This document shows positions 1 through 64,000 of a stretch of 64,000 bases of DNA, one piece after another. The notes beneath the pieces are model-generated. The model saw only the letters and a program-made list of their open reading frames with translations. It had not been told where the DNA came from and made no database searches. Position 1 is the stretch's first letter. Each line of letters begins with the position of its first letter. This stretch comes from Opitutaceae bacterium (GTDB lineage: Bacteria; Verrucomicrobiota; Verrucomicrobiia; Opitutales; Opitutaceae), in the NCBI GenBank assembly GCA_003151495.1, contig PLXR01000023.1, forward strand, positions 1 through 64,000. The letters are read 5' to 3'. A program made the translations under genes and the position numbers.

Positions 1-1447
1 TGCCATGCACGTCCGTCAGCCGGAAATCCCGTCCCTGGAACCGGTATATCAGCCGCTCGTGGTCTATCCCGAAGGAGGCGAGCATCGTCGCATGGAGGTC
101 GTGGACGTGCATCTCCTGGCCGTCCTCGAGGTGGCGGTAGCCGAGCTCGTCGGACGAGCCCCACGAAAGGCCGCCGCGGATCCCGCCCCCCGCCATCCAG
201 ACCGAGAAGGCGTTGATGTGATGGTCGCGGCCCGTGCCCTGCCCCATCGGGGTCCTCCCGAATTCCCCGCCCCAGAGGATGAGCGTGTCGTCGAGGAGCC
301 CCCTCTGCTTCAGGTCCTTCACGAGGGCGGCGCTCGGCTGGTCCACGCGCTTGCAGACGTCCTTGATGTCGTTGTCCAGGTTGCCGTGCTGGTCCCACCC
401 GCGGTGGTAGAGCTGGATGAAGCGGACCCCGCGCTCCGCGAGGCGCCTCGCCAGCAGGCAGTTTGAGGCGAACGACCCGTCGCCGGGCTCCTTTACGCCG
501 TACATCTGCCGGATCGACTCGGGCTCGCCGCTCATGTCGGTCAGGTCCGGCACGCTGGTCTGCATCTTGAACGCGAGCTCGTACTGCGCGATCCGTGTCC
601 GGACCTCCGGGTCGAGGGTCTCCTCCTCGTGGAACCCGTTCAGGCGGGCGATCTCGTCGATCACCTGGCGCTGCGTGCTCTGGCACACTCCGTCGGGGTT
701 GCCGACATAGTGCACGGGCACCCCCTTGCTCTGGAACTGGACGCCCTGGAACCGGCTGGGCAGGAAGCCCGCGGACCACTGGCGGGCCGAGACCGGCTGC
801 TCGCCGCCGGAAGGCCCGCGCGACATGAGGACCACGTAGCCCGGCAGGTTCTCGGTCTCCGCGCCGAGCCCGTAGAGCAGCCAGGAGCCCATGCTCGGCC
901 TGCCCTTCACCATCGATCCCGCGTTCATGAACGCATGCGCCGGGTCGTGGTTGATCTGCTCGGTGTGCATCGACCGGACGATGCAGATGTCATCTGCGAT
1001 CTGCTGGGTGAAAGGCAGGAGGTCCGAGATCACCTGGCCCGAGAGGCCGCATCGCGTGAATCCGAAGGAGGATCCCCTCGCCAGGAGTTTCGTGTTCTGG
1101 AGCTGCGCAAGCTGCTGGCCGTTCGTGAACGAGGCGGGAAAGGGCTGGCCGTGGAGCCTGTTGAGCTCGGGCTTGGGGTCGAAGAGGTCCACGTGCGAGG
1201 GGCCGCCCGCCATGTACAGGTGGATCACGCGCTTCGCCCTCGGGGGAAAATGCGGAGAAGCCAGGATTCCCGGCCAGCGCCCTCCCTCGGGGACCCCCGC
1301 CGGCGGCGTCCCCGAGAGGAGGCGGGGGTTGACCAGCGATCCCAGCGCGAGTGCGCCCAGCGCCTGCGCCGACTTGCCGAGAAACGTCCGGCGGGACCAC
1401 TCGAGCTGCCTCAAGCGCATGAAGTCCGGGTCAAAGGGTGGGTTCAT
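1..1447 (-). CDS. DUF1501 domain protein, Tat-exported (3' end outside window)
   Basis: The gene reads leftwards from an ATG at 1447 and runs off the window start, leaving about 482 codons. Residues 18-24 read SRRTFLG, a twin-arginine export motif, followed by a hydrophobic Ala/Leu/Gly segment, so the folded protein is probably exported. The body has the features of DUF1501 proteins, which have an alkaline-phosphatase/sulfatase-like fold: an early LYMAGGPSHVDLFDPKPEL stretch, a VRSMHTEQINHDPAH stretch, a WDQHGN motif and a GGEFGRTP motif near the visible end. The start lies 10 bp after the stop of the upstream DUF1549/DUF1553 gene. This pairing is a hallmark of planctomycetes and Verrucomicrobia. 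The substrate is unknown; the family call is firm. Confidence 0.9.
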   Translation of the reverse strand, partial: MNPPFDPDFMRLRQLEWSRRTFLGKSAQALGALALGSLVNPRLLSGTPPAGVPEGGRWPGILASPHFPPRAKRVIHLYMAGGPSHVDLFDPKPELNRLHGQPFPASFTNGQQLAQLQNTKLLARGSSFGFTRCGLSGQVISDLLPFTQQIADDICIVRSMHTEQINHDPAHAFMNAGSMVKGRPSMGSWLLYGLGAETENLPGYVVLMSRGPSGGEQPVSARQWSAGFLPSRFQGVQFQSKGVPVHYVGNPDGVCQSTQRQVIDEIARLNGFHEEETLDPEVRTRIAQYELAFKMQTSVPDLTDMSGEPESIRQMYGVKEPGDGSFASNCLLARRLAERGVRFIQLYHRGWDQHGNLDNDIKDVCKRVDQPSAALVKDLKQRGLLDDTLILWGGEFGRTPMGQGTGRDHHINAFSVWMAGGGIRGGLSWGSSDELGYRHLEDGQEMHVHDLHATMLASFGIDHERLIYRFQGRDFRLTDVHG

Positions 1448-1457
1448 TGATGGCGTC

Positions 1458-4400
1458 CTAGTAGCGGACCATGGCCTCGTTGAGGTTTATGAGGACTCTC
1501 GCGACCGAGATCCAGGCCGCGAGGACTGTCGGCTCGAGCGCGGCGGGAGCCTTGTGCTGGCCGACCGCGACGACCTTCGCGGCCTCCTCGGGCTTCTCGC
1601 GATAATACCCAAGCTGCACCTGGTAGAACATCCGGAGGGATTCCCGCTCCCGGTCGCTCGGGGGCCGGGCGAGCAGGTTCCTGAACGCGTCGTCGAGGCC
1701 CGCATCGAAGCTCTCCGGGGGGTGCGCGCCGAGCGCGCGCTCGGCGAGGCCCCTCGCGGCCTCGACAAAGGTGGGATCGTTGAGGAGCGTGAGCGCCTGC
1801 TGCGGCGTGCTGGAGACGATCCGGGACCCGGTGCACTCCTCCCGCGACGGGGCATCGAAATTGGCGAGCATCGGGTGGAGGAAGGTCCTCTGAACGTGGA
1901 CGTAAACCCCCCGCCGGAACTGGCGCTCGTCGGTGTCGGGGAGGTATTCCCTGTCCGGGAACTGGAGCGCCGCATAGTAGCCGTCCGGCTGGTAGGGGTA
2001 GACGCTCGGCCCCCCGATATCGAGATTGATGAGGCCGGCAGCGCTGAGGGCGTTGTCGCGCACGAACTCGGCCTCGAGCCGCCTGGGGGCCTGGCGCGCG
2101 AGCAGCCTGTTGTTGGGGTCCACCTCCGCCAGCTCGGGCCGGTACCTGGAGCTCTGGCGGTAGGTCGACGAGGTGACAATCTGCCGGACCATCGCCTTCA
2201 CATCCCAGCCCTTGTCCATGAAGTCGACGGCGAGCCAGTCGAGAAGCTCCGGGTGACTCGGGTACTCGCCCTGGGTGCCGAGGTCCTCGACGAACGCCGA
2301 AAGGCCCGTGCCAAAAAACTGCCTCCAGAGCCGGTTCACAAAGGCCCGGGCGGTGAGCGGGTTGTCGCGAGAGACGATCCAGTTGGCGAGGTCGAGCCGG
2401 GTCTGGCGCGCCGGGCTGGTGGTCGCCGCGGCTGCGCCAAGGAGGAACCGGGGCGGCGACGGCTGGACAACCTCGCCGGACTCGTCCTGCCAGTTTCCGC
2501 GGGGCAGGACACGGGTCACCACCGGCGGCGCCGCCACCGTGACGGTCGTGAAGGCGCGGCCGTCGCGGCAGGCCGCGATGCCCCTCACGTCGGCCACCAT
2601 GGCGGCGAAATCGCCGCCGTGGCCCCCTTCCGTCCCCTCGAAGTACTCGGAAGCGACGACCTCATCCTGCTCCGGGGTCGGATCCTTCGCGCCGAGTGCG
2701 GCGGCCACCATCCCAAGCGGGCGGGACCCGGGGATCCGCCCGCCGAGCGGCGAGGCAGAGACCCGTACCCGGGCCGCGTTCTCGGTCGTCACCCGGGCCT
2801 CGAGCCGGTCCCCCTCCACCAGGACTATGGGCTTCGAAAGGACAAGCACCAGCGACTGCGCCTGCCGCACGAGGCCGGGCGGCGACGTCCATGCCGAGGT
2901 CACCGACGTCACCATCCGGCCGTTGAAATAGGTCAGGGTCGGCTGCCCTGGCACCCCGTCCGCCATGCTGATCAGCTCGGGCTTGTCCGTTCCCTGCCGA
3001 ATCAGGGAAACGTCGAGGGTGACGGTGAACGAGTCGTCGGTGGTGGTCGTCACCCGGCCGCCGTAGGCCTCGTCAGGAAGGACCTCCAGCCGCACGGTCG
3101 CCAGCGGTCCCGCGCCCGGGGCCAGGGTTAGGGTGGCCCCGTCGCCGGCCTTGTAGGTCGCAGGGTCATTGACCGGGCCGAACCGGGCGCTCTGGTCGGG
3201 AAGGGCCTTCGCCGTGCCGTCCTTGAGGGGTTTCGCGTCGACGATCGGGAGAACGGACCAGCCCGAGGGGTCGAGGGCAAGGCGGGGGGCCACTCCCCGC
3301 GCCCAGTCGTGCGCCGCGGCCCTGAGCGCGGGATCCGTGGTGATCGCTGCGACGACCTTCGCCAGCCTGGCCCGGCACCGCTCCTCGAGCGTGGCCTGCC
3401 TCTGGCGAAGGTAGGGGCTGTCGACCTCGATCTCGGGCGGGAACGGCGAGTCGTTGGTGAACCCCTTGAGCTCGGGCTCGGGCGTGTAGTCGTAATTCTG
3501 GTAGACCCCGTACTGCTTAACGTCCCCGAAGAAGGCCGCCATCGCGTAGAAGTCCTTTGTCTTGAAGGGGTCGAACTTGTGGTCGTGGCACTCGCAGCAG
3601 CCCATGGTGGACCCGAGCCAAGTCGTGGAGACCGTCCGCACGCGGTCCGCAGCGTACTTCGTGATGTATTCCTTGGACTGCGCGCCGCCCTCCCGGGTGA
3701 CCATGTTGAGGCGGTTGAATCCGCTCGCCACCCGCTGCCTGTCGGTGGCCCCGGGGAGGAGGTCGCCCGCCAGCTGCTCCCGGGTGAACTGGTCAAAGGG
3801 CAGGTTCTCGTTGAACGCGCTGATCACGTAGTCGCGGTAGGGGAAGTTGTTGTAGAGCTGGTCGCCGTGGAAGCCGACCGTGTCGGCGAACCGGGCAAGG
3901 TCGAGCCAGCCGACCGCCATCCGCTCCCCGTAGTGCGGAGAGGCGAGCAGCCGGTCGACCAGCCGCCCGTAGGCGTCCGGCCGGCCGTCCGCCACGAAAT
4001 CCTCCGTCTCCCGTGCGGAGGGCGGCAGCCCCACCAGGTCCAGGCTCAGCCGGCGGATCAACGTCCTCCGGTCGGCGTCCGGGGACGGGGTGATATCGTG
4101 TTCCCGAAGCTCCTTCCGGACAAAAAAATCGATGGGGCTCTGGTCGCCCGTCTCGGCCTGCGGGATCTCGGCCTTCCTCGGGGCCGCGTAGGCCCAGTGG
4201 GGCTCGTAGACGGCCCCCTGCTCTATCCATCTCTTGAACACCGCCTGGTCTCGGGCGGTCAGGAGGTGCAGCGATTCGGGCGGAGGCATCACCTGCCCCT
4301 TGTCCTGCGAGCTGATCCGGCGCCATACCTCGGATTCCCCGGGCTTGCCCGGGACGATGGGGGTCGAGCTCCGCCCTGCCTTGTCCTTGTGGACCATCCT

Positions 4401-4604
4401 GGCGTTCTCGGGAAGGTCGAGCCTGAGGTCCGCCTTGTTCTGCTTGAGGTCGGGACCGTGGCACTTGAAGCACGTGTTGGCCATGATGGGCCTCACGTCG
4501 CGGTTGAACCGCACGTTCACGGGCAGCGCTGCCTCGGCGGGCTCCGCACCGACCGATCCGCAGGCGGCCAAAGCGGCCGCGATGACGGTGCCCAGCTTAA
4601 TCAT
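1458..4604 (-). CDS. DUF1549/DUF1553 planctomycete-type cytochrome c domain protein
   Basis: From the ATG at 4604 the protein is 1,048 residues. That start is preferred because a signal peptide follows directly (MIKLGTVIAAALAACGSVGA); the frame is open upstream to 4649. A single haem-binding CxxCH motif (CFKCH, residues 45-49) lies in an N-terminal PSCyt1-like region, followed by the KWIEQGA-type helix, a DUF1549 region (RRLSLDLVGLPPS, and the GWLDLARFADTVGFHGD stretch) and a C-terminal DUF1553 region (LANWIVSRDNPLTARAFVNR, ending near SREECTGSRIVSSTPQQAL). These proteins are periplasmic and are encoded next to DUF1501 proteins, as here. Their function is not established; roles in polysaccharide or sulfated-glycan use have been suggested from gene context. 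Many open frames on the opposite strand are high-GC shadows. Confidence 0.9.
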   Translation of the reverse strand: MIKLGTVIAAALAACGSVGAEPAEAALPVNVRFNRDVRPIMANTCFKCHGPDLKQNKADLRLDLPENARMVHKDKAGRSSTPIVPGKPGESEVWRRISSQDKGQVMPPPESLHLLTARDQAVFKRWIEQGAVYEPHWAYAAPRKAEIPQAETGDQSPIDFFVRKELREHDITPSPDADRRTLIRRLSLDLVGLPPSARETEDFVADGRPDAYGRLVDRLLASPHYGERMAVGWLDLARFADTVGFHGDQLYNNFPYRDYVISAFNENLPFDQFTREQLAGDLLPGATDRQRVASGFNRLNMVTREGGAQSKEYITKYAADRVRTVSTTWLGSTMGCCECHDHKFDPFKTKDFYAMAAFFGDVKQYGVYQNYDYTPEPELKGFTNDSPFPPEIEVDSPYLRQRQATLEERCRARLAKVVAAITTDPALRAAAHDWARGVAPRLALDPSGWSVLPIVDAKPLKDGTAKALPDQSARFGPVNDPATYKAGDGATLTLAPGAGPLATVRLEVLPDEAYGGRVTTTTDDSFTVTLDVSLIRQGTDKPELISMADGVPGQPTLTYFNGRMVTSVTSAWTSPPGLVRQAQSLVLVLSKPIVLVEGDRLEARVTTENAARVRVSASPLGGRIPGSRPLGMVAAALGAKDPTPEQDEVVASEYFEGTEGGHGGDFAAMVADVRGIAACRDGRAFTTVTVAAPPVVTRVLPRGNWQDESGEVVQPSPPRFLLGAAAATTSPARQTRLDLANWIVSRDNPLTARAFVNRLWRQFFGTGLSAFVEDLGTQGEYPSHPELLDWLAVDFMDKGWDVKAMVRQIVTSSTYRQSSRYRPELAEVDPNNRLLARQAPRRLEAEFVRDNALSAAGLINLDIGGPSVYPYQPDGYYAALQFPDREYLPDTDERQFRRGVYVHVQRTFLHPMLANFDAPSREECTGSRIVSSTPQQALTLLNDPTFVEAARGLAERALGAHPPESFDAGLDDAFRNLLARPPSDRERESLRMFYQVQLGYYREKPEEAAKVVAVGQHKAPAALEPTVLAAWISVARVLINLNEAMVRY

Positions 4605-5056
4605 GGGGTGGGATTTTGGGGCGGAAACGGCCATGATCGGCGCAACCACGGCTTAACGAAGTGCTAGTCGGGATGCCACTGCAACCCGAATTAACCAAGA
4701 CGAGCGCGACCCAACGGACGAATTTTCGGCGCGCCGCAGGTGCGAATTGCCGGGGCAATGATGTTGCCTTAGTCCCCGAGTGCGCGGAAAATTCGGCGGT
4801 GATTTCTGCTCAGAAACGGTCCCGCATCCCCGGGGCGATGCGGTTGTTCCCTGTGCTGACACCATCTTCGGCTGCCCAGCATGTGCCAAAAGCCGAGGAT
4901 GCTGCGACTCGTCATGGGGGGTACGCTGCAAGCGGCGTGAACCCCTGCGGCCGTTTGGCGCAGCCCGTTTCATGCGCCACGTAGATCCGGCCGTTTAGGA
5001 ACGAGCGTTGCCCGGCCCGTCGCCATTTGGCGTTAACCAACTTCCTCGCCCGCAAA
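4605..5056. other. intergenic region between divergent gene groups
   Basis: About 450 bp separate the minus-strand DUF1549 gene from the plus-strand sugar cluster. It must hold the promoters of both, but no convincing -35/-10 pair or operator palindrome could be assigned by eye. Short open frames on both strands have no recognisable family features. Confidence 0.4.
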
Positions 5057-5923
5057 ATGATAACCGGCGTCATTCTCGCCCTCCTCGCCTCGCTGGTGTA
5101 CGGTCTCTTGGGTGTTACCTTCGAGGCTGCCGCCAAGCGGAACTACGCTCCTTGGGACTTTATCTTCTGGAAGCAATTGTCCGGCTCCGTGTTGATCTTC
5201 GCGATCGTTGTGGCGAAGGACATGGTGCGCTATGATCCCCGCGTCCTGTTCCTGGCCGGAATCGGGGCGGTGAGCTATGTCCTGACATGCGTGTGCTACC
5301 TGACGGCCTCGCGCGAGCGGGACATTGCCGCCAATTGGACGATCCTGAATCTCTCCGTGCTCGTTCCGCTCGGCGTGTCCATCCTCTGGTTTGGTGATAG
5401 GTTTACCATGACCAAGGCGGCGGGAGCGGGACTCACGCTTGCCGCCATCATTCTCGTCGGCGGAAAGCCCAACCTGGGAGCGGTGCAGAACGCTTCTCGC
5501 TGGACCACCTTTATCTTGGGCGCATTCCTGCTGAATGGTGTGCTCTCCACGCTGTTCCGCTGGGTGCCGGAAGGCCTGTCATTTCTCTTTGTCGCCTACT
5601 TCTACTTCGTGAGCTGCCTGTTGGCGTTGCCGTTCAAGCTGCGCGAGAAGCGGGCAACCCGCCCGACCAGGGGCTTGATCGCCCTGGGTGCCGCCGGCGC
5701 CGCATCCCATTGCGCAGGGATGCTGCTAACTATCGCTGCACTCGGCTTTGTGGGCAGGATTAGCAAGCAGGCCGGCATAATCGTCTATCCCATCACCAAC
5801 GGCTTTGTCATCCCCTTGGGTGTCATCATGGGAGCCTTGATCCTGAGGCAGGCGATCGACCGTCGCCGTCGTTTCGGTGTCGCGCTCGGCATGGCCGGGG
5901 TGGTCCTGCTTTCCATCCCCTAG
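5057..5923 (+). CDS. EamA/DMT-superfamily permease
   Basis: A 288-residue integral membrane protein from the ATG at 5057; a TTG at 5027 would add ten polar residues. About ten hydrophobic segments are visible, starting with MITGVILALLASLVYGLLG, in two similar halves as expected for the drug/metabolite transporter (EamA) fold. The end of the first half shows the conserved GAGLTLAAIILVGG pattern and the C-terminus ends GVALGMAGVVLLSIP, both typical. It is the first gene of a plus-strand cluster of carbohydrate enzymes, so it probably imports or exports the sugar or sugar acid handled by them. The substrate cannot be read from the sequence. Confidence 0.8.
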   Translation: MITGVILALLASLVYGLLGVTFEAAAKRNYAPWDFIFWKQLSGSVLIFAIVVAKDMVRYDPRVLFLAGIGAVSYVLTCVCYLTASRERDIAANWTILNLSVLVPLGVSILWFGDRFTMTKAAGAGLTLAAIILVGGKPNLGAVQNASRWTTFILGAFLLNGVLSTLFRWVPEGLSFLFVAYFYFVSCLLALPFKLREKRATRPTRGLIALGAAGAASHCAGMLLTIAALGFVGRISKQAGIIVYPITNGFVIPLGVIMGALILRQAIDRRRRFGVALGMAGVVLLSIP

Positions 5924-5977
5924 CCCGGCATTGTGTCTCCCTTCGGAACGGCTCATCCCTCTTCAACCCAAACCCCC

Positions 5978-7195
5978 ATGCCCGCTCCCACCGCCAAGTC
6001 CAGGAGTCGCAGCGCCCGGCCGGGCCAAAGCCCGCAGCCGCCCGACGCTAACCGCATTCGCCCAGGAGACATCAGGATTTCGGAGGTGATCTGCCAGATC
6101 CTCCGGATCAACACCGTGGAGAAGAAGACTGCCGGCACGCAAGATACGCTCTTGATACGAATCCGCACCGACACCGGTCTCGAAGGCATCGGCGAGGCAG
6201 ATGCCTCGCCCGAGATTCTGAAGGCGATCATCGATGCTCCGTTCAGCCATAATATTGCCTGCGGGCTCCGAAAATTGCTCATAGGATTGAATCCCCTCGA
6301 AACCGACCTGATCTGGGAAAAACTCTATCGTTCGACCCTGTATTTTGGCAGGCGTGCCGTGGGCATCGCCGCCATGGCGGGAATCGACATGGCGCTGTGG
6401 GATATCAAGGGGAAATTCTATTGCCAACCCATCCACCGGCTACTGGGGGGGAAAAGGCATGACTCGCTACCCGCCTACGCGTCCATCCTGTTTGGCAAAG
6501 ATGGAAGGCGGACCAAGGAGATCGCCGAACGCTGGCGCGCGGCAGGTTATAGGGCGATCAAGTTTGGGTGGGAGCCAATGGGCCAATCCGAGGCACTGGA
6601 CATAGAGCTGGTTGCCGGGGCCCGGGAAGGCGCGGGACCCGACTGCACTCTCTTGATCGACGCCGGATGCGTCTGGGATTCACGCACCGCCCTGAGCCGC
6701 GCCAACCGATTCAAGGATTTTGACATTGGCTGGCTGGAGGAGCCCCTCTCGCCTGACGACATCGACGGCTACGTTTGGCTACGAGACCGCTCTCCGGTGC
6801 CGATCGCCGCCGGCGAAGGCGAATGCGGGCGAGCAGCCTTTCGCCCGTGGATCGACCGACATGCGCTGGATATCTATCAGGTCGATCTCGCTCGAAACGG
6901 ATTTACCGACGCAATGTACATCCGGCAGCGCGTGGAAGAGATTGGCGCCCGGCTCTGCAACCATTGCTACAAGACGCCCATCAGCGTCGCCGCTTGCCTG
7001 CACTGGCTGAGCACCCACAAGAGCGCATTCCTTTTTGAGGACTGCGTCGAGGATTCAGCGCTCAGGCATGAGCTCACCCACGAGCGCTTGCAGGCCGTGG
7101 ATGGCATGATCACCGTCCCCGACGGCCCAGGCCTGGGGATCACCCTGAACGAGGACTTTGTCCAAGCTCACCTTGTCTCGGAATCCCGGGCCTGA
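5978..7195 (+). CDS. enolase-superfamily (mandelate racemase/muconate lactonizing) enzyme
   Basis: A protein of 405 residues from the ATG at 5978; a GTG at 5933 would add 15 residues without family similarity. The three metal ligands of the superfamily are visible: Asp in LLIDAGCVW, Glu in WLEEPLSP, and Glu in IAAGEGECG. The Lys in YRAIKFGW fits the catalytic base on the second barrel strand, and His in LCNHCYKT fits the second base. Members abstract a proton alpha to a carboxylate, most often dehydrating or isomerising acid sugars. The two following dehydrogenases and the aldose-epimerase-like gene support a sugar-acid substrate. The stop codon overlaps the start of the next gene (TGATG), so they are translated together. 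Confidence 0.85.
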   Translation: MPAPTAKSRSRSARPGQSPQPPDANRIRPGDIRISEVICQILRINTVEKKTAGTQDTLLIRIRTDTGLEGIGEADASPEILKAIIDAPFSHNIACGLRKLLIGLNPLETDLIWEKLYRSTLYFGRRAVGIAAMAGIDMALWDIKGKFYCQPIHRLLGGKRHDSLPAYASILFGKDGRRTKEIAERWRAAGYRAIKFGWEPMGQSEALDIELVAGAREGAGPDCTLLIDAGCVWDSRTALSRANRFKDFDIGWLEEPLSPDDIDGYVWLRDRSPVPIAAGEGECGRAAFRPWIDRHALDIYQVDLARNGFTDAMYIRQRVEEIGARLCNHCYKTPISVAACLHWLSTHKSAFLFEDCVEDSALRHELTHERLQAVDGMITVPDGPGLGITLNEDFVQAHLVSESRA

Positions 7196-7968
7196 TGGAC
7201 ACTCACGCAATGAATGGTGCTCAATTCGCCGATCAACACGTCCTCATAACCGGCGGCGGCAGTGGGATTGGCCGGGCTATCGCCCTGGCGTTGGCCAACC
7301 AAGGCGCGTCTGTTCACATCGTCGGGCGAGACGTAGCCAAACTCAAAGAAGTCGCCGACCACGCGCCGAGCGCCATCCACTATACATCGTGCGACCTTCG
7401 CGACACAGTCCGATGGCAGGAGGTCATCCGCGCCGGACCGCCGTTGGACGTCCTGATCAACAGCGCAGCCATCAGCATCCGCACCGACCCGCTCGCGCCC
7501 GGCGACACATCTATGGAGGAGGTCATGGCGGTAAATTTCGGCAGCGCGTGGATTGGATGCCGCGAAGCGGCAACGCGTATGTCCGCGCACGGCGGCGGAC
7601 GGATCGTGAACATCACGTCCGTCCACAGCCGCATGTGCGAGCGTGGCAGCACGGCCTACGGCGTTGGCAAGGCAGCGTTGGAGCAGCTCACCCGTTGTCT
7701 GGCGGTCGAGTGGGCCCAACACGGCATTTTCGTGAACGCGGTTGCCCCGGGCTTTGTCGACACGCCCATGAGCCGGGCCACTGGTGTGAACGAGCTTGAA
7801 ACCGATTCTTTCCGGGCAAATTTTATCGCATCGGGCCGCATCCCGCTCGGCCGTGCGGCGCAGCCCGAGGAAATCGTCTCGCCAGTCCTTTTTCTGGCGG
7901 GAAAAGAGAACACCTATGTAACCGGCCAGGTGATCGTCGTGGACGGCGGGCTTTCCCTCACCCTTTAG
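7195..7968 (+). CDS. SDR-family NAD(P)-dependent oxidoreductase
   Basis: A 257-residue classical short-chain dehydrogenase. The cofactor motif VLITGGGSGIG is near residues 16-26, the NSAA motif (variant of NNAG) follows, and the catalytic Ser (NITSVHS), Tyr and Lys (YGVGK) are all in place. The C-terminus has the usual VTGQVIVVDGGLSLTL ending. It overlaps the enolase-superfamily gene by one base and is followed after 8 bp by the deacetylase gene, so all belong to one transcript. It probably oxidises a hydroxyl of a sugar or sugar acid. A second SDR lies two genes downstream and is clearly divergent, which suggests sequential steps rather than a recent duplication. Confidence 0.88.
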   Translation: MDTHAMNGAQFADQHVLITGGGSGIGRAIALALANQGASVHIVGRDVAKLKEVADHAPSAIHYTSCDLRDTVRWQEVIRAGPPLDVLINSAAISIRTDPLAPGDTSMEEVMAVNFGSAWIGCREAATRMSAHGGGRIVNITSVHSRMCERGSTAYGVGKAALEQLTRCLAVEWAQHGIFVNAVAPGFVDTPMSRATGVNELETDSFRANFIASGRIPLGRAAQPEEIVSPVLFLAGKENTYVTGQVIVVDGGLSLTL

Positions 7969-7976
7969 GCGAAACA

Positions 7977-8687
7977 ATGAATATCATCTTTATCGGAGCA
8001 CATCCTGATGACCTGGAAATCCTCTGCGGAGGCACGGTGGCGGCGTGCGTCGCGCAGGGACACACCGTGTGGATGGCAACGGCGACCAACGGAAACGTCG
8101 GGAGCCCCACTCTTTCAAAGGCCGCGATCGGGACAATCCGCCGGACTGAGGCGGAAGCGGCGGCAAAGTGCCTTGGGGCGGCGGGGCTCATCTGGATGGA
8201 TGAGAACGACGAGTTCCTTTTCGACGATGAACGCACACGCCTCAAATTTGTCGACGCGGTCAGGCAAGCGCACGCGGACGTGATCGTTGCGCACAATCCG
8301 AACGACTATCATCCCGATCATGTCGCAAGCTCGAAACTCGCCTCCGATGCCCGCATTCTTTCCGCGGTGCGTCTCATCGAGACGACGCACACCCACCTTC
8401 CCAAGTCTCCCGAGCTTTACTACATGGATTCAATCGCGGGGCTGCGCTTTGAGCCGCAGTATTTTGTTGATATCACTCCATATTTTGCGCTGAAGCAGCA
8501 GGCGGCGCAATGTCACGCGAGCCAGAACGCGTGGCTTAAGAGCATCTTCAACACCGAACTAACGGATCATATCAAGGTGCATTCCGCCTTTCGCGGGCTT
8601 CAGTCCGGGGTGCAGTATGCCGAGGCGTATGTTCAACCTAGCTACTGGCCCAAGACTGGCGCCGGCTTGCCGTTTCTCAGACGCTGA
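7977..8687 (+). CDS. PIG-L/LmbE-family deacetylase
   Basis: A 236-residue cytoplasmic protein. The zinc-binding AHPDD motif is at residues 8-12 (preceded by the usual hydrophobic strand MNIIFIG), and the third ligand lies in the later HPDH motif. The GHTVWMATATNGNVGS and RRTEAEAAAKCLGA stretches are also characteristic of the family. Members remove N-acetyl groups from GlcNAc-linked substrates or related small amides. Its place between two dehydrogenases suggests deacetylation of an N-acetylated sugar, or hydrolysis of a conjugate, as a step in the same pathway. The gene is 8 bp after the first SDR and 15 bp before the second. Confidence 0.88.
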   Translation: MNIIFIGAHPDDLEILCGGTVAACVAQGHTVWMATATNGNVGSPTLSKAAIGTIRRTEAEAAAKCLGAAGLIWMDENDEFLFDDERTRLKFVDAVRQAHADVIVAHNPNDYHPDHVASSKLASDARILSAVRLIETTHTHLPKSPELYYMDSIAGLRFEPQYFVDITPYFALKQQAAQCHASQNAWLKSIFNTELTDHIKVHSAFRGLQSGVQYAEAYVQPSYWPKTGAGLPFLRR

Positions 8688-8702
8688 GAGGGAGGATTTC
8701 CC

Positions 8703-9467
8703 ATGAACAATTCTTCGATCTGGCCGGAACGATTCCGCGGTCAAGTGGCGGCCGTGACGGGAGCCGCCGACGGACTTGGTCGCTCCATCGCTGACCGGCT
8801 GCTCGCGGAGGGAGCAATCGTATGGTTTCTCGACCGTGACGAGGCTCGGGTACGCGCCGCCTCGTCCAGCGCCGGTCAGAATGCTCATCCGTTCGCGGTC
8901 GATGTGTGCGAGGAAGCCGGTGTTCAGGCCGCGTTTCGGAACATCACCGCACAACACGGAAGATTGGATGTGGTCGTGAACAGTGCGGGAATAGTCGGCC
9001 CGAACGGTCGCAAGATCACCGAGACGCCGACCGCCAGCTACGAGGAGGTGCTGCGGATAAATCTCCTCGGCAGCTTTCTAGTGACCAAGCATGCGCTGCT
9101 GGAGATGCAGCCTCGCAACTATGGCCGCGTCCTCCTCATTGCGTCGATCGCGGGCAAGGAGGGCAATGCGGGCATGTGCGCCTATTCCTCCGCAAAGGCA
9201 GGCGTTATTGGCCTGGTCAAGAGTGCAGGCAAGGAGTTCGCGGAGAGCGGGATAACAATAAACGCCTTGGCCCCCGCGGTCGTGCGCACGGCCTTGGTCG
9301 ACGGCATGGATTCGGCCCAAGTCACCTACATGACGGAAAAGATTCCCATGAAGCGCTGCGGCACACTCGAGGAGGTGGCCAGCATCGCCTGCTGGATCGT
9401 ATCGCCCGAGGCCAGTTTCAACACAGGATTCACCTTCGATCTCACCGGCGGACGATCCGTGTACTGA
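8703..9467 (+). CDS. SDR-family oxidoreductase (second)
   Basis: A 254-residue classical SDR preceded by a good ribosome binding site (GGGAGGA about 8 bp before the ATG). The cofactor-binding VTGAADGLG motif is at residues 18-26, followed by NSAG, the catalytic Ser in LLIASIAG, and Tyr/Lys in YSSAKAG. It ends FTFDLTGGRSVY. It resembles dehydrogenases of the 3-oxoacyl reductase/gluconate dehydrogenase type. It closes the tightly spaced part of the cluster; the next gene follows after 258 bp. The substrate is inferred only from the neighbours. Confidence 0.88.
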   Translation: MNNSSIWPERFRGQVAAVTGAADGLGRSIADRLLAEGAIVWFLDRDEARVRAASSSAGQNAHPFAVDVCEEAGVQAAFRNITAQHGRLDVVVNSAGIVGPNGRKITETPTASYEEVLRINLLGSFLVTKHALLEMQPRNYGRVLLIASIAGKEGNAGMCAYSSAKAGVIGLVKSAGKEFAESGITINALAPAVVRTALVDGMDSAQVTYMTEKIPMKRCGTLEEVASIACWIVSPEASFNTGFTFDLTGGRSVY

Positions 9468-9725
9468 GGGTGAGCCTCCTCCCTTTGGATTCCCGCCAAT
9501 TCATCGCCACTACCCGCCGTCCGCCCGGCGACGCGGCTCTTCGGAATGATGCCGGGGGGCGATTGGCGATCGAAACAGAACCCGTCGGCTTCCCAGGGCC
9601 CCGACCGGGGCTCCACTGCTACCGGACGTGAAAACTCCTATCGCAAGAAACAGCGCGATGTGCGCATGCACCCAGAGGACGGAGCAGGAGTGCGGGTTCT
9701 GGTGCTGCGTTCAGCGTGAAAGCCC

Positions 9726-10673
9726 ATGAACGGCACGGCGCTGAAAAGGCACGCGGTCCAGGGTTTCGCTGCCATAACTCTGCGTAACAAGGACGTGCAC
9801 GCGACCATTATCCCGGCCTTGGGCGCCCGGATCGTCTCATTGCGCTCCGCGGCGGGCACGAGAGAGTGGCTCTGGCATCCGGAGGACGGACGCGGGCTCT
9901 TCGTCTGCGCGGAGAACACGCCATTTGAAAACAGTCCGCTTGCCGGCATAGACGAATGCCTGCCGTCCGTGCTCCCCTGCGCAGTCGATGGAGTCCCCAT
10001 CCCGGATCATGGAGAGGTATGGAGCCGCGCTTGGACGTGCGAGGTGGCCGAAGATACCGACCGTGCAGTAACGACAACGATAGCGCTGCGTTCCCTGCCG
10101 CTGACATTCACACGACGGGTTAGTCTCTCCCGCAATGTGATCCACCTCGACTACACCCTCTTGAATACAGGTGCGCGTGCCCTGTCTTATCTCTGGGCGC
10201 TCCACCCCCTGTTCACGCTAGAGTCGAAAGACGAAATCGAGCTTTTTGGCGAGTCCGGGGTAGTCGTAACGGGGGCACAAGGCTCCGTGCTTTCCACCGG
10301 CGATCGCGGTTCCTGGCCCAGCCCGCGCCTCGGCTCGCGTCTTGATCGCGCCGACACCGGTCCCGTGGCGGGAGGGCCGGAAATGTCCTATTGCAAGGCG
10401 TTCCTCGACTCGTCGCGGGCCGCGGGCATCGCACTCGTGGACCGAGCACGCGGCGAGAGGTTGACGCTCACCGTCGATCCCGTGGAACTCCCCGCGTGGG
10501 GCTACTGGGTGACCCGCGGAGGCTGGCATGGGCACACCCACATCGCGCTCGAACCATCCAATGCCGCAGCCGACAGCTTGGCCGAGCTAACCAAGGGTGC
10601 TGCTGCCTCGACGCTGTCGGCAAAAGCATCCCGGTCTTGGTCCGTCAAAATCAAGTTGGACACAGACATCTGA
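9726..10673 (+). CDS. aldose 1-epimerase-like (galactose mutarotase fold) protein
   Basis: A 315-residue protein with the beta-sandwich pattern of aldose epimerases: an opening ITLRNKDVHATIIPALGARIVSLR strand pair, a central hydrophobic LYTLLNTGARALSYLWALHPLF-like region (the His in ALHPLF matches a catalytic His position), and late WGYWVTRGGWHGHTHIALEP strands. Members interconvert sugar anomers or bind sugars. It lies 258 bp after the second SDR on the same strand and probably belongs to the same carbohydrate cluster, perhaps with its own promoter. The exact subfamily and the identity of the catalytic Glu were not settled. Confidence 0.7.
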   Translation: MNGTALKRHAVQGFAAITLRNKDVHATIIPALGARIVSLRSAAGTREWLWHPEDGRGLFVCAENTPFENSPLAGIDECLPSVLPCAVDGVPIPDHGEVWSRAWTCEVAEDTDRAVTTTIALRSLPLTFTRRVSLSRNVIHLDYTLLNTGARALSYLWALHPLFTLESKDEIELFGESGVVVTGAQGSVLSTGDRGSWPSPRLGSRLDRADTGPVAGGPEMSYCKAFLDSSRAAGIALVDRARGERLTLTVDPVELPAWGYWVTRGGWHGHTHIALEPSNAAADSLAELTKGAAASTLSAKASRSWSVKIKLDTDI

Positions 10674-10704
10674 ACTGAAGCGCTAAGGCAGGAGGCCACC
10701 TTTA

Positions 10705-10772
10705 TTTGGTGGATCTTCCGATAGCGTTCCCAGTCAAAAGGTGGCTGCGGGACGGACGGGATTCGAACCCGC
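10705..10772. other. tRNA 3'-end fragment with nearby recombinase-arm-like motif
   Basis: Positions 10747-10772 read like the acceptor strand plus T-arm of a tRNA on the minus strand and differ from the equivalent part of the intact tRNA-Asp (62997 onward) at only two positions. The anticodon and D-arm are missing, so it is not a functional tRNA. About 40 bp to the left, 10705-10717 holds TTTGGTGG followed by ATCTT, which resembles the motif next to the other three tRNA-Asp copies. It may be a decayed attachment site of an older insertion whose right end was here. Confidence 0.4.
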
Positions 10773-10821
10773 TTTTCTTATGGACTCATCCCTGGCGAGA
10801 TTCGCCAAGGCACCTGCAATC

Positions 10822-11796
10822 CTAATTGTCGCAAACCGTGCACCGCACAGAAGGAGCGTCAAACTGCGAAAGGTTCACAGCCTCAATTCGGCGGAGCCGA
10901 TCGGCAAAGCACCGCGGGCACGCCGAAAATTGCTCCAATCCCCAGGTGTCCGCGAATACCCGGCCCCGACCCAAGGCGAGAACGGCCCGCTGCGCGGCCT
11001 CAAGCCCCTCGAGCGTCGGCGGCACGAATTCCCCTGAATCGCGGAGCCGCTCCATGGCACCGTTTCCCACGCGCGTCGGGATCAGGGTCACCGCCGAGGC
11101 GCCGCAGGAGAACGCGTACTCGGCGGACTTGACCGTCCACTCCAACGATGCAGGTCCCTCGATGAACGGCGGATTGACCAGAAGGAACACCCGAAGCGCG
11201 ATCCCGCTGCCCCCAAGGAATTCCGCTGCCCGCGAGAACTGCCCCAGGTCGAACCCCTTGTTCAGCATCTTGAGGACGTCCGGATGGGCGGTCTCGAGCC
11301 CGAGGGCGACCTCGAGCGACCCGGAAAGGGCGTCGCGCAGCTCTAGGGCCCGATCCCCCACGAGCAGGGGATGGGATTCCACGACGGTGTGCCGCGCGAA
11401 GCAGATATGCCGAGCGATCGGCCCGTAGTCCGAAGGCGGAATCGCAGCCGGGTCAAAAAAGCTCCCGCTGTTGTAGAGCTTCACCTGTTCGGGAAGGGCG
11501 CCCGCCTCCGACCATGTCCGCACGGCAGATTCCACTTGGTGCGCGATCGCCCCCTGCGGTACGGATTCCGGCGTCGTTCCCTTCCAAAGGTCGCACATCA
11601 GGCAGCGCCAGCGGCATTCCCGGTTGGTGATCAGAACCACCCCGGAAGAGGCCAGGGTGCCGGATGCCTGGCGCTCCGTCTCCAGGAAGACGCCTTGGGG
11701 CTTGTACGGGTCGAGGACGCCCGGCCGCGGGGGGCGCTGGCCGAGTATCCAGGCGTTGCGGCCTCGCGCCGGGTACACCGAGGCCACCCCCCTCAC
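10822..11796 (-). CDS. radical SAM protein with extra C-terminal cysteines
   Basis: A 324-residue protein starting at GTG 11796. The radical SAM cluster motif CxxxCxxC is at residues 61-68 (CRWRCLMC), after a conserved VLITNRECRW strand. The region around residues 140-240 follows the partial TIM-barrel pattern (VESHPLLVGDRALELRD, VALGLETAHPDVLKMLNKG, RVFLLVNPPF). The C-terminus has two CxxC pairs (CPRC and CTVC), which could bind an auxiliary iron-sulfur cluster or zinc. The start overlaps the stop of the asparagine-synthetase-like gene (GTGA), so the two proteins are probably made together. The reaction is unknown. The LGLETAHPDVLKMLNKG signature is shared with B12-binding and elongator-type radical SAM proteins. 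Confidence 0.82.
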   Translation of the reverse strand: MRGVASVYPARGRNAWILGQRPPRPGVLDPYKPQGVFLETERQASGTLASSGVVLITNRECRWRCLMCDLWKGTTPESVPQGAIAHQVESAVRTWSEAGALPEQVKLYNSGSFFDPAAIPPSDYGPIARHICFARHTVVESHPLLVGDRALELRDALSGSLEVALGLETAHPDVLKMLNKGFDLGQFSRAAEFLGGSGIALRVFLLVNPPFIEGPASLEWTVKSAEYAFSCGASAVTLIPTRVGNGAMERLRDSGEFVPPTLEGLEAAQRAVLALGRGRVFADTWGLEQFSACPRCFADRLRRIEAVNLSQFDAPSVRCTVCDN

Positions 11797-13112
11797 GAGT
11801 AGATTGCGAGATATTGCCCGCGGTAATCCGGATCGGGCGGCGTCATTCGCTTGCGCAGGCTTTCGACCGGGATCGCGCCATGCTGGAATCGGCGCTTGGC
11901 AAAGATCGGCATGTCGACTCCGAAATGGGCCCTTATTCCGCGCCGGGCAATCTCGCCCTTCAGGGAATAGAGCCGGTCGACCGACATGGCGCTCAGATCG
12001 GCGAACGGGATGCCTTCGGCGACGGCGACCACCGCCGGCCGGGTGAACGGGCTGAAGCCCTCAAAGTCGAAATGTCGCGCGGGCGCATAGGTGCGCACGT
12101 AGCTTCGGCTGAGGCCGCCGCTGTACGTGAGCGAGTGCTTGATCCTGCCGACGCCCCAGCCCTCTTGGTAGAGCATCAAATTGTTGACCACGCTGCGGAT
12201 CGTCAGCTCGGGGTTCTCCTCGATCGGGTAGTCCTTCATATTCTCGTCGCCGCCGTCACCGTCCGCTAGGTGCCTCCACTCAGGGTAACGGGACCGGATG
12301 CCCCTGCAAAGCGCGAGCCCCATCGAGGCACACTCGACGTCGAGCGGCTTGTAGTCCTCGAGAACGCGCAGTGTCTCTCCCACATCGAGCGAGGCCGGAT
12401 CCGCCTCGATTGTCTCGAGGAAAAGGCCGAGCCCCAGCCGCTCGAGGAAATCGCGCGCCTGCCGCAGGTCGGGCCCGTCGCCGAAATCGAGCGTGAACGC
12501 CTTGAGCCGGACGGGATTGAGCCCGAGCCTTAGCATCATGTGATAGACAGCGAGGAAAACGCAGCCGCTGTCCACGCCGCCGGAGAAGCATACGCCGACC
12601 GGTTCGCTTTCAGGCACGTCGCCCAGCCACTTGCCCACCTCGTCGGCCAATGCGCCGATGTAGGCCTTTCCGATCGCGTCGAGGTCGGGGGGCAGGCTGT
12701 TGCGCTCGGGGTCGAAGAACCTCGTATAGGTGGGGTCGGGATCCGGGCAGCCAATCAGCTGGAGCTCCACGACGTAGTGCGCGGGCACCATCCGCGTGTA
12801 GCTCGGGTGGAACTGGCGTTCCAAGCCCTCGCTTTTCAACTGCCTGTAGATGGCGTCGATGCGGTCGGCGACGATGAGGGCCGGGCCTTCGCGGCGCTTG
12901 GCGAGGAAATAGCGCATCGGCCGGTCAAGCGATCGTGCCATCCGCACCCGCTTTCCCTCCTTGGCGACAATCGCATAGGATCCGTCGATCTCGCGAACCG
13001 AGTCGGCCGAACCGCGGAGGATCCGCTCCCTAGCCTCTTCGAAGGTCACGTTTCTGAGCCGAAGGGTCGAGGGATCGATCAGGTCAACAAGGCGTTCGAT
13101 GTAGTCGTCCAT
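11793..13112 (-). CDS. asparagine-synthetase-like PP-loop protein lacking glutaminase Cys
   Basis: A 439-residue protein from the ATG at 13112 (the frame is open to 13274 without family similarity). The ATP-pyrophosphatase loop SGGVDS is clear (VGVCFSGGVDSGCV), and the downstream HLADGDGGDEN corresponds to the SGxGGDE motif of class B asparagine synthetases. The first 120 residues keep only a weak remnant of the Ntn-hydrolase domain (DGSYAIVAKEGKRV, ARSLDRPMRYFLAKR). There is no Cys after the initiator Met, so glutamine hydrolysis is unlikely. Such proteins adenylate a carboxylate and form an amide or lactam with another amine. Coupling to a radical SAM gene suggests small-molecule or peptide modification. 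Confidence 0.8.
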   Translation of the reverse strand: MDDYIERLVDLIDPSTLRLRNVTFEEARERILRGSADSVREIDGSYAIVAKEGKRVRMARSLDRPMRYFLAKRREGPALIVADRIDAIYRQLKSEGLERQFHPSYTRMVPAHYVVELQLIGCPDPDPTYTRFFDPERNSLPPDLDAIGKAYIGALADEVGKWLGDVPESEPVGVCFSGGVDSGCVFLAVYHMMLRLGLNPVRLKAFTLDFGDGPDLRQARDFLERLGLGLFLETIEADPASLDVGETLRVLEDYKPLDVECASMGLALCRGIRSRYPEWRHLADGDGGDENMKDYPIEENPELTIRSVVNNLMLYQEGWGVGRIKHSLTYSGGLSRSYVRTYAPARHFDFEGFSPFTRPAVVAVAEGIPFADLSAMSVDRLYSLKGEIARRGIRAHFGVDMPIFAKRRFQHGAIPVESLRKRMTPPDPDYRGQYLAIYS

Positions 13113-13504
13113 AGAAGAGGGGATTTTTTGCGAGGAGCGCGGGTCGCGCCGGAACGGGATCCGTACGGATCCGCGAATCCCCCGGAGGTTGCCGCCGGCG
13201 CGGCCCTCTATCAATCCAAAAGGCTCCGCAAAAAGACCACCGCGTGGAGAATCCAGGCATTTCACCCGATCCACGGCTCATCACCTCGTTTCTGGCAACC
13301 GCCAGCGACACACTTGCATTGAGTGCCACGCTTGGCTAGCCCTCGATGCCCGCGACCTCATCCGATGGAACCCACAATCCTTCACGGGTTTCCCTGCACC
13401 CAGCCCGAATCCCGATTGCTCAGACGATCAGGCCCCATAGCCCCGCGGGCGGACCCGGCCGATGAGGGCTGCGGGGCCCCCACTTCCGACTCACCGAACC
13501 TCCC
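13113..13504. other. divergent intergenic region
   Basis: About 390 bp between the minus-strand asparagine-synthetase-like gene and the start of the long plus-strand secreted-protein operon. It must carry divergent promoters. No confident promoter, palindrome or RNA structure was identified; small open frames here look non-coding. Confidence 0.35.
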
Positions 13505-16500
13505 ATGCGCAAGCGCCTGATCTGGATAGCCTGCGGGATCCTGGCAGTTGGGCTCGCCCTGGCGACGCTGTCGATCGCCCGGGCACGAAATGGCGGGCTT
13601 GCTTTCACCCGGCTTGTGACCCGCGGGAACGGGATGCTGGAAAAGGCCGATGCGGGCGGGGCCATCGGCGCATACCTGGAGGCGCTGCGCCTCTCTCCGG
13701 AAAGCACCGATGTCCGGCTAGACCTCGCCAACGCCTACCTGATTGCCGGCCGTCCCGAGGATGCGGCGCGGATGTGCCGGGAAACCCTTGAGCTCAGCCC
13801 CAACAGCGCTGCGGCGTATTACCTACAGGGATGTGCGCTCCTTCGCGAGGCCCGGCCCGAGCAGGCAGCCGAGTCCCTGCAGCAGTCCTGGAAGATTGAG
13901 CCGGCGGTGACGGCCCTCGACTTCCAGATGGGCATGGCGCAGGAGGCGCTCGGACAGACTTCCGATGCGATTCGCGATTTCGAAAGCGTGACTCGAGCCG
14001 TTCCCGACCACCCCTCGGCGCACTTCCAGTTGAGCCAGCTCTACCGTAGGGCGTCCCGCGGGGCCGACGCGGACCGCGAGCTTGCCGAGCACCAGCGGAT
14101 CCTGGCCAGGCGCAACGGGGCGCCAGTCACCCTCGATGGGCTGGAGCGGTGCCCCTACACGCGGCCCCTGGCGCCCTTTGTCCTCGCCCAGCCAGATCCC
14201 CGAGGGATCCCTGTCCGCTATGTGGAGGACACGGCTGCGGCGTTAGGCGGCTTGGCCTCCGACGGGCGGGGACCCCTGGCTGTCATCGATTACGACCACG
14301 ACGGCCGTCAGAGCCTCTTCGTCCGTCAGGCCCGCGGGGGATTCGCGCTGCTCGACAACCGCGGTGGCCACTTCTCGGTGTTGGGCCGGCCCCTGCCGGC
14401 GCCTGCGGTGTCCGGATATCGGGCGATCCTCACGGGCGACCTCGACAATGACGGCTTCGATGACGTGGTCGTCCTCGGCGAGGAGGACTCGCGCGTATTC
14501 AAGTTTTACGCGCACGGGCGCGTGCGCGATGCCACCCGGGCGGCGGGGCTCGAGGGGCTCAAGGCAACATCGGGACTCCTGGCGGACCTGGATTTCACGG
14601 GAAACCTGGACATGGTCGCGGTGCGGCCGGACGGCGCGGGCTTGGCGATCTATCGCAACCTTGGTAACCTCTACTTTGACGGCACTTGGAGCGATTCCGG
14701 CCTGCCGGCGACCTTCCAACACACCGTTCAGGTGACAGCCGAGGACTGGGGAAACGAGGGCCTGCCGGGGGTCTTCATCGCCCGCTCGGGCCAGCCGGCT
14801 GCATTCTACCAGAAGAGGCGCGCAGGAGCCTTTGAGCCAAGCAACCTAGCATCGGGATGGCCTGTCGGGTCGGTCTTGGCAACGGGCGACATGGACAATG
14901 ACCTGCATCCTGAAGCCGTGATCGCCACGGAGAAGACGGTCGAGATCGTCGACCGGAACGGATCGCGGGTCGCGAGCCTGCCGCTTTCGGGATTCAAGGT
15001 CTCGGGCCTCCTCCTGGAGGACATCGACAACGACGGATGGCTGGACATCGTGGCCTACGGCCCCTCGGGGGTGCGGGCCTGGCGCAACGCAGGCCACGAG
15101 GGGTTCACGGATGTCACGCGCGCGATTGGGCTGGGCGACGTGGGTCCGGTCGACGCCCTTGTGGCCGCCGACTTCGCGGACGACGGTGCGATCGATCTCA
15201 TCACCAGCTCGGAGGCGGGACTCCGATTCTGGCGCAACCAAGGGGGCAACAAGAACCTGCAGCTCAAATTACGCCTGGTCGGAAACCGGTCCAACACGAG
15301 TTCGCTCGGGGTCCGAGTCGAGGTCGTTGCCGGCGATTGGCGGACCAGCCGCTCGGTGCGCCGGATGCCCCTCGAAATCGGCGTGGGCCAGCACCGGCAG
15401 GTGGACGCGCTCAAAGTCCACTGGTTTGACCTCTCTACCGCGGAGGTCGACGTGCCGGTCGAGCGCGGGATGCACTCCGTCGTCGAGCCGAAGCTGCCGA
15501 GCGGCTCGTGCCCGTACCTTTATGCCTGGGATGGCCGGGAATTCCGGTTCGTGACCGACATCCTCGGGGCCGCACCGCTCGGGCTGCCGCAGGACGAGAA
15601 GAGGTACGTGCCCGCGGACCCCGAGGAACTGCTTGCTCTTGGGGGCGAGGCGCAGTTTCCGCCGCACAATGGTCGCTACGAGGTCCGCATCACCGACGAG
15701 CTACGCGAGGCGCTTTACCTGGACGAGGCCCGTCTCGTCGCAGTCGACCATCCCGTAGGAACGCTTGTCGCGGCGACGAGCAAGATGCACGCGTCGGGAC
15801 CCTTCCCGGCCCACGAGATCCGGACCCTGCGGCCGATTGCGGCGCCCCTGGCGGCAACCCGGAGCGACGGCCTGGACGTCACCGAGGCGTTGGCCCGCGC
15901 TGATGGCGTCATGGTGTCTCCCGTCAAGCTGCGCCGGCCGCAGCTTCGCGGACTCGCGGAGCCGTATTCAGTGACGCTCGATTTCGGCCCGCTCCCGCCG
16001 CGTCGCCCGCTGGTGCTCGTCCTGACGGGCTGGCTGCACTTCGGCGGCGGCATGGCGAACATCGCCGGGGCCATCGATCCCACGCTGCCCTTTCCCTTTC
16101 CGCTCCTTGAGGCGGAGCTCGGCGACGGAACATGGCGCAAGGTGGAGGCCGATGTCGGGACGCCGGCAGGCAAGACAAAGACGATAATCGTGGACCTGGA
16201 GGGCAGACTCCCCGAGGGCGCAAGGCGGCTGCGGCTTTCAGCCGCATTTGAGATCTACTGGGACAGCGCGCTCCTTTGCGAGAAGGCCGGGGAGGCGGAA
16301 ACGAGCCACCGCGACGTGCTTGCCGCCCGTGCCGAACTGCACTGGCGGGGTTTTAGCCGCTATGCCCACCTGCCCGAGTCGCTCCCTCTCACGCCCGTTT
16401 ACGGTGACGTCTCTCCGGTTCCCCCTTGGGACCGCACGACCGCCGGGTGGTTCACCCGGTATGGCCCGGTCGACGACCTCGTCGTGCAACGGGACGACCG

Positions 16501-16807
16501 GCTGGTGCTCCTGGCGGGTGGCGACGAACTTGCCGTCTCCTTCGATGCGGGCAAACTGCCGCCACCCGCCGCCGGCATGACCCGCGACTTTTTCCTTCAC
16601 GTGGTCGGCTGGGACAAGGATGCCGACTTCCACGTGGGCCAGGGTTGGCAGGTCGGGCCCCTTCCCTTCCAGGGCATGGACGACCAGGCCTACGGGCGGG
16701 AGCCCAGGCCCGGACGGCTCGACGATTCCTGGGTGAAGGCCTACAACACCCGATGGGTGGACCCCATCGTGGTGAAGCCGGGAGGCGCAGAGCGCGCAAT
16801 TCCCTAA
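13505..16807 (+). CDS. TPR plus CRTAC1-type (FG-GAP/ASPIC-UnbV) exported protein
   Basis: An 1,100-residue protein. Residues 5-25 form a single hydrophobic N-terminal segment (signal anchor or signal peptide). Residues about 40-200 are tetratricopeptide repeats (for example AIGAYLEALRLSPESTDVRLDLANAYLIAGRPEDAARM). FG-GAP/VCBS beta-propeller repeats with calcium-type loops follow (DYDHDGRQ, DLDNDGFDD, DMDNDLHPE, DIDNDGWLD). An ASPIC/UnbV-like segment appears near residues 590-650 (NRSNTSSLGVRVEVVAG). A C-terminal region of about 400 residues begins CPYLYAWDGREFRFVTD and belongs to no domain I can name. It opens a nine-gene plus-strand operon and ends 7 bp before a second CRTAC1-type gene. A role as an extracytoplasmic binding scaffold is inferred. 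Confidence 0.85.
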   Translation: MRKRLIWIACGILAVGLALATLSIARARNGGLAFTRLVTRGNGMLEKADAGGAIGAYLEALRLSPESTDVRLDLANAYLIAGRPEDAARMCRETLELSPNSAAAYYLQGCALLREARPEQAAESLQQSWKIEPAVTALDFQMGMAQEALGQTSDAIRDFESVTRAVPDHPSAHFQLSQLYRRASRGADADRELAEHQRILARRNGAPVTLDGLERCPYTRPLAPFVLAQPDPRGIPVRYVEDTAAALGGLASDGRGPLAVIDYDHDGRQSLFVRQARGGFALLDNRGGHFSVLGRPLPAPAVSGYRAILTGDLDNDGFDDVVVLGEEDSRVFKFYAHGRVRDATRAAGLEGLKATSGLLADLDFTGNLDMVAVRPDGAGLAIYRNLGNLYFDGTWSDSGLPATFQHTVQVTAEDWGNEGLPGVFIARSGQPAAFYQKRRAGAFEPSNLASGWPVGSVLATGDMDNDLHPEAVIATEKTVEIVDRNGSRVASLPLSGFKVSGLLLEDIDNDGWLDIVAYGPSGVRAWRNAGHEGFTDVTRAIGLGDVGPVDALVAADFADDGAIDLITSSEAGLRFWRNQGGNKNLQLKLRLVGNRSNTSSLGVRVEVVAGDWRTSRSVRRMPLEIGVGQHRQVDALKVHWFDLSTAEVDVPVERGMHSVVEPKLPSGSCPYLYAWDGREFRFVTDILGAAPLGLPQDEKRYVPADPEELLALGGEAQFPPHNGRYEVRITDELREALYLDEARLVAVDHPVGTLVAATSKMHASGPFPAHEIRTLRPIAAPLAATRSDGLDVTEALARADGVMVSPVKLRRPQLRGLAEPYSVTLDFGPLPPRRPLVLVLTGWLHFGGGMANIAGAIDPTLPFPFPLLEAELGDGTWRKVEADVGTPAGKTKTIIVDLEGRLPEGARRLRLSAAFEIYWDSALLCEKAGEAETSHRDVLAARAELHWRGFSRYAHLPESLPLTPVYGDVSPVPPWDRTTAGWFTRYGPVDDLVVQRDDRLVLLAGGDELAVSFDAGKLPPPAAGMTRDFFLHVVGWDKDADFHVGQGWQVGPLPFQGMDDQAYGREPRPGRLDDSWVKAYNTRWVDPIVVKPGGAERAIP

Positions 16808-16814
16808 GGAAGCC

Positions 16815-19800
16815 ATGGGAGAAGGATCGATCCTCGTTGCGCCTGCCCCGTCCGGGCGCGGGATATTTGTGCGCACGGCGGCTTCCGCTCTTGCGGCGCT
16901 TGGCCTCGCGGCGGTGCTGGGAGCGGCGCCCCCATCGGGGGGCGGCATAGAGGAAAAGCCGCTCGCCCAGCGGCCCGTTGCGGGAGGTGGGCCGCTCTTC
17001 AGCTTGGTGCCCGCCGAGGAAAGCGGGCTGCGCACCGAGAACCGTTATGATGATCCGGAGATGTGGGGCAGAAGGGCCCGTGAGCTCGAGATCGGGGCGA
17101 TCGGCACCGGCGTTGCGATCGGCGACTACGACGGCGACGGGCTGCCGGACGTCTTCCTGGTCAACAAGACGGTCGGCTGCCGCCTCTTCCACAACCTTGG
17201 CAACGGAAGGTTCGAGGATGTGACGGAGAAGGCGGGAGTCGCCGAGCACGGCGTGGACGAGAAGAATTGGAAGCAGGGTGCCACGTTTGCCGACGTGAAC
17301 AACGACGGGCTCCTCGACATCTACGTCTGCCGCTTCGGCGCGCCGAACCTGCTCTATATCAACCAGGGCGACGGGACGTTCAAGGAGGAGGCCCACGCGT
17401 ATGGGCTGGATCTGAACGATGCGAGCGTGATGGCCTACTTCTACGACTACGACCGCGACGGCCGGCTGGACGTGTTCATCCAGACGAACGTGCTCGATGC
17501 GAAGCGGCATCCCGAGGGCCAGCGAAACCACCTCTTCCACAACAACGGCGACGGCACCTTCGCCGACGTGACGGCGCGCTCGGGGGTGGCCCCCGGACCT
17601 GCCCACGGGAACTCGGCGGTGTGGTGGGACTACGACGGCGACGGGTGGCCGGACCTGTACGTTGCGAACGATTTCGACGTTCCCGACGCGCTCTTCCACA
17701 ACAACCGCAACGGCACGTTCACCGACGTCGCCGCGCAGGTCCTGCCGCACACTCCGTACTCCTCAATGGGTTCCGATTCGGGCGACATCATGAACACGGG
17801 CATGATCGACCTGATGGTTGCGGACATGGCGGCGATCGATCCCGAGGAAGACCAGCGCGCCATGGCGGGAACGAGGAGCCGGATGCGCGAGCCGGACGAG
17901 GGTTCGGGGGAGGTCCGCCAGTTTCCCGCAAACGCCCTCTACCTGAACACCGGCACCGGCCGCTGCCTCGAGGCGGCCCGTCTAGCCGGTCTGGCCGCGA
18001 CCGACTGGACATGGGCCCCGCTCTGGGAGGATTGGGACAATAGCGGACGGCTCAGCCTATTCGTCACGAACGGGATGTTCCGCGAGATCCACAACCAGGA
18101 CTTGATAGCGCGGCGGATGATGGCGGGCAGCGAGGCCGCCGGGGAGCAGATCATCCGCAACAGCCCTGAGTTTGCGGAGACCCATCGCGCGTTCCGCAAC
18201 CGGGGGGACCTGAACTTCGAGGACGTCTCGCAAGCCTGGGGCCTCGACCAGAAGGGCGTGAGCTTCGGGGCCGCCTGCGGCGACCTTTACGGCGATGGCG
18301 ACATGGACATCGTCTACACCAATTACCAGGGAGGGGCCACGCTCCTGCGCAACAACGGGGGCGCGGCTCACCGCGTGGTCATCGCGCTTCGCGGCACCCG
18401 GTCCAACCGGTTCGGCATCGGATCAAGGGTGACGCTCGAGAGCGCGTCCGGCATCCAGGCGCGGGACGTGACGCTAGGGCGTGGATTCATGTCGAGCAGC
18501 GAGCCCATAGCGCACTTCGGGCTCGGAGGCGACGCGACGATCCGGCGCCTGACGGTTTCGTGGCCGAGCGGCGCCGTTCAGACCTTTGAAAACCTTCATG
18601 TGGACCGGCGGTACACGGTCACCGAGCCCACGGTCCCTCCACAGGGGGTTCTCCCGAGGGAACCGGCAAGGCCCACGGCACAATTCTCCGAGGCCAGCCG
18701 CGACCTCAACCTGTCGTGGGCCGCAGCGGAGGATTCGTACGACGAGTTTCTCGAGCAGAGGCTCCTTCCGGAGAGGCTCAACCGCCGCGGTCCGGCGCTC
18801 GCCATCGGAGACATCGACGGCAGCGGAAGGGATGGGGTGTGCATCGGGGGCACCACGCGTGATCCCCTTAGGGTGCTCCTGCCCCGCGGAGACGGAACAT
18901 GGGCGCCCGAGGCATCGCCCGGGCTGGCGGCGCCTCCCGGCGTCGACGACGGCCCCCTTCTCCTTGTCGATTCCACGGGAAGCGGGCGGCTCGACCTTCT
19001 CGTGACGGCGGGCGGGACGAGCCAGCCGGCAGGAGCGCCCGAGTACCAGCCGCGCCTCTACCTTAACGACGGCCATGGACACTTCCTGCCGGCTCCGGAG
19101 GGCACGATTCCCCCTCTCTCCATCAGCGCGGGCGCGGCCTGCGCAGCCGACTTCGAGCACTCGGGACGCCTCGGGATTTTTATCGGCGGACGGGTGCAGC
19201 CCGGGTCCTACCCCGCGGCCCCGCAAAGCGTGCTGCTTGCGAATCGCGGGGGCCGGTTCGTGGACCTGACCGATTCAGCGGCGCCGATGCTGCGTAATGT
19301 CGGCATGGTGACCTCGGCGCTCTGGTGCGACGTGGACGGCGACGGCTGGCCCGACCTCCTTCTGACGCTGGAGTGGGGCCACGTGAAGTATTTCCACAAT
19401 GAGGCGGGCAGGAGGTTTGATGACTGGACGGAAAAGGCCGGGTTCGCCTCCGCGGGAACGGGCTGGTGGCGGTCGATAGCGGTCGCCGATTTCAATGGCG
19501 ACGGGCGCCCCGACTTCGCCGTCGGCAATGTCGGGTTGAATACTCCCTATCGCGCCGATGCCGGGCGCCCCACGCTCCTGTATTATGGGGACTTTGGGGG
19601 CCGCGGCACTAGCGAGATCGTGGAAGCCTTCACCCGGGGCGACCGGATCTACCCAACTCGGAGCCGCTCCGATCTCGGGGCCGCCATTCCTTCGGTCTTT
19701 CGGCGCTTCCGGTGGAACAACGACTACGCCAAGGCGACGCTGCAGGAGATCTTGGGAGAGGAGAGACTCGCCTCGGCAACACGCCTGGCCGCCACGGAGC

Positions 19801-20462
19801 TCCGAAGCGGCGTGCTCTTGAGCCAGCCGGACGGCCGTTACCGGTTTGAGCCCTGGCCGCGCATCGCCCAGATTGCGCCCGCCGACGGCGTCGTGGCCGG
19901 GGACTTTGAGGGGGTCGGCCATGCCGGGATCTTCGCCGTGCAGAATTCCTACGCCCCCGCGCCTGCGATCGGCCGATTTGACGGCGGTTTGAGCCAGCTG
20001 CTCCGCGGGGATGGCCTTGGCCACCTTGCGCCGGTGGCGCCGCTCGAGAGCGGTCTCGTGGTCCCCGGGGACGCGAAGGCGCTTGCGGTGCTAAGCCTGG
20101 GCGACGGCGCATTGCCTGGCTTCCTGGTCTCCCGCAACGGCGAGCCCACCCTCGCCTTCCGCAACAACGGCGCCGTTGGCCGCCACTTTGTCCGGGTCCT
20201 TCTCAAGGGCCTGCCCGGCAACCCCCAGGCCGCGGGCGCGAGCGTCACCGCGGAATACGCCGACGGTGCGACGCAAACGGGCTATGTCAGTGCGGGCTCT
20301 GGGTATTACAGCCAGTCGTGCGCGGCGGTGTATTTCGGATCCCCGGACCGCAACCCGATCCGGCTGATGCGCGTACGCTGGCCGTCAGGAGCGACCACGG
20401 CGTCCCCCGCCTACGCAGGAGCCGTCCCTGCGACAGTCCAATTCTCGGAGCCCGGGCCTTGA
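16815..20462 (+). CDS. double CRTAC1-type (FG-GAP/ASPIC-UnbV) exported protein
   Basis: A 1,215-residue protein with a hydrophobic Ala/Leu-rich signal segment near residues 18-38. It appears to be a tandem of two CRTAC1 units. The first half (residues 50-610) has propeller repeats with calcium-type loops (DYDGDGLPD, DVNNDGLLD, DYDRDGRLD, DYDGDGWPD) and ends in an ASPIC/UnbV region (GTRSNRFGIGSRVTLES, then VSWPSGAVQTFENL). The second half has weaker repeats (DIDGSGRDG, DVDGDGWPD, DFNGDGRPD) and ends in a second ASPIC-like segment (VRWPSGATTA). The propeller repeats suggest calcium binding and protein or glycan contacts outside the cytoplasm. It sits 7 bp after the preceding CRTAC1 gene. Confidence 0.87.
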   Translation: MGEGSILVAPAPSGRGIFVRTAASALAALGLAAVLGAAPPSGGGIEEKPLAQRPVAGGGPLFSLVPAEESGLRTENRYDDPEMWGRRARELEIGAIGTGVAIGDYDGDGLPDVFLVNKTVGCRLFHNLGNGRFEDVTEKAGVAEHGVDEKNWKQGATFADVNNDGLLDIYVCRFGAPNLLYINQGDGTFKEEAHAYGLDLNDASVMAYFYDYDRDGRLDVFIQTNVLDAKRHPEGQRNHLFHNNGDGTFADVTARSGVAPGPAHGNSAVWWDYDGDGWPDLYVANDFDVPDALFHNNRNGTFTDVAAQVLPHTPYSSMGSDSGDIMNTGMIDLMVADMAAIDPEEDQRAMAGTRSRMREPDEGSGEVRQFPANALYLNTGTGRCLEAARLAGLAATDWTWAPLWEDWDNSGRLSLFVTNGMFREIHNQDLIARRMMAGSEAAGEQIIRNSPEFAETHRAFRNRGDLNFEDVSQAWGLDQKGVSFGAACGDLYGDGDMDIVYTNYQGGATLLRNNGGAAHRVVIALRGTRSNRFGIGSRVTLESASGIQARDVTLGRGFMSSSEPIAHFGLGGDATIRRLTVSWPSGAVQTFENLHVDRRYTVTEPTVPPQGVLPREPARPTAQFSEASRDLNLSWAAAEDSYDEFLEQRLLPERLNRRGPALAIGDIDGSGRDGVCIGGTTRDPLRVLLPRGDGTWAPEASPGLAAPPGVDDGPLLLVDSTGSGRLDLLVTAGGTSQPAGAPEYQPRLYLNDGHGHFLPAPEGTIPPLSISAGAACAADFEHSGRLGIFIGGRVQPGSYPAAPQSVLLANRGGRFVDLTDSAAPMLRNVGMVTSALWCDVDGDGWPDLLLTLEWGHVKYFHNEAGRRFDDWTEKAGFASAGTGWWRSIAVADFNGDGRPDFAVGNVGLNTPYRADAGRPTLLYYGDFGGRGTSEIVEAFTRGDRIYPTRSRSDLGAAIPSVFRRFRWNNDYAKATLQEILGEERLASATRLAATELRSGVLLSQPDGRYRFEPWPRIAQIAPADGVVAGDFEGVGHAGIFAVQNSYAPAPAIGRFDGGLSQLLRGDGLGHLAPVAPLESGLVVPGDAKALAVLSLGDGALPGFLVSRNGEPTLAFRNNGAVGRHFVRVLLKGLPGNPQAAGASVTAEYADGATQTGYVSAGSGYYSQSCAAVYFGSPDRNPIRLMRVRWPSGATTASPAYAGAVPATVQFSEPGP

Positions 20463-20727
20463 GCGGGCTCGCATGAGCGTGGCAGAACCCCCTCTGTGTG
20501 TCCGCCATTCGCCCCGCTATCTTGGCTATCCGCCACACGGAGCTGGTCATCTCGAGGGCTGGTATGCAAACCGGACGAAACCCCCAATGCCCCTTGAAGG
20601 AGACCGCATCTGTTGTTCAGACGCGGCGGTAAACGCAGCGGAGGGCGGGGTGAGAACAGCGGCATCAGCAGATCTACTGCATGCGATTAGGAGACTGACT
20701 GCTCGGATCATCGCGAGCTTGGCATTT

Positions 20728-22446
20728 ATGAATTCGTCCAACCAAGCCATTGGTCCTGCAGCGCGGGCATGCATGATGCTTCTGTTTGCGGCGCTGGCTT
20801 TGCCGGCTTGCAGCCGGAAGGCGCCTGAGTCCACAGGCACCCAGGCGCAGGCGCCCACCTTTGGCGTGACCCCTCCGGTCCAAGCCGGGGCCGACGACCT
20901 TTTTGAGGACGTGACCGCGAAGGTGGGAATCAAATTCGTCCAGCAATTCTGCGACACCCGAATTGCCAACATCATCGAGTCCAACGGGTCGGGCATCGGC
21001 GTCTTCGACTACGACAACGACGGCAATATGGATCTCTTCTTCTGCAATCCCGGCCCGCTGGCAGGCGTGACGCACGAGGCTCCGGGGACGCCGCGCCAAC
21101 CGTGCCAACTCTACCGCAACAACGGCGACGGGACGTTCACGGACGTGACCGGGAAGGCCGGCCTCGGGGGCGCAGGCTACGCCGTGGCGGTTGCCGCGGC
21201 GGACTACGACGGGGACGGCTGGACGGACCTTTACGTCGTCTGTGTCGGCAAGAGCATCCTCTACCACAACAACCACGACGGGACGTTCACGGATGTGACC
21301 GAGAAGGCCGGGGTCGCCGCCGAAGGCACCGGCATTGGCGCCACCTGGATCGACGTCAACCACAGCGGCAGGCTGGACCTCTACGTGGCGCACTACCTGA
21401 GCTTTGATCCGAATTACAAGCTGTACTATGACCCGACAAGCTACCCGGGCCCGCTGGCGTATAAGCCCGAACACGACATCCTCTACACAAACAACGGCGA
21501 CGGGACCTTCACCGACGCGAGCGTTGCGTCGGGCATCGCGGCCCTGCCGCCCCACCGCACGATGTCGGTGAGCGCATTGGACCTCGACAGGAACGGACAC
21601 CAGGACCTCTACCTGAGCAATGACGCCACCCCGAACATGCTGCTCATCAATGACGGCCATGGGCATTTTCAAGACGAGGCCCTGAAGCGGGGCGTCGCAT
21701 TCAACGCGCTGGGCGAGGCCGCCGGCTCGATGACCGCGGCGATCGGCGACTGCGACGGCAGCGGGAACCCCTCGATCCTGGTCTCCCGCCTGGGCTACGG
21801 CTCCCTGTACCTGCGCTCGGCCCAGGGCGACTACGTCGACCAGATGATGGCCTCGGGGCTTGGCACGCTGACGGCACAGTACGTCGGCTGGGGATGCAAC
21901 TTCATCGACTTCGACAATGCGGGAAAGCTCGATGTCTTCATCGCCAACGGAGATGCCTTCCGGATGGTGGGCTGGCAGAGCCTGCTGTTGGAAAACGACG
22001 GGCACGGCCATTTCAGCAATGCGGTCGAGAAAGGGGGCGCCTATTTCCGGACGCCGGTGCGGGCCCGCTCGAGCGTGGTAGTCGATTACGACAATGACGG
22101 GAGGATGGACGTGGTGGTGGGGCTCATGGGGGACCGCCCGGTCCTGCTGCACAACCGCGACCGGTCGGGCAACCACTGGATCACGCTTTCGCTCCGCGGG
22201 ACGCGCAGCAATCCGGCCGGATGGGGCTCGCAGATCGAGGTGAGGGCCGGGGGCAGCACCTATTCGCAGGAGTGCCGCTGCCCTTCCGGCTTCCTGAGCC
22301 AATCGGACCCCAGGGTGCACTTCGGAATCGGGCAGGCCCCAAAAATCGACCAGATCCGGATCACCTGGCCGAGCGGCACGGTCCAGACGCTCACCGACAT
22401 CCGGGCCGACCAGATATTGAAGGTCACCGAGCCCTCTTCCCGATGA
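20728..22446 (+). CDS. CRTAC1-family lipoprotein
   Basis: The chosen ATG at 20728 gives 572 residues and a lipoprotein signal (ACMMLLFAALALPAC, Cys at about residue 27). The frame is open to 20473, but that extension is low-complexity and has no family similarity. The mature part is a standard single CRTAC1 unit: LFEDVTAKVGIKFVQ, then DYDNDGNMD, DYDGDGWTD, DVNHSGRLD and DYDNDGRMD propeller loops, and a final ASPIC/UnbV segment (RGTRSNPAGWGSQIEV, ITWPSGTVQTL). It is probably anchored to the outer membrane or outer leaflet of the inner membrane. The stop overlaps the next start (ATGA), so it is co-translated with the haem lipoprotein that follows. Confidence 0.87.
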   Translation: MNSSNQAIGPAARACMMLLFAALALPACSRKAPESTGTQAQAPTFGVTPPVQAGADDLFEDVTAKVGIKFVQQFCDTRIANIIESNGSGIGVFDYDNDGNMDLFFCNPGPLAGVTHEAPGTPRQPCQLYRNNGDGTFTDVTGKAGLGGAGYAVAVAAADYDGDGWTDLYVVCVGKSILYHNNHDGTFTDVTEKAGVAAEGTGIGATWIDVNHSGRLDLYVAHYLSFDPNYKLYYDPTSYPGPLAYKPEHDILYTNNGDGTFTDASVASGIAALPPHRTMSVSALDLDRNGHQDLYLSNDATPNMLLINDGHGHFQDEALKRGVAFNALGEAAGSMTAAIGDCDGSGNPSILVSRLGYGSLYLRSAQGDYVDQMMASGLGTLTAQYVGWGCNFIDFDNAGKLDVFIANGDAFRMVGWQSLLLENDGHGHFSNAVEKGGAYFRTPVRARSSVVVDYDNDGRMDVVVGLMGDRPVLLHNRDRSGNHWITLSLRGTRSNPAGWGSQIEVRAGGSTYSQECRCPSGFLSQSDPRVHFGIGQAPKIDQIRITWPSGTVQTLTDIRADQILKVTEPSSR

Positions 22447-23894
22447 CTCGGAAGACCAGCGCTTCGCTTTTGCTTGGCGCCGCGGTGCTCCTTCTGGCGG
22501 CATGCGACCCGCAGGCCCAGCAGGGTTCCATCGTCCTAACCCAGGTGCCCGTGGGGGCGCCGGCCCCGCAGGACATGACGGTGCTCGACGCTAGGTATCC
22601 GCCGGGGAGCCGGGTGGTCCTGCTCAGCCCTCCCTTCGGCGCGCAGGCCGTGCGGGTGCTGTCCGAGGGGCTTGAGGCAGCCGGCGACCCATGCGTTTCC
22701 TGGGACGGCCGATGGGTCTATTTTGCCGGAAAGGACAAGGACCGGCAGGGTTGGCAGATCTACAGGGTCGCCGCGGGGGGTGGCAGCCCCGAGCGCCTCA
22801 CGGACGCACCCGGCGGGGCGATGGATCCGGCGGTCGCCGCCCACGAGGAGCTCGTCTACAGCTCTCCGGTCCCGAAGGCGGGACGCCTCTGGGCGTCCCC
22901 GGAGCCGCCTAGCCTGTACGGGATGCTCCCCGGGAAGGCGCCCCGGCGCCTCACCTTCGGCCCCGACGCAGCCGTGAACCCGACCGTGCTTAGGGACGGG
23001 AGAATCCTTTATGTGGGTGCCGCGGCGAGCGACAGCAGGCGGGCGCAGCCGCACCTGTGCCTCTATACGGTGAACAACGACGGCACGGAAGTGACCGCCT
23101 ATGCCGGCCAGGACGACGGGGTCGACACGGTCCGGCGCCCCCGGGAGCTTGGCGACGGCAGGATTGGCTTCCTGGCATCGCGGGGGCATGAACCGGGCGC
23201 CTCGGAATGGGCCGAGGGCGTGCGCTCGGCTGCGCCGTTTGCCACCCGGGCGAACCTCCTCCCCTTCCCCGGCCAGGGATGCCGTTCCGTGGAGCCGACA
23301 CCCGAGGGGGAACTGCTCGTCTGCGCCGACGTGGCCGGAATGGTGGGCCGCTCCATGACCGCCAATGCGGCGCTCTTTCGCGTCGCCCCCGGGGCCGCCG
23401 AGCTGGGCGCGCCCGTTTTCGACGACCCGAGCTGGAACAGCATCGAGGCGACCGGAATCGCCCGCCGGGATGAAGCCGCCGGCCATACGACCACCGTCAT
23501 GCCTGCGGCCTCCCAGGGAACAATCCTCTGCCTGAACGCAAACGACAGCTGCGAGCCCGCGACCGACGGGACCGGCTCGCCCGCCGCCCAACTCCGGATA
23601 ACGGCGATCGTCGGCCCAGGCCAGCTGCGTGTCCTCGGAACCGTCCCGGTGGCGTCCGATGGCTCGGTGCTCGTGCGGCTGCCCGCCGGGGTTCCCCTGG
23701 GCCTTGACACCCTCGACGGGGCGGGCCGCGTGCTTCGCCACCAGCCCCCTGTCTTCTGGCTGCTGCCGGGAGAGAACAGAGCGTGCGTCGGCTGCCACGA
23801 GCGGCGCAGCCATTCCCCCCGCAACGTGCGGCCGCTGGCCGTCCAGACCGACCCCGAGAGCATTGGCCTCGCGGGGAAAAGCTACTCCCGATGA
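22443..23894 (+). CDS. beta-propeller lipoprotein with C-terminal haem motif (HzsA-like)
   Basis: A 483-residue protein from the ATG at 22443, which overlaps the preceding stop. The N-terminus is a lipoprotein signal (SLLLGAAVLLLAAC). The middle has WD40/TolB-like propeller strands (CVSWDGRWVYFAG, NPTVLRDGRILYV). The extreme C-terminus holds one c-type haem motif in GENRACVGCHERRSH. Propeller plus late GENRxCxGCH is the arrangement of hydrazine-synthase-alpha-like proteins of planctomycetes and Verrucomicrobia, most of which do not make hydrazine. Here it is more likely an electron-transfer partner of the adjacent multihaem protein. Its stop overlaps the next start (ATGA). Confidence 0.75.
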   Translation: MTRKTSASLLLGAAVLLLAACDPQAQQGSIVLTQVPVGAPAPQDMTVLDARYPPGSRVVLLSPPFGAQAVRVLSEGLEAAGDPCVSWDGRWVYFAGKDKDRQGWQIYRVAAGGGSPERLTDAPGGAMDPAVAAHEELVYSSPVPKAGRLWASPEPPSLYGMLPGKAPRRLTFGPDAAVNPTVLRDGRILYVGAAASDSRRAQPHLCLYTVNNDGTEVTAYAGQDDGVDTVRRPRELGDGRIGFLASRGHEPGASEWAEGVRSAAPFATRANLLPFPGQGCRSVEPTPEGELLVCADVAGMVGRSMTANAALFRVAPGAAELGAPVFDDPSWNSIEATGIARRDEAAGHTTTVMPAASQGTILCLNANDSCEPATDGTGSPAAQLRITAIVGPGQLRVLGTVPVASDGSVLVRLPAGVPLGLDTLDGAGRVLRHQPPVFWLLPGENRACVGCHERRSHSPRNVRPLAVQTDPESIGLAGKSYSR

Positions 23895-25864
23895 ATCTGA
23901 AACGCTCGCTCTTTGCCGTCACGACAGCGGCCCTCGCGTTTTCCGTGGTGGTCCTTGGCGGAGGGTATGGGCTCCGGGCCCACCAGCGGATCAGGTCCGG
24001 GCGCCCCGACCTGGGGCTCGTCTCCTGCACCCACTGCCACCAAGGGAGCCTGAACAAGATGCCGTGGGCGAAGGCGCGGCCTCACCATGATTCGCCCGGG
24101 GGAATGGTGCTGTCCCCGGACGGGAAGAGGCTGTTCATCGCCCTCGATGACAAGGACGAGGTTGCCGAGGCCGATGTCGCCACGCTTGCGGTTCTTCGGC
24201 GGGCGAAGGTCCCCGGTGGCCCGTTCGGCCTCGCCCTCGACGCTCAGGGGGAGCGCCTTTTCGTCGCCTGCCAGCATGTGGACCAGGTTGCAGTCCTCGA
24301 CACGAGCGACCTCGCCGAAAAAGCCCGCGTCAGCGTGGGGGTCCGTCCGACCGACATCGCCTTCTGCCCGACGCGCGGCGGCGAGCGCCTGGTCGTCACC
24401 AATTCCGGCAGCGACGACATCTCCATCCTATCGCCCTCGCCGCTGGCCGAGGTCGCGAGGGTCGCGGGGGGGCGCGAACCCTATGCCGCCACGGTGGTGG
24501 ACGGCGGCCGCTGCGTCTACGTCGCGAATCGCATGGCCGTGCACGACGGGCAGCTCGCCCCGCCCGCCTCCGAGGTCACGGTGCTCGACCCGGCAAGCGG
24601 GCACATCGTGAACCGGCTCGCGCTCGACTCGGCACACATGGCCGAGGGGATCGCCGCGGTGCCCAAGAAGGGATGGGTCCTGAATACGATGATCCGCGTG
24701 CGCAATCTGGTCCCTATCACGCAGGTGAAGGACGGGTGGGTCATGGCGAGCGGCCTGGCGATCTCGCAGGCGGACGGCGCCGTCACACAGGTCCCCCTGG
24801 ACGAGGCCAATGCCAGTTTCTCCGACCCCTCGGGGGTCGTTGCGAGCCCCGACGGCCGGCGCGCCTTCGTCGCGTCCGGAGGTTCGGACGTGGTCACCGT
24901 CGTCGACCTCGACTGGCTCAACTCGTGGCTCTCACGGGCCAGCCCCGCGGACCGCGGTGACGCCATCATGGACATGGCATTCTCCTATCACTACGTGCTC
25001 GCGCGTATCCCAACCGGCTGCAATCCCAAGCACCTGGCGCTTTCCCCGGACGGCAGCCGGCTCTTTGTCGCCGAGAGGCTCGACGACAGCGTCCTCGTCG
25101 TCGACACGGCCAGCCTCAAGCCGCTGGGCCGGATTGTGCTGGGCGACGGGGGCAGGAACGACCCGATCCGGCAGGGCGAGCGGGTCTTTACTCGGGCGCG
25201 CTACACCTTTCAGGGCGGCTTCGACTGCAGATCCTGCCACGCCGACGGGCATGTCGACGGGCTCTCCTACGACTTCGACGGAAGCGGCGTGGGCGACAAC
25301 CTCCTCGACAACCGCAGCCTGTGCGGCGTGGCGGGTACCGAGCCGTTCAAGTGGAACGGCAGGAATCCGACGCTTCAATTCCAGGACGGCCCCCGGTTCG
25401 CCCGGGTGCTCATGAGAACCGATCCGATTCCGGATCCGCAGCTCGACGAGCTGGCAACATTCATCCTCCACCTGCCTCCCACCCGCACAATTCCCTGGGA
25501 CCAGGTTGGCAAGCCCCTCACCCCGGCGCAGCAGCGCGGGCGCGACCTCTTCTTTGCGACGAAGCGCCCCAACGGCACACCGATTCCGCGCTCGCGCCAG
25601 TGCCAGGTCTGCCACCGGCCCCCGCTCTACACAAACCGCTTGATAGCCTCAGTCGGCACCCAGGGGCGGCGCGACCCCAAGGAGGGTTTCGACACGCCGC
25701 ACCTGATCGGAGTCGGCGCCTCGGCCCCCTATCTGCATGACGGCCGCGCGAGGACGCTCGAGGAGATCTGGACCGTCTACCAGATCGACGACCTGCACGG
25801 GGTCAGCAGCTATTGGACCAAGCTACAGCTCAATGACATGGTCGAGTATTTGAGGACCCTTTAG
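23891..25864 (+). CDS. YVTN beta-propeller/di-haem peroxidase-like cytochrome c
   Basis: A 657-residue exported protein from the ATG at 23891. It begins with a signal or anchor segment (residues 4-28), then has three CxxCH haem motifs: CTHCH at residues 46-50, CRSCH in the middle of the C-terminal half, and CQVCH near the end. Between the first and second lies a YVTN-type propeller (SPDGKRLFIALDDKDEVA, SPDGSRLFVAERLDDSVLVVD). The C-terminal third, with TPHLIGVGASAPYLHDGRARTLEEIW, matches the bacterial di-haem cytochrome c peroxidase/MauG group. It is a periplasmic redox enzyme of unknown substrate, coupled to the haem lipoprotein upstream. Seven bases separate it from the next gene. Confidence 0.82.
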   Translation: MNLKRSLFAVTTAALAFSVVVLGGGYGLRAHQRIRSGRPDLGLVSCTHCHQGSLNKMPWAKARPHHDSPGGMVLSPDGKRLFIALDDKDEVAEADVATLAVLRRAKVPGGPFGLALDAQGERLFVACQHVDQVAVLDTSDLAEKARVSVGVRPTDIAFCPTRGGERLVVTNSGSDDISILSPSPLAEVARVAGGREPYAATVVDGGRCVYVANRMAVHDGQLAPPASEVTVLDPASGHIVNRLALDSAHMAEGIAAVPKKGWVLNTMIRVRNLVPITQVKDGWVMASGLAISQADGAVTQVPLDEANASFSDPSGVVASPDGRRAFVASGGSDVVTVVDLDWLNSWLSRASPADRGDAIMDMAFSYHYVLARIPTGCNPKHLALSPDGSRLFVAERLDDSVLVVDTASLKPLGRIVLGDGGRNDPIRQGERVFTRARYTFQGGFDCRSCHADGHVDGLSYDFDGSGVGDNLLDNRSLCGVAGTEPFKWNGRNPTLQFQDGPRFARVLMRTDPIPDPQLDELATFILHLPPTRTIPWDQVGKPLTPAQQRGRDLFFATKRPNGTPIPRSRQCQVCHRPPLYTNRLIASVGTQGRRDPKEGFDTPHLIGVGASAPYLHDGRARTLEEIWTVYQIDDLHGVSSYWTKLQLNDMVEYLRTL

Positions 25865-25871
25865 CAATCCC

Positions 25872-27020
25872 ATGAAAAACCGTCTCAGTCCACCGTTTGC
25901 GATCGTCATCGGCCTGGCCTCCGCCCTGTCGCACGCCCAGGGCATGAACGCCCCCGCGCCGGCTCCCGGCGCCGGCCCGCTGCCGATCCCTGTCGTCTCG
26001 CGGTTCGAGAACTTTGGCGAGAAGGACGGCATTCCTTCCCACAAGGTCCATTGCGTCCTGAAGGCGAGCGATGGACGGATTTGGATCGGCACCCCCAATG
26101 GCCTGTGCGTCAGGCAGGACAATGGCACGTTCCGCCGCTACGGCACGGAGGACGGGCTGAGCCATCTCACCGTGCTGAGCATTGCCGAGGACCCCGCAAC
26201 GGGGGACCTGTGGATTGCCACGCTGCAGGGGCTCACCCGGCTCAGCGGGGGCAGATTCACGGCCTTCACGCAGACAAACAGCGGTCTTCCCAACAACGTG
26301 GTCTACGGCGTGGCCGTGGCGGAGGGCACGGTCTGGGCAGCGACCGCGGCGGGGACGGGAGCTTACGATCTCAGGACCAGGGCCTGGAAGCCCTACGACC
26401 AGACCAACACCGTCATGAATGAGCCCTGGTGCTACGCGGTCGCGCCGGGGAAGGGGGTCATCTACCTTGGCGTCTGGGCTGGCGGCGTCGTCGAGCACGA
26501 TCCGCACACAGGAACCTTCAAGGCCTACCGCGATCCCGACGGCGAGTTCCACATCGCGCTCGCGACCGACAGCGGACCCATCGTCGACGTCACCTCCTGG
26601 GTGGCCTACGATCAGGGAATCCTCTGGCAGGGCTCCTACTTCGGCCTCGCCCGCTACAACACGGGCTCGGCAACCTGGCGGACATGGGTCCAGGACAAGA
26701 CCCCTCTTCTCTCAAATTTTGTAAACACGGTCTTTGCCCACGGCCGCCTGGGATGGGTCTCCACCGACCGGGGGGTTTCGGTCACCGACGGGGACAATTG
26801 GGTCAACTACCTTGTGGACAAGGAGGGTCGGGGCGTCGTCCGGATCTACCGCCCGGGCAAGCCGCCCGAGACCCGGATGATGACGACGGCGCTTCCCGAC
26901 GGATTTATAATGGCGGTATGGGCGGACGATCACGAGGCGTGGTTCGCCACATCAAACGGGCTAAGCCACGGCGTCTTCACCGTGTCGTCCGATTCATCGG
27001 CGCTCACCTCAAACCCGTAG
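25872..27020 (+). CDS. exported two-component-regulator-propeller-like protein
   Basis: A 382-residue protein with an N-terminal signal peptide (SALSHAQG, cleavage near residue 24). The body is built of Reg_prop-type repeats, as found in the sensor half of hybrid two-component regulators: KDGIPSHKVHCVLKASDGRIWIGTPNGL, EDGLSHLTVLSIAEDPATGDLWIATLQGL, NSGLPNNVVYGVAV. It stops after the propeller and has no transmembrane, kinase or DNA-binding part, so it is a free-standing sensory or binding propeller in the periplasm. It follows the haem protein after 7 bp and precedes a solute-binding protein after 8 bp. Confidence 0.8.
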   Translation: MKNRLSPPFAIVIGLASALSHAQGMNAPAPAPGAGPLPIPVVSRFENFGEKDGIPSHKVHCVLKASDGRIWIGTPNGLCVRQDNGTFRRYGTEDGLSHLTVLSIAEDPATGDLWIATLQGLTRLSGGRFTAFTQTNSGLPNNVVYGVAVAEGTVWAATAAGTGAYDLRTRAWKPYDQTNTVMNEPWCYAVAPGKGVIYLGVWAGGVVEHDPHTGTFKAYRDPDGEFHIALATDSGPIVDVTSWVAYDQGILWQGSYFGLARYNTGSATWRTWVQDKTPLLSNFVNTVFAHGRLGWVSTDRGVSVTDGDNWVNYLVDKEGRGVVRIYRPGKPPETRMMTTALPDGFIMAVWADDHEAWFATSNGLSHGVFTVSSDSSALTSNP

Positions 27021-27028
27021 GCGCAACC

Positions 27029-28441
27029 ATGAGAAACACCCTCTTTGCTATCATTGCCGCCTCCATCGCCGCTTCCGCGGCCCTCGGTGCCGACGCCCCC
27101 CCCGTTTCCTCGGCCGAAGGCAGGGACAATAGGGTGCCCGGCGCGCTGCCTGCCGCCCAGGTTCCGGGCACAACGGCTCCCGCAGCATCCCGTTTCATCT
27201 ATGCCACGCCGGAGGAGGAGTATCCGCCCTACGGCGGCCTTCCCAAGGAGCTTTGGCCATTTGCCAACACCGAGCCCTATTACAGGTATTTCGTCACCCG
27301 CATGCCATTCCGCGGACCGGGCCGCGACTACCCTCCGGAGGCCAATCTGAAGTCGCTCAGGATCGGACTTGTGGATGCCCCGAAGGTCGGGGCCAACTGG
27401 GAACGGAGCGTCCGGACGCGGGAGGGCATCGTCCTTGCCATGGAGGAGGCGAACCTTGAACGCGGGCCCGGCGAGCTGCCCTTTGATCTCATCGAGCACG
27501 AGGGAATCGCCCAATGGGGCGGAGCCGCCAACCTGGCGGCGCAGCTCGCCGACGAGAAGGTTCTTGCCTACCTCGGCACCATCGACGGAACGGATGCGCA
27601 CGTCGCCCTGCGCGTCACCCTCAAGACGGAGATCGTCATGGTCAACACGTCGGACCCGGACCAGACCCTCACGGAGACGCAGATACCGTGGCTTATCCGG
27701 GTCCTGCCCGATCATCGGCAGGAGGAGGGAAGGCTCGCCGAATTGATGGTCCGCACGTGCGGCTGCAAGCGCATCGCGGTCCTGCGCGCAGGGAACCGGT
27801 TTGCCCGTGTCGGGGCGCACCAGTTCGAGGATTTTGCGCGACGGCTGGGATGTCCTGTGGTGCAGGAGCTGCTTTTCAGCCCGGGCGCCACCGACATTCC
27901 TTACCAGATCGCAGCGATCAAGGAATCGCAGCCGGATGCGATCTTCTTCCTTGGCGAGCCGAATGACATCGGCCGATTTGCCAAGCAATTCCGCCAGGCG
28001 GGCGTGAAGGCCCGCTTCTTCGGGACCGACCTCCTCATGGAAGACGGATTCCTGCAGAATGCGGGCGATGCGGCCGAGGGCACGACGTTCACCTTCTACT
28101 CCGATCCCACCCGCCAGGACCCGCTCTGGACCGAATTTTCGGCCCGATTCAAGAAACGCTGGGGCCACGAACCCGACACCTATGCCGCCTATGCCTACGA
28201 CGGCGCTGAGATTCTCCTCCATGCGATCAGGATCTCGGGGCCGAACCGGTGGCGCATCCGCGACGGGGTGTACAATCTGGACTACTACCAAGGGGTCACC
28301 GGCTGGATGAGGTTTGACGGGACGGGCTCCAACACGGCTCCGGTGTGCATAGTGCGCTACGAGAAAGGCCGCCGCGTCTTTGAACCCCAGGTCGAGTTCG
28401 CACCGCCATCCAACGCGGGCACGTTGACCCGCTCACCCTGA
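27029..28441 (+). CDS. branched-chain-amino-acid-type solute-binding protein
   Basis: A 470-residue protein from the ATG at 27029 with a clear signal peptide (NTLFAIIAASIAASAALGADA). From about residue 110 it follows the type I periplasmic binding fold of the Leu/Ile/Val family (LKSLRIGLVDAPKVG, then REGIVLAMEEANLERG, VLAYLGTIDGTDAHVAL, PWLIRVLPDHRQEEGRLAELMV, YDGAEILLHAI). The first 90 residues contain an extra proline- and tyrosine-rich segment not usual for the family. No permease or ATPase gene is near, so it may act in sensing or deliver its ligand to the other exported proteins of this operon. Confidence 0.85.
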   Translation: MRNTLFAIIAASIAASAALGADAPPVSSAEGRDNRVPGALPAAQVPGTTAPAASRFIYATPEEEYPPYGGLPKELWPFANTEPYYRYFVTRMPFRGPGRDYPPEANLKSLRIGLVDAPKVGANWERSVRTREGIVLAMEEANLERGPGELPFDLIEHEGIAQWGGAANLAAQLADEKVLAYLGTIDGTDAHVALRVTLKTEIVMVNTSDPDQTLTETQIPWLIRVLPDHRQEEGRLAELMVRTCGCKRIAVLRAGNRFARVGAHQFEDFARRLGCPVVQELLFSPGATDIPYQIAAIKESQPDAIFFLGEPNDIGRFAKQFRQAGVKARFFGTDLLMEDGFLQNAGDAAEGTTFTFYSDPTRQDPLWTEFSARFKKRWGHEPDTYAAYAYDGAEILLHAIRISGPNRWRIRDGVYNLDYYQGVTGWMRFDGTGSNTAPVCIVRYEKGRRVFEPQVEFAPPSNAGTLTRSP

Positions 28442-28550
28442 GCCCGATGGCCCCCGCTTCTCGGATGCGTCGACCCTCGAGAGGCCGGGCCGGAGCCTTA
28501 CGGGTTCAAGGGTGGCCGCGCGGCGCTGAACTGAAGGGAGGGAGCCCGTC

Positions 28551-29666
28551 GTGCAAGAACGACGTCTAAGGGCTGGACTGTGCGTGGTGGCGTGGATGCT
28601 CCTCGCGCCGCTTGCCTGCGGCGCGGGGCAGCGCGGCCTCAAGCTCGGGATCATTGCACCTTCTGACGAGACGGATTCGCCCAGCATCCTCCGCGGGGCC
28701 CGGCTGGCCGTTGAGGACGCGAACGAGGCGTCGGGAACGGCGGTGGCGCTCGAGGTGAGAAGCGAGGCCGGCCAGTGGGGAAGCGCTGGCAACGACGCCG
28801 TCGTCCTGGTCGGCGAAAGGCATGTCGATGCAATCATCGCGCCTTCCGATGGGGCCGCCAACCACCTGATCCTCCAGGTGTCGGGCCGGATGAGGGTGCC
28901 CGTCGCCAGCCTTAGCTCCGACTCGTCGGTCATGGAAACGGGAGTTCCGTGGGCAGTGTGCGTCGTACCAAGAGCCGACCTGGAGATTGAGGCCCTGTGC
29001 AGGGCGCGGGTGCTGAACCCGCGCTCGCCGGATTGGTGGGCCATCGTGCCCCCGGACCACCCGGGGCGCGCGGTCCGCCACGATCTTGCGAGGGCCTTCC
29101 GCTCGACCCGGGTCCGACTGGGTCGTGTCCTTGAGGCGGGCACGCCCGGCTCGGAAATGGCCTCGATAGTGCGGCAGATCGTCGCCGCGGCGCCGGGTGG
29201 GGTGCTCGTTTGGCTGCCGCCCTCGCAGGCCGGGGCTTTGGTGGCCTCCTTGCGCGGCGCAGGCTACGGCGGCACGCTGGCCGGGCCCTGCTCGACAGAT
29301 TCGCCGGACTTTGTGGCGGCTGCGGGCGCTGCAGCCAGTGGAGTTCTGGCGGCGGAGTTCAAGCAGGAATCCGGAGTGCGCGCCCGAGCAGGCCGGTTTG
29401 AGGAGCGATTCATCCTGAGATACGGGATGAGGCCGGATTTCAGCGCCGAAGCGGCGTACGATGCCGCGCGAGTTCTCGTCGAGAACCTGCGCCCTGCGAA
29501 GGAAGATGCCGGCTACCGCCAGTTTCCCCCGGCGCATCCGACCGAGGGGATTGCGGGCGCCATCCATTTCGACTCATCCGGAAACCGAGCTGACGCGCTG
29601 CAGGTTCTGTCTTGCCAGGGGGGGCGATTTGTGGCGGTTCCCTCCGAGAAGAATGATCTTCAATAA
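28551..29666 (+). CDS. second branched-chain-type solute-binding protein (lipoprotein)
   Basis: A 371-residue protein starting at GTG 28551, chosen because GGGAGGG lies about 8 bp upstream. The N-terminus ends in a likely lipobox (WMLLAPLAC). The rest follows the Leu/Ile/Val-binding fold: GLKLGIIAPSDETDSPSILRG, RLAVEDANEASG, VDAIIAPSDGAANHLIL, FILRYGMRPDFSAEAAYDAARVL. It is only distantly similar to the binding protein just upstream, so the pair is not a fresh duplication. The gene overlaps the next one by 14 bp. No membrane transporter component is encoded nearby. Confidence 0.8.
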   Translation: MQERRLRAGLCVVAWMLLAPLACGAGQRGLKLGIIAPSDETDSPSILRGARLAVEDANEASGTAVALEVRSEAGQWGSAGNDAVVLVGERHVDAIIAPSDGAANHLILQVSGRMRVPVASLSSDSSVMETGVPWAVCVVPRADLEIEALCRARVLNPRSPDWWAIVPPDHPGRAVRHDLARAFRSTRVRLGRVLEAGTPGSEMASIVRQIVAAAPGGVLVWLPPSQAGALVASLRGAGYGGTLAGPCSTDSPDFVAAAGAAASGVLAAEFKQESGVRARAGRFEERFILRYGMRPDFSAEAAYDAARVLVENLRPAKEDAGYRQFPPAHPTEGIAGAIHFDSSGNRADALQVLSCQGGRFVAVPSEKNDLQ

Positions 29667-30294
29667 GCGTCACCTTGTCGTGCTTTCGGGCGCGCTGTTC
29701 CTTGCGGCCATGCTGACGGGCGTTGCCCTGCACAAGATCGAGGCCGGCCCAGACCCCGGGGGCGATTCAACGGGTGCCGCGGATGTGAAGACCCTATCCA
29801 ACGCAGGGATCAGCCCCAAGGATCAGGCCGAAGCCCTGCACCTGGTGATCGCCGCGGACCGGGAAATGTACTGCAGGACATTTCTAGCAACCCATTCCAC
29901 TCTCGCAGCGTCGCAGGAGGCCTCGTCCGCGGGCCCGGTCAGACCCTCGGACTGTCCCTCCATCGCATTGCGGGAGGCAGCCGAGTCGGTGCAGATCAAG
30001 GGCGCAGAATTCAGCTATGCCCTGCGCTCGCTTACGCCGGTCCATACGCGGAACGGGCCGCAGACCGAGCTGGAACAGACGGGCCTGGCTTTCCTGGCGA
30101 GCCACCCCGGGATGAACTACTACGGAGAGGAGATGCTGGGCGGGCGGCGGTATTTCACGGCCGTCTACCCGGATCTGCCTGCGGCGGCCACGTGCGTGGA
30201 CTGCCACAATCGAATCTCCGCACAAGGCTTGAAGCGGGTCAGGGCCGGCGATGCCCTTGGCGGGATAGTGGTGCGCGTCCCCTTGGAGTTTTGA
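29653..30294 (+). CDS. Tll0287-like (DUF3365) haem protein
   Basis: A 213-residue protein from the ATG at 29653, overlapping the preceding gene. Residues 6-26 are a hydrophobic signal anchor. The C-terminal third has the DUF3365/Tll0287 signature: a YFTAVYPDLPAAATCVDCHN stretch with one CxxCH haem motif, followed by LGGIVVRVPL. This fold is PAS-like and is often the extracellular sensor part of haem-based signalling proteins. Here it stands alone with one membrane anchor, so it may be a periplasmic redox sensor or electron carrier that closes the operon. Confidence 0.82.
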   Translation: MIFNKRHLVVLSGALFLAAMLTGVALHKIEAGPDPGGDSTGAADVKTLSNAGISPKDQAEALHLVIAADREMYCRTFLATHSTLAASQEASSAGPVRPSDCPSIALREAAESVQIKGAEFSYALRSLTPVHTRNGPQTELEQTGLAFLASHPGMNYYGEEMLGGRRYFTAVYPDLPAAATCVDCHNRISAQGLKRVRAGDALGGIVVRVPLEF

Positions 30295-30603
30295 GCCTTC
30301 ATGCGGACGGATTAGGCCCCTGCTACGTCGGAGCGGTTCCCCATCATCCTACATATAAATTAGATAGGAAATGGCGGGATGGACTGGACTCGAACCCGCA
30401 GTTGTTGTCGCCGGCTTCCCGGGAGCATCCGTCAACACACCGATTTGGTGGCTCTTCAGCGGCTCCTCTCTAACCTAAAACGATTGGCTCTTTGTCCCGG
30501 ATGTGAGGGGTGGCAGCCGGTTGGGGCCCGGGCTGCGATTCCGCTTGAAGTCGAGCCGTCCATTGCAGCGCACCAGGAAACCCCCGAAGCCGCGACGTCG
30601 GTG
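30295..30603. other. intergenic region with degenerate tRNA-Asp attachment site
   Basis: About 310 bp between the secreted-protein operon and the convergent acyltransferase gene. Positions 30371-30400 match the 3' end of tRNA-Asp (minus strand) with one mismatch in the T-stem, then diverge. At 30444-30456 TTTGGTGGCTCTT occurs, followed by a further GGCTC, 72 bp from the fragment start. The true attachment site at 34851 has the same motif 71 bp away. This looks like the left end of an earlier insertion. Confidence 0.6.
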
Positions 30604-31788
30604 CTACCGAGGGGCGGCGCGGGAAACCTCTTCTGGGTGCGCACGCAGGAAGACCTTCAGGTCGTCGTCCAGCCCCGACCACGTGACCCGGCTTCCGACC
30701 GCGCGGTACAGGGTGTGAACCAAAGGGTTTGAATGCCGGACCAGATTGTGGAGCGGCACGAGACGATGGCCCAGGTCCAGCTTCGCCCGGTAGCCGGTCT
30801 GTCCACTTTGGATCTCAGCTGCAGAGACCCCGTGCGCGAAATCCAGCGCGGCCTCAAAGAGCCGGAAGTAGAGGTAGGTCTGGCCGGCCCGGCCGTAGTC
30901 GATCCCGATGAACTTGTTGACGACACGGCTGCCCAGAAGGAAGACCAGCATGAAGGCGACGAGGGCGCCCGTCTTTGCGTCGCGCTGGACGATAAAGCGC
31001 GCCTCAGGGCGCTTTCGGACCGACTGGAAGAATTTCAGGTCGAGCCTCTCGAACTTGGTGCGCCCCTTCAGGTAGGTCTGGACAAAGAGGCCGTAGATCT
31101 CGGCGAGCTCGGAGTCGCTCGGCGACAGGACCACACGCGAGTCGAGGGCAAGCACGGCCTTCGAACGCTTCCATTTCTTGCGTAGGTTGTGGCGCTGCAT
31201 TCCGGTGAGCGACCGGAGATAGGCGTCCAAGTCCCGGCCCTGGAGCCTAAGGAGCGTTCCCGGGAAACTCACCATGGGAAAAAACCCGCCGCGTCCGCTC
31301 AAGGAGGCTAGGCCTGCAAGGGACCTCGCCGGAAAATCCTTGAAGACGATCATGGGGGCCCCGAGCTCAGAGGCCTTCGCGAGGAGCGCGGATCCAAGCA
31401 CCCCGGCCACATCCCCGAGCGCCACGCCGTCCGCGAGGCCAATCGTGCCTTCGTCCGAGCACGGCGATCCCACGAAGAGTGTCCGCTGGTAGGCGATCCG
31501 GGGAAACCACTGCGATAGCCGGTCCAGCACCCAAGCCACGGCACGCGGGGCGACGAGCGCCACGGGTACGTTGTGGACGAAACAGGGCGCGATCCCTAGG
31601 GTCCGATCGCCAGACTTCACGAGCGCATAGTGGAACTCGAATTGACCGGACAAGCCGCTCGTCTCGAGGGTCTCATACCAGAACCGGCCTTCGAGGGGCG
31701 CGGGAAAAAAGGCGTCCCACAGCCCACCGTCGATCTGCGAGGCTGAACCCACGAACTCCACGCGCAGCGTGTTCCATGCGGCGTCCAT
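30604..31788 (-). CDS. FemAB-like GNAT acyltransferase
   Basis: A 394-residue protein from the ATG at 31788. It follows the double-GNAT pattern of BioF2/FemAB-related proteins: an N-terminal half with WYETLETSGLSGQFEFHYALVKSG, a middle RSLTGMQRHNLRKKWKR motif, and a C-terminal GNAT core (FIVQRDAKTGALVAFMLVFLLGSRVVNKFIGIDY). Relatives transfer amino acids or acyl groups to peptidoglycan or lipid-linked sugars. It is the last gene of a minus-strand run, starting 2 bp after two half-size membrane proteins that could flip a lipid-linked substrate. Substrate unknown. Confidence 0.72.
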   Translation of the reverse strand: MDAAWNTLRVEFVGSASQIDGGLWDAFFPAPLEGRFWYETLETSGLSGQFEFHYALVKSGDRTLGIAPCFVHNVPVALVAPRAVAWVLDRLSQWFPRIAYQRTLFVGSPCSDEGTIGLADGVALGDVAGVLGSALLAKASELGAPMIVFKDFPARSLAGLASLSGRGGFFPMVSFPGTLLRLQGRDLDAYLRSLTGMQRHNLRKKWKRSKAVLALDSRVVLSPSDSELAEIYGLFVQTYLKGRTKFERLDLKFFQSVRKRPEARFIVQRDAKTGALVAFMLVFLLGSRVVNKFIGIDYGRAGQTYLYFRLFEAALDFAHGVSAAEIQSGQTGYRAKLDLGHRLVPLHNLVRHSNPLVHTLYRAVGSRVTWSGLDDDLKVFLRAHPEEVSRAAPR

Positions 31789-31790
31789 AC

Positions 31791-32171
31791 TCACCAGGCC
31801 AGGAAGGCCGAGCCCAGGATGATCAAGGCAACGCCCGCGAAGCGGGTTCGGCCCACGACCTCCCCGAGGAAGACGCGCGAAAGCAGCGCCACGCCCACGA
31901 AGCACAGGCTCCCCAAGGGGAACGCCACGCTCACGTCCAGGCGGTGAAGGGCGAGGGTGTAGAGGAATACCTCCAGGCAATAGGCCCCAACTCCGAGCGT
32001 GATCCATGGCGCAGGCCTGCCCAGGGTCGCGATCCTTGCGGCTCGGGCGCGGTACGGCGGAGCCAGGCACGCGGCGCCTCCGGTTGCACCGACCTTGAGG
32101 AGGAGTTGGGCCACGCTCTCGACGGCCATCGCGGCCACGACGAGCGCAAGGCCCGTGGATGACCCGCTCAT
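31791..32171 (-). CDS. half-size EamA/DMT membrane protein (ArnF/SMR-like)
   Basis: A 126-residue protein from the ATG at 32171 with four hydrophobic segments, the size of small multidrug-resistance/ArnE-ArnF proteins. Visible features are an initial segment ALVVAAMAVESVAQLLLKVG, a VFLYTLALHRLDVSVAFPLGSL stretch typical of the family, and a last FAGVALIILGSAFLAW segment. It overlaps the upstream half-size partner by 4 bp (ATGA). Such pairs usually form heterodimers; ArnE/ArnF move an undecaprenyl-linked amino sugar across the inner membrane. The adjacent acyltransferase fits a lipid-linked or envelope substrate. Confidence 0.72.
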   Translation of the reverse strand: MSGSSTGLALVVAAMAVESVAQLLLKVGATGGAACLAPPYRARAARIATLGRPAPWITLGVGAYCLEVFLYTLALHRLDVSVAFPLGSLCFVGVALLSRVFLGEVVGRTRFAGVALIILGSAFLAW

Positions 32172-32587
32172 ACGCGGGTTCTCCCTTGGGCGTCCGAGGT
32201 TCGGTGGGACGTCCTGCTGACCAGAAACACTCCCGCCAGGATCATGCCGACGCCGCAGAGCCTTGTGGGGGAAAGATGCTCGTGGAGGGTATGGCTCGAA
32301 ACGGTGAGCACCGTCAGGTAGCTGATCGCAGTGAAGGGCTGCGCGTAGCTTAGGTCGGCCCGCGCAAGGACGCGCATCCAATTGAGGAGTTGGAGCCCGA
32401 AGGCCAGCATAGCCACGTAGAAGTACGGTCCCGACAGCGCTCCCAAGACGGTGGCGCCTAAGGAAGCGCCGTCGGGGATTCCGGCGACCGCCAATTTCCA
32501 GGTGATCTGGATCACCGTGTCCAGCACCACGGCCAGAGCGATGCCGGCGATCACGGCCCTGGGGATGCGGGGATTGGGAGAGGTCAT
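32168..32587 (-). CDS. half-size EamA/DMT membrane protein (ArnE/SMR-like)
   Basis: A 139-residue protein with four hydrophobic segments (AVIAGIALAVVLDTVIQITWKLAV-like first segment, MLAFGLQLLNWMRVLARADLSYAQPF, SYLTVLTVSSHTL, LCGVGMILAGVFLV). The ARADLSYAQPFTAISYL loop is typical of the small DMT group. It overlaps the second half-size protein by 4 bp downstream, and its start overlaps the end of an upstream open frame (ATGA at 32584-32587). That upstream frame may be the remnant of a once-coupled gene. Confidence 0.72.
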   Translation of the reverse strand: MTSPNPRIPRAVIAGIALAVVLDTVIQITWKLAVAGIPDGASLGATVLGALSGPYFYVAMLAFGLQLLNWMRVLARADLSYAQPFTAISYLTVLTVSSHTLHEHLSPTRLCGVGMILAGVFLVSRTSHRTSDAQGRTRV

Positions 32588-32930
32588 GCCGGTTCGTCGG
32601 GGAGCGAGGGGTATTCTCTCAGCGGGCCCTCGGCCGGGGCAAGGACCATAGGCATTCCCTGCGGCGGGTCCCGACGGAATTTAATCCCCCTGGTCTCGCC
32701 ACCCCTTTGTACCCCAGTGTCTGTCTTCCCTTCAGGGATGGCGCTCCATTTGTCCCCGGGCCTGGTCCGAGTCGGCGAACGGATCAACAAACAGGCTAGC
32801 GGGGCCCAGTTGGACGTCACCCCACCTGACGGGGCGCGGTTCAATATGGCGCCCGTCTCGATCCACTGTCGGATCTTGGCGATCTCCTCCGGGCTCAGAT
32901 ACGGGAGACCTCCGCTGAATAGAAGTCTAC
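32584..32930 (-). pseudogene. remnant(s) of a cytochrome-type gene ahead of the DMT pair
   Basis: The open frame read leftwards through here contains GGLPYLSPEEIAKIRQWIETGA, a strong match to the helix of planctomycete-type cytochrome domains that precedes DUF1549-like regions. No start codon, signal peptide or haem motif accompanies it. The frame continues through unrelated-looking sequence to a stop that overlaps the start of the half-size DMT gene, as if the tail of a second, formerly coupled gene is fused to the cytochrome fragment. To the right the hipA gene begins. This suggests a deletion or insertion junction. Confidence 0.45.
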
Positions 32931-33019
32931 GTCGCACCCGGCGTGCTCTCCTCGCTAGAGCAACGCACCACAACCTGACTGGTCGTAACCGGATCCGAAC
33001 GGAGCCGATCCCCGCGATG

Positions 33020-34252
33020 CTATTTTCGAAGGGACGCCACGCCATCCACCCAAGCCGCGCGCATCCGCTCGATCGTTTCGGCGGCATGGGGATCGTGTTG
33101 CGCCACGCCGTCCATTTCCTTCGCCGCTGCGTCGACGGATTCCGCAACCTCGGAGATGATTGTCCGCGCGCCAAGGGCCGTTAGCTGGCAACGCTGCATT
33201 CCAAATCGCTCAAGTCTCTTTTTCTCAGGCCAGCGTTTGGTCCCGTCCCACATGAGGGCGAGAGTGTCATTGGGGATATATGCTGTGGTTGTGACCACGT
33301 CATATGTAGGTGCCAGCCACACAGAGCCCATGGCATCGTCGTAGAGAACGCCAAAATTCTTGCGATGGGCGTCGCCGTTGCGCACGGCAACCGACAGTAC
33401 GAGAGAGCGGAAGAAGCGTGCCAGTTCGGCTTGCGTTCCGTCGGGACCTCGCAGGACGCGCGTTAGGCTACTGGCTAGCTGCTCGTAGGAGCCCTCATAT
33501 TTGTCGCGGGAAAGCCGGCCAGCGATGGCGCAACCGTCCTCAAATGCGAGATAGTGGCCATCCGGCTTCACGTCGAAGCGCTCCACGACCAGGATCCGGC
33601 CGTCGTCGGAGAGTTCGGCCGCTGGAACGTTTAGCCCGGCAAGACGCGCAGCCTTGAGACAGAGGAACTCGTTTGCCGCGAGCCCGGGATACTTCGCTGG
33701 GTCGAAGGTCTTGACGAGATGGGTTGTGCCATGGGTCGTGACCCGCGCTCCAGTCTCGATCGGACTGAGCTTGGCCGATTGCAGACTTCCATCATCCCGC
33801 ATTAATAGCTTCGGTTGTACGCCCGCCACTCCGGAGTAGCGGGCATAGCGCTCCAGCAGGTCCCGGAAAAGGTCGCCAGTTCCACGATGCTTCAGGAGGC
33901 CGCGCAGGTTCTGTGGCGGAACCTCCTCGAGATTCGACCCAGACGGGATAAACTGCAGACGGCCGATCAGGGAGCGGCCCACCACTTCGAGCAGGGCGAG
34001 GTCGTCGAAGATCGGCAATGCCTTGGCAAACATGCTGACGATCGCGTCCCGCAGCGGGCCCTCGGGCAGGCTCATGTCAAATACAGGATGAAGCACGGTT
34101 GGCCGTTCCGCGAGGTAGGAGCTTTCAGTCACCGGCATTAGCAAAGATACTGCCTGGGCGGCGGGCACGTGCTCGTCGTAGGCAAAACGGTTGACCGGGT
34201 CCTCGCGTGTGAGTCGGCCCACGGGCGCGCGGTTCACGTACACGTTAGCCAT
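33020..34252 (-). CDS. hipA: HipA-family serine/threonine kinase toxin
   Basis: A 410-residue protein of the type II toxin HipA family. The N-terminal subdomain opens MANVYVNRAPVGRL, the glycine-rich GVAGVQPK loop lies near residue 143, RILVVERFD follows, and the catalytic loop is RNGDAHRKNFGVL with metal-binding downstream (PTYDVVTT). HipA kinases phosphorylate aminoacyl-tRNA synthetases or related targets and slow growth. The start overlaps the antitoxin gene by 8 bp. All catalytic residues seem intact, so the toxin should be active when free. The module lies just outside the left end of the 28-kb island and inside an older apparent insertion. Confidence 0.92.
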   Translation of the reverse strand: MANVYVNRAPVGRLTREDPVNRFAYDEHVPAAQAVSLLMPVTESSYLAERPTVLHPVFDMSLPEGPLRDAIVSMFAKALPIFDDLALLEVVGRSLIGRLQFIPSGSNLEEVPPQNLRGLLKHRGTGDLFRDLLERYARYSGVAGVQPKLLMRDDGSLQSAKLSPIETGARVTTHGTTHLVKTFDPAKYPGLAANEFLCLKAARLAGLNVPAAELSDDGRILVVERFDVKPDGHYLAFEDGCAIAGRLSRDKYEGSYEQLASSLTRVLRGPDGTQAELARFFRSLVLSVAVRNGDAHRKNFGVLYDDAMGSVWLAPTYDVVTTTAYIPNDTLALMWDGTKRWPEKKRLERFGMQRCQLTALGARTIISEVAESVDAAAKEMDGVAQHDPHAAETIERMRAAWVDGVASLRK

Positions 34253-34562
34253 GGTCGGAATCCTTGCTCAATTTGGCCAGCGTGGTGTCCGTCTCCCTGA
34301 ACGCTGCCTGGCGCTCTTGCTTGTTCTCGGCATAGGCCTCGTGCAACGTCAGCGGCGCGAGACGGCGCTGAATCGTCACTTCCAAGCCGAGGCGGTCGCA
34401 AATCTGAGACAGCTTGCGCACGCCCAGCTCGGAGATGACCCCTGTCTCCAACTGGGAAATGGTCGCCCGGCTCATGCCAAGGCGCTTCGCCAGGTCAGCC
34501 TGGGTGATCTTCGCCTGGCGGCGGGCGTTGCGAATGAGAGTGCCTGTTTCTGCAAAATTCAT
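34245..34562 (-). CDS. hipB: HipB-like XRE antitoxin
   Basis: A 105-residue DNA-binding protein from the ATG at 34562. A helix-turn-helix of the XRE/Cro type spans roughly residues 8-65 (TLIRNARRQAKITQADLAKRLGMSRATISQLETG). The C-terminal tail would contact HipA. It is the first gene of the hipBA operon and overlaps hipA by 8 bp. A perfect inverted repeat just upstream of the start overlaps the likely -10 box, the expected site of autorepression. The frame is open six codons further upstream, but that part would lie inside the operator. Confidence 0.88.
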   Translation of the reverse strand: MNFAETGTLIRNARRQAKITQADLAKRLGMSRATISQLETGVISELGVRKLSQICDRLGLEVTIQRRLAPLTLHEAYAENKQERQAAFRETDTTLAKLSKDSDHG

Positions 34563-34563
34563 G

Positions 34564-34627
34564 TATTGTAAATAATACAATAATGCTATTTTTCGAGTAA
34601 ATCAATAAATTTGTTTTATATACAATA
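34564..34627 (-). promoter_or_regulatory. hipBA promoter and palindromic operator
   Basis: 34564-34582 is a perfect inverted repeat, TATTGTA-AATAA-TACAATA. On the minus strand a plausible promoter has -35 TTGATT (34600-34605) and -10 TATTGT (34577-34582) separated by 17 bp, so the palindrome covers the -10 box. A further TACAATA half-site lies at 34621-34627. Binding of HipB here would shut off the operon, as known for other hipBA loci. Confidence 0.75.
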
Positions 34628-34841
34628 CATCTATCACTGCCACGATGAATCAATAGATCAGGGTCATAAGCCCATCACAGGCGAGCAGGGGTCCAAGTCA
34701 CGGGTCCGAACCGGAAAATTTGCCTATGCCTTCCGCTCCGTCTCCACCTACCGCTTGCGTGTCATCGCCCAATGCGGATAACCCATAACCTCGTCCGTCT
34801 ACGATTCCTGTCCCCCCCCTTCATGGCGGAGAGCCGGATAA

Positions 34842-34890
34842 TTTTACAAATGGCGGGATGGACGGGACTCGAACCCGCGACCTTCTGCGT
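34842..34890. repeat. attL: left attachment site (49-bp tRNA-Asp 3'-end repeat)
   Basis: These 49 bp are identical to 62988-63036, which covers the 3' 40 bases of the intact tRNA-Asp gene and 9 bp beyond it. Sequences diverge immediately on both sides. The tRNA 5' part is missing here, so this is the displaced 3' end left by site-specific integration. It marks the left end of an element of about 28.1 kb. Confidence 0.93.
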
Positions 34891-34921
34891 AATGTCCCGG
34901 GCTCGGTAAGAATATCGGTCG

Positions 34922-34948
34922 TTTGGTGGCTCTTTGGTGGCTCTTTTT
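34922..34948. repeat. putative recombinase arm-type sites, left end
   Basis: Two overlapping direct copies of TTTGGTGGCTCTT lie 71 bp inside the left attachment site. The same motif occurs once plus a partial second copy at the right end (62860-62882), next to the recombinase gene. Paired motifs inside both ends of an integrating element are typical of arm-type binding sites for tyrosine recombinases. Confidence 0.6.
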
Positions 34949-34961
34949 AAGGCAGATTCCC

Positions 34962-35495
34962 TTATGAGGACCCAGAACGGCTCAACTGTGCCAGCGAGAA
35001 ACTCCACCGCTTCTGGAAATCAGCTAAAGGCCACCGTGCCTTCAAACCAATCTCCAAAAAGATGGTATTCCAGTACTCGACCGGAGTCGTAAGGTCGCCC
35101 CTCGAAAACTCATTCCAAGGATCATTGTCCAATCGGTAACTGCAAAGAAGGTCATTCAATCGGCGGACCTGACGCTTTTTCCTGATCGGATCGCGTACTC
35201 CATAAGTCGAGAATTCCAAGAGAATGCCGGCAGTCACGGCGCAAAGTCGGAGGCGTGGCCGTGCTGCTTCCGGCGCACTGGATATAACTAGCGCCGGATT
35301 ATATGGAATGAGACCAAGCAAAGGGGTAATGACTTCGGCAACTGTCGTATCGGGATGCATTACTGCAACGCTCACGAGGTCCTCGAAAAGTCGATAGGGC
35401 GCCGAAACTCCCTTCCGGTTTCCCCCTAAGGCGAGGCCATAATGTTGGCGAAGAATCTCGAGTGCGTCAGCGGGTGTGATGTCAGAGGTTGCCAT
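34962..35495 (-). CDS. hypothetical protein, last gene of island operon 1
   Basis: A 177-residue soluble protein of unknown function, opening MATSDITPADALEILRQHYGL. It has no recognisable motif. A central PAEAARPRLRLCAVTAGILLEF-like hydrophobic stretch is too short to be a clear membrane segment. It starts 10 bp before the end of the region occupied by the next upstream gene and is the last of five minus-strand genes (37445 to 34962), most of which overlap or nearly touch. Compact spacing and a normal start support a real gene. Confidence 0.6.
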   Translation of the reverse strand: MATSDITPADALEILRQHYGLALGGNRKGVSAPYRLFEDLVSVAVMHPDTTVAEVITPLLGLIPYNPALVISSAPEAARPRLRLCAVTAGILLEFSTYGVRDPIRKKRQVRRLNDLLCSYRLDNDPWNEFSRGDLTTPVEYWNTIFLEIGLKARWPLADFQKRWSFSLAQLSRSGSS

Positions 35496-35505
35496 GATGC
35501 AGTCC

Positions 35506-36021
35506 TTACCTTTCGTGAACGAAGGGCAGAAAGCTTCTAAGTTCGACGTCCATGCGTTTCACCTCTTCAACAAGAAGCATCTGATTAGTGGCAACATAGC
35601 CCAGCGCGTCTGGGACTCTTGGCGCCTCAAGCCGGAAGGCCGCACGGCTGTTCTTGTGAAAGAAAGTCTCAGTGCGGTAGGGCAGACCCCAATAATGGTA
35701 GTCCCGGGCCGTAGGCACCCATAGGATTCGTCCTAATTGCGGGCTACGAGTCATAACACCTAGGCCGTCATAGGCTGCGGCGTACGTGGACGCGTAGAGT
35801 GCAAAAGAGACCGACGTCTCCGTAGACGATCCGTGATGCCTCGTGACGCGCACAAGTGCAGACGCCCTTATGGGGGTGGGTGGAGGTGAGCTGTCGGTTT
35901 CTATTTCTAGAATGTGCCCTAGCTGCCCGATTCTCCCGGAGTCTGGCATTTCGATGGCGAGGGCGAATGGCACATCTAGTGAAATGGAGCTGCGTTCCAA
36001 AATGCTTACGATAGAGTGCAT
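35506..36021 (-). CDS. hypothetical protein, paralogous to its upstream neighbour
   Basis: A 171-residue protein of unknown function. Residues 48-105 contain SSPPPTPIRASALVRV, VSFALYAS, GLGVMTR and ILWVPT. The upstream gene product has matching blocks in the same order (PPPAPTGAIIHFSL, VTFSVYAL, GLAPLGIIAR, WLFVPT), so the two are probably diverged paralogues. The genes overlap by 16 bp. No catalytic motif is evident. Confidence 0.6.
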   Translation of the reverse strand: MHSIVSILERSSISLDVPFALAIEMPDSGRIGQLGHILEIETDSSPPPTPIRASALVRVTRHHGSSTETSVSFALYASTYAAAYDGLGVMTRSPQLGRILWVPTARDYHYWGLPYRTETFFHKNSRAAFRLEAPRVPDALGYVATNQMLLVEEVKRMDVELRSFLPFVHER

Positions 36022-36473
36022 GTGAACCCCTGGTCTTTGATGTTACGGTTCCACTCTCGGCAGAAAGCGCATTTTGCTCGCTGGCCGCTCATGCTGACCA
36101 TTAATGCGTCGGGATCTTCGCCAATGAAGGCCTCTTGGTAGTCGCCGATCGGGTCCATCCTCACACTGGTCGGGACGAACAACCACGCGGTAGCCGACAA
36201 ATCTCGGGCGATGATTCCGAGTGGTGCGAGTCCCGGGTGGTTCGAGAGTGCGTACACCGAAAAAGTGACTTCGGGATCTGCCATCAAGTCTCCGTGCTGA
36301 ACAAAATAGTGAGCCAACGAAAAATGTATAATCGCCCCGGTTGGGGCCGGCGGCGGATCAAAGACCCTTTCGAGTACGAGAGGCATAAAGCCCGAAGCTT
36401 GGCGACGCACGTGAATGACAGGAGTGGTCATTGCCAACTTCTCTTGACTAAGGATATCCAGAATGACGTTCAT
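36006..36473 (-). CDS. hypothetical protein, paralogous to its downstream neighbour
   Basis: A 155-residue protein of unknown function; an internal ATG at 36431 is an alternative start. It shares a chain of conserved blocks with the next gene product (proline-rich PPPAPT, VTFSVYAL, GIIARDL, LFVPT), suggesting an old duplication. Near the C-terminus CAFCREWNRN has two cysteines spaced as in a small metal site, which the paralogue lacks. The spacing (16-bp overlap downstream, 112-bp gap upstream) puts it in the five-gene minus-strand operon. Confidence 0.6.
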   Translation of the reverse strand: MNVILDILSQEKLAMTTPVIHVRRQASGFMPLVLERVFDPPPAPTGAIIHFSLAHYFVQHGDLMADPEVTFSVYALSNHPGLAPLGIIARDLSATAWLFVPTSVRMDPIGDYQEAFIGEDPDALMVSMSGQRAKCAFCREWNRNIKDQGFTCTLS

Positions 36474-36585
36474 GCATTTTGTTCCTCACAGCGCCTCTGC
36501 ATTGAGCGCGAAGCGCGCAATGCAGGGCTTTCTTTACAGTTAGACGACCTCTCCCCTCTTTCTGTTGTTCTAGCCGTGTCGCGTT

Positions 36586-36849
36586 TTAACCGGCTACGAT
36601 TCTCCGGTCCGGAGGCGATTTTCCCATCGCGGCGAATGTATTTTCCGACCAGCTGCCATAGAGTCGCAAGTGCTCACCGGCACGCGATCCCCGAAGGGCT
36701 GCAATGCCAGCGTGTACATAGGTCATAACCGTAATCCTTTTGCCGTCGCTGTTGGTTCCCCTGGCAAGAGCGAATGGCTTCCTGTTCGAATTCTCCTTCA
36801 CGACGACATCTTCGGAGAGAGTTAGAATGACGTTTGAGAGTTTATTCAT
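36586..36849 (-). CDS. small hypothetical protein, possibly OB-fold
   Basis: An 87-residue basic protein. Its alternating strand pattern (NVILTLSEDVVVKEN, KRITVMTYVHAGI, GEHLRLYGSW) would fit a small OB-fold or other beta-barrel nucleic-acid-binding protein, but this is only a pattern judgement. Its start overlaps the stop of the upstream membrane-protein gene (ATGA), so it is translated with it. No family was recognised. Confidence 0.5.
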   Translation of the reverse strand: MNKLSNVILTLSEDVVVKENSNRKPFALARGTNSDGKRITVMTYVHAGIAALRGSRAGEHLRLYGSWSENTFAAMGKSPPDRRIVAG

Positions 36850-37445
36850 GTGAATTTTCTGAGGTTTAGGGCTTGGATTGCGATTTTTGGGAAACTAGGG
36901 ACCGCGACTGACGCGATCCCGAGCGGCAGCATCGAAGTTAGGAACATGATACCAATGAATATCGGGACGTGCGTGACCAGGACCGAGAGCAGAGTGAACG
37001 CTATAGTCCCACGGATTGCTAACCGCAGGACGTTAGACGCTACCGAAGCCACGACAGCCTCGTTGATTCCACGGACCCTTGCGCGAGCTATGAGAGCGCC
37101 AAGCGACCCGTTGAAAGCGACGAATTCAAAATAGGTGTGCGTGGTCATCAGAATGGGTCGATGACTCCAGGTAACGTTTAGGCACCACATGCCAGTTTGG
37201 ATCGCTATAGCTATCCCGAAGATGACAGCGGCCCCTCCGAGAAGAATGACCTCATCCCGCAATTGAGGGATTCCTTTCCCTGCCTTCCAGATTTCATGCG
37301 TTGCCCAGGCGGCGGCCGACACAACGCAAACGATGGTGAGCATCACCGTGGACAAGAAGGTCACGGCCGCGATGAATACGACGACGATCGCAACACATAT
37401 GAGAAGGCCGATGCCAAAATCCTGAGCGGTACTGTTATTGTGCAT
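36846..37445 (-). CDS. multi-spanning membrane protein of unknown function
   Basis: A 199-residue protein with about five hydrophobic segments: residues 10-30 (FGIGLLICVAIVVVFIAAV), 31-45, 66-85 (VILLGGAAVIFGIAIAI), about 140-160 and 160-185 (IFIGIMFLTSMLPLGIASV). A charged loop (GALIARARVRGINEAVV) lies in the middle. It is the first gene of the five-gene minus-strand operon and overlaps the next gene by 4 bp. A membrane protein with several small soluble partners could be a mobile-element maintenance or exclusion function, but nothing in the sequence proves that. Confidence 0.65.
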   Translation of the reverse strand: MHNNSTAQDFGIGLLICVAIVVVFIAAVTFLSTVMLTIVCVVSAAAWATHEIWKAGKGIPQLRDEVILLGGAAVIFGIAIAIQTGMWCLNVTWSHRPILMTTHTYFEFVAFNGSLGALIARARVRGINEAVVASVASNVLRLAIRGTIAFTLLSVLVTHVPIFIGIMFLTSMLPLGIASVAVPSFPKIAIQALNLRKFT

Positions 37446-37800
37446 GGCGGGTGGCTGTCAGTGGTTGAGGAAGCGTTTGTCGGCACATTCACAGCGATCG
37501 AGGCGGACGCAGCCAAAGACTGCTCCCCCGCGATGCGTTCAAATTCGGTGGGAGCGACCCCCCTTATTGCGAAGCTGGGGATCTAATCTAGGCCCAGCCG
37601 GGGCCTACCGATCCCTAAAGGTGTCCACCTTTTTAACTCGAATTCTATCCGCAGTTATAACCATCGAGCGCCCTGCGCCGATGCGGTCGAGTTTAACGTT
37701 TACGAAGCAAAAAACAAGATTTTCCAATTCGTCGTGTATAGTCCGGTCCGCAAGGCGCTTTCCGCCGGGCAAATACAACAAGAACAAAAAATCATACCAA
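37446..37800. other. divergent intergenic region in the island
   Basis: About 355 bp between the minus-strand five-gene operon (start 37445) and a plus-strand gene (start 37801). It should contain divergent promoters. A TTTTTAACTCGAATTC-rich stretch near 37629-37646 is the most AT-rich part, but no promoter pair could be fixed. Confidence 0.35.
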
Positions 37801-38292
37801 ATGCATACGAACGATTCCGATGGAACCGCCGACCCACAGATACCCGACGAAACAACCGAATCAAAGAAGAAATCCTCTGAGGCGTTCCCGTTTCAGTTTC
37901 CGGCTTTCTGGCGGGGGCCTTTGGCTCAACTTAACCTAGACGGAGCGATCGAGCCGGGACGATACGTTGCAGGTATCTCGCGCTCGCATGAAAGGGTGTC
38001 GGTTACGATTCACATCAGCGACTCTGATCAGTGTTTATCGGTGATCTGTTTCCAGTGGAAACATCATGTTTGGGATGTATCGACGATATGGCGCAGCTAT
38101 GCGTCAATGATTGGCTATCAGGGATACGTTGATCGGCTTAGGGACGACATCGAAAAAGCGGTTGATGGTCTTGATATTCCCGGAGCGCAGATCTCGGGCG
38201 AGCTTCGCGGCGAACTCGTCCAAACGGTGCTACTCATGAATTCATGGATAACGCAAAGGGACAGACGGCTATTTGTAGACAATATTGATTAG
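37801..38292 (+). CDS. hypothetical protein
   Basis: A 163-residue protein from the ATG at 37801. The frame is open to 37438 but that part lacks coding character and overlaps the divergent operon's promoter region. The N-terminal 30 residues are polar and low-complexity (MHTNDSDGTADPQIPDETTES). The rest alternates strands and helices (RYVAGISRSHERVSVTIHISDSDQCLSVICFQW, YQGYVDRLRDDIEKAVDGL). No family was recognised. It stands alone and is followed by a terminator-like hairpin at 38442-38466. Confidence 0.55.
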   Translation: MHTNDSDGTADPQIPDETTESKKKSSEAFPFQFPAFWRGPLAQLNLDGAIEPGRYVAGISRSHERVSVTIHISDSDQCLSVICFQWKHHVWDVSTIWRSYASMIGYQGYVDRLRDDIEKAVDGLDIPGAQISGELRGELVQTVLLMNSWITQRDRRLFVDNID

Positions 38293-38435
38293 GCTCATTG
38301 ATCGCCGGAGGCACGGTAAGCCGGTCACGGCCCTTGCCGTCCAGATGAGTCGGGACCCGTTAGCTCGAAGTCGATGAGTTTGGGGCGGGGGACAGCGCCC
38401 GCGACGTTTGCCTCACACACCAAGAAATATGCGGA

Positions 38436-38471
38436 AAAAAGCGGCAGTCCTATCTGGGGACTGCCGTTTTT
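38436..38471. terminator. bidirectional intrinsic terminator
   Basis: A 9-bp perfect stem (CGGCAGTCC at 38442-38450, GGACTGCCG at 38458-38466) with a 7-base loop is flanked by AAAAAA on the left and TTTTT on the right. It can stop transcription from both the plus-strand gene ending at 38292 and the minus-strand module ending at 38450. Confidence 0.85.
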
Positions 38472-38662
38472 GATGCGGTTTTGGCTGATCTCTTGGGCAT
38501 CGGCGTGGGTTTGGGCTCAAGGCCCTCTCCGGCGTCTGTCAGCATCCGCAGGGCCCATTGCCGAGTGGCTGGGCGGCGACGACGGTCAGACGCGAGACGT
38601 CGCAGCTTGTCGGCCTGGATAGGCTTTAGGCGCTTCGGGTCGTTGGGACTTCGGCCGGGCAT
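38450..38662 (-). CDS. small basic hypothetical protein
   Basis: A 70-residue, very basic protein (RRLASDRRRRPATRQWALRML in the middle, then KPTPMPKRSAKTASKTAVPR). It starts 2 bp after the nucleotidyltransferase stop and ends inside the loop of the bidirectional terminator, a layout expected for the last gene of an operon. The composition could also reflect a high-GC shadow, so the call is tentative. Confidence 0.4.
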   Translation of the reverse strand: MPGRSPNDPKRLKPIQADKLRRLASDRRRRPATRQWALRMLTDAGEGLEPKPTPMPKRSAKTASKTAVPR

Positions 38663-38664
38663 CG

Positions 38665-39021
38665 TCAGACCTTGAGAAGTTCGCGGCGGTCATTCGCGAT
38701 ACTGTGGGCAAAGAAGGGATTCACGATGCGCAGACTGGAGTACTTCGTCATGATCTGCACCTTGATCTTGGCCGCGTCGGATAGATCGGCTTCGATCTCG
38801 CCAAGCTCAAAGAGGGAGGGAATGTGATCTGCTTCTCGGAACTCGATGATGAGGTCTAAGTCGCTTTTGGGCTCGGCTTCACCGCGAGCAAACGAGCCAA
38901 AAATCTCCACGCGCACAATTCCGTGTTTCTGGCAGACCGGAAGGAGGCGCTCGCGCAGTGTCGCGAGGGACGGTACCGGTGAGGCCGGGACGCCGGTGTC
39001 TGATGGCGGAGTCCTAATCAT
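38665..39021 (-). CDS. MNT-type minimal nucleotidyltransferase
   Basis: A 118-residue protein with the nucleotidyltransferase core VRVEIFGSFARGEAEPKSDLDLIIEF (residues 37-62), in which the GSFARG motif and the DLDL aspartates are intact. This is the minimal MNT family, members of which act as antitoxins that AMPylate or otherwise block HEPN toxins, often after encountering them in the same operon. The upstream partner here is not a standard HEPN protein (no RxxxxH motif seen). The start overlaps the partner stop by 4 bp (ATGA), so the two work together. Confidence 0.85.
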   Translation of the reverse strand: MIRTPPSDTGVPASPVPSLATLRERLLPVCQKHGIVRVEIFGSFARGEAEPKSDLDLIIEFREADHIPSLFELGEIEADLSDAAKIKVQIMTKYSSLRIVNPFFAHSIANDRRELLKV

Positions 39022-39374
39022 GTTTGTCCGTAGTGGACGATTTTCGGGCGTTCTCCGCCAGCGCGGATGTCGTCCATGTCGATGCCGAGGTTTTTCGCGG
39101 CTATATCGAACGGCACGAAGTGGGGCGGACCGGCTTTGCGGAGCATATCCATCACTTCGCCTTTTGTTTTAGGCTTTCGGGCCATTTCCATCAGGTGATA
39201 AGGGGCGATAGGCTGGCGCATGAACCATTCGCCGGCGGCCAGATAGTCACCGAAGATCGACATAGCGAGTTTAGCGACCTCCTCGTCGATCATGTGTGCC
39301 GATTTCCATCTTGGATTGCGGGCGAGACGAAGAGCATCGGCGATTTGATGAGCTACTTTTGGTGAATCAGGCAT
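39018..39374 (-). CDS. putative partner of the MNT nucleotidyltransferase
   Basis: A 118-residue, mostly helical protein of unknown family. The first half (KVAHQIADALRLARNPRWKSAHMIDEEVAKLAMSIFGDYLAAGEWF) could be a helical bundle like HEPN, but the conserved RxxxxH motif is not seen. The second half has MARKPKTKGEVMDMLRKAGPPHF and ends KIVHYGQT. It is coupled to the MNT gene by a 4-bp overlap, which makes it the candidate toxin or substrate of a two-gene module. Confidence 0.6.
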   Translation of the reverse strand: MPDSPKVAHQIADALRLARNPRWKSAHMIDEEVAKLAMSIFGDYLAAGEWFMRQPIAPYHLMEMARKPKTKGEVMDMLRKAGPPHFVPFDIAAKNLGIDMDDIRAGGERPKIVHYGQT

Positions 39375-39385
39375 GGATGTCGTGG

Positions 39386-42298
39386 TTAGCGGATCTCGTA
39401 GATCTCGATTAGCGCGATGCCGGATTTGCCGTTGGCGTCGACGATCTGGGCCGTGTAGGCGCCGGGAGGGAGCGTGGCGACGATGGCGGAGTCGGCGGAG
39501 CCGTTCACGAGGGCGAAGGCGCCGATCTTCTTGAAGTCGGCGGCGGTGGCTTCCTCGATCACGATGGAACCCGTATCGCCAGCACCCGAGGTCGGAATGG
39601 TGTTCCAGCCCGTATTGGCGCCGATCAGAGTGCCGCCTGAATTGAATAGGCTTAGCACCGGGTTCGGCAACGTGCCCGTCAGGTTGAACGTGTTCAGCGT
39701 GGGTCCGATGGCGCGGATGACGACCGTCAAGGGCGTGTTGCCGCCAATCACGAATCCGCCGATCAGGATATTGGCGCCGGTGCCTACATTCGCACGAGCG
39801 GAGATGTTTACAAGGCGGTCCGTCGGAGCGCCGTTATCGGCGTCGTAGATTTCGGCGAGAGCGACTCCGTTGTTGCTCGTGGCGGAGATGACCTGAGCGG
39901 TGTACGCCCCAGGGGACAGAGTCTCATAGAGGACGTCGTCGTGTGAGCCAGCCGTCAGGCCGAATGCACCCACCTGCGCCTCAATGGGCGCGACGGATGG
40001 AGCCCACGTGAGGGTCGAGTCGATCGCCGTGCCGCTTGAGGTCAGAAGCGTGAGCTTCGGGTCGGGCAGGAAACCGGTGATATTGAATGCTCCGAGCTGG
40101 GGACCAATACCGCGAATGAGCAGGGCCTTCTGGTCGGGGCCTGTGGTCACGAATCCTGCAATAAGCTGGTTCGCGCCGCCAGCGCCACTCTGGGAGTTCG
40201 CACGGCTGGAGAGATTTACGATCCAAGCGTCGGTCGTCACGCTGAGCGTGCCGGCGTCGGTCGAGGCGCTCCCGGCGGAGTTCGTGACGACGACGGTATA
40301 GTCGCCCTCGTTGGCTGCCGTCGGGTAGACGATCTCAGTCGCACCTGTGGCGCCGGGGATGGCGACGCCGTTCAGATTCCACTGATAAGAAGTCGGAGAG
40401 CCCGTGGCGTTAGCCTGGAGCGTGATCGGCGAGCTGCCGTTCACGACAGCGCCCGACGGAAGCTTTGTTGCGACCGAGACGGACAGGCCTGCGGGCGGAG
40501 CCTCTAGGGCCGCTGCGATGAGCCCGATGTTCGGCGTGCCGATACCCGTGATGCAGTCGTAGGTTGGGCCGACGGAGTACGCACCGTTTGTGTCGACGGT
40601 GCCTGCGGGTAGGGCCGTTTCGCCGGGTGTATTGGCGAATACCCACGTGGTCTTGCCCTGCGTGACGTAGTTCATCGCACCGGTGCCGGCCAGTGGGTAG
40701 ATTTTCGAGTTGAGAAGTCCCACTGCTGCGTGGCCCTTCGCCCCGAGATTTTCATTTAGGATGGCCGTTAGGGCTGCCCAGATGGGGGCGGCCTCGCTTG
40801 TGCCGGCGGCCTGGTTATCGTGAGCACCATCGTAGATGTAGAATCCGGATCCGTCGGCGCCATCGGCGGCGGCGGCAACGTCCGGTACGGTACGCATGGT
40901 CCCGGAAGGAACGCCCGGACCGGTCTGCCAAGACGGGCGGGAGAAGATTGAGCTAATCCCGCCGCCGCTGCCACCTCCAACATAGTTGGTGCCATTGTTG
41001 GGTAGGGTACCCTGAGTCCATGCGAGTTCTGCAAGGACGCCCGTAACGGGGCCTTGGTTGTTCCCTGGACCGCCGGCGTAGTTGAGCTGCTCGGCCGTAC
41101 CGCCTGTGCCGGTGACGTAGGGATCCGAAGCAGGGTATTCCACGTTGAGTGGGAAAGAGGCAGAGTAGCCGACCCCGCTCGGGGAGGGGTTGCTACCGCC
41201 GTCGCCCGATGCGGCGAAGACTGACACGCCCTGTGCCGCGAGGGCCATGAAGTACTGGCTAATGTTTGCCTGTTCCGGCTGGAGCGAGCTAAACGAAAGT
41301 TCGTGAATGCTCGGATTGTTCGGAAGATCGGCTAGGACGGCCTCTGCGACCGAAGTAATGTCGGTCAGGCAGTAGACGCGCACCTTGGCGCCAGGGCAAA
41401 GCCCAGTGGCGATCTCGACGTCCATCGTGACTTCGTAGCCAGCGGTGATACCGCCGGACATATCGTCATTGAAGGGCGCGAAGCCGCTTGGATTGACGAC
41501 GGTCACGTCGGCAAGAGTGTGCGGTGAACCAATTTTCGCCCAGTAAGTCGTGAGATCCGTTGGGCTAGGCGGTGCGGCGAATCCGAAGATGGCAATCGTC
41601 TGGCCCGTACCGTCGCCAACACCCGTCGCTCCATAGTTATCCAGCATATACTGGGGGCCGTAGTAGGTCTGGTTCGCGCCGATTGGCTGATACGTCGTCG
41701 CAGGGCGGGCGTGATGCTGGGGCTGGAGCTTGAGGACGCCCGAAACTTTCGAGGCGATCTCGGAGGGAACCGAGGCTGGGGTGACCGCGGCCGTGTACTC
41801 GACGTCGTCGGATCCAAGGACGCGAGAGAGCTGTGTCTGGAAGGCCAGAGCAGTGATTGAGGCCTGACCGTGCGTCTTCACGCTCATGTGGGTCATGTTC
41901 TCGGGCTCGACGGTAAGACCCTGGGACTGCGCCCAGAAGGCGACTGTCTGCCAGTCCTCGTGGGTCGGGTAGTACGTCGTCTCCATCTCCTGTGGGGAGA
42001 TGACATCGCCCTTTGCGATGCGGGCCTTCAGCTCGTCCTGGTTACGCAGGTTAAGCGTAATCATGGCGGGCTGATCGGCCGCGGACTCTTCTGGAGTCAG
42101 GTCACTTAGCACGATGACGGAGCCGTCAGCCTGAACAGAGTTTATGACGACACGAGCGGTTGGCTGAGGCGTGCTGGCAAACGCACCCTGCGAGATGGTG
42201 ACTGTGGTAGCGAGAGCAACAGTCCTGAGGTGCAGGGTCCAACGTGATACGATTTTGAGAGGATTTGCCGGGATACAGAGGCTAAGGAGTGATGGCAT
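39386..42298 (-). CDS. secreted S53 (sedolisin/kumamolisin) peptidase with Ig-like and C-terminal repeats
   Basis: From the ATG at 42298 the protein is 970 residues; the frame is open to 42352. A signal peptide (LHLRTVALATTVTISQGAFAS) is followed by a pro-kumamolisin activation domain (FWAQSQGLTVEPE, AFQTQLSRVL). The S53 catalytic domain has the Glu/Asp pair in GYEVTMDVEIA, the oxyanion Asp in AASGDGGSN, and the catalytic Ser in AGTSEAAPIW. Next come an Ig-like domain (PITLQANATGSPTSYQWNLNG) and two repeats of about 120 residues with RGIGP/RAIGP motifs, similar to repeats in Opitutaceae secreted proteins. It is a secreted acid-type endopeptidase and looks like host-lineage cargo within the island. 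Confidence 0.88.
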   Translation of the reverse strand: MPSLLSLCIPANPLKIVSRWTLHLRTVALATTVTISQGAFASTPQPTARVVINSVQADGSVIVLSDLTPEESAADQPAMITLNLRNQDELKARIAKGDVISPQEMETTYYPTHEDWQTVAFWAQSQGLTVEPENMTHMSVKTHGQASITALAFQTQLSRVLGSDDVEYTAAVTPASVPSEIASKVSGVLKLQPQHHARPATTYQPIGANQTYYGPQYMLDNYGATGVGDGTGQTIAIFGFAAPPSPTDLTTYWAKIGSPHTLADVTVVNPSGFAPFNDDMSGGITAGYEVTMDVEIATGLCPGAKVRVYCLTDITSVAEAVLADLPNNPSIHELSFSSLQPEQANISQYFMALAAQGVSVFAASGDGGSNPSPSGVGYSASFPLNVEYPASDPYVTGTGGTAEQLNYAGGPGNNQGPVTGVLAELAWTQGTLPNNGTNYVGGGSGGGISSIFSRPSWQTGPGVPSGTMRTVPDVAAAADGADGSGFYIYDGAHDNQAAGTSEAAPIWAALTAILNENLGAKGHAAVGLLNSKIYPLAGTGAMNYVTQGKTTWVFANTPGETALPAGTVDTNGAYSVGPTYDCITGIGTPNIGLIAAALEAPPAGLSVSVATKLPSGAVVNGSSPITLQANATGSPTSYQWNLNGVAIPGATGATEIVYPTAANEGDYTVVVTNSAGSASTDAGTLSVTTDAWIVNLSSRANSQSGAGGANQLIAGFVTTGPDQKALLIRGIGPQLGAFNITGFLPDPKLTLLTSSGTAIDSTLTWAPSVAPIEAQVGAFGLTAGSHDDVLYETLSPGAYTAQVISATSNNGVALAEIYDADNGAPTDRLVNISARANVGTGANILIGGFVIGGNTPLTVVIRAIGPTLNTFNLTGTLPNPVLSLFNSGGTLIGANTGWNTIPTSGAGDTGSIVIEEATAADFKKIGAFALVNGSADSAIVATLPPGAYTAQIVDANGKSGIALIEIYEIR

Positions 42299-42515
42299 AC
42301 TGCACGATCCGTTACGACCGCGGGTGGCAGGGAGCCGAAGGTGACCAGACAAGCGCGTTAGGATCGTAGGTCGCTACCGGGCGAGTTGCAGGAGTCGGCC
42401 ATCGCGAGGCGTTCAAGTAGGACCATGATTCATTCCGGTAAATCTGGGTCAACGCATAACCGGGGACATGTCCCCGCTTCTTGAGCGACGTATGCGATAG
42501 TCTCTGGGCCTCTTT

Positions 42516-42767
42516 ATGCCCAAACCACGTTACGTTCCGGAGAGGCGAAATGATCGGAACTCATGCGGCCGGATTGTGGCGCGCCTGAGAGCAGAGCAAA
42601 AGTTGACTCAGCAAGATTTGGCGGGACGCCTAGCTGCCGTGGATTTTGACGCTTCAGAGGACGTGGTCAGAAGCATCGAAAACGGGCAGCGCGAAGTTAC
42701 CGACATAGAACTCAAAATTTTGGCAAAGGCGCTCAGGGTACGGGCCGACATTTTATTGGGCCTCTAA
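42516..42767 (+). CDS. XRE-family transcriptional regulator
   Basis: An 83-residue protein with one helix-turn-helix: IVARLRAEQKLTQQDLAGRLAAVDFDASEDVVRSIENGQREVTDIELKILAKAL is the classic XRE/Cro order. There is no additional domain. It lies divergently to the S53 peptidase gene (218 bp between starts) and 200 bp upstream of a membrane-wHTH gene; five tandem 10-bp repeats lie between. It could repress either neighbour or itself. Confidence 0.8.
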   Translation: MPKPRYVPERRNDRNSCGRIVARLRAEQKLTQQDLAGRLAAVDFDASEDVVRSIENGQREVTDIELKILAKALRVRADILLGL

Positions 42768-42880
42768 GAATTGAAGCGGGGGTGACAACTGGAGATTCTA
42801 TTGCCCTCTTAAGCTCGAATTCCTTCCAACCCAGTCCGATGCCTGGGGTCACACCCAGCCCCAGTCATTTTCAATCATTC

Positions 42881-42930
42881 TCCTCCGTTTTCTACCGCTT
42901 GCCACCGTTTGCTAGCGTTTGCTACCGTTT
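42881..42930. repeat. five tandem 10-bp repeats (about KCYACCGTTT)
   Basis: Five exact 10-base steps read TCCTCCGTTT, TCTACCGCTT, GCCACCGTTT, GCTAGCGTTT and GCTACCGTTT. They lie between the XRE gene and the next gene, which starts 40 bp downstream. A period of one helical turn would place the copies on the same face of the DNA, as in iterons or cooperative operator arrays. Confidence 0.7.
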
Positions 42931-42969
42931 TCAATGTGAGCGTTCTCTTGGAGGCTCACACGACCGATA

Positions 42970-43689
42970 ATGAACTTCATTCGAATCCTTGCCCTCATGG
43001 TCCTGCTGTGCGCAACAGCTTGGCTGGTCACCGATCCCAAATGGGAGTCTATCATTGGGTTTTTGACCGCTTTGGGAGCACTAATTGCGGCTGATGTAGA
43101 TTTCTTGAAACGTTCAAAGGCTAGTGAGCAGGGGGTTACTGTGAAGAACTATGAAGCATCCTACATTCCTTCTTCGCAAAGCGCCCCGCTGGTACCGCAA
43201 TTTGCAGCATCTCCAGAACAAGACAAAATCTTGAAGCTTCTCCGGAAGGGACCCTATCACCCCGCAGATATAGGCCGCTCAACGTCTATGTCGGAGCCAG
43301 ACGTTCTCTGCCATTTGGGGATACTGGAGAAAAACCTGCTTGTTAAAATCCCAATTGAGGTAGACGGAAAGGGTACGGCCTATATCACCCAGGCCGGGAG
43401 AGAATACGTGCTCAATCAAAAAAAGAATGAGGGCACTATAGTATCCTTCCCGGATGGGGAGACGGAAGGCGGGGTGGACCTGGTAATCATGAAACTCCTC
43501 GGGAGAAATGGAGAAGAAACAGAAGACAATCTCACCGGAGCGATTCGGCACAACCTGTCCACGACAAATCGTTACATCACCTGCGGTGTGAAACATTCAC
43601 TACTGAAACGGGAGCAGGTTAAGATGCAAGATGGCGTGAAGATTACTGAGTTCGGACGCCGATATGCCGAAGCGAAGAAATTGAGATGA
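42970..43689 (+). CDS. membrane-anchored winged-helix protein
   Basis: A 239-residue protein. Residues 4-21 (IRILALMVLLCATAWLV) and 27-43 are hydrophobic and probably form a membrane hairpin. The rest is soluble, with two winged-helix-like parts: DKILKLLRKGPYHPADIGRSTSMSEPDVLCHLGILEKNLLVKI (about residues 85-127) and DLVIMKLLGRNGEETEDNLTGAIRHNL (about 170-196), each followed by a probable wing. This could be a one-component membrane-bound regulator. The tandem repeats 40 bp upstream of its start are an obvious candidate control site. Confidence 0.65.
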   Translation: MNFIRILALMVLLCATAWLVTDPKWESIIGFLTALGALIAADVDFLKRSKASEQGVTVKNYEASYIPSSQSAPLVPQFAASPEQDKILKLLRKGPYHPADIGRSTSMSEPDVLCHLGILEKNLLVKIPIEVDGKGTAYITQAGREYVLNQKKNEGTIVSFPDGETEGGVDLVIMKLLGRNGEETEDNLTGAIRHNLSTTNRYITCGVKHSLLKREQVKMQDGVKITEFGRRYAEAKKLR

Positions 43690-43796
43690 GACTGGGGCGA
43701 TCGTTTGGGGGACACAATTGGCAGCATCGAGACTAGCTTGGCTTCTGAGCCCCGTTCCGGCTCGACCGCCGGGAAGTCCCAAGATTTAATGACCCG

Positions 43797-44096
43797 ATGA
43801 GCCGAGTCTCCAAAGTACTCAGCGGGACCGTAGTGGCCCTTTCTCTCGCAGTGCTATTCTTGGTGGAGCGATCGCCACATTCCACCAATTCCAATGCCCA
43901 GAATAACGCTTCGGTAAACGTAGGGAATTTAGCTGCACCAACAAGCATAGCCGATGGCATCCTGGATTGGCGACAGCGGGTCTCATGCAATTTTAGCATT
44001 GTTGCATTGCTAACAAATCAGTCCGGCGTCTCTGAAAGAATAATAACCGCGCCCAAGAGGATCTCCCCATGGCTCCCCGCAAATCACATGATCTAA
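43797..44096 (+). CDS. possible small exported or membrane protein
   Basis: A 99-residue frame with an N-terminal hydrophobic segment (VLSGTVVALSLAVLFLV). It overlaps the 3' end of the opposite-strand RadC gene by 87 bp, and its second half there looks like antisense sequence, so it may be fortuitous or the true protein may be shorter. Reported only because of the clean start and signal-like N-terminus. Confidence 0.3.
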   Translation: MSRVSKVLSGTVVALSLAVLFLVERSPHSTNSNAQNNASVNVGNLAAPTSIADGILDWRQRVSCNFSIVALLTNQSGVSERIITAPKRISPWLPANHMI

Positions 44097-44468
44097 CAGA
44101 GGAATATCCACAATTTTCCCTGCTTCGCAAAGCTGCCGCGTGAGTTGGATATCGTTGGCGCTGGGAGAAGGATCGCATGAGGGATGATTGTGGACGCCAA
44201 TGAGCCCGGTAGCTCCCGAAACAATGGCCACGCGGAAGACCTCTCTCGGGTGGGCCAGTGCGCAGGTCATGGTTCCGAGGGTTACTAAGTGTCGCCCCTT
44301 TGGCATGTTACGTCTATTTAGTATGATGCACCAGAACTGCTCCTGCTCAGCATACTCAGTGAATGCCCCTCGCATGTACTCGTACACCCGCTCCGCTCGG
44401 TTCAACGGTTCAGTCCGACCGGCAATGTCGATCGCTTTATAGGAGACCTTAACGTCAAAAATTTTCAC
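44010..44468 (-). CDS. radC: RadC/JAB-domain protein (MPN+/JAMM)
   Basis: The JAMM metal-binding motif is intact: VSGATGLIGVHNHPSCDPSPSANDIQLTRQL, with a preceding LNRRNMPKG strand. The chosen start is GTG 44468, which gives 152 residues beginning VKIFDVKVSYKAID, the usual opening of short mobile-element RadC proteins. An ATG at 44633 would add 55 residues that lack similarity and overlap the HNH gene by 77 bp. RadC-like proteins are common on integrative elements next to restriction systems; their function is uncertain. This is the last gene of the seven-gene minus-strand run. Confidence 0.82.
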   Translation of the reverse strand: MKIFDVKVSYKAIDIAGRTEPLNRAERVYEYMRGAFTEYAEQEQFWCIILNRRNMPKGRHLVTLGTMTCALAHPREVFRVAIVSGATGLIGVHNHPSCDPSPSANDIQLTRQLCEAGKIVDIPLLDHVICGEPWGDPLGRGYYSFRDAGLIC

Positions 44469-44556
44469 GATGGCGCTTTGAGATGAAGCGGCCACGCGAT
44501 CCGACGGATCACAGCGCGGCCGTTTCAGTACCTGTCGTTCTATTCCTATCAATATC

Positions 44557-45342
44557 TCAGATTTTTCGAGTACGCTTTCGCTGTCCCATCTTGATAAGCT
44601 TATTAATAAACTTTGCCTCGAGACTCCGCGCATCTTTCCCGAAATGAGCCCGACGATGATCGCCGGGGCAAAGTGCGATCACGTTGCCGACAGTATCCTT
44701 ACCCTCGTCGCAAAGCGCGATCACATGATGCGCCTCTAAGTACGCACTTCCGCTAGAGGTTTCGAAGCCAATTGAGCCGCAATGTTCGCATGCTCCTTTC
44801 GCCCGTTTGAGAACGTAAGCCCGGACCCGACTGTCCCTCCTAATAAATGTCGCCATTCGTTTTGCGCGGTCGGCTATCCCATTGCCAGAAGGGGCTTCAC
44901 CCAGATCGTCGACTGCGCTTTTTCTATTTCCTCGGTAAGCACCAGTTTTGACCAGTTCCAATGCAAGCACCCTACCCTTATGGCGTCCGCAGATTTGGCC
45001 GCGCTTCTTAAAGAGTTTGAGCTTCACGAGCGCCTGACTGTCGATTGATTCGATCGTGCGAGGACTAGTCCGAATGTCTTTGGCGACACATTGAAGGCCG
45101 AAGACGGCAATCTTTCGCCTGAAGGCCAATTCAAGAATCTTCTTTTGCTCGATCGCTCCGTGTCTCTTTTTTCCGGGACGCTCCGTCGGAGTCAGTTTCG
45201 ATATCCCCGAGCGAATCTGATCTTTCCAAATGGTGAAGATCGCACGGGTCTGGTCGTGGGACATGGCACACCAAGACCACCTCGGGTTCTTCACCCGGCA
45301 TCCCAGCATCTCAAACAGCTCATTGCGCCCAAGCTTCTTCAT
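44557..45342 (-). CDS. HNH endonuclease
   Basis: A 261-residue protein. The C-terminal HNH domain is clear: GACEHCG zinc-type pair, then YLEAHHVIALCDEGKDTVGNVIALCPGDHRRAHFG, which includes the catalytic HH, the central Asn and the final CxxxHRRxH part. The N-terminal 150 residues are basic and probably bind DNA. Its start overlaps the DUF3883 stop by 4 bp, so both are translated together. It could cleave incoming DNA as part of the restriction run. Confidence 0.85.
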   Translation of the reverse strand: MKKLGRNELFEMLGCRVKNPRWSWCAMSHDQTRAIFTIWKDQIRSGISKLTPTERPGKKRHGAIEQKKILELAFRRKIAVFGLQCVAKDIRTSPRTIESIDSQALVKLKLFKKRGQICGRHKGRVLALELVKTGAYRGNRKSAVDDLGEAPSGNGIADRAKRMATFIRRDSRVRAYVLKRAKGACEHCGSIGFETSSGSAYLEAHHVIALCDEGKDTVGNVIALCPGDHRRAHFGKDARSLEAKFINKLIKMGQRKRTRKI

Positions 45343-46166
45343 ACTCCAACTGGTATCTCCGCATTCTTCCAGCGGCCCTTTTCATTGTCGCTTGGAACAT
45401 GAGGGGCGATCTGCGCCGCTGTCCGCTCGAACAATCGAGCTGGCTCGACGGCCATATCCCAGACGTGGAAATGGTATGCGGCCCCTACCTTTAAAGCTTG
45501 GTCCCATTCGTGCCGGGTAAGCTGGAATCGAAGCGGGGAGGATATGGTGCTTTTAACCTCTATCAGCCTCGCCGTGGGCAGGACGGCCCCAGGGTCGTAC
45601 GAGTGAATATCGTATCCAGCTTGGTTGTCTTCGATGGCGGTCCAACGCGGTGTGAGAGTTATCCCGAGTTTCTTCAATCGCCTCTCCTCATGTTGATAGC
45701 TTAGGTGCTCTGCCTTGCGGGCACGAATTAGGCGCTCCTGATCGTTGAAAAGGCGAACCTGGCCGGTCACGCGGTCCCACCATCCAATGACGGCCCAATC
45801 AGGATTTTCATCCAAGAGGCCGGCGCTTCGAAAACATTGCTGCTCGTCACGTGAAAGTTTTTGGGCAAATTTCTGGCGCCCGTAAGTCATCATCTTTGCC
45901 CACGTCGGCTGTTGGGTGAGGACGATTGTTTCGATGCACTTTTGGTAGAACCCGAGTCCCTCTTGCGTGGCATCGCAATGCTCCGTCAGGCCATGGAGTT
46001 CGAAGGCCGCTTCAAAATCGAGTCCTGCCGAATCCGCATCCACCCGAGCGACCAATCCAGCAACTTGTTGAATGGTTAAGCCAGGGGACAGTCGCTGCTG
46101 GATCCGCAAGACGCGGAGAGCTTCAAATGCCCCCATGCTGAAGATGCGCGGGAATTCGACATTCAC
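45339..46166 (-). CDS. DUF3883 domain protein (putative restriction nuclease-like)
   Basis: A 275-residue protein starting at GTG 46166, which overlaps the helicase stop. The C-terminal 110 residues have the DUF3883 pattern (GYDIHSYD, then ARLIEVKST, then FQLTRHEWDQALKVGAAYHFHVW), in which the GYDI Asp and EVK Glu/Lys match a PD-(D/E)xK nuclease core. The N-terminal half is helical without known family. DUF3883 domains are found in restriction and helicase-linked defence proteins. Its overlaps on both sides tie it to the SNF2 helicase and the HNH nuclease. Confidence 0.78.
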   Translation of the reverse strand: MNVEFPRIFSMGAFEALRVLRIQQRLSPGLTIQQVAGLVARVDADSAGLDFEAAFELHGLTEHCDATQEGLGFYQKCIETIVLTQQPTWAKMMTYGRQKFAQKLSRDEQQCFRSAGLLDENPDWAVIGWWDRVTGQVRLFNDQERLIRARKAEHLSYQHEERRLKKLGITLTPRWTAIEDNQAGYDIHSYDPGAVLPTARLIEVKSTISSPLRFQLTRHEWDQALKVGAAYHFHVWDMAVEPARLFERTAAQIAPHVPSDNEKGRWKNAEIPVGV

Positions 46167-48061
46167 GCTTCTTCCTCTGTATCGGCTTCCTTTCGCCCCT
46201 CCAGTTCAGCAACAAGATCTACTAGATCCTGCAACTCGACATCGTAGTCCACCGGATCGTCGGCATTTTCCTCATCGAGCGCTATTTGATGGAGATCGGG
46301 ATCATCTAGTAGTTGCTGCAAATTCCGAAGCTTTGTCGCCAGTCGGCGACTGACCGAAAGGTCGATGCTTCCGACCCCGACCGGCGCTTTCGTCTGATAG
46401 ATGTGGATGTTTGTCTCGACGTCATCCGGGAGTCCGAGTCGATGAATGCGGTCGATCGACTGCAAATAGTGGGTGGTGACATAGCTGCGATCGAGGTAGA
46501 TCGCGTCGTGGCACACCGTGTGCAGGCTGATCCCCTCCCCCGCAGCGGCCGGATTCGCGATCAGGATCCTGCACGCGGGATCGGTGTGAAATCTCCGAAG
46601 GCGCCACTCGCGGGTCAGTGGATCGCTTTCCTCGCCGGCTGGGATCGCCCCAAAAATGGAGACCGGGTTGAGATCTGCCAACATCCGCTCCAGCTCGAAT
46701 ATCGTGTCGGTAAATATCGTCCAGATGACCGTCTTTTTACCCTCAATGGATAAACGACGAGCGTGCTCGGCGACGGCCTGCATCTTCGTCGATGGGCCTT
46801 CGCCCAGGACCTCATCGACTATACCTGAATTTAGTCCAACAAAATCACCCGCGATTGCCCGGAGCGCTAGAACTGGATTCGCCGAAAGCTGGAGGAGGCG
46901 CATCACAGATCGCCGTGCTCCGAGGTAATCTCCGCCGCTTGGGCCTCCTTTAATGGCCACAGTGAGCTGACGCAGTGTCTCATCTCTCACAACACCATAA
47001 AGGGCCATCTGCCCAGGCGCCATTTTCACTTGGTAGAATAGCCTTTTTACAGGCGGGAGACCCAGTTCGTGCTTCGTAGTGCGGACATAACGTCTGCCGA
47101 GGACGTCCCTCGGCGCCTGGCCACGCTGGATTTGCAAATCGAGTCCTAGTCCCGGCCACAAGAAGCCCAGTTGGGATGCAATATCCTCTGAGGATTGGGG
47201 CATTGGGGTCCCTGTAAGAATGTCGCGACGGACCGGCAGGCTGGCGATACTTAGAAGGAAGGCCCCTCTCTGGGAGCCGATACCCGCTTTCATCCGATGT
47301 GCCTCGTCCAATACCAAATGCACAGGCGTCCGCGCAAAATAGGCTGAGAGAAGGCCCTGCTGCCGCACCATCAGGTCATAAGTCATCAGAAATCGCGTAG
47401 CGCCGGACCGAAGCAACCGATCGACCTCCTCAGGCGAACCATCAAGCACGGTGAATGGCTCGTTGTCGCCGTCGGCCATGCAGTCAGTTGCAATCTCTCT
47501 CCACGCGGGAAACGCCGTCTTCGGAGCAACCACAAAGAAATGCTGCCCTTTCGCACGAACCAACAGATGAAGGGCAAAGGTGACGGTTGTTTTTCCGGAA
47601 CCCGGGACTGAAAAATTTGCACCATGCGGCAAAGACAAGAGGCGTTCGAGATCGCGCAGTTGAAATGGCTTGAGCGCTCTCTGTGTGAATCCCTTCGCAG
47701 CAAGGTCCGAAACGATCTCCTCCCTTGACCTCCTTAAAGTCAGTGTATCGCGAGCGCCTCGGGCGAGCCGCATCTCTTCACCGAACTGCCTGATTTTCGC
47801 TGCCGCCTCGCCCTTGGGGGCAAAGCGAAAGCCCAGGGATTCCTGCGCCTGCCGTGTTCCATATTCGCGAAGTATCCCGAGGATTTCCGGCCAGGGCATC
47901 TCGATTACCGTGTCCGAGACATTTACCTGGCCAATGGTAGATACGGCCCTCGCCTTGAAACGATCCCAAGCGGAAGAAGGCGCAGTAACATCGCCTCGCT
48001 CCAAGCGGCCTGAAAGGCGCACCGGGTCATAAGAAATAGAGATCGCGAGCGGGGCCGTCAT
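46163..48061 (-). CDS. SNF2-family helicase
   Basis: A 632-residue DNA translocase. The Walker A motif is in ANFSVPGSGKTTV (near residue 155), the DEAH box in LVLDEAHRMK (near residue 257), and motif III in ILTGTPMPQS. The helicase C-terminal part shows KTVIWTIFTD, RILIANPAAAGEGISLHTVCHDAIYLDRSY and QSIDRIHRLG. There is an acidic tail (about 30 residues). SNF2 proteins without other domains often accompany restriction or defence genes. It is translationally coupled to the DUF3883 protein downstream and lies 20 bp after the ParB-like gene. Confidence 0.9.
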   Translation of the reverse strand: MTAPLAISISYDPVRLSGRLERGDVTAPSSAWDRFKARAVSTIGQVNVSDTVIEMPWPEILGILREYGTRQAQESLGFRFAPKGEAAAKIRQFGEEMRLARGARDTLTLRRSREEIVSDLAAKGFTQRALKPFQLRDLERLLSLPHGANFSVPGSGKTTVTFALHLLVRAKGQHFFVVAPKTAFPAWREIATDCMADGDNEPFTVLDGSPEEVDRLLRSGATRFLMTYDLMVRQQGLLSAYFARTPVHLVLDEAHRMKAGIGSQRGAFLLSIASLPVRRDILTGTPMPQSSEDIASQLGFLWPGLGLDLQIQRGQAPRDVLGRRYVRTTKHELGLPPVKRLFYQVKMAPGQMALYGVVRDETLRQLTVAIKGGPSGGDYLGARRSVMRLLQLSANPVLALRAIAGDFVGLNSGIVDEVLGEGPSTKMQAVAEHARRLSIEGKKTVIWTIFTDTIFELERMLADLNPVSIFGAIPAGEESDPLTREWRLRRFHTDPACRILIANPAAAGEGISLHTVCHDAIYLDRSYVTTHYLQSIDRIHRLGLPDDVETNIHIYQTKAPVGVGSIDLSVSRRLATKLRNLQQLLDDPDLHQIALDEENADDPVDYDVELQDLVDLVAELEGRKEADTEEEA

Positions 48062-48081
48062 CGAGAATAGGCCGCAGCGAT

Positions 48082-49437
48082 CTACGATGGGGTCTTCGCG
48101 ACGGTTGCCTGCTTATACTTGGCTAGCTTCTCTCGAAGTTCCCCAGCTTTCTTGATGATGGCCTCAAGCTGACGGTCTATGGTGGCGTGTGTCGCCGGGA
48201 GCGCCTTCGAGATATCTACCTCCGCTAACTTGGTGTGGGCTGCGATGACTGCCTTTTCCGCGGCCGATCCTGATTTCTTGTCGCGCTCGGATTCCAAGAC
48301 TCCTCGGCAGACCTCGATGAGCGTCTCCGTGGCCTCCTCTCGACGAGCAGGGTCGCGCAAGGTCTCCAAAACGCTCTCATAGGATGTACCCTCTTCGTCC
48401 TCGTCGAGATCCACGTCGAATTCACCCTGCGCTGGTGCCTCTGCACTCCCGTCGGCACCAGGCGCCGACGGAGCAGCCTTATCAAGAGGCACGCCCAGAT
48501 CACTCGCCAGACGATCTAGTACGTCTGCTGCGCGCCGGCCGAAGGTGAGGTTGAATGCATAGAGACGATCATCCAGCTTCTTGCGATTGTCGTAGAGCGA
48601 CCAAGCTATCGTTCGACTAGCCTCTTGAAGGTCCCGGTCCTTTCCCTCAAGCAACGCAGGAAGGTCCGAGAAGAACTGTTCACCGTCGTCGCGAACCCGG
48701 GAATATTCCCCCTCGGCTTTCGCCCATTCCTTGAGGTAAAGGTCGGCCTCCGTCAGAGCTAAGAGAGAATTCCGAATGTCCTTCTCCTTCCTATCGAGGC
48801 GATCCGCCACTTCGGTCGGGGTCCGTCCCATGGAGATCAGTTTGGTTATCAGACGGCACTCCCCGACCCAATCATACTCCAACTTCGTTTCCCGTTTCGC
48901 CTGAAGGGACGCCTCAATATCCATTATCTCTTCGGGCGTCGCATCAGAAGGCAAAACCATGCAGTCGACGTGAGAGAAGTGCGCTCGTGAAACGGGATCC
49001 TCGACGAAAAGCTCCCGCATGCCGGCGAGGCGCCTGTTTCCATTCACGACGACACCAGTATAGGAAATAAGGAGCTGCTCACGCTGCCCCTCCTTTTTCA
49101 AAACGTCGACGACGGGCGTGACCGAATCAGCCCGTCCGGTCCCGGCCAATTTTGCCAGGATATCGTGCTGAAGTTGCTGGACGCTCTCGTTCTCCTGTCC
49201 TGACAGAAAAAAATCAGTCGGTTTCCCCTCTCGCACGACAAACTCCTTCTGGTCCGTATAGGTGCGGCAGTTCTCTACGCGATATATGGGAAGGCCAATG
49301 TCGATCCGAACCACCTTAAGCTTTGTCTTTTGGTTTCTGAAATAATAGAAATCTTCCTCTCCCTTGGGCGCCAAAAGGGCCGCCCGAATCTTGGCCTCTC
49401 GCTCAAGGCGACTGACGAGCTTCACTTGGTATGGCAT
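48082..49437 (-). CDS. ParB/Srx-fold protein in a restriction-helicase cluster
   Basis: A 451-residue protein. The region near residues 60-150 follows the ParB N-terminal pattern, ending VVVNGNRRLAGMRELF (the NGNRR box in place of DGxRR). A helical DNA-binding-like part (ITKLISMGRTPTEVADRLDRKEKDIRNSL) lies near residues 220-250. The C-terminal half is charged and partly coiled-coil. ParB-fold proteins can bind CTP or ATP and some are nucleases. Here the gene is between the restriction endonuclease (12-bp gap) and the SNF2 helicase (20-bp gap), not next to a ParA, which argues against partitioning. Confidence 0.78.
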   Translation of the reverse strand: MPYQVKLVSRLEREAKIRAALLAPKGEEDFYYFRNQKTKLKVVRIDIGLPIYRVENCRTYTDQKEFVVREGKPTDFFLSGQENESVQQLQHDILAKLAGTGRADSVTPVVDVLKKEGQREQLLISYTGVVVNGNRRLAGMRELFVEDPVSRAHFSHVDCMVLPSDATPEEIMDIEASLQAKRETKLEYDWVGECRLITKLISMGRTPTEVADRLDRKEKDIRNSLLALTEADLYLKEWAKAEGEYSRVRDDGEQFFSDLPALLEGKDRDLQEASRTIAWSLYDNRKKLDDRLYAFNLTFGRRAADVLDRLASDLGVPLDKAAPSAPGADGSAEAPAQGEFDVDLDEDEEGTSYESVLETLRDPARREEATETLIEVCRGVLESERDKKSGSAAEKAVIAAHTKLAEVDISKALPATHATIDRQLEAIIKKAGELREKLAKYKQATVAKTPS

Positions 49438-49449
49438 GATGTTGTACTC

Positions 49450-49911
49450 TTAGTTGAATGCGACCACTAGTATCGGGACCGTGATGATCCGATTGAACAC
49501 TTCTAGCTCGCTGCATAGGCGCTCGGCATGAGCCACATTGCTGGAAATCTTGTCGGCACATTCCTTGGTCGGTAGCGCCAATGCAGCAGCTTGGATACGA
49601 TTGGCCTGATACAAATGCTGAAGCTTAAGAAGATCGTATGGCGCCCTGCTCATGTTCCCGGTCTGCAACTGGAAGGCCAAGTCATCATGAAGAGCAAAGA
49701 CGGTAAGCCCTAGCCCTTGCTCGATTTTCACGTTTGTTGCCCATCCCGCCGTTTGAAACTCGCCCAACACATGGCGGCGTATCTCTGGCGTACACCGAAG
49801 CCGCATCTCGACCTCTGGAGCTTCAAAAACGTCTGTCAGCCAGTCCTGCAACTCCCGGCGTTTCCACTCCGCGCATGCATTGTGGTGGTCGTACGTATAG
49901 GCAAGTTTCAT
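49450..49911 (-). CDS. type II restriction endonuclease (BglII/BstYI-like)
   Basis: A 153-residue protein. The segment VFALHDDLAFQLQTGNMSRAPYDLLKLQHLYQ followed by AAALALPTKECADK matches the BglII/BstYI-like restriction endonuclease group, in which the FQLQTGN strand is part of the active site. The length is shorter than most members (about 200 residues), so it may be a compact form. Its start overlaps the methyltransferase stop (ATGA), which is the expected coupling of a type II pair. The recognition sequence cannot be read from the protein. Confidence 0.72.
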   Translation of the reverse strand: MKLAYTYDHHNACAEWKRRELQDWLTDVFEAPEVEMRLRCTPEIRRHVLGEFQTAGWATNVKIEQGLGLTVFALHDDLAFQLQTGNMSRAPYDLLKLQHLYQANRIQAAALALPTKECADKISSNVAHAERLCSELEVFNRIITVPILVVAFN

Positions 49912-50795
49912 TCCGAAATCAGGTCACCCGGTTGATACACAGGCTTATTCATCGGACGTGTCCTGAGGCGCCCGGACCGGAACGCTTCAATACGGTCGCG
50001 AGCGATCTTAATGTACTCGGGAAACAGGTCACAGCCGTATGCATTTCGGTCGTTCATCAAAGCGGCGACCGCCGTCGAGCCGGACCCTAGATAGGGATCT
50101 AAGACGTTTTCTCCCTTCGATGTCAGAGCAAGTATCAACCGCTCGACCAAGCCCACCGGGAACTGGCATGGGTGGCTGGTCTTTTCCACGTGGTTAGCTT
50201 TAACGTTCGGAATATCCCAAACATCCGAGGGATTCTTTCCAAGAGGATTGCTCGAAATCTTCCCATGCTTCGGCCCCTTAAAGTACTTTTTGCCTGGATA
50301 TTTTGAAGGCACTCTTACGGGATCCAAATTGAAGGTATAATCCTCGGTCTTGGTGAACCAAAGAATGGTTTCGTGCCTTCCCGAAAAGCGTTTCTGACAA
50401 TGTAAGCCATGTCCGTAGGTCCAAACTATTCGGTTCCTAAGTTGCAGTCCATGCACCCGAAAGAGCGGATACAGTGCGATGTCCAACGGATAGATTTCGC
50501 CGTCCTGGACGTAGTTGCCGACCTGCCAGCATATGGAACCGTGCGGGTGGAGCACCCTGACTGCTTCGGCGATAGCCGCCGCCTGCTGCTCCAGGTACGA
50601 TTCAAGCGAGCTGCGCTGTTCGTAGGCCTTCCCAACGTTATAAGGCGGAGACGTCACGATGAGATGGATCGACTCCCCTTGGAGTCCTCTCATAAAAGTC
50701 AGGTTGTCAGCGCACTCGATATTTACCGTCGGCTGCTTTTTGAAATGCAAGACGTTCGAGGGGTGCTCCAGGCGTCTGGCGGCCGATTCGCGCAT
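49908..50795 (-). CDS. type II DNA methyltransferase, beta class
   Basis: A 295-residue methyltransferase. Motif IV TSPPYN (HLIVTSPPYNVG) precedes motif I (NVLDPYLGSGSTAVAAL), the order of beta-class amino-methyltransferases; TSPPY is most typical of N4-cytosine or N6-adenine enzymes. A target-recognition region lies between (KYFKGPKHGKISSNPLGKNPSDVWDIPNV). It is the first gene of the minus-strand run and overlaps the restriction endonuclease by 4 bp. It would protect host DNA from that enzyme. Confidence 0.88.
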   Translation of the reverse strand: MRESAARRLEHPSNVLHFKKQPTVNIECADNLTFMRGLQGESIHLIVTSPPYNVGKAYEQRSSLESYLEQQAAAIAEAVRVLHPHGSICWQVGNYVQDGEIYPLDIALYPLFRVHGLQLRNRIVWTYGHGLHCQKRFSGRHETILWFTKTEDYTFNLDPVRVPSKYPGKKYFKGPKHGKISSNPLGKNPSDVWDIPNVKANHVEKTSHPCQFPVGLVERLILALTSKGENVLDPYLGSGSTAVAALMNDRNAYGCDLFPEYIKIARDRIEAFRSGRLRTRPMNKPVYQPGDLISE

Positions 50796-50873
50796 GGGTA
50801 TTTGTCTGGTGAAGGGTGGCTTATTTCAACCTTAAGCGTCCGTCGGAGGCAGAAATTGGGAATACTAGAGAAC

Positions 50874-51242
50874 CTATGTGGCCTTGGGCGACGGTGCGGC
50901 CATGGCACCCCTCCGTCTCCGGCGATGCAGGCCCTCCCGAGGTTCATCAGCTACGTCGTTCTCCGCGTCACTCGGTAACTTCCTTTCGCGATAGACTGGC
51001 CCGAATTTCAACACATTAGCCTGTTGCTGTGCCTGGAAATCGCGCTTGCGTTCCAAGTCAGCTTTAAACGCGTCGGGCCGGGCAAAAACCAGTTGCGCCG
51101 ACCCCTTAAGACGGTCCCGCCAATTTATGAGCGCCCGTCGCGAAGTCCCAGCCTTCCGGGCTAGTTGCACGGCAGAGATCTTTCCCGAGTGCAGTTCCAA
51201 AACGAGTCTCATCTTCGTTTCAGGCGAGAAGTGTTTTTTCAT
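50874..51242 (-). CDS. transposase OrfA-like helix-turn-helix protein
   Basis: From the ATG at 51242 the product is 122 residues. The first 60 (MKKHFSPETKMRLVLELHSG, then ISAVQLARKAGTSRRALINWRDRLKGSAQLVF) match the helix-turn-helix region of IS3/IS911-type OrfA transposase subunits. There is no OrfB with a DDE domain and no terminal inverted repeats nearby, so it is either an isolated remnant or a domesticated DNA-binding protein. The C-terminus (GLHRRRRRGAMAAPSPKAT) is basic. The frame is open upstream to 51365 but that part lacks similarity. It is divergent from the hairpin-rich region. Confidence 0.6.
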   Translation of the reverse strand: MKKHFSPETKMRLVLELHSGKISAVQLARKAGTSRRALINWRDRLKGSAQLVFARPDAFKADLERKRDFQAQQQANVLKFGPVYRERKLPSDAENDVADEPREGLHRRRRRGAMAAPSPKAT

Positions 51243-51314
51243 AAAAAAAGCGGTTTTCGAAAGAATTTCCCTTGTCACTGCTATTTTGGGCTCTTCGATA
51301 ATGTGCACACCTAT

Positions 51315-51332
51315 TCGCTCGTTTACGAGCGA
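51315..51332. promoter_or_regulatory. inverted repeat upstream of the OrfA-like gene
   Basis: TCGCTCG-TTTA-CGAGCGA is a perfect 7-bp inverted repeat, 73 bp from the ATG at 51242. It could be an operator for the helix-turn-helix protein or a small hairpin. No T-run follows on either strand, so a terminator is unlikely. Confidence 0.4.
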
Positions 51333-51386
51333 GATTAACGTTTTACTGTAAACATTCGATTGCACGAAGGCGCAGGCAGTTTAGCC

Positions 51387-52290
51387 AGGGGGTCGGTACG
51401 ATGTGATAGGCCCCCTTTAGGTGGTCATAGCGAGAACGGAGACCACCTTAGCGGCGATCCGAGGAACTGAATTCCAAACCGGTCTCACCTTGGCGGTAAG
51501 AAAGGTGTCCGTACGGCAGCGCGACCCGGGAGATGGAGAATCAACGTGGGCGTCAAAAGCCGGAAATCCATCGGGCAAAATACTTCAATGTTCTGAAGAA
51601 AATTTTGTGACGGTGACCGCTTTGTCACCATCAGAAGATTTATGATCGGTCCATATACAGAATTTCAAAATGCGGTTGGCAGGGGATTCGTCCCGAGCCT
51701 TGCGGGACTTGGTCGATCGGGGTCAGCCCCTGGTGCCGATATGTTGTCGGAGCATTTGGGAGGAAGGCGGCAAGTAGACGGCAGCCGTGCATGCCGACGC
51801 CAAGGGAGCCTTGATGATAATCGGGCGCGGCTGGTCTGTCCACGGCCACTGGGGGCCTCAGCCAGGGCCCGGGCGGCCCTACGGCGGCGCCGGATGGCGC
51901 CGAGCGGGCTAACTTCGATAGGGCCGCGAAAAGGCGTCCGGAACGGACGTCCGGGGCCCCATTTTGGGGTCTTTTCCGAGAAGGAAAAGATGTCGACACC
52001 AGAGGGAGTTATCCCATCGGTAGCGACGAAGAAAGAGCCCCTAGGGGGCGTGGTCCTGCAACGAGTCATTTTTGACTCGGGGCAGGACCCTTTCTGGCAT
52101 AGTGCTGCCCCGAATATTTCGAAGGGCGCACACGGTTGGAGCGTGGCACCTTCGGATGCCACGGCTAGGAAGGCCATTTGGGCCTGCCTAGTGATCGTAA
52201 AGGTCGGCGATCACGCCGCCGTGTTTCGTGCGAGTCGTGACGAGTCCGTAGCGCCCAGATGGGCGCATACGGGTCGGCGATGCCGATCCC
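51387..52290 (+). ncRNA. candidate large structured RNA (hairpin array), orientation inferred
   Basis: About 900 bp without a convincing coding frame hold around eighteen successive hairpins. Examples: 51419-51448 (8 bp), 51612-51629 (6 bp), 51864-51880 (6 bp), 51886-51901 (6 bp with GGAT loop), 51933-51951 (7 bp), 51955-51971, 51971-51989 (7 bp), 52052-52089 (8 bp outer stem and 6 bp inner stem with TTTT loop), 52143-52162 (with a UUCG-type loop), 52165-52191 (5 + 5 bp), 52191-52214 (7 bp), 52251-52266 (6 bp) and 52271-52290. Several stems abut with no spacer. The array ends 23 bp before an ATG with a strong GGGGGAGG binding site, so it is either the leader of that gene or a separate RNA upstream. 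No known RNA class was recognised. A role as ssDNA origin is an alternative. Confidence 0.55.
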
Positions 52291-52312
52291 TGGGCACTGG
52301 GGGAGGCAACCG

Positions 52313-53797
52313 ATGAAGCGCGTTAAAAGATCATCGAAACGTGCGAAGATTCACGGGGATGTTGGCAAACCGAAGGCGAAGGCGGTCGAATCCACACCGC
52401 GCCTGTTGGCCGACTATTGGAAGCATCAACAACAACAAAGAGTGTGGCGCATGGCGCGGAGCGCTCCGGCAAAAGCTCGGCGGGCGATCGAGATCAAATG
52501 CTCTGCTGCCGATGAGGCGGAGGAGCGTGCCTTGGGGCCGGAATTAGGACTGGTACTGAAACCAATGCCAACCAGGGCAGGAGGATGGGAGGAGGCCGAC
52601 GAAGGCTGGCTGTCGACGATGCTCGAAGAGATCGAGATTCGCCGAACACATTATTGGAGGAAGCATGGCAAGGGCTTCAAAGCCGAGGAAACACCTTGGG
52701 TGTGGGCGGAGTTCGACGTCCAGATTGCTCCGCATAGGTCGAAAGGGCTATTCGTCGCCCAGGCGAAAGGTGAAGGAGTACTAGCCCGGGTGTTTTTACA
52801 ACGGGCCTGCCGCTTTGCTGTGTCGCTGGCGGAATTTGAAACTGGCGGAATGGCGGTCGAAGCTTCCTACATTCACCCCAAACCGTGGGCGAGCCATGTG
52901 CAGCTCGTCGTGTCGGGCTTTACCGACCCAGTACCCCGCCCGGACGGAAAGACGGTTCGAGCCGGGGCCAGGACCATGGCATGTTTGAAGGTGGGAGGAC
53001 TGGGCTTGTCCGCGAACCGACTCTTTTCCTTCTTGGGGAAGTCCTTACTGGGCGCGAGAGCCCAGGCAAAAATGGGGTTCGATCTAGCCCGATTGACCGG
53101 CATCAAAGATCCAGTCGCCGGGATCGAACAAGCCATTTCGAGGAAGTCAGCGAAAGCGGGTCCTCTCGACCAACGTTTCCGCGACAAACTCGATGACTGG
53201 GTCGAAGCCGAGCTAAAGAAACCGGAGTTCCACCCTCTGTCGCCTCACATGGATGAGGGAGAAGCCCTCTATCGCGCCCGTATTGACGAGCAACTGGCCT
53301 ACATCGCAAAAGAAGAGGAGAACGACGAGCTTCGAGCCAGGGTAGCGAACTTGGAACGTCAATTGAGGGCACGTAGCTATGCTATCTTGGCGGCTCCAGG
53401 AAAAAACCAGGCTATTACGCCGGCAGAGTGGACGGAAGAGATGATGATCGACTGCCTATACGAGGCAGCAGAAGCCCTGCTCAGTGGAGATTCCGATCTA
53501 ACGTCGTTACAGCCGTGGAAACGCGAGATCGTGGAAATCAAGCCGGCAATGAGACAAAAAAGGAACTCGGCGGGACTTCTCGTTAAAGGACCGTCTGGCG
53601 CGCCCGAGATGGAGACGAATCCTTTTGCCGGTATGATCGGGCTCACGGTCGTAGCGTATTGGGAAGCCAAGCGGCGCAACTTCGATCAAGCCATCCTCGT
53701 GGGGGGAATGCTAACCAGAGGAGAAGGACTTTCTGACTTACCGCTGATTCCATTCCCGGCCGGCCAGCCGGCCTCGGTATCGGCAACTACCCGTTGA
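52313..53797 (+). CDS. 494-residue protein of unknown function downstream of hairpin array
   Basis: The ATG at 52313 is preceded by GGGGGAGG at an ideal distance; an upstream ATG at 52259 would begin inside the hairpin array. The N-terminal 40 residues are very basic (MKRVKRSSKRAKIHGDVGKPKAK), suitable for nucleic-acid binding. A central region (PWVWAEFDVQIAPHRSKGLFVAQAKGEGVLARVF, then HPKPWASHVQLVVSGFTDPVPRPDG) alternates strands, and residues near 340-375 form a coiled coil (EENDELRARVANLERQLRAR). No family was recognised. It could be a replication, mobilisation or RNA-binding protein, but no active-site motif was seen. The next gene starts 2 bp after its stop. Confidence 0.7.
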   Translation: MKRVKRSSKRAKIHGDVGKPKAKAVESTPRLLADYWKHQQQQRVWRMARSAPAKARRAIEIKCSAADEAEERALGPELGLVLKPMPTRAGGWEEADEGWLSTMLEEIEIRRTHYWRKHGKGFKAEETPWVWAEFDVQIAPHRSKGLFVAQAKGEGVLARVFLQRACRFAVSLAEFETGGMAVEASYIHPKPWASHVQLVVSGFTDPVPRPDGKTVRAGARTMACLKVGGLGLSANRLFSFLGKSLLGARAQAKMGFDLARLTGIKDPVAGIEQAISRKSAKAGPLDQRFRDKLDDWVEAELKKPEFHPLSPHMDEGEALYRARIDEQLAYIAKEEENDELRARVANLERQLRARSYAILAAPGKNQAITPAEWTEEMMIDCLYEAAEALLSGDSDLTSLQPWKREIVEIKPAMRQKRNSAGLLVKGPSGAPEMETNPFAGMIGLTVVAYWEAKRRNFDQAILVGGMLTRGEGLSDLPLIPFPAGQPASVSATTR

Positions 53798-53799
53798 AA

Positions 53800-54441
53800 A
53801 TGAACACATCATCTTCTGACAAAAGTGTAAAACGACCGACGGGCTCTTGTGACCGAAGGTCAAATAGCCCTACAGAGATTATGGAAACATCAAACGTCTC
53901 GAATTCAGCAAAATCATTATATCATGGACTAGTGAAACGGATATCACGCCAGGAGCGATGCTCTATGGGTGTCGCTCGCGGACTAATGGCATTCGAGCGT
54001 AGTAAGCTATACCAGCTCACCGACCCAGACATCGAGAGCCTAGCCGAACGTGAATGGGGATTTCGACGGAAGGATACTCGCGACTTCATTAATGCAGCCG
54101 AGGGAATTGAAAAACTGATCGAAACCGCGAAATCCATTCCGCAGACAGCGAAGGGCCAGTTCGGCTACCTGCGTCTATTGAAGGACTGGGACAACTTCTC
54201 AGCAATCTGGTCCCTCTTGAGTTTTGACGCATTCCTCCGTCCGCAGATTGCATTTCTTGCCTGCCAGACCTGTGTTCACGGATTTCCGACACGAGCCCAT
54301 GTCGAGCGCGCAGCATCAGAAATAGCTATTCTAAACCCAAGGCCGCCTAAGGCTGCCGTAGCAAAGGCAGATGATATAGTAGCGAAGGTTCGAGCAGGCC
54401 AAAGACTTGGCCCTCCGTACTCGTACCTTCGAGGACCTTAG
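53800..54441 (+). CDS. hypothetical protein coupled to the 494-residue protein
   Basis: A 213-residue protein from the ATG at 53800, 2 bp after the preceding stop. The first 30 residues are Ser/Asn-rich; another ATG at 53881 would remove them. The rest is largely helical (KSLYHGLVKRISRQERCSMGVARGLMAFERSKLYQL, then KDTRDFINAAEGIEKLIETAK). Two cysteines (ACQTC) lie near residue 160. No family was recognised. Close spacing suggests it works with the upstream protein. Confidence 0.6.
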   Translation: MNTSSSDKSVKRPTGSCDRRSNSPTEIMETSNVSNSAKSLYHGLVKRISRQERCSMGVARGLMAFERSKLYQLTDPDIESLAEREWGFRRKDTRDFINAAEGIEKLIETAKSIPQTAKGQFGYLRLLKDWDNFSAIWSLLSFDAFLRPQIAFLACQTCVHGFPTRAHVERAASEIAILNPRPPKAAVAKADDIVAKVRAGQRLGPPYSYLRGP

Positions 54442-54537
54442 GCATGACACCTTCTCCACATGTATAGTTGGACGAAGAGGCCAATCCGGAGGCACAAAGC
54501 CGTCCCAAATAGACATGGATCAGCATAGGAGATCCAA

Positions 54538-54876
54538 TTGCCCACCGCTATAAGAGGCATTCCGAAACGGTATCCCGCCGTAACCACACCCGTTGCGAAC
54601 AAAGCATCACGGGAATGGCAGGATGCTCTCTGGAAACGATGGCCAACAAAAGCAGATTGGCCCGGCACTCTTGATGTCTACGAAGGGGCAGCCTATCGCC
54701 GCGTGAGCCCAGATACCGTGAGACGGGCATTGATCGTTGGGCGCGACAGGAGGGCCCTTTTGCGACATCAACGCGTAGGGAACCTCTATCGAATTGATAA
54801 GGATGATCTGGAGCGCTTCGGCCAAGTAGAAAGCAGGCACCCGGCTGCTGAGGTTGGGCGAGCCCCTTCCAGCTAA
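54538..54876 (+). CDS. excisionase/AlpA-like helix-turn-helix protein
   Basis: A 112-residue protein with a TTG start at 54538. The start is supported by AGGAG six bases upstream (54527-54531) and the absence of any other start codon nearby. The part YEGAAYRRVSPDTVRRALIVGRDRRALLRHQRVGNLYRIDKDDLERFG follows the excisionase/MerR-like winged helix that binds DNA at attachment sites or promoters. On an island with a tyrosine recombinase it is the best candidate for a recombination directionality factor, though it lies 7 kb from the recombinase gene. Confidence 0.65.
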   Translation: MPTAIRGIPKRYPAVTTPVANKASREWQDALWKRWPTKADWPGTLDVYEGAAYRRVSPDTVRRALIVGRDRRALLRHQRVGNLYRIDKDDLERFGQVESRHPAAEVGRAPSS

Positions 54877-54894
54877 AAGCACAGTGACAAATCC

Positions 54895-55782
54895 ATGTGC
54901 AGCGGTAAAACTATGTTCTTCATGGCGACGTATATGGATCTGTGCCAAACGCTCGACAAAGCTGGCTTCATGTCCAACGCCATCGGCATGTGTCGCCGGG
55001 AAGTTCGGGCCGTACGGCAGCGCCAGAAGTCGCGAGTCGATAAGTTTCTAATCGACTCAAAGACTTTTGATTCCTTTCAATCGGGACGAAATCTGAGCCA
55101 AGCTTTCAGCGAGGAGAATTCGATCCCCGGTTTCTTGAGATGGACGCATGACCTTCGGGCGGGAACGCTTCACCCGCCGTTCCCGGTTCGCGTAGATCGA
55201 GATTCGAATCTTGTTCGTCAGCAAGAGTCACTCGCCTATGGCGTTTTGGATGACGTCATAGATTGTCTATTCTATCGGGACCGGCATGGAAGCGAACATC
55301 ATTGGCGCAAAAGTGGGCCCACATCGGCAAACGACGCCATCGAGGCAACCAATTTAGAAGTAATCGCCGCGAGCGCTATGCTCAGCAATGTCGGCTCGTT
55401 GGCCAACAAGGGCCGGCGAATCGGACAAGATAAGTATCGCAAGAAGGTTTTGGAAAAATGGGGATGCTGTGCCGTTACCGGATGCAAACATCAGGGCCTT
55501 CTAAAAGCGTCTCATATTCATGCGTGGCATTTGGCGACGACCGCCGAGCGCTTCGATGAACACAATGGACTGCTTTTGGCTGCCCACATAGATGCGGCAT
55601 TCGAAATTGGCCTAATCAGTTTTGCAGACAACGGACGCATGCTCTTCTCCAAAAACTTCACAATGGCAGATCGCGAGTCACTAGGGCTGAAGAAGAACTC
55701 GCGCCTCAAAGGCCTATCGAAGGCTTCCCGTGTCTACCTGAAACGCCATAGAAGCAGGCACCATTTCAATACCGATGCTTAA
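54895..55782 (+). CDS. HNH endonuclease (HNH_2-like)
   Basis: A 295-residue protein. The C-terminal HNH region is typical of stand-alone restriction-like nucleases: QDKYRKKVLEKWGCCAVTGC, then LLKASHIHAWHLATTAERFDEHNGLLLAAHIDAAFEIGLISFADNG, with the HxxxW-N-H order intact. The N-terminal 180 residues are of unknown fold. The first Met has no strong binding site; a start a few codons downstream is possible. It overlaps the GIY-YIG gene by 8 bp. Confidence 0.83.
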   Translation: MCSGKTMFFMATYMDLCQTLDKAGFMSNAIGMCRREVRAVRQRQKSRVDKFLIDSKTFDSFQSGRNLSQAFSEENSIPGFLRWTHDLRAGTLHPPFPVRVDRDSNLVRQQESLAYGVLDDVIDCLFYRDRHGSEHHWRKSGPTSANDAIEATNLEVIAASAMLSNVGSLANKGRRIGQDKYRKKVLEKWGCCAVTGCKHQGLLKASHIHAWHLATTAERFDEHNGLLLAAHIDAAFEIGLISFADNGRMLFSKNFTMADRESLGLKKNSRLKGLSKASRVYLKRHRSRHHFNTDA

Positions 55783-56593
55783 GCTCCTTGATCTGATCGA
55801 ACTGAGCGGCCTGAAACTGACGTCCTACAGGATCCATTGCGCGACTCCTTCAAGTACCGCAAGCGATCCGATGGCAGCATTCCTCGATGGTTCGTTTGAA
55901 CAATGGCAGAGCTGGCAGTCTATGCAGAATTTCAAAGGAGCGCATATCTTGTCACTGATCCAACGGCACAACACCAAATGGCTTTTTGCCGGCGTATGGG
56001 ATGTTCTGGGTCACCCGAAACAGCTCAACCAGCCATATTTCCATTATGAGTATCAAACGAAAGAGCGGACGGAAACCGCTGACCTTGCAGGTCGAGTAGT
56101 CGTTTCGTTTCGCCCCACCGGAAGAAAACGTTACCTGATCGGCTCTACCTGGGGTTCCAAGCTCTTGGTAGATCACATTCTTCCGACCAAACAATCGCTG
56201 AAAGATTTTCCCGGATTCCAATCCGTGCTTCTTTCACATAGCGAACTTCGCCGCATTATTCGCGAAGGAGTACAGTCGTGGCGTATCGCCCTACAGAGTG
56301 TCGGCGGCATTTATCTAATATACGACAAATCCCGAGGCGGCCATTATGTTGGAAGCGCATTCGGCGCAGATGGTATTTGGGGCCGGTGGTGCAACTATGC
56401 GGGTTCTGGTCATGGCGGAAATGTAGACTTAATCAAACTGCTCAAGGAAAATGGACCTGACCACGCGGACAATTTCCAGTATTCGGTTTTGGAAGTGCTA
56501 AATCCAATGACGCATGAAAAAGAAGTAACTCGACGAGAGACGCATTGGAAACAGGTGCTTGGCTCTCGGCAGCATGGCCATAATCGAAATTAG
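55775..56593 (+). CDS. GIY-YIG nuclease-family protein
   Basis: A 272-residue protein. The C-terminal third has the GIY-YIG signature (GGIYLIYDKSRGGHYVGSAFG, with GIY and YVG), followed by the conserved Arg in GRWCNYAGSGHGGN and a Glu in the SVLEVLNP strand. The first 170 residues have an unrecognised, mostly beta fold with WLFAGVWDVLG, and RKRYLIGSTWGSKLLV, and could be a DNA or modified-base recognition domain. It overlaps the upstream HNH gene by 8 bp. Two nucleases encoded head to tail suggest a restriction-type function. Confidence 0.82.
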   Translation: MLKLLDLIELSGLKLTSYRIHCATPSSTASDPMAAFLDGSFEQWQSWQSMQNFKGAHILSLIQRHNTKWLFAGVWDVLGHPKQLNQPYFHYEYQTKERTETADLAGRVVVSFRPTGRKRYLIGSTWGSKLLVDHILPTKQSLKDFPGFQSVLLSHSELRRIIREGVQSWRIALQSVGGIYLIYDKSRGGHYVGSAFGADGIWGRWCNYAGSGHGGNVDLIKLLKENGPDHADNFQYSVLEVLNPMTHEKEVTRRETHWKQVLGSRQHGHNRN

Positions 56594-56646
56594 GCATTTC
56601 GCTGCTGCGGTCGTTCAAAGATCATTGGCATTCTTCCAACGCACTC

Positions 56647-57384
56647 ATGGATAGAGAGCGAATATTCCCTGATCAATACGCCCGTGCTTTCGAATTCGGC
56701 TGCCAGGTATTTCATGGGGAGACCCGGTTAAAGGATGCGGTACAAGCGCTCATCCGGATTGGCATGAAGGGCAGCACAGCCGACGAGATCATAAGAATCA
56801 CTGGAAATCTGCTGGAAGGTAAGACCTACAAGCGCGGCCTAAGCTCTCCGGCTACAGATGCGGCTTTGGAGAAGATACTAGGGCTCTACGGCAGAGAGGC
56901 GCTGCGAAAGGCCGTGCGAGCCCTTGAGGGACAGGTCGCCTACCAGCAAGAACTAGGGGCACCTATGATTGCACTCTCGGAGGTGCTTGCTAAGTACCGG
57001 CGTGTACTCGCGGCAACGTCCGGCGATGTGATTTATCCTGACGAGGTCCGGCGATCCAAAACATTTCGAGAGGGATCAACTAAGACAGTAACCGTGAATG
57101 TTTACGAACGCAGCTCTGAGGCACGTGCCATTTGCATAGCCCATTTTGGCGCGTTGTGCCAGGTCTGTGGAATCAAGTTCGAAGACACTTACGGGGCAAT
57201 TGGGGCTGGCTTCATCCACGTTCATCACCTGAAGGATCTAGCTTCGATCGGAGAAGAATACGTAGTGGATCCCCTGGTCGATCTACGGCCCGTCTGCCCG
57301 AATTGCCATTCGATGTTGCACATGCGGAAGCCAACTGCCTACTCCATAGAAGAGTTAAGGGCGATCATGGCGAAGGCGACCTGA
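56647..57384 (+). CDS. HNH endonuclease (McrA-like)
   Basis: A 245-residue protein. The C-terminal part is an HNH nuclease of the McrA-like restriction type: LCQVCG, then FIHVHHLKDLASIGEEYVVDPLVDLRPVCPNCHSMLHM with the two CxxC pairs, HH and terminal H. The N-terminal part is helical (YARAFEFGCQVFHGETRLKDAVQALIRIGMK). It starts 53 bp after the GIY-YIG gene and ends 57 bp before the ATPase gene. It may belong to either neighbouring module or stand alone. Confidence 0.85.
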   Translation: MDRERIFPDQYARAFEFGCQVFHGETRLKDAVQALIRIGMKGSTADEIIRITGNLLEGKTYKRGLSSPATDAALEKILGLYGREALRKAVRALEGQVAYQQELGAPMIALSEVLAKYRRVLAATSGDVIYPDEVRRSKTFREGSTKTVTVNVYERSSEARAICIAHFGALCQVCGIKFEDTYGAIGAGFIHVHHLKDLASIGEEYVVDPLVDLRPVCPNCHSMLHMRKPTAYSIEELRAIMAKAT

Positions 57385-57441
57385 GGGTAGCCACGAGCAT
57401 TAACCATTGCGATAGCCAGCGGGATCGCTTGAAATCCGCTC

Positions 57442-58758
57442 ATGCTGCTGAACTCGGTGACGGTGGGTAACTACCGATCATTTGTCGAAAAAACTAAGTT
57501 TGAGCTGCGTCCACTAACATTGGTTTTTGGACAGAATGGAGCTGGCAAGAGCGCTTTAATTCGGGCTCTTCCCCTGCTCGCAGCCTCGATGGACGGACGT
57601 CCAGGCCAACCTCTCGCACTGGATTCTGCTGCGAATCGAGGCGCTCGCTTCCAAGATATTCTCGCGGCAAGACCCATCAGAAAAGATGCCATTCTTAGGC
57701 TCGAACTTCAACTTGGTGGCGCAAACGCCGACAAGCCACCGCTCTCAGTCCAATGGGACTTACGCGAGATACCTGAAAGAAAGCAGGTTTTCGTGGATCG
57801 CATTTATGCGGTTCAATCGGATTTGCACTTTGAAGCTAGGATGGCGGTCCTTGATGATATCAAGAAACTAGGGCGTTATTATGATGTTACTTTAGGAAAT
57901 GAAGTTTTTGCCGGAATCGAAATGGGGTTCGACGGTTTATTACCGAATGTGCAAGAATTTTTGAGCGGAAAATGGGGCGCTTCTCCAAGCGCCTCCGTGC
58001 TGTTTCGAATCCTTCAGCTCCGGCAGCTCGCCTACGAAACGCAGTGGCTTACCTCGGTGCGCCTTCCCCCTCCCCGTTTTAGCCTTTATAAAGGCTTTTC
58101 GCCGCTACGTTTATCATTCGATGGAAGTGCAGCGGCAGACGCGCTTGCTTACGATGAGTTGGTCGGAGGAGATGTCTTGCCGTTGGTATCGTCATGGTTT
58201 GAGAAAAACACTAAGCAGACCCTTCAAATACAAAAGGCCAACGACTACTTCAGCCTGGTCCTCGGCAAAGTGACTGACAGCCCATTTGTCGTTAATTTTG
58301 CCGACGCTGGCGAGGGCCTGATCCAAGTATTACCGGTGTTGGTCGCCTGTACGATGGCTGCAATTAAAGCGACCGATGCCAGTACTTCTGTCGTCGCTGT
58401 TGAGGAACCGGAATGTCATCTGCACCCGAACCTTCATGCACCTTTAGCGGAACATTTGTGCATGTTAATTCGCAGGAACAGCAACGTGCGTTATGTTGTT
58501 GAAACTCATTCGGAGATTCTCCTGCTGGCTACCCAAATCGCGATTGCACGAGGTGATATTGATCCATCCCAGGTAATCGTCTATTGGGCGCGGCAATCGG
58601 CTGACGGGCGAAGCTATCTTGATCCCATAACATTCGATCTCACTGGAAAGCCGCACGGAGATTGGCCGCGAAGTGTATTCAAAGAGGACGTTGCCAAGGC
58701 GAAAGTGCTTTTCGAGCTGCAACATAAAGAGTGGCGCAATGCGAGTAGTCATACTTGA
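57442..58758 (+). CDS. AAA ATPase of the DUF3696/OLD-like group
   Basis: A 438-residue ABC-type ATPase. Residues 1-45 read NSVTVGNYRSFVEKTKFEL, LTLVFGQNGAGKSAL (Walker A). The C-terminal half has Walker B and signature parts (VVAVEEPECHLHPNLHAPLAEHL, then NVRYVVETHSEILLLATQ). This arrangement is shared with DUF3696 and OLD-like ATPases used in defence systems such as Gabija, PARIS and Septu. The downstream gene overlaps it by 20 bp and encodes a TOPRIM-like protein, the usual partner type. It is the first gene of a three-gene operon. Confidence 0.85.
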   Translation: MLLNSVTVGNYRSFVEKTKFELRPLTLVFGQNGAGKSALIRALPLLAASMDGRPGQPLALDSAANRGARFQDILAARPIRKDAILRLELQLGGANADKPPLSVQWDLREIPERKQVFVDRIYAVQSDLHFEARMAVLDDIKKLGRYYDVTLGNEVFAGIEMGFDGLLPNVQEFLSGKWGASPSASVLFRILQLRQLAYETQWLTSVRLPPPRFSLYKGFSPLRLSFDGSAAADALAYDELVGGDVLPLVSSWFEKNTKQTLQIQKANDYFSLVLGKVTDSPFVVNFADAGEGLIQVLPVLVACTMAAIKATDASTSVVAVEEPECHLHPNLHAPLAEHLCMLIRRNSNVRYVVETHSEILLLATQIAIARGDIDPSQVIVYWARQSADGRSYLDPITFDLTGKPHGDWPRSVFKEDVAKAKVLFELQHKEWRNASSHT

Positions 58759-59734
58759 CGCTGTTTTTCGAGATCCGGGAAACGATTTGGCGCTAATTCA
58801 GATCTTTCTGAGTGGATACGACCTGCGCCATGACGTCGTGGTTGCGCCACCTGAAAGCGTAATTTTTGACGAATGGTTGTCCGAAAAAACAACTGGCCCC
58901 ATACGCGCAGCAATTACCCTTGCGATAGAGGCTGGCTTTCAGAGTCACGCTTCGACTCCCTCAGATGTGTGTGTATACGTGAGAGTCGAACCGAACGATG
59001 AGTACGCAGGTTTGAACGCGCATTTGTCGGCTACCGCTGCCTGTGCGCTGCTACAACAACCATTCCGTATCCTGGTCGAGAACGACAACGCCGACATGAA
59101 CTTCTTCAGGGCCTTTTTGCCCGTCAGCATTCGCCAAAGGTTTGAACAGTTCTTGGCTAACCATTGGATTGAGTTCCAGCACTGCGGCGGTATTACCTCT
59201 CTTACAGAAAGGGTCCGTGCAAACAGAACCAACCACGCATGGAGAATTAGGGCCTTTGCTCTGTTTGACAGCGATGGACTAATACCAGGGCAGATAAGCG
59301 CCAATGCATCGGCGGCTAGATCACAATGCGAAGGGTTTGTAGCGTTTCACATGTTAACGGCGCGAGCCATTGAGAACTATTTGAACGACATTGCCCTCGA
59401 TAGTTGGACTCGAACTGGATCTGCCTCTGATCGACCGAGGAATAAGGCGAGATTTCGTGCCTTTAGGAGGTTTGACCGCGGACAGAGGTCACACTTCAAT
59501 ATGAAGCGGGGATTCGACGGGGACGTTGATCATGATCAGTTAGCGACGGTTGGTAATTTTTATGCCTCCGTTACGCCGGTCGACCACACCACGTTGCAAC
59601 ACGGTTTTGGGAGGGATATCGCTGCCATGTACGACACGGATTTGTTTCCGGAGCTTAGAAATCAATGCTTCGATTTGGCCATAGACGCCCCTGAACTCTC
59701 TCCGGCATACAGTCTCTTGATGAATCTCATTTGA
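58739..59734 (+). CDS. TOPRIM/DUF4435-like effector candidate
   Basis: A 331-residue protein from the ATG at 58739, overlapping the ATPase gene. A TOPRIM-like order is visible: the Glu in FRILVENDNADMNFF (residues about 115-130), then an Asp-x-Asp in IRAFALFDSDGLIPG, then HMLTARAIENYLND, which resembles the IENYL motif of DUF4435 proteins. DUF4435 proteins with an ATPase partner form the PARIS defence system, in which the TOPRIM protein is a nuclease. The assignment rests on short motifs and is moderate. Its last base overlaps the next start. Confidence 0.6.
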   Translation: MRVVILDAVFRDPGNDLALIQIFLSGYDLRHDVVVAPPESVIFDEWLSEKTTGPIRAAITLAIEAGFQSHASTPSDVCVYVRVEPNDEYAGLNAHLSATAACALLQQPFRILVENDNADMNFFRAFLPVSIRQRFEQFLANHWIEFQHCGGITSLTERVRANRTNHAWRIRAFALFDSDGLIPGQISANASAARSQCEGFVAFHMLTARAIENYLNDIALDSWTRTGSASDRPRNKARFRAFRRFDRGQRSHFNMKRGFDGDVDHDQLATVGNFYASVTPVDHTTLQHGFGRDIAAMYDTDLFPELRNQCFDLAIDAPELSPAYSLLMNLI

Positions 59735-61338
59735 TGAATACGACCCCCACTTTTCTGTCCGAGCCGCAAGTTCAATATCTATACCAACTTCTCGAGTTAC
59801 TTCAAAAGGGAGGTTTACTAATTCCTAGATTCCAAAGGGGCTACACTTGGTCGATCGACCAACGGCTCGACCTATTGCGAAGCGTCCGAAGCGGAATTCC
59901 AATCGGAAGTATTCTTGTCTGGCGAACGACTGTGGATGTTCCTGCATTCGACACGGTAGGAGGTCACGAAGTAAGACAACCTGTCGTTCAAGGGTCGCCT
60001 AGACAATACTTGCTCGACGGCCACCAAAGGCTATCGACGTTACTCGGCGCCCTGTTTCCTGGCGAACCTAGATCGTTGCCAACACCAGAAAGCGAGTATT
60101 TTGCTGTAAGCCCAGAGTGGGCATTTTTCTATGATTTAGAGACCGACGACTTCACTGTATCCGGTAGCCAATTTCCAGATCGCAAGACGTTGATTCCAAC
60201 ACAGGCCTTATTGGACAGCATCTCGCTAATTAAGCTTCAGCGAAAATTATCTGATGAGACAAACTCGGAGGAACTTATCAGTCGCGCTGATCGAGTCGCC
60301 AATGCTTTTAGGAGCTACAAGATTCCTGTCATACCAATCACCACGGATAATGTGGATGATGCCACAATGGCGTTTCAACGAATTAACAGTAGTGGTACGC
60401 CGATGGCGGACATTGATATGGTTGCCGCGCTTACTTGGACTTCTAGCTTTGATCTCAAAGACGAGGTTGAAGCGGTTAAGCAGGAACTTCGCCCCTTAGG
60501 ATGGGCTGCTTTTGATGATAAATATATTCTGGCGATTGTGCGCGCAGGCCTAGATCTAAAGATTCTCGATCCGGACGCGGAACAGACAAGTCGGAGAGTT
60601 CGGTCACATCCGACACTCATTAGGGAAGCTGGCAACTGCTTAAAATCAGCCATTAGTTTCCTGGACGAGTTTTGCAACGTTCCTTCGCCAGGCCTTCTCC
60701 CCTATAGCTATCAGGCTGTTATCATCGCATCAGCTCTGCGTGACCATTCCAAGCCGTCGAAGGTTCAGGTGGACGCATTGCGTAGATGGTTTTGGTGGAC
60801 CACTTATACCGCATTTTTCTTGGGGGCCAGTGATAACAAGGTTCGCGGCGCGTTGTCAGAAGTTAGAGAAATCCTGGAAGGAACGGAGGTTCTCTCCAAA
60901 AACGATGATATTGTTGGCCCATTACCGCTCAGATACGATTTCCGCTCAGCTAGATCAAAGGCCCTGCTAATTCTATTAGCCAAATTGAATACTGGTGGGC
61001 AGGTAGGTAAAATGCAGGGTGCAAAGCAATTATTCCGTGCATTTGAGTCAGAGGCCGTGGCAAGCCTTTGTATTAGCCGTGACCCGAAAAACAAGGAAGG
61101 CCTGAGCGGACCACAGAACAGGTTTATCGCTGCACCTGAGGAGCAAGAGGCATTTAGAATCGGTATGTTTCTGGGAGATCATACCCCCGAAGTGTTAGCG
61201 AGCCACGCCATTACACCTGAGGCCGCACAAGCTTATAGCGATTCTGATTATATCTCGTTTCTTCGGATTCGACGCTCATCGTTAACGGACATTGAGGAAT
61301 CCTTTGTCACGAGCATTGGAATGAAGTATTCAAGGTAA
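59734..61338 (+). CDS. DUF262 (GmrS-type) protein
   Basis: A 534-residue protein from the ATG at 59734 (TGATG overlap with the preceding stop). The DUF262 signature is strong: LLIPRFQRGYTWS near residue 30, QYLLDGHQRLSTLL near residue 90, and FQRINSSGTPM. The DGHQR box matches the ParB/Srx-like nucleotide-binding site of GmrSD-type restriction enzymes. There is no C-terminal HNH domain (DUF1524), so it is the S-type half without nuclease. Coupling to an ATPase and a TOPRIM-like protein suggests a three-part defence system. Confidence 0.82.
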   Translation: MNTTPTFLSEPQVQYLYQLLELLQKGGLLIPRFQRGYTWSIDQRLDLLRSVRSGIPIGSILVWRTTVDVPAFDTVGGHEVRQPVVQGSPRQYLLDGHQRLSTLLGALFPGEPRSLPTPESEYFAVSPEWAFFYDLETDDFTVSGSQFPDRKTLIPTQALLDSISLIKLQRKLSDETNSEELISRADRVANAFRSYKIPVIPITTDNVDDATMAFQRINSSGTPMADIDMVAALTWTSSFDLKDEVEAVKQELRPLGWAAFDDKYILAIVRAGLDLKILDPDAEQTSRRVRSHPTLIREAGNCLKSAISFLDEFCNVPSPGLLPYSYQAVIIASALRDHSKPSKVQVDALRRWFWWTTYTAFFLGASDNKVRGALSEVREILEGTEVLSKNDDIVGPLPLRYDFRSARSKALLILLAKLNTGGQVGKMQGAKQLFRAFESEAVASLCISRDPKNKEGLSGPQNRFIAAPEEQEAFRIGMFLGDHTPEVLASHAITPEAAQAYSDSDYISFLRIRRSSLTDIEESFVTSIGMKYSR

Positions 61339-61400
61339 GCTTCTAGCCTTTAATACGGACGGCGTTTACCCTGAACTCGTCCGATTAGTCCAGAATTCGA

Positions 61401-61418
61401 GATTCAGATTTCTGAATC
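61401..61418. terminator. hairpin between convergent genes
   Basis: GATTCAG-ATTT-CTGAATC (61401-61418) is a perfect 7-bp inverted repeat in the 78-bp gap between the DUF262 gene and the convergent recombinase gene; its right end touches the recombinase stop codon. No T-run follows, so termination is only a possibility. Confidence 0.35.
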
Positions 61419-62829
61419 AAATTCTCTGAGTCTCATTTTGCGCAGATTTTCCAGCACTCCATAACTTCCTTTCAATTTGTATTCTGATGATTCCCTTTGG
61501 CTCAATCTGTGGAAGTATTGGCTTCGCAACAGGGACCGGAAGAATGTTGAAATAGGCCCTCCCCTCCTCCTCTGTGACACCGGTACCTCGATATGAATTG
61601 TGAAGCGTTTCAGCAGAACCTCTATGGCGAAGAATTAGCGCGGTTCTGTCGGCACTTTGATGCATCGCAATATGAAAGGTGCAAAACGTACGACGGCGGC
61701 CGTTCCAGGGCCATTGTTTCAAAGCCTTCTTAGCAGCGGGAAGCTTTAACAGCGTTTTAATCGGCAAGAGCGCGAGCTTGTCGGCCTGGGCTTGATCGTG
61801 AATCGAAGTTAGTACTCGAACTCGGTACCATCGTGGGTCGCAATTTGAGGGCCGAAGAAGCCCATTTCTTGGGCCATATGCAGCCCACCAGGACCAGAAC
61901 GATTTCTCTAGAGTATTTATCACTTCACGTTTTCCCGTCTTAGCGATAGCCGCCGGGATTTTAATCTCTTTGGTCTGAGGGAGCACAAACTCCGCCCGAA
62001 AATCGGCCATTTCGTCGTCAGCACGAACACCCGAGATCAGTTGCACGACTTCGTGTGCCACCATTTCAGGCGCATATCTTTCTAACGCCCTCAAATAGCG
62101 TTCAGTCTCAGTGAGCGACAAGAAGCCGATCTCCTTTGGCAACTCCTGCGGCAGCATTCGCTTCTTAATTCCCGTTAGCGGACTACTTGAAATTAACTGT
62201 TGGTCTCGAATCCAACCGAAAAAAATACTGAGTGAGTTCTTATGATTGCGGACCGTACGAGGCTCAAAATTTTCGAGTCCAAGAAGGTAATCGAGCACTT
62301 GCCTCTGGATGACTGTCTCTGGAAATCGCGACCCAAAGCCGGCTTCGAGAAATGCGCCGACCCGAGATTGGAGGTCACTCAGGTGTCGCGTGGTTTTCTC
62401 TTCCGCCCCCTCTTTGGTCAATATGCCCAGGAGCTTCTTAGATTCGTGGATATATCGCTCTAGGAGGGCCGCGCAGTTCTCTCCAGGAGTTTCGGGATGG
62501 TGCAGCCTCCAGAACCTCGCCAACTCACTAATTGGAACGCCCCCAGCGATCTTTAGCGCGGATTCGTACTCACCAGCCGCCTGCCGATCGAATAAGAATG
62601 TGCCTGCACCGGCCGTACTGTGTTGAGCAATGATTCTCGGCTTATCGGCTTCAGCCTTGGCCTTAGATTTGTAGTATGGGCGATACCTCTGGAGGACGGG
62701 CTTGCCATCACTCTTTAAGACCGCGGTACCATCGCCATTAGTCCTCGGAATCGAGTATCGCAGGTACCAGCAATTGGGCTGCCCACGGCGTTTCTTTCGC
62801 TTATCGGGGAAGGGACCAGTGATTTTCAT
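61417..62829 (-). CDS. int: tyrosine recombinase/integrase of the island
   Basis: A 470-residue phage-type integrase. The N-terminal part is an arm-binding-like basic region (KRKKRRGQPNCWYLRYS), followed by a SAM-like core-binding domain (about residues 130-230, ending VRNHKNSLSIFFGWIRDQQLI). The catalytic domain has the first Arg in LISGVRADDEM, a box II region RRRTFCTFHIAMH and the nucleophile Tyr in ETLHNSYRG. The His of the HxxR motif seems replaced, a variation seen in such integrases. Position next to tRNA-Asp and pointing away from it is the expected layout. Confidence 0.88.
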   Translation of the reverse strand: MKITGPFPDKRKKRRGQPNCWYLRYSIPRTNGDGTAVLKSDGKPVLQRYRPYYKSKAKAEADKPRIIAQHSTAGAGTFLFDRQAAGEYESALKIAGGVPISELARFWRLHHPETPGENCAALLERYIHESKKLLGILTKEGAEEKTTRHLSDLQSRVGAFLEAGFGSRFPETVIQRQVLDYLLGLENFEPRTVRNHKNSLSIFFGWIRDQQLISSSPLTGIKKRMLPQELPKEIGFLSLTETERYLRALERYAPEMVAHEVVQLISGVRADDEMADFRAEFVLPQTKEIKIPAAIAKTGKREVINTLEKSFWSWWAAYGPRNGLLRPSNCDPRWYRVRVLTSIHDQAQADKLALLPIKTLLKLPAAKKALKQWPWNGRRRTFCTFHIAMHQSADRTALILRHRGSAETLHNSYRGTGVTEEEGRAYFNILPVPVAKPILPQIEPKGIIRIQIERKLWSAGKSAQNETQRI

Positions 62830-62859
62830 GTGACCCGGAGTAGATCAAATTTTAGGCAG

Positions 62860-62882
62860 TTTGGTGGCTCTTCAGTGGCTCT
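62860..62882. repeat. putative recombinase arm-type site, right end
   Basis: TTTGGTGGCTCTT followed by CAGTGGCTCT lies between the recombinase start (62829) and the right attachment site. It matches the motif at 34922 (left end), 30444 and, imperfectly, 10705. Its position upstream of the integrase gene suits arm binding and autoregulation. Confidence 0.6.
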
Positions 62883-62955
62883 GAAAGGACCAAATCGTGC
62901 GCAATGCTGCTTAAAGCTGCGTAAGCCTGCTATTCCCTAAGCTATTGGTCAGGAA

Positions 62956-62991
62956 TGAAAAAGCCCGCTTCCAGAGGGAGCGGGCTTTTTT
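62956..62991 (-). terminator. intrinsic terminator of tRNA-Asp
   Basis: GCCCGCT (62963-62969) and AGCGGGC (62979-62985) form a 7-bp stem with AAAAA on the left and TTTTTT on the right, so it works on both strands. On the minus strand it follows the tRNA-Asp gene by 11 bp. It lies on the island side of the attachment core, so the island supplies the tRNA terminator. Confidence 0.8.
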
Positions 62992-63036
62992 ACAAATGGC
63001 GGGATGGACGGGACTCGAACCCGCGACCTTCTGCGT
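62988..63036. repeat. attR: right attachment site (49 bp within tRNA-Asp)
   Basis: Identical to 34842-34890. It covers the 3' 40 bases of the intact tRNA (T-arm, variable loop and the 3' side of the anticodon stem) plus nine bases downstream. Because the island brings an identical 3' end, the tRNA is restored after integration. Confidence 0.93.
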
Positions 63037-63073
63037 GACAGGCAGACGCTCTAACCAGCTGAGCTACCACCCC
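62997..63073 (-). tRNA. tRNA-Asp (anticodon GTC)
   Basis: A complete 77-base tRNA on the minus strand with encoded CCA. The acceptor stem pairs GGGGTGG with CCATCCC (one G-U pair), the D-arm contains AGCTCAGCTGGTTAGAGC, the anticodon loop is CTGTCAC with anticodon GTC, and the T-loop is TTCGAGT. The discriminator base is G, as usual for tRNA-Asp. It is the integration target of the island. Confidence 0.96.
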
Positions 63074-63215
63074 GTGATTGGGAAGAACGATCACTTTCCG
63101 GAGTCCAATCGGGTCGGTCAAGAGGGAATTCTGGCCGCCGGGGAGCGGCCCCCCCTCCCGGTGGTGGAAATGCCGGATTGAAAGGCTAATGCAGTTGTGC
63201 CAAATGCGATGCTGT

Positions 63216-63292
63216 GTCCCCGTAGCTCAGCTGGATAGAGCATCTGATTTCTAATCAGATGGTCGCGTGTTCGAGTCACGCCGGGGACGCCA
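63216..63292 (+). tRNA. tRNA-Arg (anticodon TCT)
   Basis: A complete 77-base tRNA with encoded CCA. The acceptor stem pairs GTCCCCG with CGGGGAC; the anticodon stem ATCTGA/TCAGAT holds the loop with anticodon TCT; the T-loop is TTCGAGT. It lies 142 bp from tRNA-Asp on the opposite strand and outside the island. Confidence 0.96.
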
Positions 63293-63322
63293 TTCTCCCA
63301 ATCCCGCGTCCTCCCGGCGCCG

Positions 63323-63850
63323 TCACTTGTCCGAGTGGGTGAGCACGTGGTGCCACAATTCGGCCTCCCCGGGCATCCCGTGCCGGCGAAGTCGGGCGTC
63401 TATCTCCGCAAGGGTGGGCTCATCGACGCGGTGCCTGGGGTCGCCGGGCATGCCGTGCATGACCCTCCGGGCGAGGGCCCAGCAGGCCCAGGCGCGCCAG
63501 CGGCGCTGGTCCCTGCGCGGCTCGTTCATCCGGTCCGCGTAGTGCTGGAAATGCACCCGCGGGTTCCCGATGAACACCCCGTGGGGGGTGTGCCTCATGA
63601 ACCAGGCCATGGCCGCGTAGGGCATCGGCCACTCCTTCAGGATAGACTCGTCGCCCCCCAAGTCCGCCCCCATCGCGCGGTCGAGGCAGAGGATCGACCT
63701 CGCGGCGTACTTCCGCTGCCAGAGCGAGTGGGCGTATTCAAGGCAGGCGTCGTAGAACCGCTCGCCCCGGTCGTCGGGCCCGAATGCGTTCAGCGTGCGC
63801 CAGTCGAGGCCGGGCCTGGGTGGCGGGAGGTGGGGGCATGGCGCCAGCAT
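63323..63850 (-). CDS. conserved-looking hypothetical protein
   Basis: A 175-residue soluble protein with aromatic and charged helices: RFYDACLEYAHSLWQRKYAARSILCLDRAM, then MPYAAMAWFMRHTPHGVFIGNPRVHFQHYADRM, and RAWACWALARRVM. These read like a real, helical protein, and similar proteins are found in Verrucomicrobia, but no function can be assigned. The gene converges on tRNA-Arg. Confidence 0.7.
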   Translation of the reverse strand: MLAPCPHLPPPRPGLDWRTLNAFGPDDRGERFYDACLEYAHSLWQRKYAARSILCLDRAMGADLGGDESILKEWPMPYAAMAWFMRHTPHGVFIGNPRVHFQHYADRMNEPRRDQRRWRAWACWALARRVMHGMPGDPRHRVDEPTLAEIDARLRRHGMPGEAELWHHVLTHSDK

Positions 63851-64000
63851 TCACGTCTCGGTGACGCCAAATCGCGGGCTCGTCAATGCGGCTCGACAGG
63901 CATGCGTGAAGTGCGAGACAAGAACGGCGCTGAACACGCCATCCGAAACACAGGAACCCGGGATCCCCCTATGGCGGCGCGCCGTGATTTGGCCCCTCGC

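Follow-up and report, generated by a model that had tools for sequence, protein, structure and literature searches.

A dense hairpin array beside an orphan gene on a tRNA-Asp integrative island of an Opitutaceae bacterium: a candidate structured leader or non-coding RNA

The stretch of DNA analysed here (the window, 64,000 nucleotides) is one contig of a 4.1-Mb assembly with 165 contigs. Its protein content reads as that of an Opitutaceae-like verrucomicrobium. A perfect direct repeat of 49 bp, containing the 3' part of tRNA-Asp, is located at 34842-34890 and 62988-63036. Next to the tRNA lies the gene 61417-62829, read as integrase-like from its position and sequence. Thus, the repeat and the integrase-like gene mark a 28-kb integrative island. 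The cargo is largely defence-like, with a methyltransferase, a BglII-type nuclease, an SNF2 helicase, a NO VEIN-type domain, HNH nucleases, an AAA ATPase and a GmrSD-type protein. On the minus strand, the gene set 44557-50795 comprises an HNH nuclease, a NO VEIN-type domain protein, an SNF2 helicase, an unmatched protein of 451 residues, a BglII-like nuclease (E 2.7e-6) and an N6/N4 methyltransferase, and reads as a restriction-modification or undescribed defence system. On the plus strand (57442-61338) the AAA ATPase and the GmrSD-type protein match the PADLOC candidates PDC-M55A and PDC-M55C; the frame of 353 codons that separates them is unmatched. The translation of a 988-codon frame (39386-42352, minus strand) suggests a secreted protease that contains repeated beta domains. 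An excisionase-family DNA-binding match at 54538-54876 (plus strand) lies far from the integrase end of the island and scored below the family cut-off (22.4 vs 28.8 bits). Furthermore, a stretch of 31 bases at 30369-30399, 4.5 kb further left, matches the same tRNA-Asp end with 97%. Perhaps an older, adjoining insertion lies between this site and 34842, with the gene 33020-34252, read as HipA-like, inside.

Where two divergent gene sets of the island meet, a non-coding gap of 947 bases (51366-52312) separates the leftward gene 50874-51365 from the rightward gene 52313-53797. The stretch described in the earlier note as back-to-back hairpins takes up nearly all of the gap, directly 5' of the rightward gene. 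This gene (plus strand) encodes an orphan protein of 494 residues with a basic N-terminus and has a good codon score of 0.143. A good ribosome-binding-site-like sequence, GGGGGAGG, is found at 52299-52306 on the plus strand, six bases 5' of the ATG at 52313; the same open frame has an earlier ATG at 52259. A second orphan frame of 215 residues (53794-54441, plus strand) overlaps the end of the gene and has a weak codon score of 0.058; no relative of it was detected in plasmids and viral contigs. The divergent gene (50874-51365, minus strand) encodes 163 residues with a transposase-type helix-turn-helix (PF01527, E 5.1e-6), and a search at E 1e-5 found no relative among 252 family genomes or in plasmids.

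The coding capacity of the gap was assessed with a codon model built from eleven training genes on the island, which score 0.094-0.198 per codon. The longest plus frame (51642-52316, 224 codons) reached 0.026, and the two minus frames of 119 and 170 codons reached -0.013 and -0.064. The non-coding nature of the gap is supported by this model; the earlier note had seen no family features in any coding frame here. A protein-coding gene at 51642-52316 with incidental hairpins is hence highly improbable. The frame is open and overlaps the next gene by four bases, but it scores far below the training genes, is accompanied by the two open frames on the other strand and has no Pfam match.

Perfect hairpins in the gap were counted and compared with 300 dinucleotide shuffles. 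With stems of at least 6 bp and loops of 3-15 bases, 12 hairpins were present in the whole gap, whereas the shuffles had 2.7 on average and 8 at most, so that none of the 300 reached 12. The right half (51800-52312) had eight (shuffle mean 1.7, maximum 5) and the left half (51366-51799) four (mean 1.0), a number reached by 3 of the 300 shuffles. Stems of at least 5 bp with the same loops gave 19 hairpins in the whole gap (mean 8.6, maximum 16), stems of at least 7 bp gave six (mean 0.8, maximum 3), and stems of at least 6 bp with loops of 3-8 bases gave nine (mean 1.4, maximum 5). For the last setting, GC-rich stretches of 947 bases elsewhere in the window contained up to seven hairpins, compared with 9-10 in the gap.

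Fold energies, compared with 30-40 shuffles, revealed a very strong secondary-structure potential. The z values (plus/minus strand) were -6.9/-7.3 for the whole 947 bases, -9.8/-11.8 for the right half and -1.6/-1.4 for the left half. Other seeds gave -10.0/-8.3 and -9.7/-9.5 for the right half, and DNA energies gave -9.9/-11.0. When 33001-63800 was scanned in 154 windows of 200 bases, 52001-52200 was lowest on both strands (z -8.0/-8.5), followed by 51801-52000 as second lowest on both strands (z -4.0/-3.8). A coarser scan of the plus strand (159 windows of 500 bases, 10 shuffles each) placed the array windows second, third and fifth with -5.6, -5.5 and -4.3; the window at 62801 with the tRNA pair was lower (-10.7) and the window at 57601 similar (-5.3). 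Hence, chance does not account for the hairpins, which cluster in the right half of the gap. The z values are equal on both strands, and the fold energy gives no indication of the strand.

The row of inverted repeats described in the earlier note is present, including the pairs sharing ends (52165-52191 with 52191-52214, and 51955-51971 with 51970-51990). The number given there, around eighteen, corresponds to a raw count of 19 for 5-bp stems, but nearly half of these are expected by chance. Of the proposed 900 bases, a core of about 500 (51800-52312) remains: the comparison with shuffled energies is clearly positive in the right half (z about -10), but the left part shows a few scattered hairpins and z about -1.5.

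These left-half hairpins (51387-51416, 51419-51448, 51486-51507, 51600-51641 and 51690-51708) have no assigned strand, and the overall energy of 51366-51799 is near background. This half is presumably the promoter region for both divergent gene sets; a scan for one promoter type detected no sigma-70-like site in good orientation within it. The core array (51800-52312, tentatively placed on the plus strand) is a candidate structured 5' leader or non-coding RNA. Its G+C content is 64%, compared with about 54% in the surroundings. Among its hairpins, given here without strand, are perfect ones at 51885-51902 (7-bp stem, 4-base loop), 51935-51949 (6-bp stem, 3-base loop; a G-T pair can extend the stem on the plus strand) and 51970-51990 (8-bp stem, 5-base loop). 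The last competes with the hairpin 51955-51971 for positions 51970-51971. A two-part hairpin at 52052-52089 consists of 8 bp, two opposed mismatches and 7 bp with a TTTT loop. It is followed by a perfect hairpin at 52142-52163 (7-bp stem), the plus-strand loop of which, as read from the sequence, is able to form a C(UUCG)G tetraloop, by two 5-bp stems around one mismatch at 52165-52191, by a perfect hairpin at 52191-52214 (7-bp stem, 10-base loop) and by a hairpin of 11 bp with one bulged A at 52246-52272 (core 52251-52266).

The stems and loops are mutually different, and no repeat family of 14 or more bases is common to several hairpins. The few short partial direct repeats (10-17 bases at 52121/52258, 52202/52272 and 51839/52287) are unequally spaced. 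Such repeats, together with the single occurrence of the array and the orphan genes on both sides, could be expected of a palindrome cluster without present function as a unit, left by small mobile or palindromic repeats or by a decayed element between cargo modules. This origin is unlikely: the hairpins differ from each other and form no repeat family, decay would leave broken stems, but those of the array are nearly perfect, and beyond short chance matches no related sequence was found in plasmids, phages and 57 relatives. Perfect short hairpins in a leader might also belong to a cluster of attenuators or terminators, merely insulating or regulating the downstream gene via transcription termination. 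For the region 50800-54600 only two terminator-like sites were counted, with 4.8 expected, and the hairpins far exceed the need of an attenuator, which makes this explanation very unlikely.

Known RNA families and related sequences were searched in several collections. The Rfam scan of the whole window at gathering thresholds returned two tRNAs only, and the single match of a permissive scan of 50900-54500 lay outside the gap and was attributed to chance; no known family was thus located in the gap. The earlier note had likewise recognised no signature of GOLLD, ROOL, OLE or HEARO. The array DNA matched the window itself and a stretch of 32 bases in one of 57 relatives' genomes. This match (genome G015) was rejected as chance, since the long open frame around it reads like an iron-sulphur subunit of hydrogenase type. 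One match of 40 bases at E 0.07 was obtained in plasmids and none in phages, and 51800-52312 had no match in E. coli genomes. With a one-sequence RNA model (52030-52218), the array itself and three matches (E 0.04-0.09) were detected in 252 genomes; the one of the three that was read (L043) was discarded, as it lies inside a long open frame taken for a NuoG-type gene. Searches of the own genome for OLE and HEARO gave no match, and the control genomes were equally silent, so this result is uninformative. None of the papers listed in the literature searches describes such a hairpin array in its title or abstract opening. In the searches made, the array is a single instance without comparators.

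Related integrases were identified in 10 other genomes of the 252 family genomes at E 1e-20 (48-61% identical, one fragment 32%). Eight loci in six of the ten genomes (G539, G456, G441 and G466 were left aside) were scanned on one strand in 829 windows, and the tRNA-Asp attachment sequence is present in the stretches of four of these six. No run of strong folding was found in these windows; 14 isolated ones had z below -3.5, no two of them adjacent. The lowest (z -7.0, L037) overlaps the tRNA-Asp attachment sequence. Two of the stretches (L034 and L037) end early at contig ends, and the absence of the array there says little. Judged by the scanned stretches of related islands, the array seems to be cargo peculiar to this island.

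The 494-residue protein was likewise compared with families and genomes. No Pfam match at E 0.1 was obtained, HNH, RuvC and reverse transcriptase domains of Pfam included, and no PHROGs or NCBIfam match of note. Patterns of eight residues hit 13 stretches in genome contigs and none in viral contigs, degenerate patterns 50 and 17, respectively, and no hit was confirmed. Plasmids and phages contained no match at E 0.01, and among 384 class and 387 phylum genomes (overlapping sets) the own genome alone was found at E 0.001. At E 0.1 the 252 family genomes yielded 12 places in 11 genomes besides the own (E 0.0016-0.09). With 12-18 bits over 42-112 residues, differing query parts and some alignments across stop codons, these were taken as chance and dropped with the loci unread. 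Single-sequence structure models had mean pLDDT values of 35.6 and 41.9, i.e. very low confidence; Foldseek with the second of these gave a best E of 0.21, and the result was set aside. The motif of relaxases is HxDxxxxHxH, and H188, H195 and Q197 of the protein match its spacing. An identity as HUH/MobV relaxase was nevertheless not supported: a profile of nine MobV pieces did not report the protein with hmmsearch --max without filters, and hhalign gave a probability of 0.1%, elsewhere in the protein and no better than shuffled controls.

For the question of RNA or DNA, eight pieces of E. coli 16S/23S rRNA, RNase P RNA and three distinct group II introns were run as RNA controls with the same script; identical control rows (L048/L051 and L047/L049) were counted once each. 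A piece of plasmid pMP118, meant to serve as ROOL control, was located by gene order only and had no Rfam match, and its row (7/49, z -0.3/+1.1) was excluded from the totals. The G+C content varies among the controls, and z of the rRNA pieces is lowered because they were excised from longer RNAs. With this reservation, z of the E. coli rRNA and RNase P controls ranged from -1.1 to -3.7 for the true strand and from +0.2 to -1.8 for the opposite strand, and 72 of their 574 confident pairs were G-U. Group II introns gave -1.9 to -3.3 on the true and -1.7 to -2.7 on the other strand, with 15 G-U pairs among 232. For the right half of the array, z was -9.7/-9.5 and only 3 of 92 confident pairs on the plus strand and 0 of 101 on the minus strand were G-U, compared with 87 of 806 in the controls together. 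Allowing G-U pairs helped the array less than its shuffles (z of the gain +2.9 and +1.9); the true-strand values were -1.7 to +0.1 for the nine E. coli pieces and -0.4 to +0.8 for the introns. The M13 intergenic region, a single-strand origin and packaging region, was the nearest control in strength (z -7.5/-3.3); it is strand-biased and has G-T pairs in 8 of 74 confident pairs (plus strand). Among 25 mismatch or stem-end positions of the array, six G-T and three A-C combinations show a slight lean to the plus strand, which is not significant. In general, the array is stronger and more purely Watson-Crick than the RNA controls, and it is strand-symmetric, as the introns partly are. In having so few G-U pairs and two equally stable strands, the array is unlike rRNA and RNase P RNA and in part unlike group II introns, which leaves room for a function at the DNA level.

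The main rival explanation is a hairpin array acting as DNA, such as a replication or transfer origin of the island, the hairpins of which would form in single-stranded DNA or be extruded from supercoiled DNA and be recognised by the orphan protein as initiator or relaxase. We keep this rather unlikely explanation because selection acting on hairpins at the DNA level might result in such pure Watson-Crick pairing and strand symmetry. The z values with DNA energies, the strength of M13 as the closest control, the location at the junction of divergent gene sets on an integrative island and the relaxase-like spacing of the three residues are consistent with it. However, M13 has G-T pairs and a strand bias, which the array lacks, and no such array was found in tRNA-Asp island stretches from six genomes. 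The protein, for its part, has neither detectable MobV homology nor a Pfam, PHROGs or NCBIfam match of note, and its structure models are unusable.

Tentatively, we prefer a structured 5' leader or a separate non-coding RNA on the plus strand, belonging to the orphan genes from 52313 on. Three points favour it: the array extends up to the ribosome-binding site of the well-coded 52313 gene, the gene order would place it in the rightward transcript, and plus is the strand to which the slight signal leans. The z of about -10 in the right half, hairpin counts above all 300 shuffles, the non-coding gap and the possible UUCG tetraloop on the plus strand agree with it. The same applies to the high G+C content of the array; discovery pipelines for non-coding RNAs are described as targeting long G+C-rich intergenic regions (PMC8723152). 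The wobble bias, including three G-U pairs on plus against none on minus, points in the same direction and is too small for significance. Against this preference stand the missing Rfam match and homologue, the equal z on both strands, G-U pairs scarcer than in the RNA controls (3/92 vs 87/806) and the lack of a plus promoter-like site in the left half for the one promoter type scanned. Transcription would start on the plus strand from a promoter in the less structured half 51366-51799 and run into the orphan genes from 52313. The 494-residue product of the adjacent gene might bind the hairpins or assemble with them into a particle, and the outcome could be control of this gene or an RNA-protein device carried as island cargo. 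Of the new large structured RNA proposed in the earlier note, a strongly structured non-coding region directly before an orphan gene and without Rfam family is present. As an RNA it is a candidate only: no homologue turned up in the searches made, the fold energy is strand-symmetric, and G-U pairs are scarce compared with rRNA and RNase P RNA. The alternative offered there, an unusually long leader for the gene at 52313, is the single likeliest reading.

A two-part island device, in which about a dozen distinct near-perfect hairpins within about 500 bases are bound as RNA or single-stranded DNA by the adjacent orphan protein, is conceivable, although we regard it as doubtful. The folding signal is real, and the array, which may work as RNA or as single-stranded DNA, is a singleton in the searches made. 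As RNA, it would be a large structured molecule accompanied by its own protein and invisible to comparative discovery, as no homologue is detected; this would raise the question of how many such singletons are missed. As DNA, it would amount to an unfamiliar type of hairpin array, similar to an origin and carried by a tRNA-Asp island. Furthermore, G-U scarcity and strand symmetry suggest a test to discriminate RNA from DNA for other candidates, for which better controls are needed than the few used here.

The tests run place the array outside GOLLD, ROOL, OLE, HEARO and the group II introns. GOLLD, ROOL and OLE are presented as ornate large RNAs (PMC12286853). Like them, the array is a non-coding stretch with dense structure over several hundred bases, and it shares the location on mobile DNA with GOLLD and ROOL; it differs in having no Rfam match, a single instance, a protein gene right after it and stems almost free of G-U pairs. 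With HEARO or omega RNA and their IscB-type nuclease it shares the arrangement of a structured RNA candidate directly 5' of a gene of about 500 residues, but it has no Rfam match and the adjacent 494-residue protein no HNH or RuvC match. Group II introns likewise comprise several hundred bases of structure on mobile DNA. In contrast, the array has no intron_gpII or reverse transcriptase match, and its z of about -10 lies well below the -1.9 to -3.3 of the introns. The M13 intergenic region differs by its strand bias and its G-T pairs, and the partner protein of the array is without detected initiator homology; with dense local hairpins across about 500 bases, M13 is nevertheless the nearest control in fold z.
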